Virus record (IMG/VR): IMGVR_UViG_3300045120_000224 | Coordinates: 1 to 53,666 of that record | Origin: a virus | Reading direction: 5' to 3' (one strand) | Length of the DNA stretch: 53,666 nt | Part shown: one piece after another, positions 1 through 53,666 of the stretch | Position numbering within the stretch: the first letter of the stretch is position 1 | Layout of the letters: every line of letters starts with the position of its first letter | Made by a program: the position numbers and the translations under genes | Notes under the pieces: generated by a model | Seen by the model: the letters and a program-made list of their open reading frames with translations, nothing else | What the model was told of the DNA's origin: nothing | The model's database searches: none

Positions 1-140
1 AGTCAAAGATGACTTCGTCATCCGCGTCGGTGAACTCATCTGATTCGGTTCCCTTCTGAAGTCGCTCCTCCTCCAGCTCGATTAGCTGGAGGTTGAGGCC
101 CATGTTCTGGGCCTGTAGATCTGTGACCCTGGCCAGCATC
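1..140. repeat. 140-nt terminal direct repeat, left copy
   Basis: Positions 1-140 recur at 53527-53666. The only difference I see is T at position 14 versus G at 53540. This is either the overlap left by assembling a circular or permuted genome or a true short terminal repeat. It lies inside coding sequence (the 3' part of the AAA+ ATPase gene and the 5' end of the VWA gene), which favours an assembly overlap over a dedicated packaging end. Confidence 0.95.
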
Positions 141-964
141 TTGCTGTCCTTGAGGATCGCCGCCGTCCTGGTCTTCAACGTGTGGTCGAAGACCTTGCCG
201 GTGGTGAGGAACACGTACTGCACCTTGCCCTGAGACAGGGCCCGGCGGTTGTTCATGTCCAGCAGCTCCTGCAGAGCAGCGCTCTTGACCTGACGCAGCT
301 GAGCCTGACCGATCAGGTTCCGCGGGCTGCTGCCCTTGGTACTGGCCGGAGCCGACGACTTCGCCCCGAGCACATCGAGGATCTCGTACATCGGCAGCAC
401 CTCGCTGTCCAGCAGCGAGGACATCTCCATGCTCTGCGCCATCTCGGGCAGAAGCCCGAGCCTGTCGACGAACAGCATGGCGATCTGCTTCTTCACCGAC
501 TTCAGGTGACGGGGATCCGGCACCGGCAGGTGCAGCAGCCGATCCTCCAACGCCTTGTCGTATGCCACCGTGGAGTTGCTGGCTGCAACAATGAACACCT
601 TGGGCAACTTGAACCCCGCCACCTCACGAGACGTGAAGATGTCGAGCAACCCCGAGTACACCTCAGGAAACCCACGCAGGAACTCATCGAAGAAGATGAT
701 GTCCCCCTCCTTGAGGTTGGTCCAGATCGTCGAGTGCAGCATCCGCAACCGACTGTTCTCATCGGTTGGCATCTGCACACCCTCGATCTCGAGCGGGCTC
801 AGCCTGCTCACGTTGACGATGTGCAGGTTGACACCCAGCAAGTCGGCTACCTCCTGGATGATCGAGGACTTGCCACAACCTGGAGGCCCGAACATGTGAG
901 GGATCGGGCTACGCACGTCAGTCGCCATCGACATGACGTACAACTTCAACAGCATTTCCAACAT
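1..964 (-). CDS. MoxR-type AAA+ ATPase (runs off the window start)
   Basis: I translated this frame by hand; it gives 321 residues, and the stop codon is completed only in the right-hand copy at 53525-53527. Walker A is GPPGCGKS near residue 26, Walker B is DIIFFDEF near residue 88, and a sensor-1-like AASN follows near residue 127. This is the compact AAA+ layout of MoxR/RavA-type ATPases. On the closed circle the gene overlaps the start of the VWA-domain gene. MoxR and VWA proteins usually work as a pair, the ATPase remodelling a target that the metal-binding VWA protein recruits. The ATG at 964 lies inside the 3' end of the HNH gene; no strong Shine-Dalgarno is visible. The target in this phage is unknown. 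The family call is confident; the pairing is inferred from adjacency. Confidence 0.85.
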   Translation of the reverse strand, partial: MLEMLLKLYVMSMATDVRSPIPHMFGPPGCGKSSIIQEVADLLGVNLHIVNVSRLSPLEIEGVQMPTDENSRLRMLHSTIWTNLKEGDIIFFDEFLRGFPEVYSGLLDIFTSREVAGFKLPKVFIVAASNSTVAYDKALEDRLLHLPVPDPRHLKSVKKQIAMLFVDRLGLLPEMAQSMEMSSLLDSEVLPMYEILDVLGAKSSAPASTKGSSPRNLIGQAQLRQVKSAALQELLDMNNRRALSQGKVQYVFLTTGKVFDHTLKTRTAAILKDSKMLARVTDLQAQNMGLNLQLIELEEERLQKGTESDEFTDADDEVIFD

Positions 965-1343
965 GACGCTTCTCCCTTCTGGTTCGTGCGCTTCGCTCGT
1001 TGCGGCACAGCCGACACCGAGTACCGCCATCACTGTCGAGCACGTAGTTCTCGGGCACCCACAGGTGGATGCCCTTGCCGCACCTCGACTTGTCCGGGCG
1101 CGTAGCTATCCCGGCCTCACCTCGCTGGCAGTTCACCGCATGGGTGACAGCCTCGAGGTGGTACACGTTGTAGCAGGGGCGAACCCTGCAGGTGTGGTCA
1201 AGCTCCAGCGGTTCAGGTGGTAGAGCACCGAACACCTGGAGCCAGGCCCAACGATGGGCCAGCATGACCTTTTCGCCCACACGCACGGCACCGTAACCGG
1301 CAGCCGTACGTGCGCCCGTCCAGATGACACAGTCACTGGTCAT
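918..1343 (-). CDS. HNH endonuclease
   Basis: A 141-aa protein from the ATG at 1343, chosen because an AAGGA Shine-Dalgarno lies about 6 nt upstream; the longer frame back to 1400 has no such site. The central segment ELDHTCRVRPCYNVYHLEAV holds the first His pair region, an Asn and a Cys pair of a treble-clef HNH fold, and a second CxxC (CRLC) follows near the C-terminus. HNH proteins nick or cut DNA and in phages serve packaging, homing or recombination. Here it sits far from the terminase, between a hypothetical gene and the AAA+ ATPase, which fits a homing or accessory nuclease better than a packaging one. Its 3' end overlaps the ATPase start by 47 nt. Confidence 0.8.
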   Translation of the reverse strand: MTSDCVIWTGARTAAGYGAVRVGEKVMLAHRWAWLQVFGALPPEPLELDHTCRVRPCYNVYHLEAVTHAVNCQRGEAGIATRPDKSRCGKGIHLWVPENYVLDSDGGTRCRLCRNERSARTRREKRHVGNAVEVVRHVDGD

Positions 1344-1383
1344 TGTTATCCTTACCTCGTTGCTGGATGCGACGGTGAACACA

Positions 1384-1415
1384 GAGGGCGGCAGGCTCAC
1401 GCACCTGCCGCCCTC
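1384..1415 (-). terminator. GC-rich intergenic hairpin
   Basis: Perfect 12-bp inverted arms at 1384-1395 and 1404-1415 with an 8-nt loop, between two minus-strand genes. There is no U-tract, so it could be an actinobacterial-style terminator without U-run, a processing site or an mRNA stabiliser. Confidence 0.55.
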
Positions 1416-1423
1416 CGCTGTGC

Positions 1424-1900
1424 TCAGACCTCGTCGAGCGGGAGGCCGGTGGCCTCGGCACCCACCTCGGCAGCCGACGGCTGCACGGAGGCGGTGCCGG
1501 CCAGCACCTCGAGGACCTCGAGCTGGTCGTTGACCCAGGCCAGCCGGTCGTGGTCACCGGACTCCAGGATCCGCAGGACCGTGGAGTCCTTGGTCAGCTT
1601 GACCAGGTGAGCCGGCTTGCCCTGCACACCGGCGACCTCCTCGGACAGCACCACGAACCCGATCGGGTCCGGCTGCTTCTCGAGCTTCTTGCCGACGGCC
1701 TCGGCCGCCTCGGTCAGCGGCTTGAAGAACTCCTCGACCGCCGCGTCGAACGCCGCGGTGGCCTGGTCGAACTCCTTGTGAGAGTTGACCTCGGTCCACT
1801 GGCTGGAGTCCAGCACGGTCTGACCCTCGTTGCCGAAGACGTCCGTGCCCTGTACCAGGACACGCTCGTCGACGAGCCTGGTGGTGGTGAACTGAGCCAT
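1424..1900 (-). CDS. Hypothetical protein, acidic and helical
   Basis: A 158-aa protein beginning MAQFTTTRLVDERV. The start at 1900 is set by GGAAGGAG about 8 nt upstream; the longer frame begins with Arg/Ser-rich sequence typical of untranslated leader. The middle (residues 50-90) is rich in Ala, Glu and Phe, probably helical, with no membrane segment or catalytic motif I recognise. It is preceded by a weak hairpin and followed by a strong one (1384-1415), so it may be an individually controlled transcription unit inside the leftward block. Function unknown. Confidence 0.75.
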   Translation of the reverse strand: MAQFTTTRLVDERVLVQGTDVFGNEGQTVLDSSQWTEVNSHKEFDQATAAFDAAVEEFFKPLTEAAEAVGKKLEKQPDPIGFVVLSEEVAGVQGKPAHLVKLTKDSTVLRILESGDHDRLAWVNDQLEVLEVLAGTASVQPSAAEVGAEATGLPLDEV

Positions 1901-1960
1901 TAGATGGCTCCTTCCTGATGGAGTGGGTGGCATGCCGGACAGCCTGCCACTGGTGTGGTG

Positions 1961-2149
1961 CTAGTTGCTCGTGCTCTCGTACTGCCAGCCTGCCGTGACA
2001 AGGCCACGGTCCTTCGCCGCCCGAAACAGGGTGGCGAGGGACGGCTGGCTGTTCGCCTCGACCAGTGAGTCGAGGCTAGCGTCACCCTCCGACACTTCTC
2101 GGTGTCGGTCGGTGGCGTGCGGACCGTTGCAGGTGCGGCACTGACCCAT
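1961..2149 (-). CDS. Small hypothetical protein with N-terminal CxxC
   Basis: A 62-aa protein starting MGQCRTCNGPHATDRHRE. The N-terminal CxxC with nearby His residues could bind zinc, but one CxxC alone is weak evidence. The ATG overlaps the stop of the upstream gene (TGATG), and a purine-rich stretch precedes it, which indicates translational coupling. The rest is a short helical segment ending GWQYESTSN. Function unknown. Confidence 0.65.
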   Translation of the reverse strand: MGQCRTCNGPHATDRHREVSEGDASLDSLVEANSQPSLATLFRAAKDRGLVTAGWQYESTSN

Positions 2150-2346
2150 CAGATCCCCCTCTCCACGTCGACCAGTGTCGCGGTGAACGCGATGCCCTGG
2201 CCGATCGTGACCTCGATGTTGTCGCTTCGCTTCTGCAGCAGACCCACCACGATCTGACCGTGGTCGACCTTGTTCATGATGAGCTCGGTCAGGACTGCGT
2301 CCGCCTCGTGCTCATCGGCCACGTCGACCACCAGTACCAGTCTCAT
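2149..2346 (-). CDS. Small hypothetical protein
   Basis: A 65-aa protein starting MRLVLVVDVADEHEADAVL. The ATG at 2346 is preferred to the in-frame GTG at 2361 because GGAG lies 5 nt before it and it overlaps the stop of the upstream gene as ATGA. The beta-strand start followed by a helix and an IEVTIGQGIAF strand suggests a small alpha/beta fold. No catalytic motif is recognised. It sits in a chain of four coupled genes between 1961 and 3382. Confidence 0.65.
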   Translation of the reverse strand: MRLVLVVDVADEHEADAVLTELIMNKVDHGQIVVGLLQKRSDNIEVTIGQGIAFTATLVDVERGI

Positions 2347-2606
2347 ACCGGCTCCTTCCACGAGGGGCGGACCGACACGGTGAACGTGGTGGACGGGTGC
2401 TCACGCGCGACGCGCTTGAGCTCACGCCGCAGAGCGGCCGCCTTGTTCAAGGCGACACGCCTGGTGGGCCAAGGACCCACCACCCACGGCCAGCTCCGCT
2501 TGCCACGGGTGACGATGGCGACAGCCACGTACCCGTTCGCCTCCGCCCTGACCAGCGCCTCCCATGACGGGTACTGGACGCCCGTGCTCTCCGAGTACGC
2601 CATCAT
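2343..2606 (-). CDS. Small basic hypothetical protein
   Basis: An 87-aa basic protein starting MMAYSESTGVQYPSWEALV. GGAGG lies 7 nt upstream of the ATG at 2606, and the start overlaps the stop of the nucleotidyltransferase gene. The C-terminal half contains an Arg/Lys-rich helix (NKAAALRRELKRVAREH) that could contact nucleic acid. It is coupled to its neighbours on both sides by overlapping start and stop codons. Function unknown. Confidence 0.65.
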   Translation of the reverse strand: MMAYSESTGVQYPSWEALVRAEANGYVAVAIVTRGKRSWPWVVGPWPTRRVALNKAAALRRELKRVAREHPSTTFTVSVRPSWKEPV

Positions 2607-3382
2607 TCGAGTGCCTCCATGATCGAGTCGAGACTGTCCTTGAAGTCGATCTCCTTGCTGGCCCTGGTCAGCTCGTCGATCTCGTCAGCCTCGATGTACC
2701 TGGCGATCGCGTCGTAGATACGGCCAAGCATCTGCTTGTCCGTGTCGTAGTGCGTGCCGAAGTACAGGCTCGCCATGTCGTAGCCGGTGACCAGGTCGTC
2801 CTTCACCAAGGTGAGGTCGTACCCGTAGCCGGCGTACTTGGCGTAGCGCCCGCACTCACGCAGCCCGTTGTACTGGCTGATGAAACCGTTGCGCCAGTTG
2901 GCGCGCTTGCTCGGCATCATCGGCAGCGGACCCATCGGGTCCATGCCGGGGAACAGATAGCCGCGCATGTCACGGTAGGTGTCGGACTCCAGGTCGTAGC
3001 CGACACCGAGCAGACCGAAGTCGAAGGACTCCAGCACCTGACCCAGGCTCGTCGTCGGGTGACCGTCGACCAGCTTGTACACCAGGTTCGTCTCCACCCC
3101 TGTGGGAGACGTCAGGCGCAGGCTGTTGGTGTGCCAGGTCTTGAACCCGTAACGCAGCCACCGTGCCCAGACACGGTCGAAGCGCTCCGGGAACGTGTAG
3201 CCCGAGTCGATCAGCCGCTGACCCACAGCGATCAGCACCTGGCTGGTAGGACAGAACAGGTCGACATCGGAGTGCGCGTTGCTCATCGCGTACGCATCCT
3301 CCGCCACGAGGGAGCCGGCCAGAAAGACCGGCTCCCCACGCAGCAGAGCACGGACGTCGGCGATGAGAGCCGACGCGGACAT
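2603..3382 (-). CDS. Nucleotidyltransferase-fold protein (Pol beta superfamily)
   Basis: A 259-aa protein. Residues 19-44 read VFLAGSLVAEDAYAM and then SDVDLFCP, giving the hG-S and D-x-D signature of the Pol beta nucleotidyltransferase fold, in which Ser fixes the triphosphate and two Asp bind metal. A third acidic residue may come from the ETNLVY or SFDFGLL strand, but I cannot assign it. The protein would transfer a nucleotide to an unknown acceptor. It is larger than minimal MNT-type antitoxin transferases and has an additional C-terminal helical region (residues 150-259) rich in Tyr. It shares one base with the upstream coiled-coil gene. Whether it acts on host RNA, tRNA or protein cannot be read from sequence. 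Confidence 0.7.
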   Translation of the reverse strand: MSASALIADVRALLRGEPVFLAGSLVAEDAYAMSNAHSDVDLFCPTSQVLIAVGQRLIDSGYTFPERFDRVWARWLRYGFKTWHTNSLRLTSPTGVETNLVYKLVDGHPTTSLGQVLESFDFGLLGVGYDLESDTYRDMRGYLFPGMDPMGPLPMMPSKRANWRNGFISQYNGLRECGRYAKYAGYGYDLTLVKDDLVTGYDMASLYFGTHYDTDKQMLGRIYDAIARYIEADEIDELTRASKEIDFKDSLDSIMEALE

Positions 3383-3696
3383 CAGCCCTGGTCGGGCGTG
3401 ACGTCAGTGCCGGCGGGGTCGAGGTCGACGACACCCAGCTCGGAGAGCTGCTTGTCGATGACCCGGATGTTCTCCTGCCGGTCCTCGATCTGCGTGACCA
3501 GCTTGGCCCGCTTGTCCTGCAGGTCGGTGACGACCTTGGCGTCCTTCTCGGACGCCTTGGCCTTCGCCGCGGCGAGGTCCGCCTCGAGCTTGGCGACCCG
3601 CTGCGCCGGCGTCAGGGTCTGACGCTTGGCCTTCGGCTTGTCAGCCTCCGGCTGGGCAGCCGGCGGTGCGGCCGCTGCCTTCTTGGTGGTGGTCAC
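3382..3696 (-). CDS. Coiled-coil hypothetical protein
   Basis: A 104-aa protein from the GTG at 3696, chosen because AGAAGGGAG precedes it by about 9 nt; the in-frame ATG at 3741 lies upstream of that site. The N-terminus is Lys/Ala/Pro-rich (TTTKKAAAAPPAAQPEADK) and residues 30-90 form a clear heptad-type helix rich in Ala, Lys, Asp and Gln. This looks like a small oligomerising or DNA-associated protein. Function unknown. Confidence 0.65.
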   Translation of the reverse strand: MTTTKKAAAAPPAAQPEADKPKAKRQTLTPAQRVAKLEADLAAAKAKASEKDAKVVTDLQDKRAKLVTQIEDRQENIRVIDKQLSELGVVDLDPAGTDVTPDQG

Positions 3697-3724
3697 GGTC
3701 GACCACTCCCTTCTGTTGATGGAT

Positions 3725-3788
3725 GCGCGTGCGATCTGCACGCGCCACGACCCGGTATCCCATCCTCCATCGGAGAGGGGACACCGGG
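3725..3788 (-). other. Two consecutive intergenic stem-loops
   Basis: Between the genes at 3696 and 3805 lie an 8-bp stem (3725-3732 with 3738-3745, 5-nt loop) and a second hairpin with CCCGGT at 3751-3756 pairing with ACCGGG at 3783-3788. Neither has a U-tract. They form part of a pattern of stem-loops between the leftward genes. Confidence 0.5.
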
Positions 3789-3804
3789 CCGCAGAACGTG
3801 GGGC

Positions 3805-3996
3805 TCAGCCTTCCAGGCCGAGCCTGAGAAGCAGCGCGGCCTTGACCTCACGGGCGAATGCCCGTGCGTCCTCGACCTGCTCCGCCGTCGTCCCGGCCTC
3901 CAGCCGATGCAGCAGCTGCATCTTCTTGAACAACGCCCAGGCGTCGTGAGAAGTGCGAAGCAGCTCCATCGTGGAGAGTGCGGGTACTGCAGCCAT
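3805..3996 (-). CDS. Small hypothetical helical protein
   Basis: A 63-aa protein starting MAAVPALSTMELLRTSHDAW, almost entirely helix-forming (Leu, Ala, Glu, Lys). A strong GGAGG lies 6 nt upstream of the ATG. It is bounded by stem-loops on both sides. There is no catalytic motif. Function unknown. Confidence 0.7.
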   Translation of the reverse strand: MAAVPALSTMELLRTSHDAWALFKKMQLLHRLEAGTTAEQVEDARAFAREVKAALLLRLGLEG

Positions 3997-4040
3997 CGGT
4001 TACCTCCGATGTAGGTGAGCGGCTGGTCCGCTCGAGACTT

Positions 4041-4179
4041 GACCAGCACCCGACAGCAGGTGCTGGTCCGTGCTCCGTGACGATGGCTGCCCATCTCCGA
4101 CGTGCACACCTCGAGGGTGTGCTGCGCCTGCCACCCGTCGGGTAGTGGCAGGCGCCTTGCACCGGTCAGGCCGGTGCAA
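4041..4179 (-). ncRNA. Run of four consecutive hairpins (candidate structured leader)
   Basis: The 192-nt gap between 3997 and 4188 has no convincing gene but holds four back-to-back stems: 4041-4050 with 4059-4068 (10 bp), 4104-4110 with 4116-4122 (7 bp), 4124-4134 with 4145-4155 (11 bp) and 4157-4165 with 4171-4179 (9 bp). The last three are separated by only one base. The density far exceeds what spacer DNA would show by chance. It could be an mRNA leader or a processed RNA; no known RNA family is recognised. Confidence 0.45.
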
Positions 4180-4188
4180 CTCCATGGG

Positions 4189-4515
4189 TCAGCGCCGGCC
4201 CCAGCCCTGCTGGTTCGGTCGATCCTGCAGCTCGGCCTCGGTCAGCCATGACGGTGGCGGCGGCAGCTCGTCCTCGTCATAGGGCCAAGACGGCGGGAGC
4301 TCGACGCTCACGCTGTCGTGGATCGGAGTGTCCGATCCGCTGGCGTGTGGCACGTACTCGACGTCGGTCACGCTGAGACCGAGCTGGTCGAGCAGGTTGT
4401 TCAGAGCAGCGGCCTCGGTCCGTGCCTCGTTGCGCTGCGGTACGAAGTAGCCGGCTGCACAGGCGAAGCCCAGCAGCAGAGCCACGATGAGCCCAAGCCA
4501 TTCCCACATGATCAT
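4189..4515 (-). CDS. Membrane-anchored hypothetical protein
   Basis: A 108-aa protein starting MIMWEWLGLIVALLLGFACA. Residues 4-24 form a single hydrophobic span or uncleaved signal anchor, followed by PQRNEAR, which suggests the rest is cytoplasmic or periplasm-side depending on topology. The C-terminal part is acidic and Pro-rich with two Tyr/Trp patches. AGAGAGAGG lies just upstream of the ATG at 4515. It is the first gene after the hairpin-rich stretch 4523-4661. A superinfection-exclusion or lysis-accessory role is possible, but nothing in the sequence establishes one. Confidence 0.65.
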   Translation of the reverse strand: MIMWEWLGLIVALLLGFACAAGYFVPQRNEARTEAAALNNLLDQLGLSVTDVEYVPHASGSDTPIHDSVSVELPPSWPYDEDELPPPPSWLTEAELQDRPNQQGWGRR

Positions 4516-4522
4516 GCCTCTC

Positions 4523-4661
4523 TCTACGATCTAATGTAGATCTCTCTCTCAGAGATAGCTCTTGCTATCTCCTCTCCCTTCCCTACTACCTAACAGTAGT
4601 AATCACTACCGCGCACAAGCATGTGCGCGACACCAAGCATGGTGGGTAGCCAGCAGGCTAC
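4523..4661 (-). ncRNA. Array of about six small stem-loops (candidate structured RNA)
   Basis: The 192-nt gap 4516-4707 contains 4523-4527 with 4536-4540 (5 bp), 4552-4559 with 4564-4571 (8 bp, 4-nt loop), 4584-4589 with 4596-4601 (6 bp), 4610-4616 with 4623-4629 (7 bp, loop AAGCAT), 4631-4634 with 4641-4644 (4 bp, again loop AAGCAT) and 4646-4651 with 4656-4661 (6 bp, loop AGCA). Two adjacent hairpins share the same loop. The region is AT-richer than its surroundings. A folded leader RNA or protein-binding array is the simplest reading. Confidence 0.5.
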
Positions 4662-4707
4662 GTGAGCAGCAGCGAGATGGTGGAGAAAGACGAGACATAG
4701 ATGTCCC

Positions 4708-5094
4708 TCACGAAGCGTTGATCTTCGCCTCGAGGTTCGCCTCATCCTGTGCGGTGAGCACGATGCCACGGCCTGAGTAGACAACCTGCAAGGTGCGCAC
4801 GTTGACACGGGCAGCGGAGACCGGCAAGCCGGAGTCGATGCTCCGCCTGTACTCGTTCACCAGGTCGTCGACGACCTGACCGTTGACGAACGCAGGGTTG
4901 CCCTTGCGCGATCTCTCGTGTCGCCGCCTGTCGGCAGGGCCGGCAGACGGCGACAGCCCCTTGTCAGTGAGGTGGTCACCGAGAACGGAGACCACGTACT
5001 TGGACAAGGTGATGTCCTTGACATCGGCGAACGCGACGAGCGCGCTCTTCATCTCGACGGGTATGCGGACTGTGATGGTGGTGTCTGAGGTCAT
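4708..5094 (-). CDS. Ribbon-helix-helix DNA-binding regulator
   Basis: A 128-aa protein. Residues 4-45 read TTITVRIPVEMKSALVAFAD and continue to DITLSKYVVSVLGDHL, the pattern of an RHH (Arc/MetJ) domain: a beta strand with alternating Thr/Arg that contacts the major groove, then two helices. A basic linker (RRRHERSRKG) and a second small domain follow. It is the first recognisable gene of the leftward block and lies immediately beside the TGTAGTCAC-rich control region and two copies of a 14-nt repeat (5118-5131 and 5269-5282). It is therefore the natural candidate to bind those operators and repress its own promoter. The link is inferred from adjacency. No strong Shine-Dalgarno is seen, so the transcript may have a very short leader. 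Confidence 0.8.
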   Translation of the reverse strand: MTSDTTITVRIPVEMKSALVAFADVKDITLSKYVVSVLGDHLTDKGLSPSAGPADRRRHERSRKGNPAFVNGQVVDDLVNEYRRSIDSGLPVSAARVNVRTLQVVYSGRGIVLTAQDEANLEAKINAS

Positions 5095-5117
5095 GGACCC
5101 AGCCTACATCAAACGTC

Positions 5118-5282
5118 CTACATTGTGTACACCGACACGTCCGAGAATCGGACATACCCGGCAGGTTGTGGAGTGTAGTCACCCCCCCCCCTGACTACAC
5201 GAAGCTGCAGGTCAGAGCATGTGTAGACATGTAGTCACCTAACAGACTCCATCTTCTCCCCGAAGGTCTTACATAGTGTACA
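5118..5282. promoter_or_regulatory. Pair of 14-nt near-identical repeats
   Basis: CTACATTGTGTACA at 5118-5131 and TTACATAGTGTACA at 5269-5282 match at 12 of 14 positions. They flank the first part of the left control module. The first lies 24-37 nt upstream of the RHH start codon, where a promoter or operator is expected. They may be a second operator type, distinct from the TGTAGTCAC sites. Confidence 0.4.
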
Positions 5283-5430
5283 AAGATATGGAGTTTGTTT
5301 TTGCCCTGGACAAACCGGACAGTGTCGGGTGAAAACCAGGGCTGACCTGCGCAAACGTGTAGTCACCCCTAGGGTGACTACATTCGTTGCAGCCTGCAAG
5401 GAATATTGCACCCACCCCGGTGTCGGGTGG
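5173..5430. promoter_or_regulatory. Left copy of duplicated palindromic control module
   Basis: This non-coding stretch contains, in order: a 9-bp hairpin (5173-5181 with 5192-5200) whose loop is ten C residues; CTGCAGGTCAGAG (5205-5217); TGTAGTCACCT (5230-5240); a GTCTTACA block near 5266; a block 5342-5369 that matches 35050-35077 at 27 of 28 positions; an 11-bp perfect inverted repeat with a 3-nt centre (5358-5368 with 5372-5382); and GTGTCGGGTG at 5322 and 5420. The same blocks in the same order lie at 34871-35127. CTGACCTGC (5342-5350) is the inverse of 5207-5215. The module lies between the leftward RHH gene and the rightward giant gene, so promoter, operator or replication-origin roles are all possible. 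Confidence 0.65.
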
Positions 5431-5654
5431 ACGGACAGCAGCCGGCCTCGGCTGCACGAGGCAAACCAAACAAGGCTTACGCCAGATAGGACTGACGCGC
5501 TAACGCTTGAAGCAGACCTTGGTCTGCTACGCAACGCTTACGTTGCGATGTCACCTAGCCACATGGCTGTGTCATAAAGTCCGGCAATCTCATAAAACCA
5601 CATTGCGCATGCACACCTTGTCTTGTGACGATCCCTCGCTCAGTAGCCTGAGCG
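5412..5654. ncRNA. Second array of consecutive stem-loops
   Basis: The 679-nt stretch 5095-5773 has no supportable gene. Downstream of the control module it holds 5412-5417 with 5425-5430 (6 bp), 5438-5444 with 5449-5455 (7 bp), 5474-5476 with 5481-5483 (3 bp, weak), 5511-5518 with 5521-5528 (8 bp, 2-nt loop), 5531-5536 with 5541-5546 (6 bp, loop CTTA), AGCC/GGCT at 5557-5568 (4 bp) and 5637-5642 with 5649-5654 (6 bp). The three hairpins 5511-5568 are nearly back to back. The positions suggest a structured leader RNA or a protein-binding array. I see nothing further in 5655-5725. Confidence 0.45.
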
Positions 5655-5725
5655 CAAGCGTCACGAGACTAGGCGAAAGTGTTACTTGTTGTTGTGTTGT
5701 CTTCTCATCAACGCATGCACATTGT

Positions 5726-5769
5726 GAAAAAAGAGATTGCCTCCCAGCCATAAAGGCTAGGAGACAATC
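5726..5769 (-). terminator. Rho-independent terminator (minus strand)
   Basis: Reading leftward, a long stem with 5735-5739 pairing to 5765-5769, plus inner GGAG/CTCC and AGCC/GGCT pairs, is followed by a run of six T residues (A residues at 5727-5732 on the plus strand). It lies directly after the gene ending at 5774 and isolates that gene from the RHH operon. Confidence 0.75.
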
Positions 5770-5773
5770 ACGT

Positions 5774-6010
5774 CTACGACGTGTAGCGATCCAGCATCCG
5801 CTGGTATGCAGCGATGACCTTGTCATCCTCGCCCTTGGCGATGCAGTCCGCGATCGTGCTACGCAGACGATCCATCGTGTCCAGCTTGACCGTATCCAAC
5901 TCAGTGTTGGACTGGGCAACCTGCTGCTCCGCGAACTTACGCATCACTGCGTTCATGGGATTCAGGTTGGCAACCATGCCATCCTGCAACGCATCCATGA
6001 GACTAGCCAT
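5774..6010 (-). CDS. Small hypothetical protein, monocistronic
   Basis: A 78-aa protein starting MASLMDALQDGMVANLNPMN. The ATG at 6010 is chosen because GGAGG lies 5 nt upstream; the long in-frame extension to 6130 begins in AT-rich promoter-like DNA. The protein is helical, Met/Gln/Asp-rich and has no membrane segment. It has its own AT-rich upstream region and its own terminator (5726-5769), so it is probably a strongly and separately expressed early gene. Such isolated small early genes in phages often encode host-takeover factors, but no function can be read here. Confidence 0.7.
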   Translation of the reverse strand: MASLMDALQDGMVANLNPMNAVMRKFAEQQVAQSNTELDTVKLDTMDRLRSTIADCIAKGEDDKVIAAYQRMLDRYTS

Positions 6011-6029
6011 CACGACCTCCGGTTGTGAC

Positions 6030-6230
6030 ATCTGACTATCAATCTGATAATCCAAAAAGAACCAAACCAAACGAAACACACGTTTCATCCTTATACATAC
6101 CAAATGGATCCTAATATACCATATATACATATATAAGGGGGAATAGTGTGTGTTGTTTGTTTTATTTGTTTATTTTGGTACCTCTCGTAAAAGTTTTCAC
6201 TAATCCAGAAACCGTAGCCAATGGTACGAG
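6030..6230. promoter_or_regulatory. AT-rich divergent promoter region
   Basis: Positions 6030-6210 are strikingly AT-rich in an otherwise GC-rich genome, with alternating TATATA tracts near 6110-6135 and T-rich runs near 6150-6175. They lie between the leftward gene at 6010 and the rightward giant gene. Several -10-like hexamers (TATAAG, TATACC) occur on both strands, so exact promoters cannot be assigned. GTAAAAGTTTTC at 6187-6198 resembles a motif seen at three other junctions. The remaining 6231-6459 is GC-rich untranslated leader of the giant gene; I see no supportable gene in it. Confidence 0.5.
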
Positions 6231-6459
6231 GTAAAGGTATTCGGGCCCGCCGGGGTGGGCACGTCCTCGCCGGCTCTGCCTCACAGCGTACGACGTCGAC
6301 GTCCTGGCACGCCTTGCACGCCCTGGCGCGCAGGCCCGGGTGTAGGTGCCCGCCAGGGTCGTCGGGGCCCTCCAGCGGTCTGCCGCGCCGTCGCAGGCTG
6401 CCCCCGGACAGCGGCCGATACCGGTAGCATCCCGGATTAGTCGATCAGTGGAGGACGAC

Positions 6460-9400
6460 GTGGGCCGTTTCGACAACTCGGGGCTCCAGAAGTGGACGAA
6501 GATCGCCAAGGCCCCCGAGGCGCCGGCGGGTATGCAGCAGGCGGCGGTGGCCGCTCGCGGTTACGAGGCGGGCACCCCGCGGTTCGCCGACTCCAGGATC
6601 GGGCGGTTCACCTCGCAGCAGGGTTTCGTCGACACCGCGCGGAACTGGTACACCGGGGCCAACCGTGAGGGCACGAACAACGGCTGGGACACGCAGTTCA
6701 CCAACGACTTCATCAACGGGCAGAACGAGGCGGCGTCCAAGGGCCAGCTGAACACGTACTTCTCCCAGCCGGACGCCACCGGTGTGGTGACCTGGGATCA
6801 CAGGCTGGCCGACGGCACGCAGGCCCACTTCGGCGACGTGTTCAAGAACGGCCGCAAGGTCGACAACGTCTACCACACGTTCGGTCGTGACACCGGCAAC
6901 CTGATGATGAGCCAGTTCGTGCTGAGCGGCGACCAGAAGGCGCATGTGTTCAGCGCCTCGGACAACGTGGAGCGGCTCAACCGGGAGATCGTCGGGGTCC
7001 GCGAGCAGAACAACGTCGACATCCCGAAGGGGCAGGCCGCGATCCGCTTCCAGGACACGGTGGAGAAGACGACACGGCAGTTCGAGCGGGGTCACGTCGA
7101 CGAGGCGGCGGTGCTGGGCGGTGCCGCCGGTGGGGCTGCGGTCGGCACCGGTATCGGTGTGGGGGTCGGTGCGGCGTTCTTCGGTGTCGGTGCCCCCGTG
7201 GGTGCCGCGGTCGGTGCGGGGGTCGGTGCGGTGGCCGGTGGGATCGGCGCGTTCTTCAACAGGGACGCGCTGACCCAGCAGGCGGCACGGGCTTATGAGA
7301 TCACCGCGATGAGCAACCGGGAGAACGGTGGCAGCGCGGCGGTGGCCACCGGGATCCAGCAGTGGGCGGGGTTCTCCCAGAAGCTGACGTCCCCGCTGAG
7401 CAATCTGCTGCAGGGCGGCTATGACGCGACGCGGGGGAAGGGCGGTGACGGCGAGTCGGAGTTCTACCGGACGGACGCGAAGGGGAAGGCGCACACTCCG
7501 GCCTGGGTGAAGATCGCGGACGTCGGTGCGGCGATCGGTGACGGTGCGCTGGAGTTCGCCAGCCCCATCGGTGCCGGGCTCTACACGGCGCAGATGGGCG
7601 GTGTGATCAGTGGCGAGGTCGGGGAGCTGGCGATCACCAGGGGGAAGGCGTTCGACTACTCCCGTGGCGGGTTCGACAACATCTTCACCGACGACAAGGG
7701 CAACTTCTCCGCTACCGAGGGTGCGGCCGGCATCGCCAAGGTCGGCATCGACATGGTGCAGATGGGGATGGCCCGCGGGCTGCTGGGCCGGGTGCAGTCC
7801 GCCCGGGGTGCCGCCGGGCTCGAGGAGGTCGGTGCGCCGTCCGCGATCGGGAAGAGGCTCTACGGCGGTAGGGATGTGGCCGACCGGGCGCTGCCGGGCT
7901 GGCTCGGCGGCCGCACGGCGGCGCAGCGGGAGGCGCTGACCAACGGTGGGGCTGAGGAGATCCTCAAGGGGTTCCGGTATGTGACGGACAGCACCGGGAA
8001 GGTGGTCGGTAACCGGCGGGCCACGCTGTCCCTGCTGGCACCCAGTGAGCAGCTGGGTGCGCTGAGCACCCGGGTGCTGGCGCTGCGGGCCAGGGCGCGG
8101 AACGCGGGTGCGCTGAGCGCGGACGACTTCTACCGGGCGGCCACCGCGATGGAGCACGGTGAGCGGAGGTTCACCACGGCTCTGGTGAACGGGATGGGTG
8201 AGGGCTACGAGGAGGCGGTGCAGGCGGTCCTTGAGCCGTACTCCCACGACGACAAGGTCTCCTACGCCGACATCGGGAACAGCGCGCTGTACGGCTTCGC
8301 GGGTGGTGTCGGGATGGGTCTGGGCACGAACGCCCGGATGCCGACGGCCTCGGAGAGGCTGGACGCGAAGGTCAGGCTGGCGCACCGGATCCAGACCGGT
8401 GGCGCCGACATCGACGAGCGGCTGCTCGCGGGGATGAGCCTGAGCGAGAAGCAGGCCCGTGCCGCGATGTCGGGGATCGAGACGGCGACGGCGAGGGCGG
8501 CCTACGACAAGCTGGCCGACGACCACGCCGCCGAGCTCACCGCCGGCGTGGAGGGCGTGAACAGGCTGGCGGACGCGGTGAAGACGACGATCGCGGCCGA
8601 CCTGGTGCGGGTGGGCCCACGTACCGACGTCCCGTTCGTGATCACCCAGCTCGAGGAGGCGGGCCGTGTCGACTCCGCCGGGACGCTGATCGGTAACAGC
8701 CTCCCCTCCGACGCGGTCGCCTCCAGTGGTGCGCAGCTGCTGCGCAACTACGCGAACCGGATGACCGGTGTGGGCGAGCAGCTCACCACGTTGCAGCGTG
8801 ACCAGGCTGACAACGAGCAGGCGCTCGTCAACGACCCGGCCTCCGAGGCGCTGACCGCCAGGAAGGCGGAGCTGGCCACGAACATCACCCGCACGCAGGC
8901 GATGCTGGACCTCGGGGAGCAGTTCGCGGCCGAGATCGACGACCACGTCTCCCAGATGTACGCCACCAAGGCGGACCCGAACAGCATCGCGGCGGAGTCC
9001 GAGCTGCTCAACCACAAGATCCGGGCGGCGTTCAACCTCCAGGTCGACACGCTCGGTGGTGTCGTGCTGGACCGGGAGCAGAAGATGGCGCTGGCACGGG
9101 CCGTCAGCGCGGTGGTGACCCGTGACCCGCAGGACCAGTCGGGGTCCTACCAGGTGCTGGTGCCGCAGGTCTCCGCGAACCTCACGATCGCCAACTCCGA
9201 CAACGTGCTGCAGGTCTCCCACGCGATCCTCCCGGCGATCCGCGGCGACTTCGACGGGGACAAGATCCGGACGCTGAACCAGCTGATGCTCGACGAGACA
9301 AGTTTCGTCTCGGCCCGTGCCGGGATGCACTTCCTCGGGGCGGGCACCACGGTGAACGTCGGAGCCCCCAAGTACGAGAAGTGGATGGTGCAGTACCTCG

Positions 9401-12400
9401 CGGAGGGGATGCGCAGCACCAACGACGCGCTGCGGAACTTCGCCACCGGCACGCTGACCCACATCTCCGGAGCGGTCCGGGACCGCTACGACGGGGTGGT
9501 CGACGCCGGTCTGCTGAACCGGGTGCTCAAGGACTTCTACGACGCGGTGTACGCGGGCGACAAGGACGCCCGCTCGGTGCTGCTGGACGGGCTGGCCGGC
9601 TCGGAGGCCGGTGGCGCGATCACCGAGTTCGCCCGGTCCAACCTGAGCAACGAGTGGCTCTGGATCGACCAGCTCGTCCGGTCCTCCATGCAGGAGTACC
9701 AGGAGTCGTACGCCGCGAACCGCAAGCACTTCGGCCCGGAGCCGGGCGAGAGGCGCGGGCGGCCCACGAAGCGGGCCACCGCTGTGCGGGAGCGGCGTGC
9801 GGCACGGGCGGCCACCACCGGTCAGACGGTGGGGATCTGGCTCGAGGGCGACCAGATGTTCCGCAAGATGCAGAAGCTGCACTACACCACCCTGTCGGCC
9901 GCCGTGCGCAGCGCGGACGACGCCGGCGCCCGTGCCGAGCTGGCAGAGCTGGCGATGCAGTACGAGATGCTCGGCCAGGAGGCGTCCCAGTCCGAGCTGG
10001 ACCGGGTCCGCGGCAAGGACGACATCACCGGGCGGGTGCTGACCCAGCTGATGTACCTGGCGCGCAACGCCACCAGCCTCGACGACCGGCTCTCCCCGAT
10101 CCAGGCGATGGCGGTGATCGCCAACGTGCAGGTCACCGACTTCGACATCGCGGCGGACGGCGAGCTGTCCACGTCGGGCAAGCAGATCTCCCTCGCGCAG
10201 TCGCTGCTGAAGCGCTCGATCGCGCGTGACCGGGGCGAGAAGGCCGCGATCTACGAGGCCAGCCCCGAGCTGCAGGCCAAGCACGCCCGGCTGCGCTCGA
10301 TGACCTACGCCGACGGCCAGGGCGTCAAGGGCAGCGGGGTGAACGCCCAGCGCGCGTTCACCGAGGTGTTCGGCGCGATGCAGATGTTCATGCTGCTCGG
10401 TGACGACGCCGGCCCGCTCGGCCCGCACATGACGGTGGAGCAGTACCTGCGGTTCTACACCGAGAAGTCGGAGTCGGACCGGCGCAGCGAGGACTACAAG
10501 CTCCGCAACGAGGCCGCGTACCTGGGCCGCAAGACCACCACCGACCTGCCCTACTCCGTCCAGGAGCTCGTCGACGGCAACGTGTCCCCGTACCGGTCGG
10601 TGGTGGACTCCCTGATCGCGGTCGGCCACAAGCGTCTCGCCATCGACGCCGACGTCGCGGCGTCGAAGGACACCACCCGGCACCACCTGTCCGGTGAGTA
10701 CGCCGAGCAGCACTACCGGGTGTCCAAGCAGTTCCAGAAGGCGATCACCGACGCCCGTGCCGCGCTGTTCGAGTTCGGCCGGCTGTCCCCGCGCGACGAG
10801 CTGAGCGCGGAGACGGTGAGGCGGCTGCTGGAGAACAACCCGCAGTTCGCCCGGCAGGTGATGGCGCTGATCCCGAAGGCCGCCGCGGGCTCCACCTTCG
10901 AGATCCGCAACGACGAGGTCTACGTCGCCAACTGGGTCTACGACATGTTCACCTTCAAGGACCCCGCCGAGGCGGAGATGCACTTCTGGCGGTCCACGCT
11001 GCTGGCCGAGTGGAACGCCAGGGGCCAGAACAGCCCTCCGGAGACCGAGGACGACGAGGGCTGGGCGGAGCGGGACTACATGCGGCTGTCCCGCCGGATG
11101 CACCGGGTGCTCTACAACATGAGCCCGGAGCGTCAGCACGACCACGGGGTGCGGCTGGCGAAGTTCGTGACCGAGATGCGCAACGCCACCAGCCTCGAGG
11201 AGTTCCTCCGCTGGGTGAACACCACCCCGGGTGTCCGCGGTGACCAGGCGCCGCTGCTCGGGTGGGTCGACGACACCGCGCAGTTCGACGTGGACAAGGC
11301 GTCCGGCGGCTGGTCGACCGCACTGGCGGGCACGGAGCAGCGCGAGGCCATCGCGTCCCTGTCGCGCGGTGCCACGAACCTGGTCAAGGACATCGCGGAC
11401 GAGCGGGCCGCCTGGTCGACCGACCGTTCCGTGATCGCCGCCATCGAGCGGGTGATCAAGGCCGACGCGGGCGGCAACGTCAAGCTGGACGCCGGTGACC
11501 GGGACCTCTACGACGCCTTCGCCCGCTCCATCGAGAAGGCGGGCGAGCTCTCCAACGGGCTCGGCCCGCAGGCGATGATGTACCAGGTCGTCGGTGCGGT
11601 GCGCGGGTTCTACCCGCAGGCCCACACCAAGGGCAAGAACCCCGACTACGTGGAGCCGGCCGGCGCGTTCGACGCGCTGGCCGACGCCTTCGACTACACC
11701 ACCAACTACGAGCGGCTGCTGTCCTCGATGACGTCGCTGAACATGGACGCGGTCGGCGGCAACCTGTCCCAGGTCGCCAAGGACGGCGGCCGCACCATGG
11801 ACGACGCGGGCCGCCAGGTCTCCTGGGACAAGCCGACGCCCCAGGCGATGATCGCGCTGCTGAAGAACCCCGACACCCGGCCGCTGGCCCGTGCCGTGCT
11901 GTTCCCGCAGGTGATGGAGCGTACCGTCGAGGGGCGGCTGTCCCCGCAGCTGCTGGTCGGCAAGTCGCTGAAGTCGCTGCTCGACCGGTCCGCCTTCGAC
12001 AACCTGTTCGAGCGCAACGACAGCCTCTCCCACGACAACGCGCTGCGGTACCTGTCGGTGGTGGAGGCCGCCGCCCGCAAGGAGGGCGGCCACTTCTCCG
12101 TGCAGCGGGCCGTCAACGACATCGTGATCGCCCGGACCAGCGCCGCTGACCATGTACTGTCCACCTACGAGCTCGAGCAGATGGCACGCACCGCGATGTA
12201 CGAGGTCGCACAGATCCTGCAGGACGTCGGGAGCCTGGCCAGCGCACCGGCCGACCCCAACGCCCACCCGCTGGACACGGTGCTCACCGAGATCCGGGCC
12301 GCCCAGCGTCGGGTGCGGACTGCTGGGCGGCTCGGTTTCGAGGCCAAGGACCAGGAGATCACCGACTCGGTCCTCGAGGACCTGATCAACCGCCGCCTCG

Positions 12401-15400
12401 CGGAGATGGAGTCCGACAAGAACGACATCATCGCGGAGCGGGTGCCCGGGATGAGCGTGGCCGAGACCGAGCGGCTCGAGGCCCGGGTGCTGGCCGCCGA
12501 TGTGGACATGGACTCGTTCCGCCGGCGTGTCGAGGTGCTGAAGTCCGACGACGCCGCCGGCCTGGTCGTCGACATGTTCTCCTTCACCGGCGACCCGCAG
12601 ACCGACCCCGGCCGCCAGGGCGAGCTCATCGCCTACATCTTCTCGCGGACGGACACCTTCCGGTCCAAGTCCTCCTCCAGCCGGCAGATCATGATGAAGC
12701 TGTCCGAGCAGATCCAGGACTCCGGTCGCAACGGCCAGGTGGACCTGACCGACGACGAGTGGACCCACCTGTCGAACGCCGCGATCGCCGTGTACCTCGA
12801 CGAGACGCTGTCGATCGGCGGCATCTCGGTCCCGCCGTACCCGGACGAGGACCGCCGTGACGACCGCCGCTACTACGACATGTCGTTCTCCTACCTGGCG
12901 CAGCCGCTGCTGGACCGGAACAGCCCGCTGGTCAAGGCTGCCGTCGAGGTGCACCGGCTGGCCGGGCGCCAGGGCGACTACGCCGCGACCCCCACCGAGA
13001 TCAAGACGCTGCTGTCCCGCACCCTGTTCAAGGACTTCTCGGTCGGTGACTGGACCTCCGACATCCCGCGCTCCTCCATCGAGGCGAACCAGCGGCTCGA
13101 CTCCGCGGCCGCAGCCCAGGCCATCGCGATGGCCGGCAACTCCCCGAAGCGGCAGGCGGTGATCTCGGCCGCCACGAAGCGGACCTTCCGGGTGCCGGGC
13201 GACGACCTGCTCTCGACCGTCACGCTGTCCGCGCTGGACCTGTACCGGGGCGACTTCGACGAGGTCGCCGTCACCTTCCCCGACGGCACCGTCGGGTCGC
13301 GGCCGCTGGCGCAGCTCAACAACCGGTTCGCCCGCTCCGTGGTGATGCACTACCGGGACGCCGCCGACCCGGCCAACATCATCGAGGTCGACCTGCTGGG
13401 CACCGACCCCCGCCTCGGCCGGGTCTTCCACACCGACGACACGGCCTCCGCGTCCGGTCTCAAGGAGATCCATCTGGAACGACTCCAGAACGCGAAGGAG
13501 CGGATCGGCGTCGACGACGCCCGTGTCGTGGACATCCAGGTGAAGTTCTTCCACCCCGACTCCCAGCCGGTCGACACCGCCGAGGACCAGGCCCGGTCCC
13601 GGACCTGGTACAACAACCTGTTCTTCGAGGGCACGTCGTTCAACCTCGACGCCGACCGGCACAAGTCGCTGAACGAGACGCTCTGGTTCACCGAGGGCGG
13701 CATCAACCCGGTCTCGCAGGCCACCGCGCTGGACGCCAGCAAGCTCGGGAAGCCGGCGCTGCAGCCGGTGGAGACGGTGACCGCCGAGAAGCTGGCCGAG
13801 CTCGAGACCGACTTCGCCTCCGATCTCGGCGCGGTGCTGCGCGCCAAGACGAAGATCGCGATGACCACCTCGCTGGGGCTCGGCAAGCAGGGCAAGCTGG
13901 ACATCGAGTTCTACAACGCGGTCTACAAGGACATGAAGCTGCGGCACTTCGTGCGCGGCATCAGCAGCGCCACAGGCGAGAACCTTATATGGACCGCTGA
14001 TCAGGTTGTGGCCTATCAGCAGGCGAACCCGGGGCAGCCGCTGCCGATGAACGACCCCGCGCTGTGGGTGCCCAGCGACGACGTGCTGCGCACCATGCTC
14101 GGTGAGCAGGGCGACCAGGGCGTCGCCCGGGTCACGCCCGACTTCCTCGAGGTCGACCTGACCCGGGTCCGTGGCTACGCCGGGGTCAACGACAGGATGA
14201 AGCACCTGTTCAAGGTCGGGATGGACGGCGACACCCGGCCCATCGAGGAGACCCGGCTCTCCGCCGTCGCCCGCCAGGGCCTGCTGACGGTGCGCGCCAA
14301 CCTCGACTCCCGCACCCGTGCCCTGTACGAGACCAGGATCAAGTACTTCCAGGCGCTCAAGGACGAGATCAGCGTCGACCGTGCCAGCTTCACCGGCCGC
14401 GGCTTCGACTCGCAGCGGAACCTGGCGGCAGCGATCGCCGCCGGGGAGGCGGTGCTCCGCGCCGAGGACATCTCGATGGACTGGACCTCGGCCGGCATCC
14501 CGTTCTTCGGCCCGCGCACGCCGGGTGACTCGGCCATCAGCCGCCGGCTGCTCCAGGAGCTGGAGGCCGCGCTCCGCCCGGACGGCAACCGCAACGGGTT
14601 CATCTTCCGTGAGGGCGCGCAGGCCGACGCACCGACCGGGCTGATCACCGGGGAGTCCATCCACAACCTGAAGGGCGCGATGCGGGTGGCGCCCGGTGAC
14701 CTGGTGGTCGTCGAGCTCGACTCGTTCCGCGGCAACATGGAGCAGGCGCACAAGCGGCTGGACTGGCTGGCCGACCAGGGCGCCACCATCGTGCTCGGTG
14801 CCGCCGACGGCCAGGCCGACGTCCGCGCCGACTCCGCCGTGTTCCTGCAGTCGCTCGGCTACGAGCGGATCGCCGGTTCCGTCCACGTCTACCAGCCGAG
14901 CCTGACCACGCCACGCTTCCAGAACCTGCGTGCCCGTGCCTCCACCATGACGGAGGTCCGGGGCGTGTCACCGCGATCGCACATCGCGCTGCTGAACGTG
15001 ATGGGTCACGAGGTCGAGGAGAACTCGGCGTGGGTCGACTTCGACAACGAGCGCCTCGGCTCCATCGCTGAGACCGTCAACCTGGTGCCCACCGACTTCC
15101 TGATGGGCTTCAACGTCCCAGTCGCCCAGTACGGCAACGACTCGATGATCTCCCAGGTGCGGGCCCAGCTGAACGGGCTGAACGACGCCGAGGGCCGCAC
15201 CATGCTGCGCAACATGGCGAACGACCGGATCAAGGACAAGAAGGCACGCGCCGAGGCCGACATCGCCTTCGACTACCACTTCGACGAGATGCTCGACCGG
15301 ATGAACAACAACCCGGGCACCGTGCTCCCCCAGCCCGACGACACGTTCGGGCTCGGCTCGATGATCCCGCTGGTCGACACGATGGGCCGCATCGTGATCT

Positions 15401-18400
15401 ACCGGCACGGGATGAAGGCCCCGCACAGGTGGCGTGTCGACGAGATGACCGCGCAGACCCTCGACCGGGGTGGCGACGCGAAGAACGTGGCGGTGTTCCC
15501 CACCAAGCTGGAGTCCGCCGCCACGATCCACGATGGTCGTGTCATCGAGTTCAACCCGCGCTCCGGCTTCGGCCTGTCCGCCCGGCTCGAGATCGACCTG
15601 CAGACCCTTGGTGACAAGAAGGTCCTCGAGTGGAACGGGATGAAGTACCTGCTCACCCCGCGCCCGAAGTCGAAGGTGCTGCCCGACCACGGGATCTTCA
15701 CCAACTGGGACATCGACGGGATCGTCTCGCTCGACGACACGATGAGCAAGGAGTCGTTCGAGGGGATGGTGGACAACCACCGCAACGCCTTCGCCTACTT
15801 CGGCATCGACTTCACCGACGACATCGCCACCTTCCTCGGTGTCGACCACGCCACCGCCCTCGACATCCTGGACATGGTCGCCAACCGGGCGCCGAGGATC
15901 CAGCTCGCCGCCGCCGACGAGATCCTGAACAGCCGGCGGATCATGTCCACCGTGCTCAACCAGATCAAGGCCGCCGGCGTCCCCAACCTCGACGACGCCC
16001 TGGTCGACACGCTCGCGGACCCGACCAGCAACGAGGCGAAGATCACCGCCGCGATGCTGGTGTACCTGATGACCCCGGGTGCCCGGGTCTCCGACGTCAT
16101 CAAGTCCGGCGGCTTCAACGACGAGTCCTCCACCATCGACGCGCAGTCGATCCTGATGCCGCGGCTGTTCACCCAGGTCTTCGACAACGAGCCGCTCGGC
16201 TCCGACCTGCGCACCGAGATCAACGGCCGGCTCAACGCCCAGCTCCACAACCCGAACAACGACGGCACCGGCTACTCGCTGCGCCAGGACTGGGTGCTCG
16301 AGGTCCGCAACACGGACTCGAAGAAGAACATGTACGGGATGCTGCAGTTCGCCGAGGCCCACTCCGCCGGTGACAACCCGATCAAGAACGGGATGTCGTT
16401 CGACGAGACCGACCAGCAGACCGCCAGCCTGCACTCGGCCGCCATCGCCTACCAGGCCACCGGGGCGCAGACCGCCAACCTCTACGACCTGGCGAAGTCC
16501 CGGCTGCTGGCCGACTCGCTGCACGAGCCGAACATCAAGGACGCCAAGGACGGTGGCGTGTGGCGGATGCTCTCCGAGATCGGCTACAACGACAAGGGCG
16601 GGGCCGCGCTGTGGCGGGCCGCCACCCCGGCGGAGGCTATCCGCCGGGAGAACGGCCGCGACGCGGTGGTGCAGTTCCGGCAGGCGATCAACACCGAGGA
16701 CAAGAACGGCTGGAACAACACCACTCGGCGTGAGTACGCGGAGATCGCCACCAACATCATGCACGAGCTCGGCCTGCAGGGATCGCAGCGCGGTGTCGTC
16801 GACTTCTGGGTGCGCCAGCTCCTCGGGATGCCGTACGGCACCAACGAGCTGGGCGAGGAGGTCGGCCGCGTGAACGGCCGGTTCGCCAAGGAGGCGGCCA
16901 ACGACATCCTCTGGAACGTCCGCAACCGCTACCTTCCCGTCGTCGGTGCCGAGGTCCCGCTGCTGCACATCCATGACCTGCAGGCGATCTACCGTGCGGG
17001 CAAGTGGGTGCCGCGCTCCTCGATGGACGGCGACGCCTCGCCCGCCGGCAACTGGAACGAGTGGGTCGACATCTCGCTCGGCTCTGCGCTGACCTCCGAC
17101 AACCTGTTCGACCCGCTGTACCTGCTCGCGCTCGACGGGTTCATGCACACCTACCAGTCGGCCACCTCCTCACTGCTGGACCTCCCGGTCTCGTTCGACG
17201 CGATGAAGACCGCGCAGCTGATGGACCCCGACACCAACGCGCTGCTGGTCTCCATCAGCGACGAGACCAACCTGCTGGCCACCGACCCGATGCTGCTCGA
17301 CGTCACGAAGGCCAGCCTCGAGGCGATGATCGGCGGGCAGCGTTTCGCCGGGAAGCTCTACGCCAAGGCCGCTCCCGCCTCCGCGATCGCCAAGCGCCGT
17401 GACGCACGCCGCGAGTGGCGCAAGGAGTCGGGTGTCCCGGTGCCTGTCGACGTCTCCCTGAAGGACCTGCGCAAGAACGGCGCCCGGTTCACGCACAAGT
17501 CGACGGTGACCAACGCCTTCGCCCGCAGCCTGATCAACATGCGTGTCGGCACGGCGCTGCTCAACCCGGCGCTGTACGTCTCGATGGGCCCGGAGCAGTG
17601 GATCCGTGGCACGCTCGACCGGGCCGCGAACCTGATCACCGGTCAGTCGCTGGCCGTGCGCACCACCCGTGAGGGCGAGCTCACCTCCACCTCGCTGGCT
17701 GGTGCCGCCGCGAAGGTCGGTGACCGGCTGGCCGGCACGGCACTCGGTGAGGGCCTGGCGAACATGGGGCTGGAGATGGCGTACACGCCAGACCAGCTCG
17801 TCAAGTTCCGCCAGCTCGTCACCGTGCTCGGGCAGCGCAACGACTTCAAGGCGATGGTCTACAAGGACCTGATGTTCCTGCGGCCCTACGAGCCGGGTAT
17901 CGGCCGCATCGAGAAGTGGCTGGAGAACTACGCGAAGTTCGGCGCCAGGATGCAGGACCCTACCTGGGGGATGCGGGCCGACACCCTGGCCCGCCGCTAC
18001 CTCGAGGGCGCGCTGCAGGAGATCAACGCCACCCCGACGCTCAACGTGATCAGCAACGAGACGCTGATCGCCGCTCTCGCCACCGACCCGGAGTGGCTCA
18101 AGGACAACATGGAGGCCGCCCATAACGCGGGCACCCGCGCCGTGGCGCAGCTCCGGTCGCTCAAGCCGACGGTGCTGAGCCAGACGCTGCGCGGGATCTA
18201 CGAGCCGCTGTCCGCGTCACCGAACGCGGGGCTGAACTTCCTCGGCAACGTGGTGCTGAAGATGCCGATGCTGTTCAGCAACTACGGCATGAACGTGATC
18301 ACCACCGTCACCGGGCTGCAGGGCCTCGACCAGATGACGGCGGCGTTCATGACGGGTCGGACCAACGGGTTCAAGCACCCGCGCACCCTGCTCGGCCGGG

Positions 18401-20472
18401 TCCAGGCGAAGATGGCCGGACGGGAGATCACCCCCGACGACGACGCCAACTTCGACCTCGACTCGGTGATCGAGACCATCGACCTGTCCCGTGCGTTCAT
18501 CCGTGGCGGCCTGACCCACACAGGGCTGTTCGCCTTCGGCCTGGCCGCCGGCGGGCTCGGCCTGTCCGGTGAGGACGACGAGACGAAGAAGCGTCGCAAG
18601 CTCGCCGCGCTCCAGGGCGCGGGCTTCGTCTACGACCCGCGCGACGTGCAGAACGACTTCCGCAACAAGGACGCGATCTTCCTCGACTGGCTCCCGTTCG
18701 GGATGGACTCCTGGTTCCGGGTCACCGGCGAGGACGTGCCCGGCGGCGCCCGGTCCATGGCCCAGCTCAACTGGACCCTCAAGCAGTTCATCTCCCCGAT
18801 CATCGGGATGGAGAAGTTCTTCGAGACCGGCGACTTCCGCAACGTCACCTGGGGCTTCGAGGACGCCATCGGCTCCTTCCCGCTGATCAACACCCTGATG
18901 TGGGACGACGCCGTGCAGACCGCGCACGAGTTCGCGCAGATGGCGAACGACGAGGCGAAGCTCGGCGGGCCGCAGAACATGCCGATCGCGGCCGCGTTCG
19001 CCGCCAACGCGGTCGGCACGTACGAGCGGATGCTGTTCGAGAACTCGTTCATCAACCAGATCTACCAGGCCCGCGACCGCTACGACCGCGACCCCTACGT
19101 GCTGCCGCTGCGGGACAGCAGCGGTGCCCTGCAGCGTGACATCGAGGGCAACCCGCGCAAGCAGGACCTGGCGTTCGAGTCGTTCATCGACCCGGAGACA
19201 GGTGAGCTCAAGTCCGGCTACCTCAACCGCGACATCGACTCGGCCACCCTGCACGCGCTGACCGAGAACCGGGCCACGCTGGCTACCGTCGCCACCCTGT
19301 TCTCCGGGTTGAGCGGGAACACCCCGGACTACTTCCGCACCCAGATGCCGATAAAGGAGCGGGTCATCGAGCGGCCGCCGGTGAGCCAGGCGGAGGCCGA
19401 GACGCTGATCCGGAAGATCTCCCAGGACACCAGCGGCGGCCAGCCGAACCTGACGGCCGACGAGATCTCCTCGATCATGAAGGCCAACGGGCGCAAGGCC
19501 GGGGTCTTCCTCGACTACAACAAGGTCGACGCCCAGGCCGCCGCCTTCGCCAAGCAGGAGGGTCCGGCCGCGATGTCGGTCCTCGACGCGCAGGGCCGCG
19601 AGCTGCTCACCAAGGAGGGTGCGCACGGCGTGCTCCGCGGCCTGGCCAAGATGAGCGTCCACCTCGGTGACGCCTCGCTGCGCGGCATCCACATCCCGTT
19701 CAAGATGCGCGAGGAGATCCAGAAGGACTGGATGCGCGAGCTCATCCAGGACGGCGTGGACATGGGCCTGGACCAGACCAAGGCCACGTCCCGGATGAAG
19801 CGGCTGTGGTACGGCCCCATCTCCAACCCCAGCGTCCAGGGTCTCGGGGACATCCTGTGGTCCAAGGACATCTCCTACACCGACAAGATCAAGTACAACC
19901 AGCTCAACACCACCTACGTGATGGGACCGGACGGGCGGCCGTGGGCCACCGGCTTCACCCGTGACGGCCTGCTCGGCGCGCTCGGCGTCAAGCCGCTGAA
20001 GCGGGCGATGATCTCCGAGCAGGGTGCCACCGGCAACGACTCGATCCTGAACACCGTCGACTTCGTGAACAACATCAACACCGGAATGCGCGGGCTCGAG
20101 CTGATCGACGAGTCCCGCAACGTCCCGACCGATGTGGAGATCGGCAAGTCCATCGAGCAGGCCATCAAGGATGCGGCGTCCTCCGACTTCACCCCGTTCC
20201 AGCCGTTCACCAACCGGGGCGGTGGCGGCTTCGGCTTCACCCCGTTCCGCCACTTCGGCCGCTCCGGGTTCCGCCGGTTCGGCCGCGGTGGCGGCGGAGG
20301 CGGGTTCTCCTCGTTCCCCAACTTCTCCAAGATGTTCGCCCTGCCCAACGTGCGCGAGCCGTTCGGCAACGACATCCCGTTCATCAACACGACGAACCCG
20401 CTCATCCGCCGTGGCGATGTGCGGCGTGAGAGAGTCTGGTCCGAGCGAGGAAGGCTGAAGCAGTGGCAGTGA
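6460..20472 (+). CDS. Giant 4,670-aa virion-associated protein, candidate RNA polymerase domain
   Basis: Start GTG at 6460, with GGAGG 5 nt upstream; the frame is open back to 6346 but without a ribosome site. The gene is about 26% of the genome. Visible parts: an N-terminal region with a glycine-zipper segment at roughly residues 216-265 (repeated GxxxG with Val/Ala/Phe), typical of membrane-inserting ejection proteins; a DFDGD motif at residues 930-934 preceded by SHAILPAIRG, resembling the metal-binding loop of the catalytic double-psi barrel of RNA polymerases; a Rossmann-like stretch near 2745-2820 (GDLVVVELDSFRGNMEQAHK); LNPALYVSMGPEQW near 3702; and a Gly/Phe/Arg-rich C-terminal tail (4586-4617). 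It stands directly upstream of and overlaps the portal gene by 10 nt, so it is a late, probably packaged protein. Cluster EK Microbacterium phages are known to carry a gene of similar size. The polymerase assignment rests on one motif plus context and is an inference; a polyvalent ejected protein is the alternative. Confidence 0.8.
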   Translation: MGRFDNSGLQKWTKIAKAPEAPAGMQQAAVAARGYEAGTPRFADSRIGRFTSQQGFVDTARNWYTGANREGTNNGWDTQFTNDFINGQNEAASKGQLNTYFSQPDATGVVTWDHRLADGTQAHFGDVFKNGRKVDNVYHTFGRDTGNLMMSQFVLSGDQKAHVFSASDNVERLNREIVGVREQNNVDIPKGQAAIRFQDTVEKTTRQFERGHVDEAAVLGGAAGGAAVGTGIGVGVGAAFFGVGAPVGAAVGAGVGAVAGGIGAFFNRDALTQQAARAYEITAMSNRENGGSAAVATGIQQWAGFSQKLTSPLSNLLQGGYDATRGKGGDGESEFYRTDAKGKAHTPAWVKIADVGAAIGDGALEFASPIGAGLYTAQMGGVISGEVGELAITRGKAFDYSRGGFDNIFTDDKGNFSATEGAAGIAKVGIDMVQMGMARGLLGRVQSARGAAGLEEVGAPSAIGKRLYGGRDVADRALPGWLGGRTAAQREALTNGGAEEILKGFRYVTDSTGKVVGNRRATLSLLAPSEQLGALSTRVLALRARARNAGALSADDFYRAATAMEHGERRFTTALVNGMGEGYEEAVQAVLEPYSHDDKVSYADIGNSALYGFAGGVGMGLGTNARMPTASERLDAKVRLAHRIQTGGADIDERLLAGMSLSEKQARAAMSGIETATARAAYDKLADDHAAELTAGVEGVNRLADAVKTTIAADLVRVGPRTDVPFVITQLEEAGRVDSAGTLIGNSLPSDAVASSGAQLLRNYANRMTGVGEQLTTLQRDQADNEQALVNDPASEALTARKAELATNITRTQAMLDLGEQFAAEIDDHVSQMYATKADPNSIAAESELLNHKIRAAFNLQVDTLGGVVLDREQKMALARAVSAVVTRDPQDQSGSYQVLVPQVSANLTIANSDNVLQVSHAILPAIRGDFDGDKIRTLNQLMLDETSFVSARAGMHFLGAGTTVNVGAPKYEKWMVQYLAEGMRSTNDALRNFATGTLTHISGAVRDRYDGVVDAGLLNRVLKDFYDAVYAGDKDARSVLLDGLAGSEAGGAITEFARSNLSNEWLWIDQLVRSSMQEYQESYAANRKHFGPEPGERRGRPTKRATAVRERRAARAATTGQTVGIWLEGDQMFRKMQKLHYTTLSAAVRSADDAGARAELAELAMQYEMLGQEASQSELDRVRGKDDITGRVLTQLMYLARNATSLDDRLSPIQAMAVIANVQVTDFDIAADGELSTSGKQISLAQSLLKRSIARDRGEKAAIYEASPELQAKHARLRSMTYADGQGVKGSGVNAQRAFTEVFGAMQMFMLLGDDAGPLGPHMTVEQYLRFYTEKSESDRRSEDYKLRNEAAYLGRKTTTDLPYSVQELVDGNVSPYRSVVDSLIAVGHKRLAIDADVAASKDTTRHHLSGEYAEQHYRVSKQFQKAITDARAALFEFGRLSPRDELSAETVRRLLENNPQFARQVMALIPKAAAGSTFEIRNDEVYVANWVYDMFTFKDPAEAEMHFWRSTLLAEWNARGQNSPPETEDDEGWAERDYMRLSRRMHRVLYNMSPERQHDHGVRLAKFVTEMRNATSLEEFLRWVNTTPGVRGDQAPLLGWVDDTAQFDVDKASGGWSTALAGTEQREAIASLSRGATNLVKDIADERAAWSTDRSVIAAIERVIKADAGGNVKLDAGDRDLYDAFARSIEKAGELSNGLGPQAMMYQVVGAVRGFYPQAHTKGKNPDYVEPAGAFDALADAFDYTTNYERLLSSMTSLNMDAVGGNLSQVAKDGGRTMDDAGRQVSWDKPTPQAMIALLKNPDTRPLARAVLFPQVMERTVEGRLSPQLLVGKSLKSLLDRSAFDNLFERNDSLSHDNALRYLSVVEAAARKEGGHFSVQRAVNDIVIARTSAADHVLSTYELEQMARTAMYEVAQILQDVGSLASAPADPNAHPLDTVLTEIRAAQRRVRTAGRLGFEAKDQEITDSVLEDLINRRLAEMESDKNDIIAERVPGMSVAETERLEARVLAADVDMDSFRRRVEVLKSDDAAGLVVDMFSFTGDPQTDPGRQGELIAYIFSRTDTFRSKSSSSRQIMMKLSEQIQDSGRNGQVDLTDDEWTHLSNAAIAVYLDETLSIGGISVPPYPDEDRRDDRRYYDMSFSYLAQPLLDRNSPLVKAAVEVHRLAGRQGDYAATPTEIKTLLSRTLFKDFSVGDWTSDIPRSSIEANQRLDSAAAAQAIAMAGNSPKRQAVISAATKRTFRVPGDDLLSTVTLSALDLYRGDFDEVAVTFPDGTVGSRPLAQLNNRFARSVVMHYRDAADPANIIEVDLLGTDPRLGRVFHTDDTASASGLKEIHLERLQNAKERIGVDDARVVDIQVKFFHPDSQPVDTAEDQARSRTWYNNLFFEGTSFNLDADRHKSLNETLWFTEGGINPVSQATALDASKLGKPALQPVETVTAEKLAELETDFASDLGAVLRAKTKIAMTTSLGLGKQGKLDIEFYNAVYKDMKLRHFVRGISSATGENLIWTADQVVAYQQANPGQPLPMNDPALWVPSDDVLRTMLGEQGDQGVARVTPDFLEVDLTRVRGYAGVNDRMKHLFKVGMDGDTRPIEETRLSAVARQGLLTVRANLDSRTRALYETRIKYFQALKDEISVDRASFTGRGFDSQRNLAAAIAAGEAVLRAEDISMDWTSAGIPFFGPRTPGDSAISRRLLQELEAALRPDGNRNGFIFREGAQADAPTGLITGESIHNLKGAMRVAPGDLVVVELDSFRGNMEQAHKRLDWLADQGATIVLGAADGQADVRADSAVFLQSLGYERIAGSVHVYQPSLTTPRFQNLRARASTMTEVRGVSPRSHIALLNVMGHEVEENSAWVDFDNERLGSIAETVNLVPTDFLMGFNVPVAQYGNDSMISQVRAQLNGLNDAEGRTMLRNMANDRIKDKKARAEADIAFDYHFDEMLDRMNNNPGTVLPQPDDTFGLGSMIPLVDTMGRIVIYRHGMKAPHRWRVDEMTAQTLDRGGDAKNVAVFPTKLESAATIHDGRVIEFNPRSGFGLSARLEIDLQTLGDKKVLEWNGMKYLLTPRPKSKVLPDHGIFTNWDIDGIVSLDDTMSKESFEGMVDNHRNAFAYFGIDFTDDIATFLGVDHATALDILDMVANRAPRIQLAAADEILNSRRIMSTVLNQIKAAGVPNLDDALVDTLADPTSNEAKITAAMLVYLMTPGARVSDVIKSGGFNDESSTIDAQSILMPRLFTQVFDNEPLGSDLRTEINGRLNAQLHNPNNDGTGYSLRQDWVLEVRNTDSKKNMYGMLQFAEAHSAGDNPIKNGMSFDETDQQTASLHSAAIAYQATGAQTANLYDLAKSRLLADSLHEPNIKDAKDGGVWRMLSEIGYNDKGGAALWRAATPAEAIRRENGRDAVVQFRQAINTEDKNGWNNTTRREYAEIATNIMHELGLQGSQRGVVDFWVRQLLGMPYGTNELGEEVGRVNGRFAKEAANDILWNVRNRYLPVVGAEVPLLHIHDLQAIYRAGKWVPRSSMDGDASPAGNWNEWVDISLGSALTSDNLFDPLYLLALDGFMHTYQSATSSLLDLPVSFDAMKTAQLMDPDTNALLVSISDETNLLATDPMLLDVTKASLEAMIGGQRFAGKLYAKAAPASAIAKRRDARREWRKESGVPVPVDVSLKDLRKNGARFTHKSTVTNAFARSLINMRVGTALLNPALYVSMGPEQWIRGTLDRAANLITGQSLAVRTTREGELTSTSLAGAAAKVGDRLAGTALGEGLANMGLEMAYTPDQLVKFRQLVTVLGQRNDFKAMVYKDLMFLRPYEPGIGRIEKWLENYAKFGARMQDPTWGMRADTLARRYLEGALQEINATPTLNVISNETLIAALATDPEWLKDNMEAAHNAGTRAVAQLRSLKPTVLSQTLRGIYEPLSASPNAGLNFLGNVVLKMPMLFSNYGMNVITTVTGLQGLDQMTAAFMTGRTNGFKHPRTLLGRVQAKMAGREITPDDDANFDLDSVIETIDLSRAFIRGGLTHTGLFAFGLAAGGLGLSGEDDETKKRRKLAALQGAGFVYDPRDVQNDFRNKDAIFLDWLPFGMDSWFRVTGEDVPGGARSMAQLNWTLKQFISPIIGMEKFFETGDFRNVTWGFEDAIGSFPLINTLMWDDAVQTAHEFAQMANDEAKLGGPQNMPIAAAFAANAVGTYERMLFENSFINQIYQARDRYDRDPYVLPLRDSSGALQRDIEGNPRKQDLAFESFIDPETGELKSGYLNRDIDSATLHALTENRATLATVATLFSGLSGNTPDYFRTQMPIKERVIERPPVSQAEAETLIRKISQDTSGGQPNLTADEISSIMKANGRKAGVFLDYNKVDAQAAAFAKQEGPAAMSVLDAQGRELLTKEGAHGVLRGLAKMSVHLGDASLRGIHIPFKMREEIQKDWMRELIQDGVDMGLDQTKATSRMKRLWYGPISNPSVQGLGDILWSKDISYTDKIKYNQLNTTYVMGPDGRPWATGFTRDGLLGALGVKPLKRAMISEQGATGNDSILNTVDFVNNINTGMRGLELIDESRNVPTDVEIGKSIEQAIKDAASSDFTPFQPFTNRGGGGFGFTPFRHFGRSGFRRFGRGGGGGGFSSFPNFSKMFALPNVREPFGNDIPFINTTNPLIRRGDVRRERVWSERGRLKQWQ

Positions 20473-22466
20473 GCTACCAGACGGTCGGCGGGTTCGACGA
20501 GTGGTACGTCGACTACAACCCCAATGGCGGCCGCGACGGCAACCTCGACTGGCGTGGCTTCTCGCCACAGGCCGACGAGATCTGGCGCATGTGGCAGACC
20601 TACAAGCGCGAGATGGACCTGCGGGTCGAGAACTACGACATCCTCGAGATGCTGGCCGACGGCGAGGTGATCAGCCCGAAGGCCGACCTCCCCAACATCA
20701 GCAGCGGGGAGACGGCCGGGCTGGTCCGCCGGATCGCCCGCAACCTGGTGCAGAACACCCCGAACGTTGAGGTCATCTCCCGGTTCAACGACGACGACAT
20801 GAAGGGGATCTTCGCCCGGCACATCCTCGGCGCGAAGATCATCGGCTCCGACGAGTACTCCAACGACATGCAGCAGAACCTGTTCGCGTCGACGAAGACC
20901 AGCATCACCCTCGGGTTCGCCTGCGTCATCCCGGTGCTGCTGCAGGACGCGGCCGGCGGCTGGTACATGAAGTACGACACCATCCACTACCGCGACGTGT
21001 TCCCCGAGCCGGGGACCAAGGACGTCCGCTCCTGCTGCTCGGTGTTCGTACGCCGCTACCTGACCCGTGGCGAGGCGGTCTCCCTCATCTTCGACCAGGC
21101 GCCCGGCTGGGACCTCGACGCGCTGAAGCTGCTGGTCAAGAACCGGCCGCCGGCACGGGAGAACCAGAGCGTCGACCACCAGACGAAGAAGCACCACCAG
21201 ATCCCGGACGGCTACGAGATCATCACCTGGTACACCGACTCGGGTGCCGACTTCCTCACGTTCTCCGCGAACACCAAGATGCTGCTGCGCATCGAGAAGA
21301 ACAAGCACCCGCTCAAGCAGCACCCGGTCCACTTCCTGGTGCTCGAGAAGGACGAGCACCAGCCGCTCGGGAAGTCCCAGGTGGAGCTGCTGATCGGCCG
21401 CCAGGACTTCCAGGACCTGATGCTCAACGGTGCGATGAAGCTGTGGTACCGCAACATCAACCCGAGCATCATCGGCTACGGGACCGTCAACGCGGTGCCG
21501 AACCTGAGCCCCGGCAAGTACACCCAGATCTCCAACCCGAACGCGAAGATCGAGCCGTTCGAGGTGAACACCCAGACGCTGATGCAGTACTCCTCGATCA
21601 GCCAGCAGAACCTCGGGTCGATGGTCAGCCTGATCGGTGCCGCCGACCAGCAGATGGCTCAGTCCCAGGGCGGCAACGGCCAGGGCATGAGCGCCACACC
21701 GCAGGGTGTCGAGGCACAGCAGGCGATGGTCGACATCACCACGAACAACTACCAGAAGGCGATCGAGGCGTTCTTCAGCCACTACTGCTCCTACGCGCTG
21801 ACGATCTACTTCCAGGAGCTGAAGGCGGTGAAGAAGGTCCGGCCCTCGGCCGAGGCCCGGATCAAGCTGCTCGAGGCCGGGCTCGACCCGGAGCGGATCA
21901 ACCCCGACGGGTCCATCGAGGTGGACTTCGAGGACATGGCGACCGAGTACTGGGTGCGCTGCGTGCCCGGCTCGCTGGTCGAGATGGAGGACGAGAAGCA
22001 GCTCCGGATCCTGAACCAGCTGTTCATCCCGCTCTCCCAGGCGATGCCGGCGCTGGTCGCCACCCAGGACCCGGACCTCACCCGGCAGGCGGCCAAGGCC
22101 ATGCAGTACATCGTCGGCAAGCAGATCGAGCTCTCCGGCGCCACGTCCGCCAAGGAGCTGGGACTGCTCTGGTCGAAGGGCGACGTCGAGCAGGTCAACG
22201 AGCGCGACGCGCGCATCGGCGCGGTCGAGGACATGATCTCCGCGTTCAGCGGTGGGGCCGAGGCCGAGCTCGAGCAGAACGGCCTGGCCATCGCACAGAT
22301 GCAGCAGCAGATCAGCCTGATGGCCCAGAACCAGCAGATCCTGCTCGAGAAGCTAGGTGTGATGCAGCCCGGATCTGGAACCGGTTCTACTACAGAAGCG
22401 GAGACACCGGCTGAAGATGTAGCAGAACCCGCCGAAGAACCTACTGTTTACCCTGCCAGCGCCTGA
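20463..22466 (+). CDS. Portal protein
   Basis: A 667-aa protein from the GTG at 20463, with GGAAGG about 8 nt upstream, overlapping the giant gene's end. It has the composition and layout of podovirus portals: an acidic N-terminal region, a long central alpha/beta body with the GKSQVELLIGRQDFQDLMLN helix segment, Asn/Gln-rich helices around residues 380-430 (ISQQNLGSMVSLIGAADQQM), and a Gln/Met-rich coiled C-terminus ending in an acidic Pro tail. Twelve copies would form the vertex ring that admits DNA. The size fits the family (about 500-750 aa), and its place just before the capsid gene supports the call. There is no single diagnostic motif, so the assignment rests on overall pattern and order. 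Confidence 0.75.
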   Translation: MAVSYQTVGGFDEWYVDYNPNGGRDGNLDWRGFSPQADEIWRMWQTYKREMDLRVENYDILEMLADGEVISPKADLPNISSGETAGLVRRIARNLVQNTPNVEVISRFNDDDMKGIFARHILGAKIIGSDEYSNDMQQNLFASTKTSITLGFACVIPVLLQDAAGGWYMKYDTIHYRDVFPEPGTKDVRSCCSVFVRRYLTRGEAVSLIFDQAPGWDLDALKLLVKNRPPARENQSVDHQTKKHHQIPDGYEIITWYTDSGADFLTFSANTKMLLRIEKNKHPLKQHPVHFLVLEKDEHQPLGKSQVELLIGRQDFQDLMLNGAMKLWYRNINPSIIGYGTVNAVPNLSPGKYTQISNPNAKIEPFEVNTQTLMQYSSISQQNLGSMVSLIGAADQQMAQSQGGNGQGMSATPQGVEAQQAMVDITTNNYQKAIEAFFSHYCSYALTIYFQELKAVKKVRPSAEARIKLLEAGLDPERINPDGSIEVDFEDMATEYWVRCVPGSLVEMEDEKQLRILNQLFIPLSQAMPALVATQDPDLTRQAAKAMQYIVGKQIELSGATSAKELGLLWSKGDVEQVNERDARIGAVEDMISAFSGGAEAELEQNGLAIAQMQQQISLMAQNQQILLEKLGVMQPGSGTGSTTEAETPAEDVAEPAEEPTVYPASA

Positions 22467-22496
22467 CACCAGGCCGCAATCACGAGGAGGAGCGAC

Positions 22497-23894
22497 ATGG
22501 TCGCACCAGTCCAGAAGGACAGCCTGACCGACTACCAGGTCGCTCTGGCCACGTACCTTCGCATCACCAGCCCCGTGGCTGGGATGTTCACCGGGTCGGA
22601 GATCAAGCCGAACCCGAACGCCCGGTCCATCCGGGTACCCGACATCCGGGTCGACGACTACATCGTCGACGCCGAGCTGGGCCGGATCGGGTCCGAGCAC
22701 TACTCCGGGTCGGAGTTCACCGGCGAGTGGAAGAACGGCGTGCCGCCCATCGAGTGGCGCACCTACTCCATGAGCCGCCACCGCGCCTTCGGCTTCACCG
22801 TCTTCGACGAGCAGCTCCGCTACTCGCCGATCAAGAACATCGTCCAGGAGTACACCGGCCGCAAGATGCAGACCACGGTCCTGCGCGACCACGACAAGTA
22901 CTGCCTGCTCGCCGCGATCTCCGGCCACATGACCGGCAAGCTCGTGCCGCGCACCGCCGCCGACACGCCCGGCCCGCAGTTCGTCGACGCGGTGAAGGTC
23001 TCCAACACCGGCAACGCCGCGGACTACAAGTGGATCGCGGAGCCCGGCGAGGACTTCGACAACCAGATCCAGCCGTCGTTCGCCACCATCAAGGGCGTCT
23101 TCCTCAACGACACCGACCCGCTCTCCACGCTGGACGCGCTGACGCTGCTGTTCAGCGACAACTGGTTCGACTCCAACTTCGGCAACAACGAGCGCTTCCT
23201 GCTCGTCACCAGCGCCCTCGAGCTCGTCTACATCAACGCGCTCATCGACGCCGGTGCCGGAACCGAGTCGGCCTTCAAGCTCCTGAAGGACGGTGACATC
23301 TCCGGCGCGAACGCGGCCGGCTACCTCGGCACCCTGAAGGGGTCGTGGAAGCTGGTCAAGATCCACCCGGAGTTCCTGCCCAAGGTCTTCACCGACACCA
23401 ACCTCGTCGTCGACCCGGTGGCCGACACGGGCACGGCGGCCCGCACGCTGCGCCAGGTCATCGCCCTGGCCGCGTACAAGAACTCGGTGCAGACCTACGA
23501 GCACTTCGCGGAGCGTCGCCAGGCCGACGGCGGCGTGCGCTTCAAGGGCACCGAGTACGTCCAGGACTTCTCCTACGACTGCTGGGTGATCGACCAGCTC
23601 AGTGAGGGTGTGGTGCCGGTGTTCCTGCCGACCACGATCTCCAACCTGCAGGTCGTCAGCGACTCGTTCACCGCCGTCGCTGCCAAGGTCGCGGCCGCCC
23701 GCGCACAGCTCTCGGTGGCTCCCGTCACCTACCCGCTGTCCGGCGCCAACACCCTCAAGTCCCGGCCCGAGTGGTACACCTCGCCGTACGAGGGCACCTC
23801 GTCCCTCACCGCCGGCGTGCAGGCCACCGGCGACGTGGCGCACCGCAACCCGCTGCTCGCCGCGGACGACACCACGGACTCGTCCGGCCAGTAG
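22497..23894 (+). CDS. Major capsid protein
   Basis: A 465-aa protein with GAGGAGGA 5-6 nt before the ATG, which implies high expression. There is no membrane segment or enzyme motif. It is rich in beta-forming stretches and contains a YDCWVIDQLSEGVVPVFLPT strand near the C-terminus and an RTYSMSRHRAFGFTVFDEQL strand in the N-terminal third, consistent with an HK97-like shell protein that has no long propeptide. It directly follows the portal gene. No scaffold gene lies between portal and capsid, unlike many podoviruses; a possible scaffold is encoded at 36600-37688. The call rests mainly on position, size and expression signals. Confidence 0.7.
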   Translation: MVAPVQKDSLTDYQVALATYLRITSPVAGMFTGSEIKPNPNARSIRVPDIRVDDYIVDAELGRIGSEHYSGSEFTGEWKNGVPPIEWRTYSMSRHRAFGFTVFDEQLRYSPIKNIVQEYTGRKMQTTVLRDHDKYCLLAAISGHMTGKLVPRTAADTPGPQFVDAVKVSNTGNAADYKWIAEPGEDFDNQIQPSFATIKGVFLNDTDPLSTLDALTLLFSDNWFDSNFGNNERFLLVTSALELVYINALIDAGAGTESAFKLLKDGDISGANAAGYLGTLKGSWKLVKIHPEFLPKVFTDTNLVVDPVADTGTAARTLRQVIALAAYKNSVQTYEHFAERRQADGGVRFKGTEYVQDFSYDCWVIDQLSEGVVPVFLPTTISNLQVVSDSFTAVAAKVAAARAQLSVAPVTYPLSGANTLKSRPEWYTSPYEGTSSLTAGVQATGDVAHRNPLLAADDTTDSSGQ

Positions 23895-23921
23895 TAGCCA
23901 GCGGCTACGGAAGGGAACGAC

Positions 23922-24170
23922 ATGGACAAGCTCATCGAGCTGCTCCAGCAGATCCAGGAGCTGGCCGGTGTCGCCATCGACGCGCTCAAGGGCGCTGCCG
24001 GTGGCGAGCACGGGCAGGGTGGCCCGCCCCACGAGGGTGGCGGCGGGCCCCCGCACCAGGGTGGCGGTGGCGCTCCCGAGCGCCGTGCCGCTCCGGGCGG
24101 CCCACCCGGTGGTGGCGGTGGCGCCGCACCCGAGGGTGGACCGCCCCGGCGCGAGGAGCAGCCTGCCTAA
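23922..24170 (+). CDS. Small Gly/Pro-rich structural protein
   Basis: An 82-aa protein with a short amphipathic helix (MDKLIELLQQIQELAGVAID) followed by about 55 residues of Gly, Pro, Glu and Arg in PPHEGGGG-type repeats. A helix that can bind a partner plus a flexible low-complexity tail suggests a head decoration or minor capsid component. It follows the capsid gene by 27 nt with its own GGAAGGGA site and is followed by a strong hairpin (24180-24226). Function inferred from position only. Confidence 0.6.
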   Translation: MDKLIELLQQIQELAGVAIDALKGAAGGEHGQGGPPHEGGGGPPHQGGGGAPERRAAPGGPPGGGGGAAPEGGPPRREEQPA

Positions 24171-24179
24171 CAGGCGGCT

Positions 24180-24226
24180 GGGACGCCGAGGTGTGGTGCT
24201 TGGGAGGACCACACCTCGGCGTTCCC
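24180..24226 (+). terminator. Strong hairpin after the capsid operon
   Basis: Near-perfect 18-bp arms (24180-24197 against 24208-24226, one extra T) with a 10-nt loop and no U-tract. It could set the ratio between capsid and downstream fiber transcripts or protect the 3' end of the capsid message. Confidence 0.65.
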
Positions 24227-24253
24227 TACTCGATAAGGAGGTGACGGACCCCG

Positions 24254-26395
24254 ATGCCGAGGCAGACGAATGACAACTCGATCCTCCAGGCCGACCTCAC
24301 GACATCCCCGGCCCGGGTCCAGCTCCGTGCCGAGGCGCGGCACTCCTTCGCCTTCGGCCTGTACTTCGAGACGGCCGACGCCCAGCGTGTCAACATCACC
24401 GGCTGCACCATCACCTTCACCGCGATCAACCCGGTCTGGCGTGCCACCGGCATCGCGGTCACCAAGGTGGCCGACATCGTCGACGGCCCCAACGGCCACG
24501 CCCAGGTCAACCTGCAGGCGGTCGACCTCGACCTGCTCGCCGGGCAGTACGAGTTCGACGTCACACTGCTGACGCCCGAGGCGTACTCCAACCCGATCTT
24601 CAAGGGCTACCTCGAGGTGGTGGCGAACCCGGACCCCGGCTACGTCGACGAGGTCTACGACGCCGCGAACCCGCCGGACTCGCTGACCACCAGGCTCTTC
24701 GACAACCACACCGTCGGTGTCGTGGTGAACCACCTCTCCGCGCTGACGCTCGAGGTCGGGTCGGTCACCACGCTACCGACAGGGTCCGACGCATCCGCCG
24801 GGATCATCGGTGACTACCCGCACCAGATCCTGAACCTCGGCCTGCCGCGCGGCGAGGCGTCCACCGTGCCCGGCCCGAGCGGACCGGCCGGACCCCAGGG
24901 CACACCCGGTACCACCGGCTCACCGGGAGCGACCGGACCCCAGGGTGCGCCAGGCGCAACAGGCGCGACCGGCCCGGCAGGACCGACCGGCCCGGCGTCC
25001 ACGGTTCCCGGTCCGACCGGACCGGCCGGTCCGCAGGGTCTGACTGGTCCTTCCGGCCCGGCGTCCACCGTTCCCGGCCCGACCGGGCCAGCCGGACCAC
25101 AAGGGCTCGAGGGTCCGGCTGGCGCGGCCAGCACGGTGGCCGGACCCACCGGCCCGAAGGGTGACCCGGGCACGGCCGGTGCCACCGGAGCCACTGGCGC
25201 CCAGGGCCCTAAGGGCGACACCGGAGCGACCGGCAGCACCGGAGCCCAGGGCTCACCGGGAACCCCGGGCACGCCCGGTGCCACCGGTGCGCAGGGTCCG
25301 AAGGGCGACAAGGGCGACCCGGGTGCGACCGGGTCGACCGGGGCCACCGGCCCGCAGGGCTCCGCCGGCACCGGCATCAACGTGCTCGGCTCGGTGGCCA
25401 CGGTCGCTGCGCTGCCACCGCCCGGTGGGCTGAACCCCGGTGACGCCTACACGGTGGTGGCCGACGGCCACATGTACGTCGTCAACGCCTCCCGTACCGC
25501 ATGGACCGACGTCGGCGTCATCCAGGGACCGAAGGGCGACCCCGGTGCCACCGGAGCCCAGGGCCCGAAGGGCGACACCGGTGCGGCCGGAACCCCTGGT
25601 GCGACCGGGGCCACCGGGTCGACCGGCGCCCAGGGCATCCAGGGCAACCCGGGTGCGACCGGCGCCCAGGGCGTCAAGGGCGACCCGGGCGTGGCCGGGC
25701 CGCAGGGCGTCAAGGGTGACACCGGTGCGACCGGCAGCACTGGTCCCGCCGGCACCGCCGGTGCCACCGGGCCACAGGGGCTGCAGGGCAACCCCGGTGC
25801 TACCGGCCCCACGGGTGCGGCCGGCACCGCCGGAGCCACCGGACCACAGGGTCCGCAGGGCAACCCCGGTGCGACCGGGTCGACCGGAGCCCAGGGCCCG
25901 AAGGGCGACACCGGCGCGGCCGGTGCCGATGGCGCCACCGGAGCCCAGGGCCCGAAGGGTGACAAGGGTGACCAGGGCATCCAGGGCATCCAGGGCATCC
26001 AAGGTGTCCCCGGTGTCGCCGCCGACTCCGGGTGGCTGGCGTTCACGATGGGCAACGGTGACCCGCCCTGGGGCGGTCTCGCCGCTATCTCCTATGCGGA
26101 GTACCGGGTCATCGGCCGGATGGTGTACATCCGTTTCTCACGGACCTCGGCCGCCTCGGCGTACACCGGCTCCGCCTCCGGCAACTTCGCCAACATCGAC
26201 ATCGCCGTTGCCGGTGCCGTTCCGGCCGCAGCGCGCCCGACCCGCAACCAGTGGTTGCTCGCGGCATGGAACGACCTGATGGTGACGCTGCTCGTCCAGA
26301 CGACAGGGGCAATCACCATCTGCGGTGGCATCCCGTCCGGCAACTACGGCTCAGCGACCGTGTTGAGCTGCAACGACTCATACAGTCTGGACTGA
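24254..26395 (+). CDS. Collagen-like tail fiber / receptor-binding protein
   Basis: A 713-aa protein. Residues 1-190 form a beta-rich head-proximal domain (ADLTTSPARVQLRAEARHSF) resembling BppU-type N-termini. Residues about 205-590 are Gly-X-Y collagen repeats (GPTGPAGPQG, GPKGDTGATG), interrupted at about 375-425 by a short globular insert containing GDAYTVVADGHMYVVN, a type of insert common in phage collagen fibers. The C-terminal 120 residues are a beta-rich tip that probably binds the host surface. The repeats are highly similar at DNA level, so copy number may vary by recombination. It sits between capsid and tail genes. The AAGGAGGT site is about 11 nt from the ATG, a rather long spacing. 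Confidence 0.85.
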   Translation: MPRQTNDNSILQADLTTSPARVQLRAEARHSFAFGLYFETADAQRVNITGCTITFTAINPVWRATGIAVTKVADIVDGPNGHAQVNLQAVDLDLLAGQYEFDVTLLTPEAYSNPIFKGYLEVVANPDPGYVDEVYDAANPPDSLTTRLFDNHTVGVVVNHLSALTLEVGSVTTLPTGSDASAGIIGDYPHQILNLGLPRGEASTVPGPSGPAGPQGTPGTTGSPGATGPQGAPGATGATGPAGPTGPASTVPGPTGPAGPQGLTGPSGPASTVPGPTGPAGPQGLEGPAGAASTVAGPTGPKGDPGTAGATGATGAQGPKGDTGATGSTGAQGSPGTPGTPGATGAQGPKGDKGDPGATGSTGATGPQGSAGTGINVLGSVATVAALPPPGGLNPGDAYTVVADGHMYVVNASRTAWTDVGVIQGPKGDPGATGAQGPKGDTGAAGTPGATGATGSTGAQGIQGNPGATGAQGVKGDPGVAGPQGVKGDTGATGSTGPAGTAGATGPQGLQGNPGATGPTGAAGTAGATGPQGPQGNPGATGSTGAQGPKGDTGAAGADGATGAQGPKGDKGDQGIQGIQGIQGVPGVAADSGWLAFTMGNGDPPWGGLAAISYAEYRVIGRMVYIRFSRTSAASAYTGSASGNFANIDIAVAGAVPAAARPTRNQWLLAAWNDLMVTLLVQTTGAITICGGIPSGNYGSATVLSCNDSYSLD

Positions 26396-26407
26396 GGAGG
26401 ACAGCCC

Positions 26408-26758
26408 ATGATCGTCAAGACGCCACCGTTCCAGCGGCCCGTCGACAACTCCACGTTCACCGACATCACGCCGTTGGCGTTCACCATCGGCAAGGACGCC
26501 CTCGGTGGACCGGCCCTCGACTTCGCCGGTGACCTCACCGACGACCAGGTCCAGCAGATCCGGGAGCGGGTCGACGAGCCGGTCAACTCCACCACCCTCA
26601 AGCAGCAGACCCACGACGCCTTCGTCGGGCTGCGGCAGACCCGGGACTCGACCGGGGCGCTGACCAACGCGCAGCTCTCCAACGCCGTGCGGCTGCAGGC
26701 CAAGGTCATCATCGCTCTCGGCCGGATGGTTCTGGGAGAAGAAGATGCGGTCGACTGA
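26408..26758 (+). CDS. Hypothetical protein downstream of fiber
   Basis: A 116-aa protein with GAGGAGG upstream of the ATG. The first 50 residues are beta-rich (TDITPLAFTIGKD); the rest is helical and Gln/Arg-rich (DDQVQQIRERVDEP). It could be a fiber chaperone or base attachment protein by position, but there is no family motif. Its stop overlaps the next start (TGATG). Confidence 0.65.
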   Translation: MIVKTPPFQRPVDNSTFTDITPLAFTIGKDALGGPALDFAGDLTDDQVQQIRERVDEPVNSTTLKQQTHDAFVGLRQTRDSTGALTNAQLSNAVRLQAKVIIALGRMVLGEEDAVD

Positions 26759-26997
26759 TGGAGCGGATCCGCGACCGGTCGACCGGCGACCTCCTCGTCC
26801 TGATGATCGCCGGGACTGTGTGCGCCGTGATCCTCATAGCAACGGGAGCTGTGATCGTGCAGAAGGTGCTGCGTCCCGACGACATGGACGCCGTGAAGGC
26901 GGCGGCGCAGATCGGGGACGTCATCAACACTCTGATCGGGCTGCTCGCGGGGTTCCTCGCGGGCCGCACAGAGCGGACAGCGAGGAGAGACCGATGA
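26758..26997 (+). CDS. Small membrane protein, holin-like candidate
   Basis: A 79-aa protein with one clear transmembrane span (LLVLMIAGTVCAVILIATGA, about residues 12-34) and a second moderately hydrophobic stretch (IGDVINTLIGLLAGFLAG) near residues 52-70, ending in an Arg-rich tail. Small size, two hydrophobic stretches and a charged C-terminus are holin-like. The endolysin lies 11 kb away, so the role is uncertain. It is coupled to both neighbours. Confidence 0.6.
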   Translation: MERIRDRSTGDLLVLMIAGTVCAVILIATGAVIVQKVLRPDDMDAVKAAAQIGDVINTLIGLLAGFLAGRTERTARRDR

Positions 26998-27194
26998 GCT
27001 TTCCCATGGCAGGCGACTGCCCCGTCTACTGGTACTCCGTCGAGGAGCTCGAGGACGACGTCAAGCTGACCCTGTGGCCGCAGGTCGGCTCCCCCAACGT
27101 CTTCATCATCAGCCGTCTCGATGCGGCGATCATCGGATCCGCGATGGTCAACCACGCCGTGGCGCTGCTCGATGCGGACGAGGCCGCACAGTGA
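26994..27194 (+). CDS. Small hypothetical protein
   Basis: A 66-aa protein starting MSFPMAGDCPVYWYSVEELE. GAGGAGAG lies just upstream of the ATG, which overlaps the previous stop by 4 nt (ATGA). It is acidic with a central hydrophobic helix (DAAIIGSAMVNHAVALLD). No function recognised. Confidence 0.6.
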   Translation: MSFPMAGDCPVYWYSVEELEDDVKLTLWPQVGSPNVFIISRLDAAIIGSAMVNHAVALLDADEAAQ

Positions 27195-27242
27195 GAACAT
27201 GGACCCGCCAGCACACCGGCTGGCCGAGCAAGGAGATCACAG

Positions 27243-27497
27243 ATGACTGACGTCACCAGCCGCAACCTCTCCAAGGAGGCCGGCAAGAAGAAGGACGCGA
27301 TGGGCGCGGCGCTCGTCACCGTCTCGACGACCGCCGCACTGGCAGCCGTCGGCAACGCCATCAACACGACCGGCAAGTACCAGGGGAAGATGGTGTTCAA
27401 CTCGACCACCAACATCCTGGTGGTCGCCGTCGGATCCACCGCCGCCTCGGTCTGGGCCAACGCCGGCACCGGAGTCACGGCCCACACCCCGGTCTGA
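27243..27497 (+). CDS. Small hypothetical protein, possibly membrane-associated
   Basis: An 84-aa protein with AAGGAGAT upstream. Ala/Thr/Val-rich stretches at residues 22-37 and 58-75 are moderately hydrophobic (TVSTTAALAAVGNAI; NILVVAVGSTAASVW). It is coupled by TGATG overlap to the next membrane-protein gene. Unknown function; by context part of a membrane or lysis cassette. Confidence 0.6.
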   Translation: MTDVTSRNLSKEAGKKKDAMGAALVTVSTTAALAAVGNAINTTGKYQGKMVFNSTTNILVVAVGSTAASVWANAGTGVTAHTPV

Positions 27498-27754
27498 TGA
27501 ACCCCGTCGCCGTCATCACCGAAGCGCTGCAGTCGCTGCCACCGGCGGTGCGCAAGTGGCTGCTGCTCGGGTACTCCGTCCTGGTCGTCCTGGTCGGGGT
27601 GCTCGCGCTGGTCGGTGTCGGCCTGCCCTACGACAAGATCACCGCCGTGCTCACCCTGGTCGGCGGCTATCTCGGAGTCCAGTCCGCCGTCAACGTCCCC
27701 GCCAAGGGCGAGGGCACGAGGGTGGACCACACGCCCGAGCACATGAAGGAGTAG
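27497..27754 (+). CDS. Holin-like two-span membrane protein
   Basis: An 85-aa protein with a strong transmembrane span at residues 21-43 (LLLGYSVLVVLVGVLALVGV), a short turn (GLPYDK), a second span (ITAVLTLVGGYLGVQSAVNV) and a hydrophilic C-terminus. Size and hairpin topology fit class II or actinophage holins, which open the membrane so endolysin can reach the wall. It is separated from the endolysin gene but next to the other small membrane genes. It is the best holin candidate on the plus strand; alternatives are at 26758 and 41231. Confidence 0.6.
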   Translation: MNPVAVITEALQSLPPAVRKWLLLGYSVLVVLVGVLALVGVGLPYDKITAVLTLVGGYLGVQSAVNVPAKGEGTRVDHTPEHMKE

Positions 27755-27756
27755 CC

Positions 27757-29016
27757 GTGTTCACCGACAAGGGCGGTGCCGAGCAGAAGTCGACACCACT
27801 GAAGCACCTGGTGCGCAAGCCGCCCGGTGGTGGCCGGACCGCTGCTTCCGGCCACCCCGGTGCAGGGGCCAGCTCGACGCTGCGCGAGTGGACCGCCGGT
27901 GCCAGCCACCGTGCCGGGCCCGCCCCGGCGGTGGAGCCGCAGCACCCGGCACGGACCAACTTCGCCAACTTCATCCACTCCATCGGGTCCGGCATCGCCA
28001 ACGCCGTGCACGTCCCCACGCCGCCGGACTCCTACGGCCAGCCGCCGGTGCCGGAGTACCTGACGGCCGCGGTCAACCCGACGCCCGAGCAGAAGGCCGA
28101 CTGGCGCGGGCTGGACCGCACCGCCCGGGAGGCCGCGCTCGGCATCCCGTCCGCCGAGCAGGGGCCGAAGGCGAACACCCGGCCCAAGCCGAAGGACGTC
28201 GGCCAGGTCGACCGGATGTCGTGGGAGGAGTACAACGCGCTGAGCGAGAAGCAGCGCGCCGCCGTCGACTTCAACACGCTGCTGGTCAAGGCGGTCAGCA
28301 AGGACAACGCCAGCCAGAAGATCTACGACCCGACGCTCGACGAGAAGATGGCCTACGAGAAGGGCGTGGAGCACATCTTCGGCGACGACGCCAAGCAGCC
28401 TGACGAGTACGCACCGGAGACGCTGTCCCTGCTGCAGCAGATCAACTACCACGACGACGCGGGCGAGCTCGACGACTTCCTCGGTCTCAAGGCGGCCATC
28501 ACCGAGGAGGACCTCAAGCACATCACCGTCGCCGCACCCGCCAACGCTGTCGCGTTCTCCGGTGCCGACCAACCGCAGGTCGACCGGATCGAGCTGACCC
28601 AGCAGCTGGCCGACCAGACCCAGCGGCTCGAGGCGTCGCTCGCCAAGGGCACCAAGATGCTGCAGTCGATCAACGCCACCGCCAACCTCGAGCGGAACAC
28701 CATCCTGAACATGGTCGGCGGGATCCCGAACAAGCCGCCCCAGCCGCTCGGCTACGGCGCCGGCGAGGTCGACACCTACTTCAAGCAGGCGTTCGACGCG
28801 CTCGCCAACCAGGCCAACACCAAGGACAAGGACGAGATCCTCGGTGTCATCAACCAGGACCTGTCGCCTGACGAGCTGCAGGCGTTCAAGTCCTACTCCG
28901 ACACCCGGGTCGGGAACGCCGAGAGGTTCGACCTCCCGCTGGGCGAGGAGAAGGGCGTGACATACCGTAGTCCCGAGGAGTTCCGTGACCTCCTCGGCAT
29001 CGGAGGTGGACGATGA
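27757..29016 (+). CDS. Putative internal virion or tail-associated protein
   Basis: A 419-aa protein from the GTG at 27757, with AAGGAG upstream; the frame is open further up but that DNA encodes the preceding gene. The N-terminal 130 residues are Gly/Pro/Ala-rich and flexible, followed by helical, Gln/Glu/Asp-rich sequence (EYNALSEKQRAAVDFNTLLV; LTQQLADQTQRLEASLAKGT). There is no enzyme motif. It lies just ahead of another helical virion-like protein and the tail adaptor, so an ejection or internal core role is likely. Its stop overlaps the next start (ATGA). Confidence 0.55.
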   Translation: MFTDKGGAEQKSTPLKHLVRKPPGGGRTAASGHPGAGASSTLREWTAGASHRAGPAPAVEPQHPARTNFANFIHSIGSGIANAVHVPTPPDSYGQPPVPEYLTAAVNPTPEQKADWRGLDRTAREAALGIPSAEQGPKANTRPKPKDVGQVDRMSWEEYNALSEKQRAAVDFNTLLVKAVSKDNASQKIYDPTLDEKMAYEKGVEHIFGDDAKQPDEYAPETLSLLQQINYHDDAGELDDFLGLKAAITEEDLKHITVAAPANAVAFSGADQPQVDRIELTQQLADQTQRLEASLAKGTKMLQSINATANLERNTILNMVGGIPNKPPQPLGYGAGEVDTYFKQAFDALANQANTKDKDEILGVINQDLSPDELQAFKSYSDTRVGNAERFDLPLGEEKGVTYRSPEEFRDLLGIGGGR

Positions 29017-30071
29017 ACCCGCTGGCGTCCATCCCGATCGCGCCACGACCGCGTGCCCGGACACACGCGGCGGCGCCTGCGAAGCGCAGCAGCGGAGGCG
29101 GTGGCTCCCACGCTTCCTCGACCTCCGCTGCTGCTCGCTCGAGCTCGGGTTCCAAGGCAAGCAGCTCGGGCTCGAGCAAGCCGGTCAACACCATCGCCGC
29201 GGCCCAGGCCCGTGCCGACGCCAAGGAGCGCAAGGCCCAGGGCAAGGCGGCGCGCAAGTACATCGACCAGGCCACCACGCTCAACCAGCAGGTCCGGGCG
29301 CTGCAGGCCGCACTCGGCGGCAAGGGCTTCATCAAGGCGCTGAACCAGCGGCTGCGCAACGTGACGCTGGTCGCCAACCAGCAGGACGCCGCGCTGGTCC
29401 ACGACTTCCGCTCCCGCTACGGGGCGCTGAAGGACACCTTCACCGACAACGAGAAGGCCGCCGGCGCGCAGACGTTCGCCGCCCTCGGCAACCGTGGCCG
29501 CGAGCGGGCCAACGCTCTGAGCGAGGCGATGGCCCAGGGCGCCGGCGAGTCCGACATGCTGCGCACCCAGCAGATGAGCCTGCGGAACTGGAACGCCAAC
29601 CAGAACGAGGTGTCGCGCAGCTACCACGACACGCTCACCTCCATCAACTCCTCGCTGGTCGACCTGACCGCCGACACCCGCACGGCCCGGATCAACATGG
29701 CCAGCCAGGCGAACGCCGACCGGTCCTCGCTGTGGACCGACTACTACTCCCAGCGGTCGGAGACGCTGACCCAGCTCGGCAACGTGCGTGGCCAGCAGGC
29801 CGAGTTCTACGGCCTGGCGAACGAGGCGGTCTCCAGCAAGGCCACCCAGGGCAAGCGCAAGGCTGCCGCCGGTGCGTCCGGTGCGGCGTTCATGGGGGCC
29901 ACGAAGGCGTCCGCCACCGCGTGGAAGAACCCCGGTGTGAAGGCTTCGCTGCGGAACTGGGCCGGGCCCGCCGCGTTCGAGGGCGACCTGACCACGTCCA
30001 ACCGTCACGAGACAGTCGACGAGGTGCCGCTCAAGCGGCCCGAGGGCGCGACGCTGAGAGGATGGGCATGA
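29013..30071 (+). CDS. Putative internal virion protein, Ser/Ala-rich coiled coil
   Basis: A 352-aa protein. Residues 15-60 are a Ser/Gly/Ala-rich flexible segment (KRSSGGGGSHASSTSAAARS); the rest is long helix rich in Ala, Gln, Arg and Asn, with repeated NxxLxxLxAxxR-type heptads. This composition resembles podovirus internal core or ejection proteins that leave the capsid ahead of the DNA. No catalytic motif is seen. It is coupled to both neighbours by ATGA overlaps. Confidence 0.55.
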   Translation: MNPLASIPIAPRPRARTHAAAPAKRSSGGGGSHASSTSAAARSSSGSKASSSGSSKPVNTIAAAQARADAKERKAQGKAARKYIDQATTLNQQVRALQAALGGKGFIKALNQRLRNVTLVANQQDAALVHDFRSRYGALKDTFTDNEKAAGAQTFAALGNRGRERANALSEAMAQGAGESDMLRTQQMSLRNWNANQNEVSRSYHDTLTSINSSLVDLTADTRTARINMASQANADRSSLWTDYYSQRSETLTQLGNVRGQQAEFYGLANEAVSSKATQGKRKAAAGASGAAFMGATKASATAWKNPGVKASLRNWAGPAAFEGDLTTSNRHETVDEVPLKRPEGATLRGWA

Positions 30072-30865
30072 CATCGAGCATCAGCCCCGAGCTCGTCTTC
30101 ACCCTCGACGACGCGGTGAAGGAGGTCCTCGGCACGCTCTACGGCATGGACCTCAACTACGACCCCGAGCTGGACCGGTACGCCAACGTCACCCGTCAGC
30201 TGAACCGGGCGCTGCGGTCCAACGCGCTCGAGCACGAGTGGTCCTACTACTCCTCCTCGCAGTCGGCCGGCACCAGCGTCGAGGGCGACAACGAGATCTG
30301 GCTGCCTGCCGACGTGCGGCCGCGGGTCGTCGGGGACGATGCCGTGCGCCTGGTCGACGCCGACGGGCACGTCGTCCGGTGGGCCTACGTGCTGCCGCGC
30401 GACGCCCTGAGCAAGTACTACGGCCGCTCCGGGATCTGGTGCGCGGTCACCCGCAACACCATCGCGTTCTCCCGGCCGTTCGACCTGGCCGAGGCTGGGC
30501 TCGACATCCAGGTCCCGGTGATGCGGGAGCCGGTGATGTTCCGGCTCCCCGCCCAGCCGGAGGACCCGTCGCTGCCGACGGTCACCGTGGACCCGGCGAT
30601 CCGGGTGCAGCCGATCGACTTCCAGTACCCGGACGTCATCACGATGCGGGCCGCGTTCTACTACGCGCAGACCGACCCGGTCACCCAGCCGCGCGTGCAG
30701 ACGCTCGAGTCGATGTACAAGGACCTGATGTACCAGGTCATCGAGCGCGACGACCGCAACACGGACTCCCCGTACCTCAACGAGTTCTTCGTCCCCATCC
30801 GCAACGGGATCGTCGAGCCGACGTTCCTCCACCCGCACCCGCACAGCGACGAGCGACGGAGGTAG
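30068..30865 (+). CDS. Tail adaptor (head-tail connector) protein
   Basis: A 265-aa protein from the ATG at 30068 (an in-frame ATG lies 6 nt earlier). The opening helices (ELVFTLDDAVKEVLGTLYGM; DRYANVTRQLNRALRSNALE) followed by a beta-rich middle with Trp/Tyr pairs fit the T7 gp11-like tubular A / adaptor class, which docks under the portal ring. It is followed after 3 nt by the much larger nozzle-like gene, the usual adaptor-then-nozzle order in podoviruses. The call relies on order and fold pattern. Confidence 0.6.
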   Translation: MTSSISPELVFTLDDAVKEVLGTLYGMDLNYDPELDRYANVTRQLNRALRSNALEHEWSYYSSSQSAGTSVEGDNEIWLPADVRPRVVGDDAVRLVDADGHVVRWAYVLPRDALSKYYGRSGIWCAVTRNTIAFSRPFDLAEAGLDIQVPVMREPVMFRLPAQPEDPSLPTVTVDPAIRVQPIDFQYPDVITMRAAFYYAQTDPVTQPRVQTLESMYKDLMYQVIERDDRNTDSPYLNEFFVPIRNGIVEPTFLHPHPHSDERRR

Positions 30866-30868
30866 CCC

Positions 30869-33800
30869 GTGCCTCCGAAGGCGAAGACACCGGCACCCAT
30901 CGACCGGCCGATCTCACGCGCCTACCTGCGGCAGTTCACCGGCTGGTCCACGGCGTACCCTCCTGGCGTCTCCGACTCGACTTCCCTGCGAGTCATGGAG
31001 AACATGATGATCCAGCAGGAGGGTGCGATCCGGGTGCGGCCGGGGATGCGGTACATGTCCTACCTCACCCCGCCGACCGACGCCGCCCCGGCCGGTGCCG
31101 CGTTCCTGCCGGCACAGGTCGGGACGCACGAGCCGTTCTTCCTCAACGACGGGAGCAAGGCGTACCTGTTCGCCTGCCGCGAGGGCGACGGCACCGTCGG
31201 GTTCCGGGTGCTGGCGCAGACCACGGCGGGCCAGGCCGTCGTCAGCCTTGCGGCCGCCGGCTTCTCCGTGCCGCAGGGCGAGACCCTGCTGAACTTCTCC
31301 GCGAACACCAGGTACGTGAAGTACCTGCAGATCGACAACAAGATCTTCGCGCTCTCCGACGCGGGCGAGATGATGCGGCTGTTCTACGTCGGCACCAGCA
31401 AGGTCGCCAAGCGGCTGCTGTCGATCGACCGGCCCGAGTGGACGGTGGCCGACAAGCTCCTGGTGGTGCAGCCCGACATCGGTTGGGTGAACACCGGGCC
31501 GCCCACCACGACCAGGACCAACCGGTTCACGAACCCCTCGTTCGAGACGAACACCACCGGGTGGACACCGAACAACGCGCTGACGAAGATCACCCGCGAC
31601 GCCAGCCAGCACCAGGACGGTGCCTACTCGGCCCGGCTGGAGTCACTGCCCACCCGTACGAACCTCCTCCCGTACGCCCTGGGCGACGTGGCGACCGACG
31701 GGACGGTCGGGTGGACACCCGGTGCCGGGTCCGCGTCCGTGGCCGTCAGCGCCCCGCTGAACGCCCTGCGCTGGACCCTCTCGCCCGGGCCCGTCGGGCA
31801 GCGCGGCTACGTCAACAGCCCCTATGCGGCCGTCGTGGCGGGCCAGGACTACGCGGTGTCCTGGGACCTGGCCGAGCTCACCAACATCAGCCGCATGACA
31901 GTCATGGTCCGGTTCTACAACTCGGCCAACACCCAGCTTGGTGCGCAGGCCGAGTTCGGCGGCGTCGCCCTGACGCTGACCAGGAAGACCACCATCAACG
32001 TGCGGCCGCCCACCGGCGCCACGAAGGCACGGTTCTTCTTCTACGGCGAGCGCGGCTCGGCCACCCTGGGCTGCGCGGTGTCCATCAAGAACGTGCTGGT
32101 CGCGCGCGAGACGGAGCCGACCACGTTCTTCTGGGGCAACTCCGGTACGTCCTACTACTGGACCGGAGCCACCAAGGCGTCCCCCTCGGTCTACCACCCC
32201 TCCGCAGACATCGCCGTGCGGGCCACCGTCACCGTCGGTGCGCTGGCGGTGGCCGCCGGGATCTCCATGCGCGGCTCGGTGGCCCGCCAGGGCGGCATGG
32301 ACTTCACGTTCAACGGCGCGTCCGGGGTGATCGCCACCAAGACCGGGACGCTGGTGACGCTGCCCACCGCAGCGTGGGCGACCGTCACCAACTCCGACAT
32401 CGCCCATGCGGGCACCACCACCGTGACCGTGGTGGTGAAGGTGAACACCGCTGCACGCGGGGAGACCTACTTCATCGACTCCGCGCTGTTCGAGGCCAGC
32501 CCCACCATCGGCGCCTACTTCGACGGGTCTTCCGCCGATGTCCCGGCGCAGACCCACGACTGGTCCGGCACCGCTCACAACTCCACCTCGAACGAGCGGG
32601 CCTACTCGGTCGGCAACACCATCCCGCCGGCGGAGACGAAGACCGCGAACACGCTGATCTCCTCGACGTCGACCGCCAACGTCTACAACTTCGGCTTCTT
32701 CTACACGTTCATGAACGAGGTGGGCGAGTCCGCGCCGTCCCCGATCACCGTGATGCGCACCCAGCGCCCGTGGTCCGGGTGGCGGTGGGAGACGGGCAAC
32801 ACCGCAGGTGAGCCGTCCGGCACCACCACCGCCGACCCGATCGCGTGCGCCGACCAGCTCGTCGCCTACATGCCGTCCGACGTGCTGGCCGCCGGGCTGG
32901 CCGCCGGCGCCATCTCGTGGAACCTGTACATGTACACCTGGTCGGACCAGGACCCGGTGCCGGTCACCGCGGTGCGCGTCGACGCCAGGACGCTGACGCC
33001 CGCATCCGTCCACGGGTCGTCGGGCTGGCTCCGGGTCACCCCGTCACAGTCCGAGGCGGGCTCGGAGACGATGGTGCCGCCCACCAAGACCGGCCGGTTC
33101 AACTACTCGAGCCCGTCCCGTGGCGGGCAGGGCCTGGTGGCCGCCGACCGCATGGTGCTCGTGGCCGACGCCCGCGACCCGGCCGTCATCCGGTGGACGT
33201 CGAACCTGCAGGGCTCCTACACCGACTTCTCCGCCAGCCGTGGCGGCGGGTTCAAGACCCTGACGTCCGGCAACCTGTACATCCCCGCCTGCGTGAAGCT
33301 CTGGCAGAACCCGCAGTCGGCGGACACGCTGACCATCCTGTGCCGGGGCGTCGACGGCTACTCGGCCGGCTACTACATGGCGCCCGCCCAGGTGGCCAGC
33401 CAGTCCGAGGCGACCAACATCATGGGCTTCGAGGAGACCACCGCCACCCCGGGCACCACGTCGCCGTACGGCTGCGAGGTCTTCAACAACGCGCTCTACC
33501 ACCCGCTCGACGACCAGCTGATGAAGTCGACGGCGAACAACTACAACATCAGCCACAAGTCGCAGTCCGACAAGATCGAGAACAAGTGGAAGGCGCTGAC
33601 CCGCAAGGAGTGGATCGTCTCCTCCCTGCACGACAGCCACATCTACTACCTGGTGAACAACCCCGACGGCGAGCCCCTCGAGGACGGATGCAGCGGCAAC
33701 GAGATCTGGGTCTTCGACGGCAGTGGATCCGCGGACGCGCCCGGCGGAGGCTCCTGGTCCCGCTGGCTGGTGCAGGCGTGCAGCCTGCGGAAGATCGAGC

Positions 33801-34396
33801 AGGGCGGACAGATCTACATGTCGGTGATCCGTCCCAGCGGGATCTACTACTTCGACGAGCTCTACGGGCTCGACGACTTCGTCGACGACGCCGGGCTGAT
33901 CTCGAGCCGGCCGATCCCGTGGAAGATGGAGACCAACACCCAGGGCGCGAACCGGGCGCATGACGCCTGGTGCCACCTGCAGCAGCTGCAGCTCAGCCTC
34001 GGCAACTTCACCGGTGGGCTGCGCTACGGGATCCGCTCCTTCGACATCCACGGGAAGCCGATCGAGTACGCCAAGAACGTCTACGACAACAACGACCGCA
34101 CCGAGGCGATGTTCGACCTCGAGGACTTCCTGCAGGTCCGACGCGACCTGAAGGAGTGGTTCTTCTTCGCCGAGTCCACCGTCGGGCCGGACGGCGTCAG
34201 CACCCTCGCCTCGTTCGGGCAGATCAACCTGGTGCAGTACAGGTACACCCCGGTGAGCGTGAACGTCGGCTACGAGTACGGGTCGGTCGAGACCTTCGAG
34301 TACGGCCGCGCCGACTACACCGGGATGCGTGGGCTGCCCGACCCGCTCAGCGTGAACGGTGTGCCCCGCCCGATGATCGACACCAGGAGACCGTGA
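30869..34396 (+). CDS. Tail nozzle (tubular B-like) protein with inserted carbohydrate-binding-like modules
   Basis: A 1,175-aa protein from the GTG at 30869, with GGAGG 6 nt upstream. N-terminal (RAYLRQFTGWSTAYPPGVSD; NMMIQQEGAIRVRPGMRYMS) and C-terminal regions resemble podovirus nozzle proteins, which form a beta-propeller tube end. The protein is about 1.5 times the usual T7 gp12 length. The extra length lies at residues about 210-590, where at least two beta-sandwich modules of carbohydrate-binding type are seen: one starts TNRFTNPSFETNTTGWTPNN, the next LPYALGDVATDGTVGWTPGA. These would let the tail tip bind cell-surface glycans. The nozzle call is moderate; the inserted modules are clear as a pattern but not assigned to a family. 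Confidence 0.6.
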   Translation: MPPKAKTPAPIDRPISRAYLRQFTGWSTAYPPGVSDSTSLRVMENMMIQQEGAIRVRPGMRYMSYLTPPTDAAPAGAAFLPAQVGTHEPFFLNDGSKAYLFACREGDGTVGFRVLAQTTAGQAVVSLAAAGFSVPQGETLLNFSANTRYVKYLQIDNKIFALSDAGEMMRLFYVGTSKVAKRLLSIDRPEWTVADKLLVVQPDIGWVNTGPPTTTRTNRFTNPSFETNTTGWTPNNALTKITRDASQHQDGAYSARLESLPTRTNLLPYALGDVATDGTVGWTPGAGSASVAVSAPLNALRWTLSPGPVGQRGYVNSPYAAVVAGQDYAVSWDLAELTNISRMTVMVRFYNSANTQLGAQAEFGGVALTLTRKTTINVRPPTGATKARFFFYGERGSATLGCAVSIKNVLVARETEPTTFFWGNSGTSYYWTGATKASPSVYHPSADIAVRATVTVGALAVAAGISMRGSVARQGGMDFTFNGASGVIATKTGTLVTLPTAAWATVTNSDIAHAGTTTVTVVVKVNTAARGETYFIDSALFEASPTIGAYFDGSSADVPAQTHDWSGTAHNSTSNERAYSVGNTIPPAETKTANTLISSTSTANVYNFGFFYTFMNEVGESAPSPITVMRTQRPWSGWRWETGNTAGEPSGTTTADPIACADQLVAYMPSDVLAAGLAAGAISWNLYMYTWSDQDPVPVTAVRVDARTLTPASVHGSSGWLRVTPSQSEAGSETMVPPTKTGRFNYSSPSRGGQGLVAADRMVLVADARDPAVIRWTSNLQGSYTDFSASRGGGFKTLTSGNLYIPACVKLWQNPQSADTLTILCRGVDGYSAGYYMAPAQVASQSEATNIMGFEETTATPGTTSPYGCEVFNNALYHPLDDQLMKSTANNYNISHKSQSDKIENKWKALTRKEWIVSSLHDSHIYYLVNNPDGEPLEDGCSGNEIWVFDGSGSADAPGGGSWSRWLVQACSLRKIEQGGQIYMSVIRPSGIYYFDELYGLDDFVDDAGLISSRPIPWKMETNTQGANRAHDAWCHLQQLQLSLGNFTGGLRYGIRSFDIHGKPIEYAKNVYDNNDRTEAMFDLEDFLQVRRDLKEWFFFAESTVGPDGVSTLASFGQINLVQYRYTPVSVNVGYEYGSVETFEYGRADYTGMRGLPDPLSVNGVPRPMIDTRRP

Positions 34397-34620
34397 TGAA
34401 GGCTGCCGCCCGCAACAAGCTCAAGAAGGGGTCGTTCGCGCTCCCGTCCAAGCGCAAGTACCCGATCCACGACAAGGCCCACGCGAAGTCCGCGCTGTCG
34501 TATGCCGCCCGGCACGACACCGAGGGGTCGTCAGCGACCATCCGCGCTGCCGTGCTCAAGAAGTTCCCGTCGCTGAAGAAGGACGGTGGCAAGTCCCAGC
34601 TGAAGAAGTGGGACCGCTAG
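34396..34620 (+). CDS. Small basic phage protein (DUF6582-like)
   Basis: A 74-aa Lys-rich protein (pI clearly basic). The segment FALPSKRKYPIHDKAHAKSA followed by LSYAARHDTEGSS and IRAAVLKKFPSL matches a small family often seen in actinobacterial phages as KRxYPIxDxxHAxxAL...VRAAVxxKFP, known to me as DUF6582. Its role is undefined; the basic charge suggests contact with DNA or an acidic partner. The ATG overlaps the nozzle stop (TGATG), and the 3' end overlaps the convergent minus gene by 4 nt. Confidence 0.7.
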   Translation: MKAAARNKLKKGSFALPSKRKYPIHDKAHAKSALSYAARHDTEGSSATIRAAVLKKFPSLKKDGGKSQLKKWDR

Positions 34621-34697
34621 TCCTTACCGTGACGGTTGCGGCCGAACACGAACCAGAGCACCGCGACCAGGAACACGAGCGCCAGTACCGTGAACAC
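34617..34697 (-). CDS. Tiny single-span membrane protein
   Basis: A 26-aa frame from the GTG at 34697: MFTVLALVFLVAVLWFVFGR plus a basic tail. It consists of one transmembrane helix and positive residues. It follows the next small membrane gene by only 2 nt on the minus strand and is the second gene of a two-gene divergent unit leaving the right control module. The weak Shine-Dalgarno and small size make the call tentative. Confidence 0.4.
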   Translation of the reverse strand: MFTVLALVFLVAVLWFVFGRNRHGKD

Positions 34698-34699
34698 GG

Positions 34700-34852
34700 C
34701 TACATGCTCTTGATCTGGGTTATCAGCGGGACCAGCACCCAGAAGAACAGCCCGAGCGCCACGAGGTAGACCCTCGGGGACCAGTCCCGGACCGACGCGA
34801 GCGCGAAGCAGATGGCGGCTGCGAGCAGCAGAAGCAGGTACACGACGTCCAT
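34700..34852 (-). CDS. Small two-span membrane protein
   Basis: A 50-aa frame from the ATG at 34852, MDVVYLLLLLAAAICFALAS, then VRDW and a second span VYLVALGLFFWVLVPLITQI. The two hydrophobic helices separated by a short charged turn are holin-like or antiholin-like. There is no Shine-Dalgarno upstream, but the start is only about 20 nt from the TGTAGTCAC repeats, so the message may be leaderless. It is transcribed opposite to the surrounding late genes. Confidence 0.5.
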   Translation of the reverse strand: MDVVYLLLLLAAAICFALASVRDWSPRVYLVALGLFFWVLVPLITQIKSM

Positions 34853-34870
34853 GGACTGAGGGTACCCGAG

Positions 34871-35127
34871 ATGTAGTCACTGTAGTCACCTGTAGTCACC
34901 CCGGGGGTGACTACACATAACTGCAGGTCAGAGGCCCTTTTCGGACGATGTAGTCATGTAGTCACCTCAAAAGTCTTAACACTAAGAGCGAGTCATAGCG
35001 GTAGAAACTTTGGGGGTGACTACATGACTACATCTCTAAGAAAGGGCCTCTGACCTGGGCAAACGTGTAGTCACCCCCAAGGTGACTACAGGGGTGACTA
35101 CACGACCGACACGCCGGGTGTCGGGTG
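34871..35127. promoter_or_regulatory. Right copy of duplicated palindromic control module
   Basis: The non-coding region 34853-35206 carries nine full copies of TGTAGTCAC or its inverse (34872, 34881, 34891, 34907, 34957, 35016, 35066, 35082, 35094) plus two partial copies. They form nested inverted repeats: 12-bp arms 34891-34902 with 34904-34915; 16-bp arms 34925-34940 with 35041-35056; 19-bp arms 34948-34966 with 35015-35033 around an AT-rich 48-nt centre; and 10-bp arms 35066-35075 with 35081-35090. Blocks CTGCAGGTCAGAG, CTGACCTG-to-CACCCC and GTGTCGGGTG occur in the same order as in 5173-5430. It separates a leftward pair of tiny membrane genes from the rightward gene at 35207. The remainder (35128-35206) is leader with AGGA before the ATG. 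Confidence 0.7.
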
Positions 35128-35206
35128 AGACTGCACCGTCTCCCTGTAGCGCGATCCGGCTGCTACTGTTCCTCACATCGGCTACCCGACCTACCTAGGA
35201 ACAGCG

Positions 35207-36004
35207 ATGACCCAGTCTCTGAAGGCGGCCTACTTCCAGGCGCTGAAGAATGCAGGCGTGGCCTTCGACCGCCACTACCGGGAGTACTCCACCGACGAGC
35301 TCAAGCTCGCCTACGACAAGCTGACCGAGGGCGAGGACACCATCGACCTGCCACCGGTCGAGGAGCCCGCCGGCGAGCAGCCGGCCGAGGACGAGGAGCC
35401 GCCGCCCGCCGGCTTCTTCGGCTACGACGAGCCCGTGCCGCAGCCGCAGGCCGAGCCCGAGTCCACGGTCGAGAAGACCCAGGACATCGCCGTCAAGGCG
35501 GCCGACCCCAACGAGATGGCCGGGCAGCGGCTCAACAGCCAGCCCCTCGACGAGCCCATCCGGGTCGACCCGGACACCGGCCGGGCCTGGTTCCAGGAGG
35601 AGATCCTCAAGCCCGCGTACCCCAAGCCCCGCGGCCGCCGCGTCCTGACCTACCTCGAGCGTGGCGTCAAGCAGGAGGAGGTCCACGCCGGCCAGTTCAT
35701 GGAGTCCTTCGAGGTCGCAGGCGACGGACCGGCACGGGTGGCCGAGGTCCGGATCACCCTGCCGTCCTACCAGGTCGGGATCTTCAAGGACCCCCGCTTC
35801 CCGTTCAAGGTGCACACCTACAACGGGCTCGAGGGCTTCGACCTGTTCGAGGTCCGCGACTACTACGGCGGAGCCGAGCTGGTCCCCGAGACCTGCAAGC
35901 TCGTCTACGTCGAGAACGTGCTGTGCTACGACATCCGTAGCGTGGTCAGGGCCATCGAGGCCGAATACCGTCACCTCGTGCTGACAGGAAAGGTGGAGCC
36001 GTGA
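35207..36004 (+). CDS. Hypothetical protein, first gene after the right control module
   Basis: A 265-aa protein with AGGA 6 nt before the ATG. The N-terminal 40 residues are helical (LKAAYFQALKNAGVAFDRHY), followed by an acidic Pro/Glu-rich linker (about residues 45-95) and a beta-rich C-terminal domain with several Tyr/Phe strands (FPFKVHTYNGLEGFDLFEVR). No catalytic motif. As first gene of the second rightward unit it is probably abundantly made. Possible head-assembly or DNA-binding role, not established. Confidence 0.6.
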   Translation: MTQSLKAAYFQALKNAGVAFDRHYREYSTDELKLAYDKLTEGEDTIDLPPVEEPAGEQPAEDEEPPPAGFFGYDEPVPQPQAEPESTVEKTQDIAVKAADPNEMAGQRLNSQPLDEPIRVDPDTGRAWFQEEILKPAYPKPRGRRVLTYLERGVKQEEVHAGQFMESFEVAGDGPARVAEVRITLPSYQVGIFKDPRFPFKVHTYNGLEGFDLFEVRDYYGGAELVPETCKLVYVENVLCYDIRSVVRAIEAEYRHLVLTGKVEP

Positions 36005-36603
36005 GCGGCGACAGCGTCCCCGGAGAGGTCATCGAGACCGCCGACTACAGCGACCAGGACAAGATCGACCTGGCGCACCTCGGCGTGAACCCCGACGACG
36101 ACGCCAAGTACCACACCATCCTCGAGGTCTGGCGCGAGGTGCTCCGCCCCGCCGCCGCCGAGGCCGGCAAGAAGGTCACCCCACAGTGGGCCAACCGGAT
36201 GCTGGCCGCCTACATGGGGCTGACGTACGCGGACATGGACGCCTTCCGCGACCTCTACTACGAGCGCATCGGGGAGATGCTGCACATCCTCGAGGTCGAG
36301 ATCAAGACCGACGACGACGCCCTCGACTGGGCCACGCCCGAGGAGGACGCGGCCGAGAACTCGGCCCACTACAAGAACATGCTGCTGCAGTGGCAGCTCG
36401 CCGTCCTCGCGTGGGAGATGGACTGGAACACCACCGACGAGGACGCCGCGGTGCAGATCGCGGTGATCTCCGAGGTCCACAAGATGTTCCTCGGTGACCA
36501 GGGCCTGGTGGCCTGGCTCGAGAACATCCGCTTCGAGTTCACCGAGGCCGACCAGGCGATGTTGGTGGCCACCCTGATGGAGTTCCGTGGGGAGGAGCTG
36601 TGA
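36001..36603 (+). CDS. Hypothetical acidic helical protein
   Basis: A 200-aa protein from the GTG at 36001 (overlaps the previous stop as GTGA). Strongly acidic and helical throughout, with many Trp, Met and Tyr (WREVLRPAAAEAGKKVTPQW; AAYMGLTYADMDAFRDLYYE). No membrane segment or catalytic motif. Acidic helical proteins of this size in late regions are often assembly chaperones or scaffold partners, but this is only suggestive. Coupled to the following gene. Confidence 0.6.
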   Translation: MSGDSVPGEVIETADYSDQDKIDLAHLGVNPDDDAKYHTILEVWREVLRPAAAEAGKKVTPQWANRMLAAYMGLTYADMDAFRDLYYERIGEMLHILEVEIKTDDDALDWATPEEDAAENSAHYKNMLLQWQLAVLAWEMDWNTTDEDAAVQIAVISEVHKMFLGDQGLVAWLENIRFEFTEADQAMLVATLMEFRGEEL

Positions 36604-37688
36604 GTGAGCAGTCCACGGAAGACGCGGTTGTCCTTCCTGTCCACGGCGACGCTGCGTTTGCGACACTCATGGACGCGCTATCGCCGGAGCCGACTGGAGA
36701 GGCGGCTGGCGAAGGAGGCACGCCGGCTGGATCTCCTGGTGGAGATGAGCCTGGAGCAACGCCGCCTGTGCGCCCGGCTGGAGCAGCGACTCCACCCGCC
36801 GCTGGAAGCGGTGATGGCGGAGATCGGCCTGCGACCACCGGAGGACCCGGAGCCGTCAAGCCAACCGACGGCGCTTCCGATGCGGCCGCACGGCAGCCCG
36901 CCGTGGACGGACAGCCCGGAGCAGACGGAGCAGCCGGAGCCGGAGGAGCCGATGGCGGACCCGGGACTGGAGATCGCCCAGCGTCTTGGACTGCTCCAGC
37001 CGCAGACTTCGTTCCCCGTCTCGGAGAGCTCGCCACCGCGCTAGAGGACAGGACCCTCAAGGCGTACCAGACCGCTGCGCTCGAGGAGGTCCAGACCGAG
37101 CACGAGCAGTACTTCGACGCGCTCAAGCGGCACCCCCGCCTCCTGGTCGGCATGGAGGTGCCGAAGCTCGAGGGCGAGGGCATGGAGACCCTGCGCGACG
37201 CGAACGACGCGAAGGACTGGCAGGACGCCGTGAAGTCGCTGCTCGTCGACGAGGTCAACGACCGCGCCACCAAGGCGCTGGAGGACAACGCAGACTTCCT
37301 GCAGACCGTCCACGCCAGCATCGAGCTGTTCCAGAAGAACCCCGACATGATCCCCGGCACGGCCGAGTTCGACGTCGACCTCGCCAACCAGTTCGCCGAG
37401 ATCGCCACACCCTACGAGCTGCGTGTCGACGGGAAGCTGCAGGGATACTCCATCCCGGTGCAGCCGATCATCGAGCAGCTGCGAACCAGACTGGTCGCAG
37501 CTCGGGCAGCGCCTCCTCAGCAGGCAGCAGGCGCTCCGGCCTCGACCCCCGCAGCGCCTGCTGCCGCCCGCCGGCCTGCGGCTGAGCCACCGCAGGCCGG
37601 CATCCCCTCCAAGGCCGGGTCGTCCGACGCGCGTGAGGACTTCTCCACGCTGTTCGGCACCATCGGCCTGCCCGACCTACAGATCTGA
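36600..37688 (+). CDS. Possible scaffold-like protein with low-complexity N-terminus
   Basis: A 362-aa frame from the GTG at 36600. Residues 30-130 are almost wholly Gly, Ala, Pro, Asp and Thr; residues 145-300 are helical and acidic (LEEVQTEHEQYFDALKRHPR; LEDNADFLQTVHASIELFQK); the C-terminus is Ala/Pro-rich, ending FSTLFGTIGLPDLQI. The helical core and short C-terminal hook resemble scaffolding proteins, and no scaffold exists near the capsid gene. The first 440 nt overlap another open frame (36604-37044) whose codon use is more like the rest of the genome: by hand count over about 36669-36843, 29 of 57 codons end in A/T in this frame versus 9 of 58 in the other. The N-terminal part may therefore be an overprint, or the two frames may be joined by frameshifting. 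Confidence 0.6.
   Translation: MSEQSTEDAVVLPVHGDAAFATLMDALSPEPTGEAAGEGGTPAGSPGGDEPGATPPVRPAGAATPPAAGSGDGGDRPATTGGPGAVKPTDGASDAAARQPAVDGQPGADGAAGAGGADGGPGTGDRPASWTAPAADFVPRLGELATALEDRTLKAYQTAALEEVQTEHEQYFDALKRHPRLLVGMEVPKLEGEGMETLRDANDAKDWQDAVKSLLVDEVNDRATKALEDNADFLQTVHASIELFQKNPDMIPGTAEFDVDLANQFAEIATPYELRVDGKLQGYSIPVQPIIEQLRTRLVAARAAPPQQAAGAPASTPAAPAAARRPAAEPPQAGIPSKAGSSDAREDFSTLFGTIGLPDLQI
36604..37044 (+). CDS. Overlapping-frame protein, Arg/Leu/Glu helical
   Basis: A 146-aa frame from the GTG at 36604, four bases after the alternative GTG at 36600; both share the same GGAGG. Residues 20-75 form a plausible amphipathic coiled coil (RLERRLAKEARRLDLLVEMS; EQRRLCARLEQRLHPPLEAV), followed by a Pro/Glu-rich tail. 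G/C-ending codons predominate as in the rest of the genome, which supports real translation. Either it is an independent small protein encoded inside the 36600 gene or it is the true N-terminus of that gene via a -1 shift. No family recognised. Confidence 0.5.
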   Translation: MSSPRKTRLSFLSTATLRLRHSWTRYRRSRLERRLAKEARRLDLLVEMSLEQRRLCARLEQRLHPPLEAVMAEIGLRPPEDPEPSSQPTALPMRPHGSPPWTDSPEQTEQPEPEEPMADPGLEIAQRLGLLQPQTSFPVSESSPPR

Positions 37689-37696
37689 GGAGAGCC

Positions 37697-37882
37697 ATGG
37701 AACCGGAGATCCTGCAGTACTTCGCCTACGAGCACCTGCCCGAGCATCTGCAGCCGGTGTCGGCGAAGTTCTCGATGCTCGCCCGGGAGATCGCGTCGGG
37801 TCTGCCGGAGTGCGCCGAGCGGTCCGTCGCCCTGCGCAAGCTCCTCGAGGCGAAGGACGCGGCTGTGAGGGCGGCACTGTGA
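37697..37882 (+). CDS. Small conserved phage protein (HLPEHLQ/ALRKLLEAKDAAVRA family)
   Basis: A 61-aa protein: ILQYFAYEHLPEHLQPVSAK, then LPECAERSVALRKLLEAKDA and AVRAAL. I recognise this recurring pattern from many unrelated phages, where it is usually left as hypothetical; its function is not known to me. GAGGAGAG precedes the ATG, and the stop overlaps the endolysin start (GTGA), so it is co-translated with lysis genes here. Confidence 0.75.
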   Translation: MEPEILQYFAYEHLPEHLQPVSAKFSMLAREIASGLPECAERSVALRKLLEAKDAAVRAAL

Positions 37883-39270
37883 ACGAGATCCGCATTGGTC
37901 ACATCTCGATGCAGTCGACGGACCGCCCCGGCGAGCAGCACGCCGACGCGCGGAAAGTTTTCGCTCGTGCCAAGGCCCGCAACTACGTGTGGCTCACCGG
38001 CTCCGAGGCCAACAACGCCACCGTCTCCGCCGTGTTCGAGTCCGAGGCGAACGCCGCGGGCTTCTACTACGTGCGCGGCGGCGACGCCTGGATCGCGGTG
38101 CCCAAGCACCGGGTGAACGGCGTCCTGCAGCACGGGTTCACCCCGGTGATCAAGGGCGAGGCCCACAAGTTCCCGACGCGCGGCGTCACCCGTGCCACCT
38201 ACGTCGACGACGAGCTCGGCAAGGTGACGGTGCTGGCCTGCCACATGCAGACCAAGCGCACGTCGGTGGACCGCCCGCACGACAACGTGCTGCTCGCCAC
38301 CGAGATCGGCAAGCAGGCACGCCAGTACGGGCAGGGCACCTCGCTGGTGTTCTACGGAGGTGACCAGAACATCACCGACCGCACCGACGACACCTTCAAG
38401 GGCCAGCCGCTGACGTCCTGCTGGGACGAGCTGAAGCGCTGGCCCAACACCGGCCACGACAACATCGACGTCATCGCCTCCTACGACGGTGACATCCGCG
38501 TCACCGCGAAGGCCGCCGACGCCTTCGACGACACGGAGTTCTCCCTGAACACCGACCACTACCTGATCGAGGCCGTCTACACGGTGGCCGACGTCGGGGC
38601 CAAGATCCCGGCGCCGGCTCCAAACCCTCCGGCACCGGCGCCGGGTCCGGCCCCCAAGCCGCCGAGCAAGTCGGCCGGCGTCCACGCCAACCCACCGGTG
38701 GTGGGCGGCCACCCGAACAAGAACTCGGGCAAGGGCAACAAGCCCATCCGCCGTGTCGTGATCCACTCCGCGGTGACCGAGTGCAAGCGCGGCGCGGCCA
38801 GGGCCCTGGGCCGCCAGAACCAGACGTCGAAGACCGGCTCCTGGCACTACGCCGTCGACCCGTTCGAGACGATCCAGTGCTCGTACGACGCCTACGTCTG
38901 CTGGCACGCACCGCCGAACCCGCACTCGCTGGGCATCGAGATGGCCGACAACCCGAAGCCCTGGCCGACGGGCAAGCAGACGGCGAAGTGGTGGTTCAAC
39001 CTGACCAAGGTGTGGCGGTGGAACGACAAGAACCACAAGCTGATGCTCGAGCGGGCCGCGAAGCTGACCGCCGCGCTCTGCGTGGACTACGACCTGCCGG
39101 CCGTGTTCCTGTCGGTTGCCGACGTGAAGGCCGACAAGAAGGGCATCACGATCCACGCGAACGTCTCCAAGGCGTTCGGCCAGAGCACCCACTGGGATCC
39201 GGGTGCCTGGCCGCGCGGCAAGTTCATGCGGATGGTCCACGCCGAAGTGGCTACCCTGAGGAAGACCTGA
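37879..39270 (+). CDS. Endolysin: EEP-like domain fused to N-acetylmuramoyl-L-alanine amidase
   Basis: A 463-aa protein from the GTG at 37879. Residues 1-235 resemble an endonuclease/exonuclease/phosphatase fold: NEIRIGHISMQ strand, a Glu in LTGSEANN, VTVLACHMQ strand, YGGDQN, a GHDNIDVI strand and the closing NTDHYLIE with the D-H pair. A Pro/Ala linker (about 240-265) follows. Residues 280-463 are an Amidase_2-type domain: VVIHSAVTE gives the first Zn His, GSWHYAVDP a further His strand, the central SLGIEMAD strand, and STHWDPG the last His and Asp. The amidase would cut the bond between MurNAc and the peptide stem at lysis. Why a nuclease- or phosphatase-like domain is attached is unknown; it might cleave teichoic-acid phosphodiesters or host DNA. 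It has lost some canonical spacing, so it may be inactive. Confidence 0.75.
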   Translation: MNEIRIGHISMQSTDRPGEQHADARKVFARAKARNYVWLTGSEANNATVSAVFESEANAAGFYYVRGGDAWIAVPKHRVNGVLQHGFTPVIKGEAHKFPTRGVTRATYVDDELGKVTVLACHMQTKRTSVDRPHDNVLLATEIGKQARQYGQGTSLVFYGGDQNITDRTDDTFKGQPLTSCWDELKRWPNTGHDNIDVIASYDGDIRVTAKAADAFDDTEFSLNTDHYLIEAVYTVADVGAKIPAPAPNPPAPAPGPAPKPPSKSAGVHANPPVVGGHPNKNSGKGNKPIRRVVIHSAVTECKRGAARALGRQNQTSKTGSWHYAVDPFETIQCSYDAYVCWHAPPNPHSLGIEMADNPKPWPTGKQTAKWWFNLTKVWRWNDKNHKLMLERAAKLTAALCVDYDLPAVFLSVADVKADKKGITIHANVSKAFGQSTHWDPGAWPRGKFMRMVHAEVATLRKT

Positions 39271-39286
39271 CAGGAGGGAGGAAACC

Positions 39287-39481
39287 ATGGCAACGGACAA
39301 GGACGTCAGCACCACCGAGGCGGCCGCCGAGCAGTACCGGACGATCTCCGGCATCGGCAAGGTCAGCCACATCGACAAGCCCGCCGGGCAGAAGAACGTC
39401 GATGCGACTGCGGAGGCGCTCAGCGAGGAGACAACCCCCGAGGAGCCGAAGACCGCCAAGAAGACCGCGGCCAAGAAGTAG
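39287..39481 (+). CDS. Small hypothetical protein, Lys/Ala/Thr-rich
   Basis: A 64-aa protein starting MATDKDVSTTEAAAEQYRTI and ending in KTAKKTAAKK. GGAGGGAGG lies just upstream. The basic tail resembles histone-like or DNA-binding extensions. It sits between endolysin and terminase. Function unknown. Confidence 0.65.
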   Translation: MATDKDVSTTEAAAEQYRTISGIGKVSHIDKPAGQKNVDATAEALSEETTPEEPKTAKKTAAKK

Positions 39482-39487
39482 GACCTC

Positions 39488-40951
39488 ATGCCCACGTTCC
39501 CCGTCCACTACCGCCCGAGGCCGTACCAGCAGCTGCTGCACCAGATGTGGCGGACGCACCGTATCGGCGTCGGGGTACTGCCACGGCAGGCGGGCAAGGA
39601 CATGGCCATGAGCATGGAGATGTGTGAACGCCGGTTGCGAGTTCCCAAGACGACCGGCGTTTACATCTCCCTCGACAACCCGATGGTGCGCGACATCATC
39701 TACGACAAGACGTACTTCGACCCCGACTCCGGCCACTACATCCAGGCGCTGCAGGACAACGTCCCCTACGACCTGTGCGAGTGGAAGGACACCGTCATGG
39801 AGGGCCGGTTCTCCAACAAGAGCCGGCTCAAGATGCAGGGGTACTTCCAGTCCGGCCGCGACAAGAACGGTGTCGGCACCTCCTTCCAGGACTACGCCTT
39901 CACCGAGCTCGCGCTGTTCACCCGCGAGGACCCGCTGCCCCGGCTCATGCCGATCCTGTCCAACGAGCAGGAGGACAAGCGGCTGATGGCCGTGTCCACC
40001 CCACGCGGGAAGCGGAAGAACCCGCTGTGGCAGCTCATGGAGTCGTTCAAGGGCAGCAAGGACTTCCAGGTCCTCACCTTCACCATCGACGACCTGAACA
40101 CCATGATGGGCCGCGAGGGCCTGCCGCCCGTGCGCAGCCAGGACCAGCTCGCCCAGGACCGCGACGCCTACCACCGCCGCTTCGGCAACGACCGGATGTT
40201 CGAGCAGGAGTACTACTGCTCGTTCGAGGAGATGGACGCGGCCGCCGTCTACGGCGAGGCGTACATGGCGATGGTCAACGACCAGCGCATCCACGACTTC
40301 AACCTGTTCCAAGGCCACCCGGTCTACGTCGCCTTCGACATCGGCGCCTCCGGCATGCAGTCCGACGCCACAGCGTGGCTCGCGTTCCAGTGGATCAACA
40401 ACCGGATGTTCGTCTTCGACTGCGGCGAGGGCCACGGCAAGGCGCTCCCGGAGTACGTCGACGTGCTCCGGGAGAAGGTCTGGTTCCCGATGATCACCCA
40501 GATGATCCTCCCGTGGGACGGCGACCACCACGAGAAGGCGGTGAACACCACGCCGGCGGACATGATGCGCACCAAGTTCCCGAACGTCTCGGTGCTCGCC
40601 AAGTCCGGCAAGGTCTGGAAGATCCCGGGCTCACGCTCCGGGGACTACGACCTGATCACCGACATCCAGCAGGCCCGGATGCAGATGTACAACCTGATCG
40701 TCCACCAGACCAACTGCCAGTGGCTGCTCGAGTGCTTCGAGAACTACAAGTACGAGTTCAACCACAAGGCCCAGATGTGGACCGAGAAGCCGCTGCACGA
40801 CCGCTACTCGCACATGATGGACGCCTACCGCTACGCGGTCCAGGCCACCAAGGAGCTCGACTTCTTCGGCGGCGTGTTCTTCGAGCAGCCCGGCAGCGGA
40901 GGATCCGTCGACTACGTGGAGGACTGGTCGAAGGTGTGGGCCAAGGCATGA
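39488..40951 (+). CDS. terL: Terminase large subunit
   Basis: A 487-aa protein. The ATPase domain has a Walker A variant LPRQAGKDM near residue 33 and a Walker B-type strand ending in the catalytic Glu (DYAFTELALF, about residue 136), followed by a motif-III-like AVSTPRGK. The RNase H-like nuclease domain has FDIGASGMQSDAT (first Asp, about residue 281) and HDRYSHMMDAYRY (late Asp, about residue 446). Together these are the standard parts of the packaging motor that cuts concatemers and pumps DNA through the portal. The length is normal. It is followed by coupled small genes, one of which may be the small subunit. Confidence 0.92.
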   Translation: MPTFPVHYRPRPYQQLLHQMWRTHRIGVGVLPRQAGKDMAMSMEMCERRLRVPKTTGVYISLDNPMVRDIIYDKTYFDPDSGHYIQALQDNVPYDLCEWKDTVMEGRFSNKSRLKMQGYFQSGRDKNGVGTSFQDYAFTELALFTREDPLPRLMPILSNEQEDKRLMAVSTPRGKRKNPLWQLMESFKGSKDFQVLTFTIDDLNTMMGREGLPPVRSQDQLAQDRDAYHRRFGNDRMFEQEYYCSFEEMDAAAVYGEAYMAMVNDQRIHDFNLFQGHPVYVAFDIGASGMQSDATAWLAFQWINNRMFVFDCGEGHGKALPEYVDVLREKVWFPMITQMILPWDGDHHEKAVNTTPADMMRTKFPNVSVLAKSGKVWKIPGSRSGDYDLITDIQQARMQMYNLIVHQTNCQWLLECFENYKYEFNHKAQMWTEKPLHDRYSHMMDAYRYAVQATKELDFFGGVFFEQPGSGGSVDYVEDWSKVWAKA

Positions 40952-41256
40952 AGACAGTCTCCGTGCGCCAGGCGCTGCAGCACGTTGCCGACTACCCGGT
41001 CCCTCTCGACGACGAGATGATCCAGTGGCCGGTCCACGAGCACATCGCCCGTGCCCTGTACACGATCGCCAACAACCCGGACGCCTCGGTCCGTGGCAGC
41101 ATGGGACGCGCGAACAAGGCGCGCAAGATGATCCTCGACCGGCTCGTCGGCCGCCGCCGCAGCGGATCCCACCCGGCGACCCGCAACCATGTGTCGATCG
41201 ACTTCGTCGACCTGACCGGAGGTGAGATCGGTGCTGGAGCTGATGAAGAGGATTGA
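40948..41256 (+). CDS. Hypothetical protein downstream of terminase
   Basis: A 102-aa protein starting MKTVSVRQALQHVADYPVPL; the ATG overlaps the terminase stop (ATGA). A central helix HIARALYTIANNPDASVRGS is followed by a basic patch RANKARKMILDRLVGRRRSG, which could bind DNA, and an acidic end. It may be a packaging accessory, but no family is recognised. Confidence 0.6.
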   Translation: MKTVSVRQALQHVADYPVPLDDEMIQWPVHEHIARALYTIANNPDASVRGSMGRANKARKMILDRLVGRRRSGSHPATRNHVSIDFVDLTGGEIGAGADEED

Positions 41257-41386
41257 CCCCCTGCTGGCGCTGGTCAGCCTGCTCGGCATCATCATCTGCG
41301 TCGGTGGCCTCGGCTACGTCGCCTACCTGTTCGTGTCCGTCATCTTCCTAGGAGCCGCGGGATGCCAGCCGACGTCGTGCCTGTGA
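41231..41386 (+). CDS. Small membrane protein
   Basis: A 51-aa frame from the GTG at 41231 (in-frame ATG at 41243): MLELMKRIDPLLALVSLLGI continuing into IICVGGLGYVAYLFVSVIFL. One long or two short hydrophobic spans. GGAGGTGAG lies directly upstream, and it overlaps genes on both sides. Possible holin or spanin-like accessory close to endolysin and terminase. Confidence 0.5.
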   Translation: MLELMKRIDPLLALVSLLGIIICVGGLGYVAYLFVSVIFLGAAGCQPTSCL

Positions 41387-41655
41387 ACCGGAAGTTCCGC
41401 TCCACCATCCCCGACTCGCACCGCCTGAGCCTCGACACCCGGATCCTGTGGCTGTGGAACCAGCGGTTCGGCACCGTGCAGACCGTGTGGCAGAAGTCGC
41501 CCGATGTGCTCGACAAGACGGCGGCCACCCTCTACCTGCAGGCGATCATGGCGAAGGACCTCGACTCGATCGCGCAGATCTTCCACCGCATCGAGGGTGG
41601 CGCGGTCCCCGACGACAAGGTCCTCGAGCAGGCCGAGTCCGAGATCCGCGTCTGA
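41362..41655 (+). CDS. Hypothetical protein at end of late block, possible small terminase partner
   Basis: A 97-aa protein with AGGAG upstream of the ATG. Pattern: LDTRILWLWNQRFGTVQTVW, then helices with KDLDSIAQIFHRIEGGAVPD. I recall a small family next to terL with xxxLxxIxQIFQRIEGG, usually unannotated. Its place two genes after terL makes a small-terminase role possible but unproven. It is the last gene of the rightward block. Confidence 0.6.
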   Translation: MPADVVPVNRKFRSTIPDSHRLSLDTRILWLWNQRFGTVQTVWQKSPDVLDKTAATLYLQAIMAKDLDSIAQIFHRIEGGAVPDDKVLEQAESEIRV

Positions 41656-41665
41656 AAGTTTTTTT
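41654..41665. promoter_or_regulatory. GAAAGTTTTT motif at the convergence point
   Basis: GAAAGTTTTTTT begins inside the stop codon of the last rightward gene and separates it from the convergent leftward block ending at 41664. The T-run may help terminate the rightward transcript. The same core appears at 47912, 52525 and 6190. Confidence 0.4.
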
Positions 41666-41981
41666 ACGGCGTGGGGGCCCGCCCCGTACGTGCCCGCCTC
41701 CGCCACAGAACGGTGGCCTGTGGGCGCCGGCAGACCCTGCACATGCAACCGGCCCAGTGCAGCAGCGTCTCGGCGTCAGGGATGGTCTCAGGCATCTCTC
41801 GTGCCTGCTCCTCGACCAGCTCGAGGGGCAGGAACCACTGGCCGTGGAAGCGCACGGCACGCGGGTCGCCCGGCTTGCGGACACCGTTGGTCCGCTCGTC
41901 GGCCGACAGCGGCAGGTACCCGTGCCCGCACTTGTACCACCGGGTGCCGTCCGGCAGGGTCTTGATCGGCCGGCTGGTCAC
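41664..41981 (-). CDS. Small Cys-containing hypothetical protein
   Basis: A 105-aa protein from the GTG at 41981, which overlaps the upstream stop (GTGA). WYKCGHGYLPLSADERTNG near the N-terminus and CMCRVCRR near the C-terminus place four Cys and one His that could bind zinc. It is the last gene of the leftward block, ending at the convergence point. Function unknown. Confidence 0.6.
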   Translation of the reverse strand: MTSRPIKTLPDGTRWYKCGHGYLPLSADERTNGVRKPGDPRAVRFHGQWFLPLELVEEQAREMPETIPDAETLLHWAGCMCRVCRRPQATVLWRRRARTGRAPTP

Positions 41982-42520
41982 GGGTACAGCGTGCCCTCGG
42001 CGTACTCGTTGTACAGCGTCAGCGTCATCGGCCGGTGCCGGCGGATGAAGTAGCCGGGCTTCACCCGATACGCCTTCGGGATCTTCCGCCCCATGATGTA
42101 GGTCATGTACGGCTTGTCGAAGTAGAACCTCAGCACCTGGTTGATCTTGCGCAGGTCCGAGGCGGCCGACCCGCCCTCGTCCATCAGGTCCTTCACCCGG
42201 ATCCCGGTGGCCCACTCGTAGATCATCACGGCCGCGACCCGGTGACCATGCACTGGTGTGAGGTTGCGCAGGAACTTGCGTGTCTCACGCTCCCACGCCA
42301 CGAGATGGGGATTCTCCCGGATCAGGTACTTGTCCTTCGTGAATGGCATTCTTCCTCTCTCTGAGTCAGGGAGAGTCAGCTGGTCGAGGCGGGCGGACGC
42401 CTGCGCGTCGAGGGCCGTTGACGGCACTCGACGCTTGTCGGCCTCCTCCTTCACGAACTTCTTCTTCAGCAGCATCTCGACCTCGGAGAGAAGCTGCCGA
42501 TCGCTACCGATTGGCTCCAT
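41978..42520 (-). CDS. Hypothetical basic protein
   Basis: A 180-aa frame from the ATG at 42520; the open frame extends to 42562 but that start lies inside a terminator hairpin. An internal ATG at 42349 has a much better site (GAGAGAGGAAGA), so a 123-aa product is also likely. The C-terminal part is basic with many Tyr and Arg (YFDKPYMTYIMGRKIPKAYR; YFIRRHRPMTLTLYNEYAEG), suggesting nucleic-acid contact. No family recognised. Confidence 0.6.
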   Translation of the reverse strand: MEPIGSDRQLLSEVEMLLKKKFVKEEADKRRVPSTALDAQASARLDQLTLPDSERGRMPFTKDKYLIRENPHLVAWERETRKFLRNLTPVHGHRVAAVMIYEWATGIRVKDLMDEGGSAASDLRKINQVLRFYFDKPYMTYIMGRKIPKAYRVKPGYFIRRHRPMTLTLYNEYAEGTLYP

Positions 42521-42538
42521 GCGAAGCATGCTACTCGG

Positions 42539-42574
42539 AAAAAAAGAGAGGACCGCAGCCATTGGCTACGGTCC
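42539..42574 (-). terminator. Rho-independent terminator (minus strand)
   Basis: Reading leftward, a 25-nt hairpin (42550-42574; GGACCG arms with inner AGCC/GGCT) is followed by seven T residues (A residues at 42539-42545 on the plus strand). It would end the long early transcript, leaving the last two genes dependent on read-through. Confidence 0.8.
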
Positions 42575-42580
42575 CCTCCC

Positions 42581-42775
42581 TCACTTCAGCACCTCACTCC
42601 ACAGCGCCTTCTCCTGCAGAGACGCCGGTCGCACCGACACGATCTCCCAGCCCTTCTCGGTCCGGTGGAGGTTCTCCACCATCCCGTGCCGGACACGGAA
42701 CCCGAGGTCGACGACCAGCCGCTCCTCCCGTGCACCGCTGATCTGCGCGTACACCGGCTTCGGTGTGTCACTCAT
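42581..42775 (-). CDS. Small hypothetical protein
   Basis: A 64-aa protein starting MSDTPKPVYAQISGAREERL. The ATG at 42775 is chosen for its GAGGGAGG site; longer frames begin with Arg-rich leader. Short beta-rich protein (RLVVDLGFRVRHGMVENLHR) with no recognised motif. Directly followed by a terminator. Confidence 0.65.
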   Translation of the reverse strand: MSDTPKPVYAQISGAREERLVVDLGFRVRHGMVENLHRTEKGWEIVSVRPASLQEKALWSEVLK

Positions 42776-42950
42776 CGCTGCCTCCCTCACCGGGTGGAAT
42801 GACGTGCCCGCTAGCGAGCTCCCCACACGGGCAGATCGGGTCACGCGGACAGAAACAAACCCGGCATGATGGGGCGCGCCAATGGTCCGTGGCCAGGTGA
42901 TGACAGATTCCACACCGACCCTCCGGGGCGTGCGTCGGTGTATCACTCAT
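42768..42950 (-). CDS. Small zinc-finger-like protein
   Basis: A 60-aa protein with a dense Cys/His array: CGICHHLATDH, then CRVCFCPRDPICPCGELASG and H. This is enough for two zinc sites. The ATG overlaps the preceding stop, and its own 3' end overlaps the next start by 8 nt. It belongs to the run of tiny Cys-rich genes between prim-pol and the terminator. Function unknown. Confidence 0.65.
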   Translation of the reverse strand: MSDTPTHAPEGRCGICHHLATDHWRAPSCRVCFCPRDPICPCGELASGHVIPPGEGGSDE

Positions 42951-43081
42951 CACTCAGTCACCTTCGCAGCGATCGTGTCAAGTGACGAGGCTATCTGGTC
43001 CAGCGACCGCGCTATGTCCACGAGCGAATCGAGCATCTGATGAGCCAGAGCCCATGCGTTCGCTTCGTCTCCGAGGTTCAT
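42950..43081 (-). CDS. Tiny helical hypothetical protein
   Basis: A 43-aa protein starting MNLGDEANAWALAHQMLDSL and continuing as heptad-like helix (VDIARSLDQIASSLDTIAAK). GGAGGTGAGG lies directly upstream. Likely oligomeric. Function unknown. Confidence 0.6.
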   Translation of the reverse strand: MNLGDEANAWALAHQMLDSLVDIARSLDQIASSLDTIAAKVTE

Positions 43082-43085
43082 ACCC

Positions 43086-43208
43086 TCACCTCCGTATGCC
43101 GTGAACGGGCCCGGTGAGGGGCTCGCACACGAGACACCGGATGCCCGGTACCCACTCACCGGGCTGACGCTCGGTGCAGAACCGGGCCCGGGTGTCGTGC
43201 CCGTTCAC
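43086..43208 (-). CDS. Tiny Cys-rich protein bounded by an inverted repeat
   Basis: A 40-aa frame from the GTG at 43208, overlapping the prim-pol stop as GTGA: MNGHDTRARFCTERQPGEWV, then PGIRCLVCEPLTGPVHGIRR. One Cys plus a CxxC and flanking His residues could bind zinc. The start and end of the gene lie in the two arms of a 13-bp inverted repeat. GTGA coupling and its Cys pattern support it; length limits confidence. Confidence 0.5.
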   Translation of the reverse strand: MNGHDTRARFCTERQPGEWVPGIRCLVCEPLTGPVHGIRR

Positions 43209-43211
43209 GGC
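43098..43211. repeat. Nested inverted repeat spanning a tiny gene
   Basis: Perfect 13-bp arms at 43098-43110 and 43199-43211, with inner 9-bp arms CCCGGTGAG (43110-43118) and CTCACCGGG (43155-43163). They enclose almost the whole 40-aa gene. The structure may hide the ribosome site of the next gene. Confidence 0.5.
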
Positions 43212-44050
43212 GCTGTGGCGGTGCCGTACCGCTCGATGTTGGCGAGCAGCTTCGCCGTCTCGTCCGCGTCGAGACCCAGGTCGATGGCCCGCTTCTCCAC
43301 GAGCTCCGGCCAGTTCTCGATCTTCGCCTCGCGCATCTGGTTCCCGATGGCGAACAGCGTGTTGTTCCGCTTCCCCGCAGGGATCGGCTTGCTCAGGTCC
43401 ACGATCAGCTGGTCCTGCATGAGTAGTACCTCCGTCTCGTCGTTGCCCTCGAGGACCGAGATGATCCTCGCGGTTGATGCGGCCGCCTTCTGCTCCCGCG
43501 CGACCAGGTCCTCGAGGACCTGGAGCGGCAGCGGCACCGGCTCACGCCCGTTCCACCGCTGCTGCGGGTGGTGGTAGACACAGCCCGTGCTACGGATGTC
43601 CACCCCCTGCTCGATGCCGATGCGGTCCCGCACCAGGGCGAAGCCCTCGGTGTGCGACCACACGTCGTCGAGCGTGTAGAACAGGTGGTACCCGTTGCCG
43701 GACTTGCTGGTCTCCGCCATCGTCAGCGGCAGTGCTCCCAGCTTCTTGGCCTCGTGCAGCCCACCGTTCTTCCCGTCGATGTCGATGCACACCATCTGCA
43801 CCGACCTCATGACGAACGCGAACTCCCACTTCCCCTTCTCATACCCGAACAGGATGCGGCGGTGGTTGAACTCGTTGCGCATGTAGCGCGGGATGAAGCC
43901 GTTCCTCGGGTCCGACTTCGGACCCTGCAGCCCCCAGCCCTGGTCGGTCCGGCCGTCAGGCCAGGCCCGCACAAGCGCCGGCCCGTTGGGACCGGACAGG
44001 GCGAGGAACGACGTCGGCAGTGGTGAGACCACGTCGTAGTCGTCACTCAT
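43205..44050 (-). CDS. Prim-pol domain primase/polymerase
   Basis: A 281-aa protein from the ATG at 44050, which overlaps the helicase stop. It has the bifunctional primase/polymerase pattern: VCIDIDGKNGG supplies the metal-binding DxD, SKSGNGYHLFYT the sugar/nucleotide contact with the conserved His, and GVDIRSTGCVYHHPQ the third acidic residue region. These AEP-family enzymes lay primers and can extend them. It is coupled to an SF3 helicase immediately upstream, the classic prim-pol/helicase replication pair of phages and plasmids. Confidence 0.88.
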   Translation of the reverse strand: MSDDYDVVSPLPTSFLALSGPNGPALVRAWPDGRTDQGWGLQGPKSDPRNGFIPRYMRNEFNHRRILFGYEKGKWEFAFVMRSVQMVCIDIDGKNGGLHEAKKLGALPLTMAETSKSGNGYHLFYTLDDVWSHTEGFALVRDRIGIEQGVDIRSTGCVYHHPQQRWNGREPVPLPLQVLEDLVAREQKAAASTARIISVLEGNDETEVLLMQDQLIVDLSKPIPAGKRNNTLFAIGNQMREAKIENWPELVEKRAIDLGLDADETAKLLANIERYGTATAP

Positions 44051-45437
44051 CCACCAGGGTGTCGAGGATCTCTGCGTCATCGCTGGTTCCTTCCTTGATC
44101 GTTCGTACGAATGCGGCAGCCTCGTCCTTGAACGAGACCACCGTCCTGACTTTGCGCACCGTCTTGCCAGTCCGGAAGGACTTGCGCTCGGTGTTGAGCA
44201 GCGGAGCGAACAGCGCCAGCACGTCGGGCTCAGCCCACGTACCGAGGTCGTTCTCCTTCAGCCGCCACGACCTGAACCGTGCGATCAGGTCGGAGGCGGC
44301 GATGTCGAGCAGGCCCACCGCCCCGAGCGGGTCGGTCTCCTCCACGGCCTTGATGAACTGCAGGCCGAGGGAGTTGGCGTACATCTGGTTCAGCTGAAGC
44401 TCGATCGCCTTCGCGGTCGGCGCCAGCCTGGTGGCCACGTCCTGCTCCTGCACGTACCGGTCCACCATCAGCGACAGCAGCGCCCCGATCATCTGCGGTG
44501 TGCGCACGTACCTCTCGAAGGAGTGGTCCAGTGCGTACACGTTCGGGAACTGGAACCGCACCAGCCGCTTCTGCAGGGCCATCGACTTGTCGCTGGTCTT
44601 CGGCTCCCGGTTGAGACCCTCGATGAACAGCGCGTTGGTCGACACCATCGTGGCCGTCGACTCGTACAGCCGCCGGATCGGCACGGGTTCCCCGGCCGTC
44701 AGCGACTTCTCGTACCCGGAGTCCTTCACGTACTCCGAGCGACCGTCGTACACGATGTTGAGCAGCTTGCCGTTCAGCTCGGTGACCACCGGGTTCTGCT
44801 CCGACATCGCCTGCCGTGTCACATGGCTGACGTTGTCGGGACCGAACAGGGACTGCAGCATCTTGAGCATCAGGCTCTTGCCGTTGCGGCCCTCGCCCAG
44901 CAGCAGCACGTACTTCACCGCCGACCACCCTGGTGCCAGACAGGTAGCCAGGTGGGCCAGCAGCGACTCGGCCTCCTCGTCGGAGTCCAGCCACCCGCTG
45001 AAGATGTCGAAGACCTTGGCCTTCGCCTTCTTGTCCGTGTTCAGCATCGGCACCACCGTGTTGGGACGGAAGTCCCCGGACACGGTGACGAGGTTGCCCT
45101 CGTCGTCGAGCTCGCGCAGCCCCTGCTTGGTCCGCACGAGCAGCGAGTCCACCGTCTTGTCGATCTGGTTCGCAGTCTGCGCCACCATGAAGTCGAAGCT
45201 CGCAAGCTCCGAGTCACTGGCGAACAGCGCATCGAACTGCTCGGCCGCCAGGACCTGGATGTCCCGCCTCGTCTGTGGCAGCCAGATGGTCCGGTCGATG
45301 TCCGGAACCACCGATGTGTCCAGCGTCTCGTAGTCCGCCGGGATGTACGTCACGCCTCGATACCTGACCATGTTCGACCCCGTCGACAACCGGAAGGCGT
45401 AGGTGGCCAGCTCCTTCTTCGTCTTCAACTCCAGCAT
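44043..45437 (-). CDS. SF3 (D5-like) replicative helicase
   Basis: A 464-aa protein from the ATG at 45437 (AAGGA about 10 nt upstream; the frame is open further but passes through the hairpin 45477-45500). Walker A LLLGEGRNGKS lies near residue 204, Walker B-like NGKLLNIVYDG near 245, and the SF3 motif C VSTNALF near 290. The C-terminal winged-helix-like part ends in LVDE. It would unwind the replication fork, with primers supplied by the following prim-pol. Confidence 0.88.
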   Translation of the reverse strand: MLELKTKKELATYAFRLSTGSNMVRYRGVTYIPADYETLDTSVVPDIDRTIWLPQTRRDIQVLAAEQFDALFASDSELASFDFMVAQTANQIDKTVDSLLVRTKQGLRELDDEGNLVTVSGDFRPNTVVPMLNTDKKAKAKVFDIFSGWLDSDEEAESLLAHLATCLAPGWSAVKYVLLLGEGRNGKSLMLKMLQSLFGPDNVSHVTRQAMSEQNPVVTELNGKLLNIVYDGRSEYVKDSGYEKSLTAGEPVPIRRLYESTATMVSTNALFIEGLNREPKTSDKSMALQKRLVRFQFPNVYALDHSFERYVRTPQMIGALLSLMVDRYVQEQDVATRLAPTAKAIELQLNQMYANSLGLQFIKAVEETDPLGAVGLLDIAASDLIARFRSWRLKENDLGTWAEPDVLALFAPLLNTERKSFRTGKTVRKVRTVVSFKDEAAAFVRTIKEGTSDDAEILDTLVDE

Positions 45438-45476
45438 GGGAGCCGTCCTTTCATCTCTCGAATGAAAACGAACGGC

Positions 45477-45500
45477 CGGCCGGTGCCGAAGCACCGGCCG
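45477..45500 (-). terminator. Hairpin with UUCG tetraloop
   Basis: Perfect 10-bp arms 45477-45486 and 45491-45500; on the minus strand the loop is C(UUCG)G, an exceptionally stable tetraloop. It lies just upstream of the helicase start, between it and the 42-aa gene. No U-tract; it may be an RNA-stability or processing element. Confidence 0.6.
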
Positions 45501-45508
45501 ACCGCTCG

Positions 45509-45637
45509 TCAATCCCGCTTCTGCTGGTTCCGGAGAACCTCGATCTTCCGCTCGATCAGAGCGATGTCGTCCTCCGTGATGCCTGGCCTCTCGAGCCGGT
45601 CCAGCAGCCGCGTGATTCGTGGGTCCATGTCATCCAT
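45509..45637 (-). CDS. Small hypothetical protein
   Basis: A 42-aa protein MDDMDPRITRLLDRLERPGI followed by TEDDIALIERKIEVLRNQQK. AGGAGAGGAGGG precedes the ATG at 45637, a very strong site. Two amphipathic helices separated by a turn; probably a small dimerising protein. Hairpins stand on both sides. Function unknown. Confidence 0.65.
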   Translation of the reverse strand: MDDMDPRITRLLDRLERPGITEDDIALIERKIEVLRNQQKRD

Positions 45638-45659
45638 GGAACCCTCCTCTCCTACCCGT

Positions 45660-45680
45660 GGTCAGGCACAGTGCCTGACC
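45660..45680 (-). terminator. Intergenic hairpin
   Basis: Arms GGTCAGGCAC (45660-45669) and GTGCCTGACC (45671-45680), nested in a further TACCC/GGGTA pairing. It lies after the SF2 helicase gene on the minus strand. No U-tract. Confidence 0.5.
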
Positions 45681-45709
45681 CCGCCCCCGATCACGGGGTA
45701 GGAAGAACC

Positions 45710-46891
45710 TCACTGCAGTACCAACCGGAACACCCGCTTCTTCGAGGCGTTGCCGCCTACACCACGCGGCATGATCCGCCCGATCAGCTGACGCCGGAGA
45801 CTGTCGTCGTCCGTGTCGTCGATGATGATGAGGACGTCACACGCCTTGTCCAACCCATCCGTGCCGGTGGCCAGCGAAGCCGTACCGACCAGCACGTCGA
45901 ACACTCTGCCACGGAACTGACCCAGGAGCGCCAGCTTCTTCTCCTGTGTCGTGGACCCGGTCACCAGCCCGTGCGCTACCCGGTCCAGCAGCAGCCTCTG
46001 GCTGTACGCCGTAGCCACTGTGGCGTGGTTGGCGTACACGAGCGCCGGAGTCCCGAACCGCTGTAGCAGGGCGTCCACCTGTAGGTAGACGTCATGCCTC
46101 AGCAGCCCGTCGTCGTCGATCAGCGACAGCTTGACACGCTGGTGCCGCTCCTCCATCTGGCTGGCGACCACCCGCTCCTCCCTCCGGTTGAAACCGAAAC
46201 GACGGAACGCGAAGTCCAGCCTCTCGCTGACGGGCAGATCCTGCACCGTGTAGGTCAGGTCGTCCGGCAGGTAGAACACCCCGTCCAGCGCAGCCAGGTA
46301 GGCCGCGGCGTCCGGGAACGACCTGAACCCGGTGACCTTGGGCTCACGTCCGAACGGGTTCTCCTCCGTCTCGCAGTTCGCGTAGAGGAACTCGAGGTAC
46401 CCGCCCTTCGTCCCGTGCGGGTCGAGCACATGCTTGATGCAGTACACTCGCTCCGCGTCGTTGTAGTTCGGCGTCGCGGACGCCAGCACCAGCGGCGCCT
46501 GCAGGTGCCGGGCCATCGTGTCCAGCTTGACCCAGCCCTTGCCGCCGTGACCACCGAACAGGTGCATCTCGTCGGCGATCACGGCGACCTTGCGGGACAG
46601 CCGGGTGTCCGGCATCCGGAACCTCGCGTGCGACATGGGTTGCACGTCGACGTTCAGCCTCCGGCCCGTCGCCACCCACAGGTCGTGGGTGGCCGGCGGT
46701 GAGATGACGACCACCTCGGTCTGTCCCCAGACCACCATCTGCAGCAGGCCGGTGATGGTCTTGCCAGCACCGGTCTTGTAGTACAGGCAGGTCCTCGGTG
46801 CCACGCCCGCCAAGACCTGAGCACCGAGGACCGCGTCCTTCTGCCAGTCGAACAGCGGCTGGCCGAGCATCCGCTCGAAGTCCTCGATCAT
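45710..46891 (-). CDS. SF2 DExH helicase
   Basis: A 393-aa protein from the ATG at 46891 (GGAGG 5 nt upstream; an in-frame ATG at 46918 has no site). Motif I is YYKTGAGKT near residue 40, motif II (Walker B) is IADEMH near 105, motif III is LASATPN, and motif VI is QLIGRIMPRG near 370. The shortened spacing and single compact body resemble phage SF2 ATPases used in recombination or transcription remodelling. It lies between the Cys-rich gene and the replication pair. Confidence 0.85.
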   Translation of the reverse strand: MIEDFERMLGQPLFDWQKDAVLGAQVLAGVAPRTCLYYKTGAGKTITGLLQMVVWGQTEVVVISPPATHDLWVATGRRLNVDVQPMSHARFRMPDTRLSRKVAVIADEMHLFGGHGGKGWVKLDTMARHLQAPLVLASATPNYNDAERVYCIKHVLDPHGTKGGYLEFLYANCETEENPFGREPKVTGFRSFPDAAAYLAALDGVFYLPDDLTYTVQDLPVSERLDFAFRRFGFNRREERVVASQMEERHQRVKLSLIDDDGLLRHDVYLQVDALLQRFGTPALVYANHATVATAYSQRLLLDRVAHGLVTGSTTQEKKLALLGQFRGRVFDVLVGTASLATGTDGLDKACDVLIIIDDTDDDSLRRQLIGRIMPRGVGGNASKKRVFRLVLQ

Positions 46892-47052
46892 CGGAGCCTC
46901 CGCATACAGGTACCACATGACACGGCGTCGGTGGTCTCGACCAAGGTCCAGCCACCGTGAACCTTGCAGCGTGCCACCCGACGGAACTCCGAGATCGCAT
47001 GCACCACGTTGCCGAGCTCGTTGGTCGTGGTGTTCAGCACCCGGGCGTTCAC
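46888..47052 (-). CDS. Small Cys/His-containing protein
   Basis: A 54-aa frame from the GTG at 47052, overlapping the preceding stop (GTGA): MNARVLNTTTNELGNVVHAI, then RCKVHGGWTLVETTDAVSCG and TCMRRLR. C-x2-H and C-x2-C spaced by about 17 residues suggest one zinc site. Its stop overlaps the helicase start. Function unknown. Confidence 0.6.
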   Translation of the reverse strand: MNARVLNTTTNELGNVVHAISEFRRVARCKVHGGWTLVETTDAVSCGTCMRRLR

Positions 47053-47366
47053 GACTCCGCCTTGCAGTTCTTGCAGACCCCGAAGGTCAGCACGACCCGG
47101 GTACCCCAGCGCTGTCGCGCGACGTGCCCGGTGTAGAAGCCCACCTCCGGCGGGCAGTAGGTCCGGCACCTGTCGCAGGTGCGGTCCCACAACTTCAGCT
47201 CCGCCTCGGTCGGCTCGTGGTCCAGCTCGCACATGGGCGTGACCACCAGGTTGCCGGCCTGCGCGTTGAACCCCTTGAAGAACGGGTCCATCTGCGCGAG
47301 CCGCTGGTCCACCGCGGCCACCACCCACGGTGGCTCGACGATGAGCTCACTCATCTCCTCGTCCAT
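47049..47366 (-). CDS. Hypothetical zinc-ribbon-like protein
   Basis: A 105-aa protein from the ATG at 47366 with GGAAGGAGG upstream. It carries CDRCRTYC in the middle and CKNCKAES at the C-terminus, giving paired Cys clusters for one or two zinc ribbons; an upstream MCELDHEPTEAELKLWDRTC segment is helical. Overlaps both neighbours. A zinc-binding adaptor for replication or transcription is plausible but not shown. Confidence 0.65.
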   Translation of the reverse strand: MDEEMSELIVEPPWVVAAVDQRLAQMDPFFKGFNAQAGNLVVTPMCELDHEPTEAELKLWDRTCDRCRTYCPPEVGFYTGHVARQRWGTRVVLTFGVCKNCKAES

Positions 47367-47572
47367 CACCTGCCTCCTTCCTGGTAGCCCAGTTCCCTGA
47401 GACGCTTCAGCGTCTTCTGGTGTCCGCTCGAGTTCGAGCTGAACCCGATGATGACCATGCCGTCCCGGCCGGGCCGGGTCACCTTCCAGTGACCCGACCC
47501 GTTCCGTGCGACGACGAAGCCCTGCTTCTGCAGCTTGATGATCAGCTGCCGGGTCTCGCCCCTGGCGCTCAC
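47366..47572 (-). CDS. HicA-like small protein
   Basis: A 68-aa protein from the GTG at 47572 (GTGA overlap with the upstream stop). It matches the HicA / YcfA dsRBD-like pattern: RQLIIKLQKQGFVVARNGSG, then HWKVTRPGRDGMVIIGFSSN, with the His in GSGHW at the place of the catalytic His of HicA mRNA interferases, and a final helix KTLKRLRELGY. No HicB-type antitoxin is seen next to it. It may be a phage protein that reuses the fold for RNA binding or cleavage. Confidence 0.65.
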   Translation of the reverse strand: MSARGETRQLIIKLQKQGFVVARNGSGHWKVTRPGRDGMVIIGFSSNSSGHQKTLKRLRELGYQEGGR

Positions 47573-47886
47573 GCCAGGTCCCACCGCTGCGCGATGTACT
47601 CCTCCACCGACCGGGCGTGGACCATGTCCTTGCCCACCACCTGACGGAAGATGTCCAGGTATCCGGCGATGTCGTCGCTGTTGTCGGAGTAGTCCGGCGT
47701 GACTGCCGTACGCAGCAGCTTGTACCCGATCAGCATGAGCGGCACATCCTCGGCGGTGACCTCGTGTCCGAGGATCCCTGACCAGATCTGTGCCACTCGC
47801 GGGAAGGTCTCGGTCGGTGACCCGTAGACCTGCACCCGCCTGTCGATCAGCTCGTCAAGCTGGCCCCTGTCGTTGCTCTCACTCAT
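47569..47886 (-). CDS. DUF6378-like hypothetical protein
   Basis: A 105-aa protein. The segment ETFPRVAQIWSGILGHEVTA followed by PLMLIGYKLLRTAVTPDYSD and GYLDIFRQVVG is one I recognise from many phages as the DUF6378 family, short helical proteins of unknown role often near replication genes. Weak upstream site. Coupled to the HicA-like gene. Directly preceded by the GAAAGTTTTT-type motif at 47912-47922. Confidence 0.65.
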   Translation of the reverse strand: MSESNDRGQLDELIDRRVQVYGSPTETFPRVAQIWSGILGHEVTAEDVPLMLIGYKLLRTAVTPDYSDNSDDIAGYLDIFRQVVGKDMVHARSVEEYIAQRWDLA

Positions 47887-47911
47887 GTGCTGGTTCCTTG
47901 TCTGTCGTTGC

Positions 47912-47922
47912 GGAAAGTTTTT
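47912..47922. promoter_or_regulatory. GGAAAGTTTTT motif
   Basis: GGAAAGTTTTT in the short gap between the RuvC-like and DUF6378-like genes. The core AAAGTTTT also occurs at 6190, 41655 and 52526. Read leftward it is AAAAACTTTCC, 26-36 nt upstream of the 47886 start; it could be a promoter element. Confidence 0.35.
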
Positions 47923-48444
47923 CTACCGAATCACGCGCCAGGCTTTCCCGTCGAGGTTGTCACGGAGGAATCCGTAGACCACTGCGTTCAGGTCCTTGTG
48001 CTTGAGCATCCCGAACAGGGCGATGCGCCCAGCCGCGCGCAGATCCTGGTGGTGGGTGGTGGTGCCGAAGCGCCACACACCGATCAGCTCCATCAGGGGC
48101 TGACGCACCACCTTCTTGACGCCGGTGTTGTTGATGACCTCACCGTTGGTCGCAGCCTTCACGTCCTTGACGAGCTCGACCATCCTCACGTCCGTGCCGA
48201 ACGTCGACCTTGGGCGGTAGCCCTCGACGAACGTCCGCGGCCGGCTGGCACCGTTGCTCATCGCAACGATCCACTCCTGCACGCGCGGCCCCACCGGGTC
48301 GGTCTCCGGTGGCTGAGCGCCCGGTCCCTTGATGACCGTGTGGTTCACACGGATCAGCCTGGCATCGGGCATGAACTGGATCTGTACGACACCCGTGTCC
48401 ACAAGACCCGGGTCGATTCCGATGACGTGCGTAGTACGCTGCAT
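47923..48444 (-). CDS. RuvC-like Holliday-junction resolvase
   Basis: A 173-aa protein with the RNase H-like resolvase pattern: VIGIDPGLVDTGVV near the N-terminus (first Asp), FVEGYRPRS (Glu, about residue 94), and HHQDLRAAGRIALFG (late Asp). The size matches RuvC (about 170 aa). It would resolve branched replication or recombination intermediates before packaging. A purine-rich GAAAGGAACC lies somewhat far (about 13 nt) from the ATG. Confidence 0.85.
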   Translation of the reverse strand: MQRTTHVIGIDPGLVDTGVVQIQFMPDARLIRVNHTVIKGPGAQPPETDPVGPRVQEWIVAMSNGASRPRTFVEGYRPRSTFGTDVRMVELVKDVKAATNGEVINNTGVKKVVRQPLMELIGVWRFGTTTHHQDLRAAGRIALFGMLKHKDLNAVVYGFLRDNLDGKAWRVIR

Positions 48445-48469
48445 GGCGAAGGTTGGTTCCTTTCTTCGA

Positions 48470-48504
48470 GAGCCGGGCCCGCACCCCTGTTGCGGACCCG
48501 GCTC
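48470..48504 (-). terminator. Intergenic hairpin after DNA polymerase start region
   Basis: Outer 8-bp arms 48470-48477 and 48497-48504 and inner 5-bp arms 48479-48483 and 48491-48495, with single-base bulges. Lies between the DNA polymerase and RuvC-like genes. No U-tract. Confidence 0.6.
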
Positions 48505-48510
48505 TTGTCG

Positions 48511-50625
48511 TCACTTGATGTAGCGGTATGCCGCCTTCACGTCTGCCGCCAGGGGGAACGACGTCAGCGGTCCCGGACGGGACATCATCCTCTCGAGTGC
48601 GGCACGCACCTCGTTCAGATCCCAGGTGCCCGGCCTCCAGTCCAGGACCAGCTCGTCATGGAACTGCCCGACCAGCCCGACCTGCCCACCAGTGGTGGAG
48701 CAGTACGTGGCGACGTCGACCATCGCCATCATGAACAGCTCCCGACACAGGGACTGTGTCAGGATCCCGGCGAGCTTCCCACCGTAGAGCTCGTACCACC
48801 TGACCTGCTTGGTCTTCGGGTCCACGAAGTGGGACTTCCACACCGGACCGGTCTTCCTCTCGGTCGGCCGGTAGTAGCTGATGTTGCGGCCACGGACATA
48901 GCACCCGTGGAAGTACCGCTTCAACAGCACGGTGCCCTCGTTGCCTCGCTGGCTGCGGACCTGCATCTCCACCGAGATCGTCGCAGGGTGCAGCTTCTTC
49001 AGCGACGCAGGCACAGGCACCGCCTTGAGGATCAGCTCGTACCCGTCCTCGAGGCCGAGCCTCTCGGACGGGCTGCCGTCCTCCACCACGTTGTGGATCA
49101 TGTGGTTCAGCACGGTCCAGAAGTCCACGATGCGGGGGTTGGCCTCACGCCAGTTCCGCACCAGGTCAGCCGACTCCGCCTCGGTCATCTCGATGCCCAT
49201 GTTCAAGGCGAACGCCTGTACCGCACCCGGTCCCGCACCGTACCCACACGACAGCTCGCCGGTCTTGCCGACCTGCCGCTGCGCGGGTGTCACACTGTCG
49301 ATGTCGGTCACGTTGTAGATCCGCATGGCCTGCACCTTGTACAGGTCCAGCCCCTGACGGTAGGCCGAGAGCTTCCACTGCTCGTCGGCCAGCCACGCCA
49401 GGCCCCTGCTCTCCACGGACTTGAAGTCGCCCACGATCAGACGACCGTTGGGGTCGCTGGCCGTGAACACCTGGCGCAGGTTCTGCGCCAGCTTCGTGTT
49501 GCTCCACTCCGAGTCCGGGTCGAGCAGGTCGTCCATGTCCTGCACCACCTCGAGACGCTTGAGGTTCTGCATCTGGACCGACCGACCCGTGGTGCGCAGC
49601 GTCTGCCCCGCACCACAGTGGATGTACTGGTCCTTCAGCCTGTGCCGGCCAGGCCGCCACAGATCCTCGCTCGACGTGTCGAGGATGACGGCCAGCTTCT
49701 TCAGGCTGGAACCACCGAGCATCTGCTTCGTCTCCAGCAGAGCCAGCACCTCGGAGTAGTGCCTCTGCTTGTCGTGGTACTGATCGAGCGGCATGGTGCC
49801 CAGCTTGTTGATGATCCTCCGCTTCAAGGACTCGACGTGCTTCTCGTCGAAGCTGCGCGCCCTGACGCCACGCTCAGCACACCACTCCTTCAACTGCTTG
49901 AGGCTGTTCAGGTTCAGGTCGAACGCATCGTTGTCCACCCTGAACTTCTGCAGCGCCACGTCCTGGTTCTCCAGGTAGCGGCGCTGCATCTCCTCCACCA
50001 AGGGCACGTCCACGCACCAGCCGGTGGCGTTCATGTCCATGGTGACGTGCATGTACTTCAGCTCCTGCACCGTCAGCCTGCCCAGGTAGCCATGCACGAT
50101 GCCCAGCCCCAGCTCCGCATCCACGTCGCAGTAGTGGCCGTACTCGTTCCACTCGTCCGGGTGGTCACGCACCACCTGCGGGTCGAACAGCGGTGACCCG
50201 CTCTCCTCCTGGTACTTGCCCGGGAAGGAGAACAACCGCATCAGGTTCTTCCCCGACTCGAGCTTGTCGTTGTCCAGCAGCTGAGGGGCAGCAGCCTCCA
50301 GCTTCCCGGCGGCGCCGGCGGCACGCGCCACCACCGCCGAGTCGATGAACCTCGACGACGGCAGGCTGATACCGATGTGGTTCAGCACCGCCTGCTCGAA
50401 CCCTGCGTTGTGCGCAATGACGGTGTTCGAGCCGATGCCCTGACGCAGGAGCCGGACCGAGGTCGAGTAGTCCTCGACGAAGTCCAGCCGTGTCGTGCCG
50501 TAGTCCTCGACGAAGCTGGCGATCAGCGGCGTGAACGACTTGTCACCCACGTAGCGGGCGAGCCCGTGACGTGGCAGATCCACAGCACCGTAGGTCTCGA
50601 AGTCGAGACCGACGTAACCACTCAT
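48511..50625 (-). CDS. Family A DNA polymerase with 3'-5' exonuclease domain
   Basis: A 704-aa protein. The N-terminal DnaQ-like exonuclease has LDFETYG (Exo I), NTVIAHNAGFE (Exo II) and YCDVDAELG (Exo III). The polymerase domain has motif A VGDFKSVESRGLAW (catalytic Asp and the steric-gate Glu), motif B RQVGKTGELSCGYGAG and motif C GQFHDELVLD. The length and layout match the phage SPO2-like branch of family A. It is the main replicase, transcribed with SSB-like and nuclease genes upstream. Confidence 0.92.
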   Translation of the reverse strand: MSGYVGLDFETYGAVDLPRHGLARYVGDKSFTPLIASFVEDYGTTRLDFVEDYSTSVRLLRQGIGSNTVIAHNAGFEQAVLNHIGISLPSSRFIDSAVVARAAGAAGKLEAAAPQLLDNDKLESGKNLMRLFSFPGKYQEESGSPLFDPQVVRDHPDEWNEYGHYCDVDAELGLGIVHGYLGRLTVQELKYMHVTMDMNATGWCVDVPLVEEMQRRYLENQDVALQKFRVDNDAFDLNLNSLKQLKEWCAERGVRARSFDEKHVESLKRRIINKLGTMPLDQYHDKQRHYSEVLALLETKQMLGGSSLKKLAVILDTSSEDLWRPGRHRLKDQYIHCGAGQTLRTTGRSVQMQNLKRLEVVQDMDDLLDPDSEWSNTKLAQNLRQVFTASDPNGRLIVGDFKSVESRGLAWLADEQWKLSAYRQGLDLYKVQAMRIYNVTDIDSVTPAQRQVGKTGELSCGYGAGPGAVQAFALNMGIEMTEAESADLVRNWREANPRIVDFWTVLNHMIHNVVEDGSPSERLGLEDGYELILKAVPVPASLKKLHPATISVEMQVRSQRGNEGTVLLKRYFHGCYVRGRNISYYRPTERKTGPVWKSHFVDPKTKQVRWYELYGGKLAGILTQSLCRELFMMAMVDVATYCSTTGGQVGLVGQFHDELVLDWRPGTWDLNEVRAALERMMSRPGPLTSFPLAADVKAAYRYIK

Positions 50626-50637
50626 GACTCCCCCTTC

Positions 50638-51366
50638 CTAGAGACCGAGCATCTCGTTCTCGTCGACGATCGGTGGATACAGCATGGACATCATCGCCGG
50701 GCACAGCGGCTTGCCCTTCAACCCACGACCATGTGGGTTGGCAGGGCAGAACTTGCAGTGGTCCGACGGGCCGAACGCGGTGTCGCCCTTGGCGATGGCA
50801 GCCTCGGCACGCCGAGCCTTGTCCATGAACGCGGCGATCGTCGCCGTGTCCGCGAACCACGACGTGTTGCCGTTGGCCCACGGCTGCAGGATGTGAACCA
50901 TCACACCCTTCGCCTTCGGTGCCAGCCGGCCAACGGTCGCTGCGTAGAACAGCAGCTGCTCGTTGTCCACAACCTCGACCGGGATCTTCCCGGTCTTCAG
51001 GTCCAGCACATGGATCTCGTCAGCCACATACAGACCCAGGTCGATCGTGGTCTGCGGGTTCGTGGCCAGCCAGGTAGCCGTGAACGTCTGCTCGATCATG
51101 ACCTTGAACCTGCGGGTGCGCCGCAACGTGGCGACGTAGTCGATGGCCTCGGCCATCTTCGCCATGTCGGTGGCACCCAGCTCCATGACCGCGGCGAACA
51201 TCTCGTGCATGGCAGAGCCACGGTTCGCTGCGTTGTCCGCCGTCGGGTCCTTGACCGGCGGCACCCAGTGCGGGATCGCCAGCCCCAGGTTGGCCGAGGC
51301 ATGGCACGTCATGTGCCGGCCGGCCACACTGGCGCTGAACCTCTCAGGCGTGGGCGACTGAGTCAT
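50638..51366 (-). CDS. Cas4/RecB-like PD-(D/E)XK nuclease (DUF2800-like)
   Basis: A 242-aa protein from the ATG at 51366. Motifs: MTCHASANLGL (N-terminal Cys), NRGSAMHEMF (conserved His of RecB-like nucleases), TIDLGLYVADEIHVLDLKTG (Asp and D-x-K catalytic core), QLLFYA, and CKFCPANPHG with a later C (GKPLCPA), consistent with an Fe-S cluster as in Cas4 and AddB-type enzymes. The phage DUF2800 family has this layout. It would process DNA ends in recombination-dependent replication. Confidence 0.85.
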   Translation of the reverse strand: MTQSPTPERFSASVAGRHMTCHASANLGLAIPHWVPPVKDPTADNAANRGSAMHEMFAAVMELGATDMAKMAEAIDYVATLRRTRRFKVMIEQTFTATWLATNPQTTIDLGLYVADEIHVLDLKTGKIPVEVVDNEQLLFYAATVGRLAPKAKGVMVHILQPWANGNTSWFADTATIAAFMDKARRAEAAIAKGDTAFGPSDHCKFCPANPHGRGLKGKPLCPAMMSMLYPPIVDENEMLGL

Positions 51367-51718
51367 CGGAGACCACCTTCGCCTTGATGGTGAAGGGCCA
51401 CTCACCCACGGGCAGCCGCTTGTTCTGTGCCATCAGCACGAACAGCGGGAACGTCTTCGACTGCACCTCGAGCATGACGTCGCCGTCCTGCTCGGTGATG
51501 AGCACGTCGACCACGGGCTGCGCCTTGCGCAGCGTGTTGACCAGGCAGCCCTCGAAGTACACGCCGTCCTTCACCTCGATGGTGAAAGCCGATGCGTCGG
51601 TGAACGTCACGTCCACCGCCGGCACACCGGTGTTGCTCTCGTGCTGCGGCCTGATGCCGTACAGCGTCTTGCCGGCGAACAGGTCTCGCCACTGCTTCTC
51701 GATCTCCTCGATGACCAT
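51344..51718 (-). CDS. Hypothetical protein, probable replication accessory
   Basis: A 124-aa protein from the ATG at 51718, with AAGGAGAT about 7 nt upstream. Beta-rich (AVDVTFTDASAFTIEVKDGV; VDVLITEQDGDVMLEVQSKT), with no recognised motif. It overlaps the nuclease gene by 23 nt and follows the ssDNA-binding gene, so a recombination or replication accessory role is likely. Confidence 0.65.
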   Translation of the reverse strand: MVIEEIEKQWRDLFAGKTLYGIRPQHESNTGVPAVDVTFTDASAFTIEVKDGVYFEGCLVNTLRKAQPVVDVLITEQDGDVMLEVQSKTFPLFVLMAQNKRLPVGEWPFTIKAKVVSDDSVAHA

Positions 51719-51748
51719 GCGCTTATCTCCTTGTCGGTATGAATGGAA

Positions 51749-51784
51749 CGGCCGGGCCCCGCGACGCCCCGCGGGGCCCGGCCG
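51749..51784 (-). terminator. Very strong GC hairpin
   Basis: Perfect 14-bp arms 51749-51762 and 51771-51784 of G and C only, 8-nt loop, no U-tract. It lies directly after the ssDNA-binding gene and probably lowers expression of downstream genes relative to it. Confidence 0.65.
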
Positions 51785-51788
51785 CTGA

Positions 51789-52469
51789 TCAGTCGGCGAA
51801 GATCTCGTCCTCGTCGACGGTGGTGCCACCACCGATGCGCTCGCCGTCCGCCTTGAACACCGCCACGCTGGCACCGGCACTGAAGCCGGGCAGCTTGCCG
51901 TTGTGGTAGGCGTACAGGTTGAGCGTCACCGCGACGTACGCTCCCGCGTACATCTGGTGAACGGTCTGGCCGATCGGCCGGACCACCGGGAACGACAGCA
52001 GGTCCGGCTCCGGGACCAGCAGCTCGTTCTCACCGGCAACGATGGCGCGGAGCTCGATGTCCGTGCCCTTGTTGCCGATCACCTTCACCGTTGCCACGGC
52101 CTCCGGCGCCAACGGCACCGTCTTCTCGTGGACCGGCTTGATCGGCGTGTTGTACACGCCGTCGAAGGTGGCCGACTTGATCTGCTTGATCAGGTCGTCC
52201 GCCTCCTTCTTGGTGAGCGTGTCCCGCTTCTCACCCGCCGCGTCCTGCTGCACGCAGTACGGCATGAACACCGTCTCCACGTGGGTACGCAGCTTGTCGA
52301 GCTGAGCCTGCTCGACGAGCAGCTGGAAGTCGGGCGCTGCCGAGGCAACGTCCGCCGCCGGGTACTTCCCCTTCTGGCTCCGGTCGTAGGCGGCCTGAGC
52401 CGTCCACGTCGGGAACGACAGGCGACCGTAAATGGTCACCGTCTTCGGGGACTTCTGCTGAGCAGCCAT
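51789..52469 (-). CDS. ssDNA-binding protein (DUF2815-like)
   Basis: A 226-aa protein from the ATG at 52469 (purine-rich GAGAGAGGGG upstream). TVTIYGRLSFPTWTAQAAYD at the start, an OB-fold-like beta body ending YVAVTLNLYAYHNGKLPGFS, and an acidic tail DEDEIFAD match phage DUF2815/T7 gp2.5-type single-strand binding proteins, whose acidic tail contacts polymerase and helicase. It is the first replication gene in the block. Confidence 0.82.
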   Translation of the reverse strand: MAAQQKSPKTVTIYGRLSFPTWTAQAAYDRSQKGKYPAADVASAAPDFQLLVEQAQLDKLRTHVETVFMPYCVQQDAAGEKRDTLTKKEADDLIKQIKSATFDGVYNTPIKPVHEKTVPLAPEAVATVKVIGNKGTDIELRAIVAGENELLVPEPDLLSFPVVRPIGQTVHQMYAGAYVAVTLNLYAYHNGKLPGFSAGASVAVFKADGERIGGGTTVDEDEIFAD

Positions 52470-52522
52470 GCTGGCTACCCCTCTCTCTAGTTGGATACGG
52501 ATTGTTGCGGCCCCTCGCACGC

Positions 52523-52538
52523 GCGAAAAGTTTTTCGC
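52523..52538. promoter_or_regulatory. GCGAAAAGTTTTTCGC palindromic motif
   Basis: A 16-nt nearly symmetrical element centred on AAAAGTTTTT, 54-69 nt upstream of the ssDNA-binding gene. It shares the AAAGTTTT core with 6190, 41655 and 47912. Candidate promoter or operator for the replication genes. Confidence 0.4.
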
Positions 52539-52561
52539 TGATGCGCGGGAAGTCTGGCCCA

Positions 52562-52591
52562 CTCCCGCCAAGGACAGGCACCTGGCGGGAG
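52562..52591 (-). terminator. Hairpin downstream of VWA gene
   Basis: 9-bp arms CTCCCGCCA (52562-52570) and TGGCGGGAG (52583-52591) with a 12-nt loop and no U-tract, placed just after the VWA stop on the minus strand. Confidence 0.55.
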
Positions 52592-52599
52592 CGGGTGTC

Positions 52600-53565
52600 T
52601 CAGTCGCGCAGCACGTACGCGCTGTTGGCGATGAGCAGCGGACGGACCTCGTCCGCCAGCTGGCCCACGCACTCCGCCAGGTACGTCGGCCTGTTGACCA
52701 GGCTGATGTCCAGCAGCGTGTCGATGTGGCTGGTGCAACCGGCGAGCACCTGCTTCGCGGAGTACGACGAGTCGTAGTCCGCGACCGTGATCACGGTGCC
52801 CCACGGCTGGCCGTCGAACAGGTCGGCCAGCTCCTCGTAACGGGTGCCGCCGTACTCCGCACGAGCGAGCACGTCGTCGACCGAGTACGAACCCGGCGCC
52901 CAGTAGGTGCAGGTGTTCGACACGATCGCCATGTGCGCGTTCGCGTTGTAGCTCAGCGCCACCACGTCGTCGACGATCTTGCCGATGGTGTCGGCGTTCA
53001 TCGAACCCGACACGTCCAGGATCAGGAGGTTCTCCTTCACCCGCTCGTGGTGGATCCCCGCCTGGTGGACACCGATGGTCGGACGCTTCGCGTTCATCCG
53101 AGCCATCGTCTTGAACACCATGCTGCCCTGCTTGCCGGGCAGCAGGGACACGACGCTCTCGAGGCGGGATGCCACGTCCTTGATGGACTGTGCCACCTGC
53201 ACCTCGAGCTGCTCCCACATCTGCGGGAGGATCTCGCCCTTGGGCGGCTCCTCCCCGTAGGTCACGTCGCCCTCCTCCACGCCCATCACGTCGCACAGGT
53301 CGACGATGTAGTCCTGCAGGTCACTGCTGTGCTCGGCGCCGTGGTTGAACAGGGCGTCGGCCACCGTGCTGTGCAGCACGACGGACAGCAGCGACGAGAG
53401 GTGGCTGTAGTCCAGGTCGTAGACCTTGCCGAAGAACAGCGCGGTCTCCGCGTCCGGCAGCAGGTCCATCAGCACGGCCTTGCTGAACCGCACGCCCGGC
53501 TTCACCTCGACCAGGTCGAGGCTGTCAGTCAAAGATGACGTCGTCATCCGCGTCGGTGAACTCAT
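52600..53565 (-). CDS. VWA-domain protein paired with MoxR ATPase
   Basis: A 321-aa protein. The C-terminal half is a von Willebrand A domain: LLILDVSGSMNADT carries the MIDAS DxSxS, followed by a Thr in the GGTRYEEL loop and the TVITVADYDSS strand with an Asp, completing a metal site. The N-terminal 130 residues are helical (FSKAVLMDLLPDAETALFFG) and probably bind the ATPase or substrate. It overlaps the end of the AAA+ ATPase gene by 41 nt on the closed circle. The in-frame ATG at 53547 is an alternative start. The single mismatch between the two terminal copies changes residue 9 (Thr here, Lys in the left copy). Confidence 0.85.
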   Translation of the reverse strand: MSSPTRMTTSSLTDSLDLVEVKPGVRFSKAVLMDLLPDAETALFFGKVYDLDYSHLSSLLSVVLHSTVADALFNHGAEHSSDLQDYIVDLCDVMGVEEGDVTYGEEPPKGEILPQMWEQLEVQVAQSIKDVASRLESVVSLLPGKQGSMVFKTMARMNAKRPTIGVHQAGIHHERVKENLLILDVSGSMNADTIGKIVDDVVALSYNANAHMAIVSNTCTYWAPGSYSVDDVLARAEYGGTRYEELADLFDGQPWGTVITVADYDSSYSAKQVLAGCTSHIDTLLDISLVNRPTYLAECVGQLADEVRPLLIANSAYVLRD

Positions 53566-53666
53566 CTGATTCGGTTCCCTTCTGAAGTCGCTCCTCCTCC
53601 AGCTCGATTAGCTGGAGGTTGAGGCCCATGTTCTGGGCCTGTAGATCTGTGACCCTGGCCAGCATC
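53525..53666 (-). CDS. 3' end of the MoxR AAA+ ATPase (second copy)
   Basis: This is the terminal duplicate of the ATPase C-terminus and supplies the missing stop codon (53525-53527). The protein end reads FTDADDDVIFD here and FTDADDEVIFD in the left copy because of the single base difference. It is not a separate gene. Confidence 0.85.
   Translation of the reverse strand, partial: MLARVTDLQAQNMGLNLQLIELEEERLQKGTESDEFTDADDDVIFD
53527..53666. repeat. 140-nt terminal direct repeat, right copy
   Basis: Matches positions 1-140 except G at 53540 for T at 14. See the left copy. Confidence 0.95.

Follow-up and report, generated by a model that had tools for sequence, protein, structure and literature searches.

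RNA polymerases (RNAPs) of the two-barrel superfamily need, in addition to the barrel that carries the catalytic aspartates, a second barrel with two lysines. The RNAPs of the jumbo phages phiKZ and AR9 consist of several separate subunits and are not part of a giant virion protein; the beta' entries PDB 7ogp and 7s01 are taken here to represent such split jumbo-phage enzymes. YonO of Bacillus phage SPbeta is a single-chain, nonfused enzyme of 839 aa, and the virion RNAP (vRNAP) of phage N4 is a giant virion protein of a podovirus (~3,500 aa) with a T7-like catalytic fold. The crAss-like phage phi14:2, which is short-tailed, has a two-barrel RNAP in its large virion protein gp66 (2,180 aa; also PMC10770324). 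The nearest precedent for the protein described here is gp96 of Thermus phage P23-45, a proven RNAP inside a giant virion protein (PMC10770324). This tape-measure-fused virion RNAP has 5,002 aa, of which residues 327 to 1124 form the active RNAP (PMC10770324; PDB 8h2m/8h2n), and it transcribes the pre-early genes (PMC10770324). The lysine barrel comes first in gp96 and in the other single-chain enzymes described in the same study (PMC10770324).

The window analyzed here, the whole stretch of viral DNA with its 53,666 bases (related complete genomes are 53.6 to 54.9 kb), contains a giant virion-protein gene at 6346 to 20472 on the plus strand, which was identified by its open reading frame and by synteny and encodes 4,708 aa (~514 kDa). 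Residues are numbered from the first possible start, a GTG at 6346; a second GTG at 6448 is an alternative start. The gene lies directly 5' of the portal protein gene (20469 to 22466, plus strand; 54% identity to the portal of phage Burro), as the sequence-only reading had recognized, and this arrangement is syntenic in seven annotated relatives. The capsid gene is also downstream, and its product is 83% identical to the capsid protein of phage MissAmericana. Around the motif discussed below, the giant protein is ~20 to 33% identical to its counterparts in EK2 phages, Burro-like phages, and the Arthrobacter podophage MissAmericana, so the membership in cluster EK that had been assumed earlier was not borne out; the phage does not look like a member of that cluster proper. 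Related phages infect Microbacterium and Arthrobacter, and the Microbacterium relatives are podoviruses with short tails (PMC7302621). In the relatives, the giant gene is annotated as "hypothetical" or "tape measure," the latter in MissAmericana and Arete, and publications from 2020 to 2026 call the function of the protein unknown or "elusive" (PMC7302621, PMC8281081, PMC12022796, PMC13069448). In a PHROG scan of the whole protein, phrog_3405, a family of unknown function, matched residues 259 to 328 (E = 2.2e-5), and residues 263 to 304 (7132 to 7257, plus strand) form a Gly-rich, hydrophobic, membrane-like segment.

Several other features were seen in the window. A C-terminal block, Y-x-QLNTT...GPDG..WATG..R (residues 4509 to 4539; 19870 to 19962), is among the most conserved parts of the giant protein and is followed by a Gly/Arg-rich tail. 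Opposite the giant gene, an antisense open reading frame of 2,813 aa (6445 to 14886, minus strand) is most likely a by-product of high-G+C codon usage. A replication block on the minus strand (43205 to 50625) encodes a protein with a primase-polymerase-like N-terminal domain, a DUF5906 protein, a DEAD/helicase-C protein, and the phage's own DNA polymerase (48511 to 50625).

The giant protein contains the sequence DFDGD, preceded by SHAILPAIRG and followed by KIRTLNQ, which is encoded at 9247 to 9261 (plus strand) and is predicted to be a Mg2+-binding catalytic loop. The sequence-only reading had identified this motif correctly but had placed it at residues 930 to 934; it occupies residues 968 to 972 (D968, D970, and D972) when counted from the GTG at 6346 and 934 to 938 when counted from that at 6448, and the earlier numbering differs because another start codon had been chosen. 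By chance, 0.18 DxDGD motifs are expected in a random protein with the same composition, so a single occurrence is weak evidence when taken alone. The giant protein was considered over its whole length in an alignment of 28 sequences with a median pairwise identity of 25%, in which R-x-P...S...D-x-D-G-D is kept in every sequence; all three aspartates, whose invariance in homologs had been proposed as a check, are conserved in 28 of 28. Six annotated relatives retain the motif at ~20 to 33% identity. The first scans of viral contigs used patterns containing DGD, so the loci that they recovered do not count independently toward the conservation of the triad. Nine of the 28 homologs, however, were fetched from viral contigs by using a pattern from residues 2395 to 2600, ~1,400 residues from the motif, and so were not chosen for it; they are new and very divergent, and all nine contain R-x-P...S...D-x-D-G-D. 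Invariant positions number only 95 of 4,708 across the alignment, and no 5-residue stretch of the whole protein other than DFDGD contains four of them. Upstream of it, at 9121 to 9147 (plus strand), is the sequence R926-x-P928-x4-G933-S934, the proposed equivalent of E. coli beta' R425-A-P, in which R, P, and S are invariant in 28 of 28 and which is separated from the triad by 42 residues in most homologs and by 46 to 51 in the rest. The invariant residues of the putative aspartate barrel are R926, P928, S934, D968, D970, G971, D972, R991, and G993.

Profile searches connected this segment with RNAPs. A profile of residues 910 to 1010 built from 19 sequences ranked beta' chains of phage RNAPs above all other PDB entries (E = 0.07 to 0.15). 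A later profile (residues 905 to 1005), to which the homologs unbiased for the motif had been added, was searched against 177,635 PDB sequences with hmmsearch, and the top three matches were again phage RNAP beta' chains, with phiKZ (7ogp) at E = 0.0016 and AR9 (7s01/7s00) at about 0.04 (0.041 and 0.044), the closest sequence matches of the segment. These alignments cover ~55 residues from R-x-P, which itself aligns with the phiKZ and AR9 beta' sequences, through DFDGD. Lower matches included the P23-45 tape-measure RNAP (E = 0.77), RNA polymerase I RPA1, and cyanobacterial gamma. When 25 members of the family were compared with PHROGs, the main matches were phrog_2986 (13 of 25; best E = 0.0011) and phrog_2987 (12 of 25), both of which are named "RNA polymerase beta subunit." With profiles from elsewhere in the giant protein, no RNAP was matched in the PDB or PHROGs, indicating that the RNAP signal is specific to the aspartate segment. 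In HMM-HMM comparisons with YonO, gp96, gp64, and E. coli RpoC, the aligned region was at DxDGD and the match exceeded those of 20 column shuffles, with an extent of only 13 to 43 columns. Searches with single sequences were too weak to find an RNAP, as seen in the PHROG scan of the whole protein and in a phmmer search with 1,000 residues; a Pfam scan of the whole giant protein gave no family at E values up to 1, and the Pfam RNAP families PF00623 and PF00562 had no match in the genome. The corresponding search with PF00940 matched no control genome either and was not informative. A beta'-type, aspartate-bearing double-psi barrel (DPBB-A) at about residues 740 to 1000 (8563 to 9345, plus strand), with a helical insert at ~795 to 900, is thus well supported by sequence, within the ~55 residues described above, and the earlier suggestion of a beta'-type catalytic loop agrees with the profile match to phage two-barrel RNAPs. 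A reading of DFDGD as a Ca-binding, EF-hand-like loop was rejected on context.

Among the known systems, the nearest precedent is gp96, which is likewise giant, carries DFDGD in its N-terminal quarter (residues 779 to 783) with R-x-P-x4-G upstream, contains membrane segments, and has almost no similarity to other RNAPs outside the motif. The two differ in that P23-45 has a very long tail, whereas the relatives of the phage studied here are podoviruses, and in that a metallopeptidase domain is reported for gp96, whereas no Pfam domain was found in the giant protein at E values up to 1. YonO contains R-S-P...D-N-D-G-D-K, which agrees letter for letter with the EK2 homologs, but its HMM-HMM match with the giant protein extends over only 13 columns. 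The phi14:2 gp66 protein is without a DxDGD of this form and gave no HMM-HMM match above the shuffles. The catalytic fold of N4 vRNAP is unrelated to the two-barrel type, and no T7- or N4-type domain was found in the Pfam scan of the whole protein (E up to 1), in line with the earlier proposal of a polymerase unlike either type. The EK and Burro giant proteins have also been reported to show no similarity to N4 vRNAP (PMC7302621).

The architecture that the sequence-only reading had predicted, with two barrels within about residues 700 to 1300 and the lysine barrel first, was not recovered. An AF2 model of residues 480 to 1400 was poor (mean pLDDT, 67; pTM, 0.43) and contained no complete barrel; it showed a loose strand-helix-strand pattern in suitable order, with low confidence at the aspartate loop and at residues 1130 to 1220, and much of the modeled N-terminal third was helical. 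In this low-confidence model, a lysine barrel was not seen in residues 480 to 1400, and Foldseek returned nothing significant outside the family, its matches being helical noise or the family's own homologs. No lysine upstream of DFDGD is invariant among the 28 sequences. An N-terminal candidate for the lysine barrel (residues 142 to 188, aligned with gp96 524 to 588 at a score of 28.9) was rejected because the region has no invariant lysine and no match to a PHROG of an RNAP family.

Only four lysines are invariant in all 4,708 residues: K1762, K3091, K3100, and K3135. The first of these is part of K1762-G1763 (11629 to 11634). Two others form K3091-x6-G3098-x-K3100 (15616 to 15645, plus strand), which resembles GDK1065-x5-G-x-K1073 of the E. 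coli beta subunit and is its candidate counterpart; among 27 sequences, the spacing between the lysines is 9 in 23, 8 (as in beta) in 3, and 7 in 1. Given this invariant pair with beta-like spacing, residues 2900 to 3200 were picked for fold prediction, and the assignment as a lysine barrel was made before the outcome was known. The AF2 model of this region had a pLDDT of 78 and a pTM of 0.61. When it was compared with 350,542 PDB chains by Foldseek, ranks 1 to 5 were all RNA polymerase II chain B, which under the customary chain lettering is RPB2, the homolog of beta. These matches (E = 0.064 to 0.20; probability, 0.3 to 0.4) are not significant alone, and with no E value below 0.05 and TM-scores of ~0.2 they are an indication rather than proof. 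About 16 of the best 50 matches seem to be chains of the second-largest subunit, from eukaryotic or bacterial enzymes, an enrichment that was not seen with the 480-1400 model. Sequence profiles of the region gave no RNAP match in the PDB or PHROGs, and the lysines are not paired when the region is compared with RpoB by HMM-HMM alignment; what looked like a match to RpoB at residues 2887 to 3008 disappeared with a larger alignment and was not used as evidence. Most likely, as indicated by the model, the lysine barrel would be a candidate beta-type double-psi barrel (DPBB-B) at about residues 2900 to 3110 (15043 to 15675, plus strand) that includes K3091 and K3100. If so, the order of the barrels is reversed: in gp96 both lie within residues 327 to 1124 with the lysine barrel first, whereas here the aspartate barrel would come first and the lysine candidate, which had been expected before it, lies ~2,100 residues downstream. 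Just before this region, residues ~2745 to 2890 (14578 to 15015) contain GDLVVVELDSF...GATIVLGAADGQADVR...GYERI, a pattern conserved across the family that reads like a small alpha/beta domain.

It is possible, though unlikely, that the aspartate barrel is a real RNAP beta'-like domain whose lysine barrel is located elsewhere in the giant protein, on a different protein of the phage, or in the host enzyme. In favor of this, the RNAP of jumbo phages is divided among several polypeptides, sequence searches with the DPBB-B candidate matched no RNAP, and its Foldseek E values are at least 0.06. Against such a location, the candidate was named from its invariant lysines before the fold search, in which the top 5 of 350,542 chains then proved to be the predicted subunit, and there are just four invariant lysines in the protein, two of them with beta-like spacing. 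We consider it improbable that the protein is a two-barrel polymerase-like domain with another activity, such as DNA or primer synthesis, or a degenerate structural remnant. PolD has the same barrels and the same type of aspartate motif (PMC4996933, PMC10770324), and RNA synthesis and DNA synthesis are not distinguishable from sequence; however, the nearest profile matches are RNAPs, the phage has its own DNA polymerase gene as well as a primase-polymerase-like gene, and, unlike in a remnant, every catalytic position is invariant in a protein that is otherwise ~25% identical. Equally little weight is given to a nonenzymatic role as a tape measure or an internal ejection protein, with DxDGD binding a metal or having arisen by chance. 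The tape measure annotations of the MissAmericana and Arete homologs, the chance expectation for DxDGD, and the largely helical modeled N-terminal third would allow this reading. However, a tape measure is not expected when the related isolates are short-tailed (PMC7302621), all 28 sequences keep the motif together with an upstream R-x-P and S (42 residues away in most), and the top profile matches are RNAPs and not Ca-binding proteins.

The giant protein is therefore best explained as a virion-borne, DNA-delivery-associated RNAP of the two-barrel (cellular-type) superfamily, a reading that we regard as likely and that keeps the central idea of the sequence-only reading, which was probably right, but not its architecture. 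In this RNAP, residues ~740 to 1000 would form the beta'-like barrel, whose D968, D970, and D972 would coordinate the catalytic Mg2+, with R926 at the active site as in other two-barrel members, and residues ~2900 to 3110 would form the beta-like barrel with K3091 and K3100 as its two catalytic lysines. The two halves of the active site would then come from a single chain or from two fragments produced by its processing. The protein may be ejected with the DNA and span the cell envelope during DNA entry, as the Gly-rich hydrophobic segment at residues 263 to 304 suggests, and the polymerase could, by Mg2+-dependent RNA synthesis, transcribe early genes during their entry into the cell. In Burro virions, a protein band of ~250 kDa has been ascribed to the homolog gp27 (PMC7302621), which has a predicted mass of 488 kDa. 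Speculatively, a cut near the middle of the Burro protein would yield two pieces of ~240 to 250 kDa, one per barrel, that would fit this band. We lean toward the more specific arrangement, by somewhat better than an even chance, in which a two-barrel RNAP is contained in a single virion protein with reversed barrels ~2,100 residues apart, possibly cut into beta'-like and beta-like fragments of ~240 to 250 kDa.

A second set of observations concerns noncoding repeats and hairpins. The word GTAGTCACC occurs in 13 copies in the window, compared to 0.3 expected, in two noncoding clusters (5175 to 5381 and 34882 to 35101) and at 24809. The clusters occupy the gaps that precede a leftward operon and, at 35207, a rightward gene, and a 28-nt composite element, GGGGTGACTACACGTTTGCGCAGGTCAG, recurs in both. 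The first cluster, which together with the hairpin TGTAGTCACCC-CTA-GGGTGACTACA (5358 to 5382) spans 5170 to 5385, is a candidate early-promoter or origin region. In the close relatives L009, L010, L015, L008, and L013, this word or a slight variant of it is repeated within the 2 kb that precede the giant gene. In otherwise divergent podophages, the ~0.9-kb gap before the leftward operon contains a hairpin, CTTCCCATG-CGAGA-CATGGGAAG, with a conserved core (L003, 11487 to 11507; L004, 11288 to 11310; L005, 11226 to 11248; L025, 12672 to 12688; L118, 1948 to 1964); the EK2 version has the arms GCGTAACCGG/CCGGTTACGC, and the hairpin is absent from the window. The GTAGTCACC repeats and the hairpins of the relatives could be promoters of the phage polymerase or, equally, replication-origin repeats or operators. 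A separate hairpin, CGCTCAG-TAGC-CTGAGCG (5637 to 5654), is identical in DoTi (L007, 11907 to 11924) and MissAmericana (L002, 12517 to 12534) and has a terminator-like position.

The giant gene, at 13 kb a quarter of the genome, is among the largest genes of actinobacteriophages, and a cellular-type RNAP inside its product would explain the location of the protein in the virion. A virion-borne two-barrel RNAP is already known, and this family would be a further lineage, alongside P23-45 and the crAss-like phages, in which a giant virion protein incorporates an RNAP; a reversed barrel order, if true, would be new, would define a new kind of injected phage RNAP found across actinobacterial podophages, and would bear on the way in which the two halves of every cellular RNAP were first joined. 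The short-tailed phages of soil bacteria that carry the giant protein probably inject their own transcription enzyme with their DNA, and, if this is true, phages easily grown on Microbacterium foliorum hosts would be available for studying transcription coupled to DNA entry.
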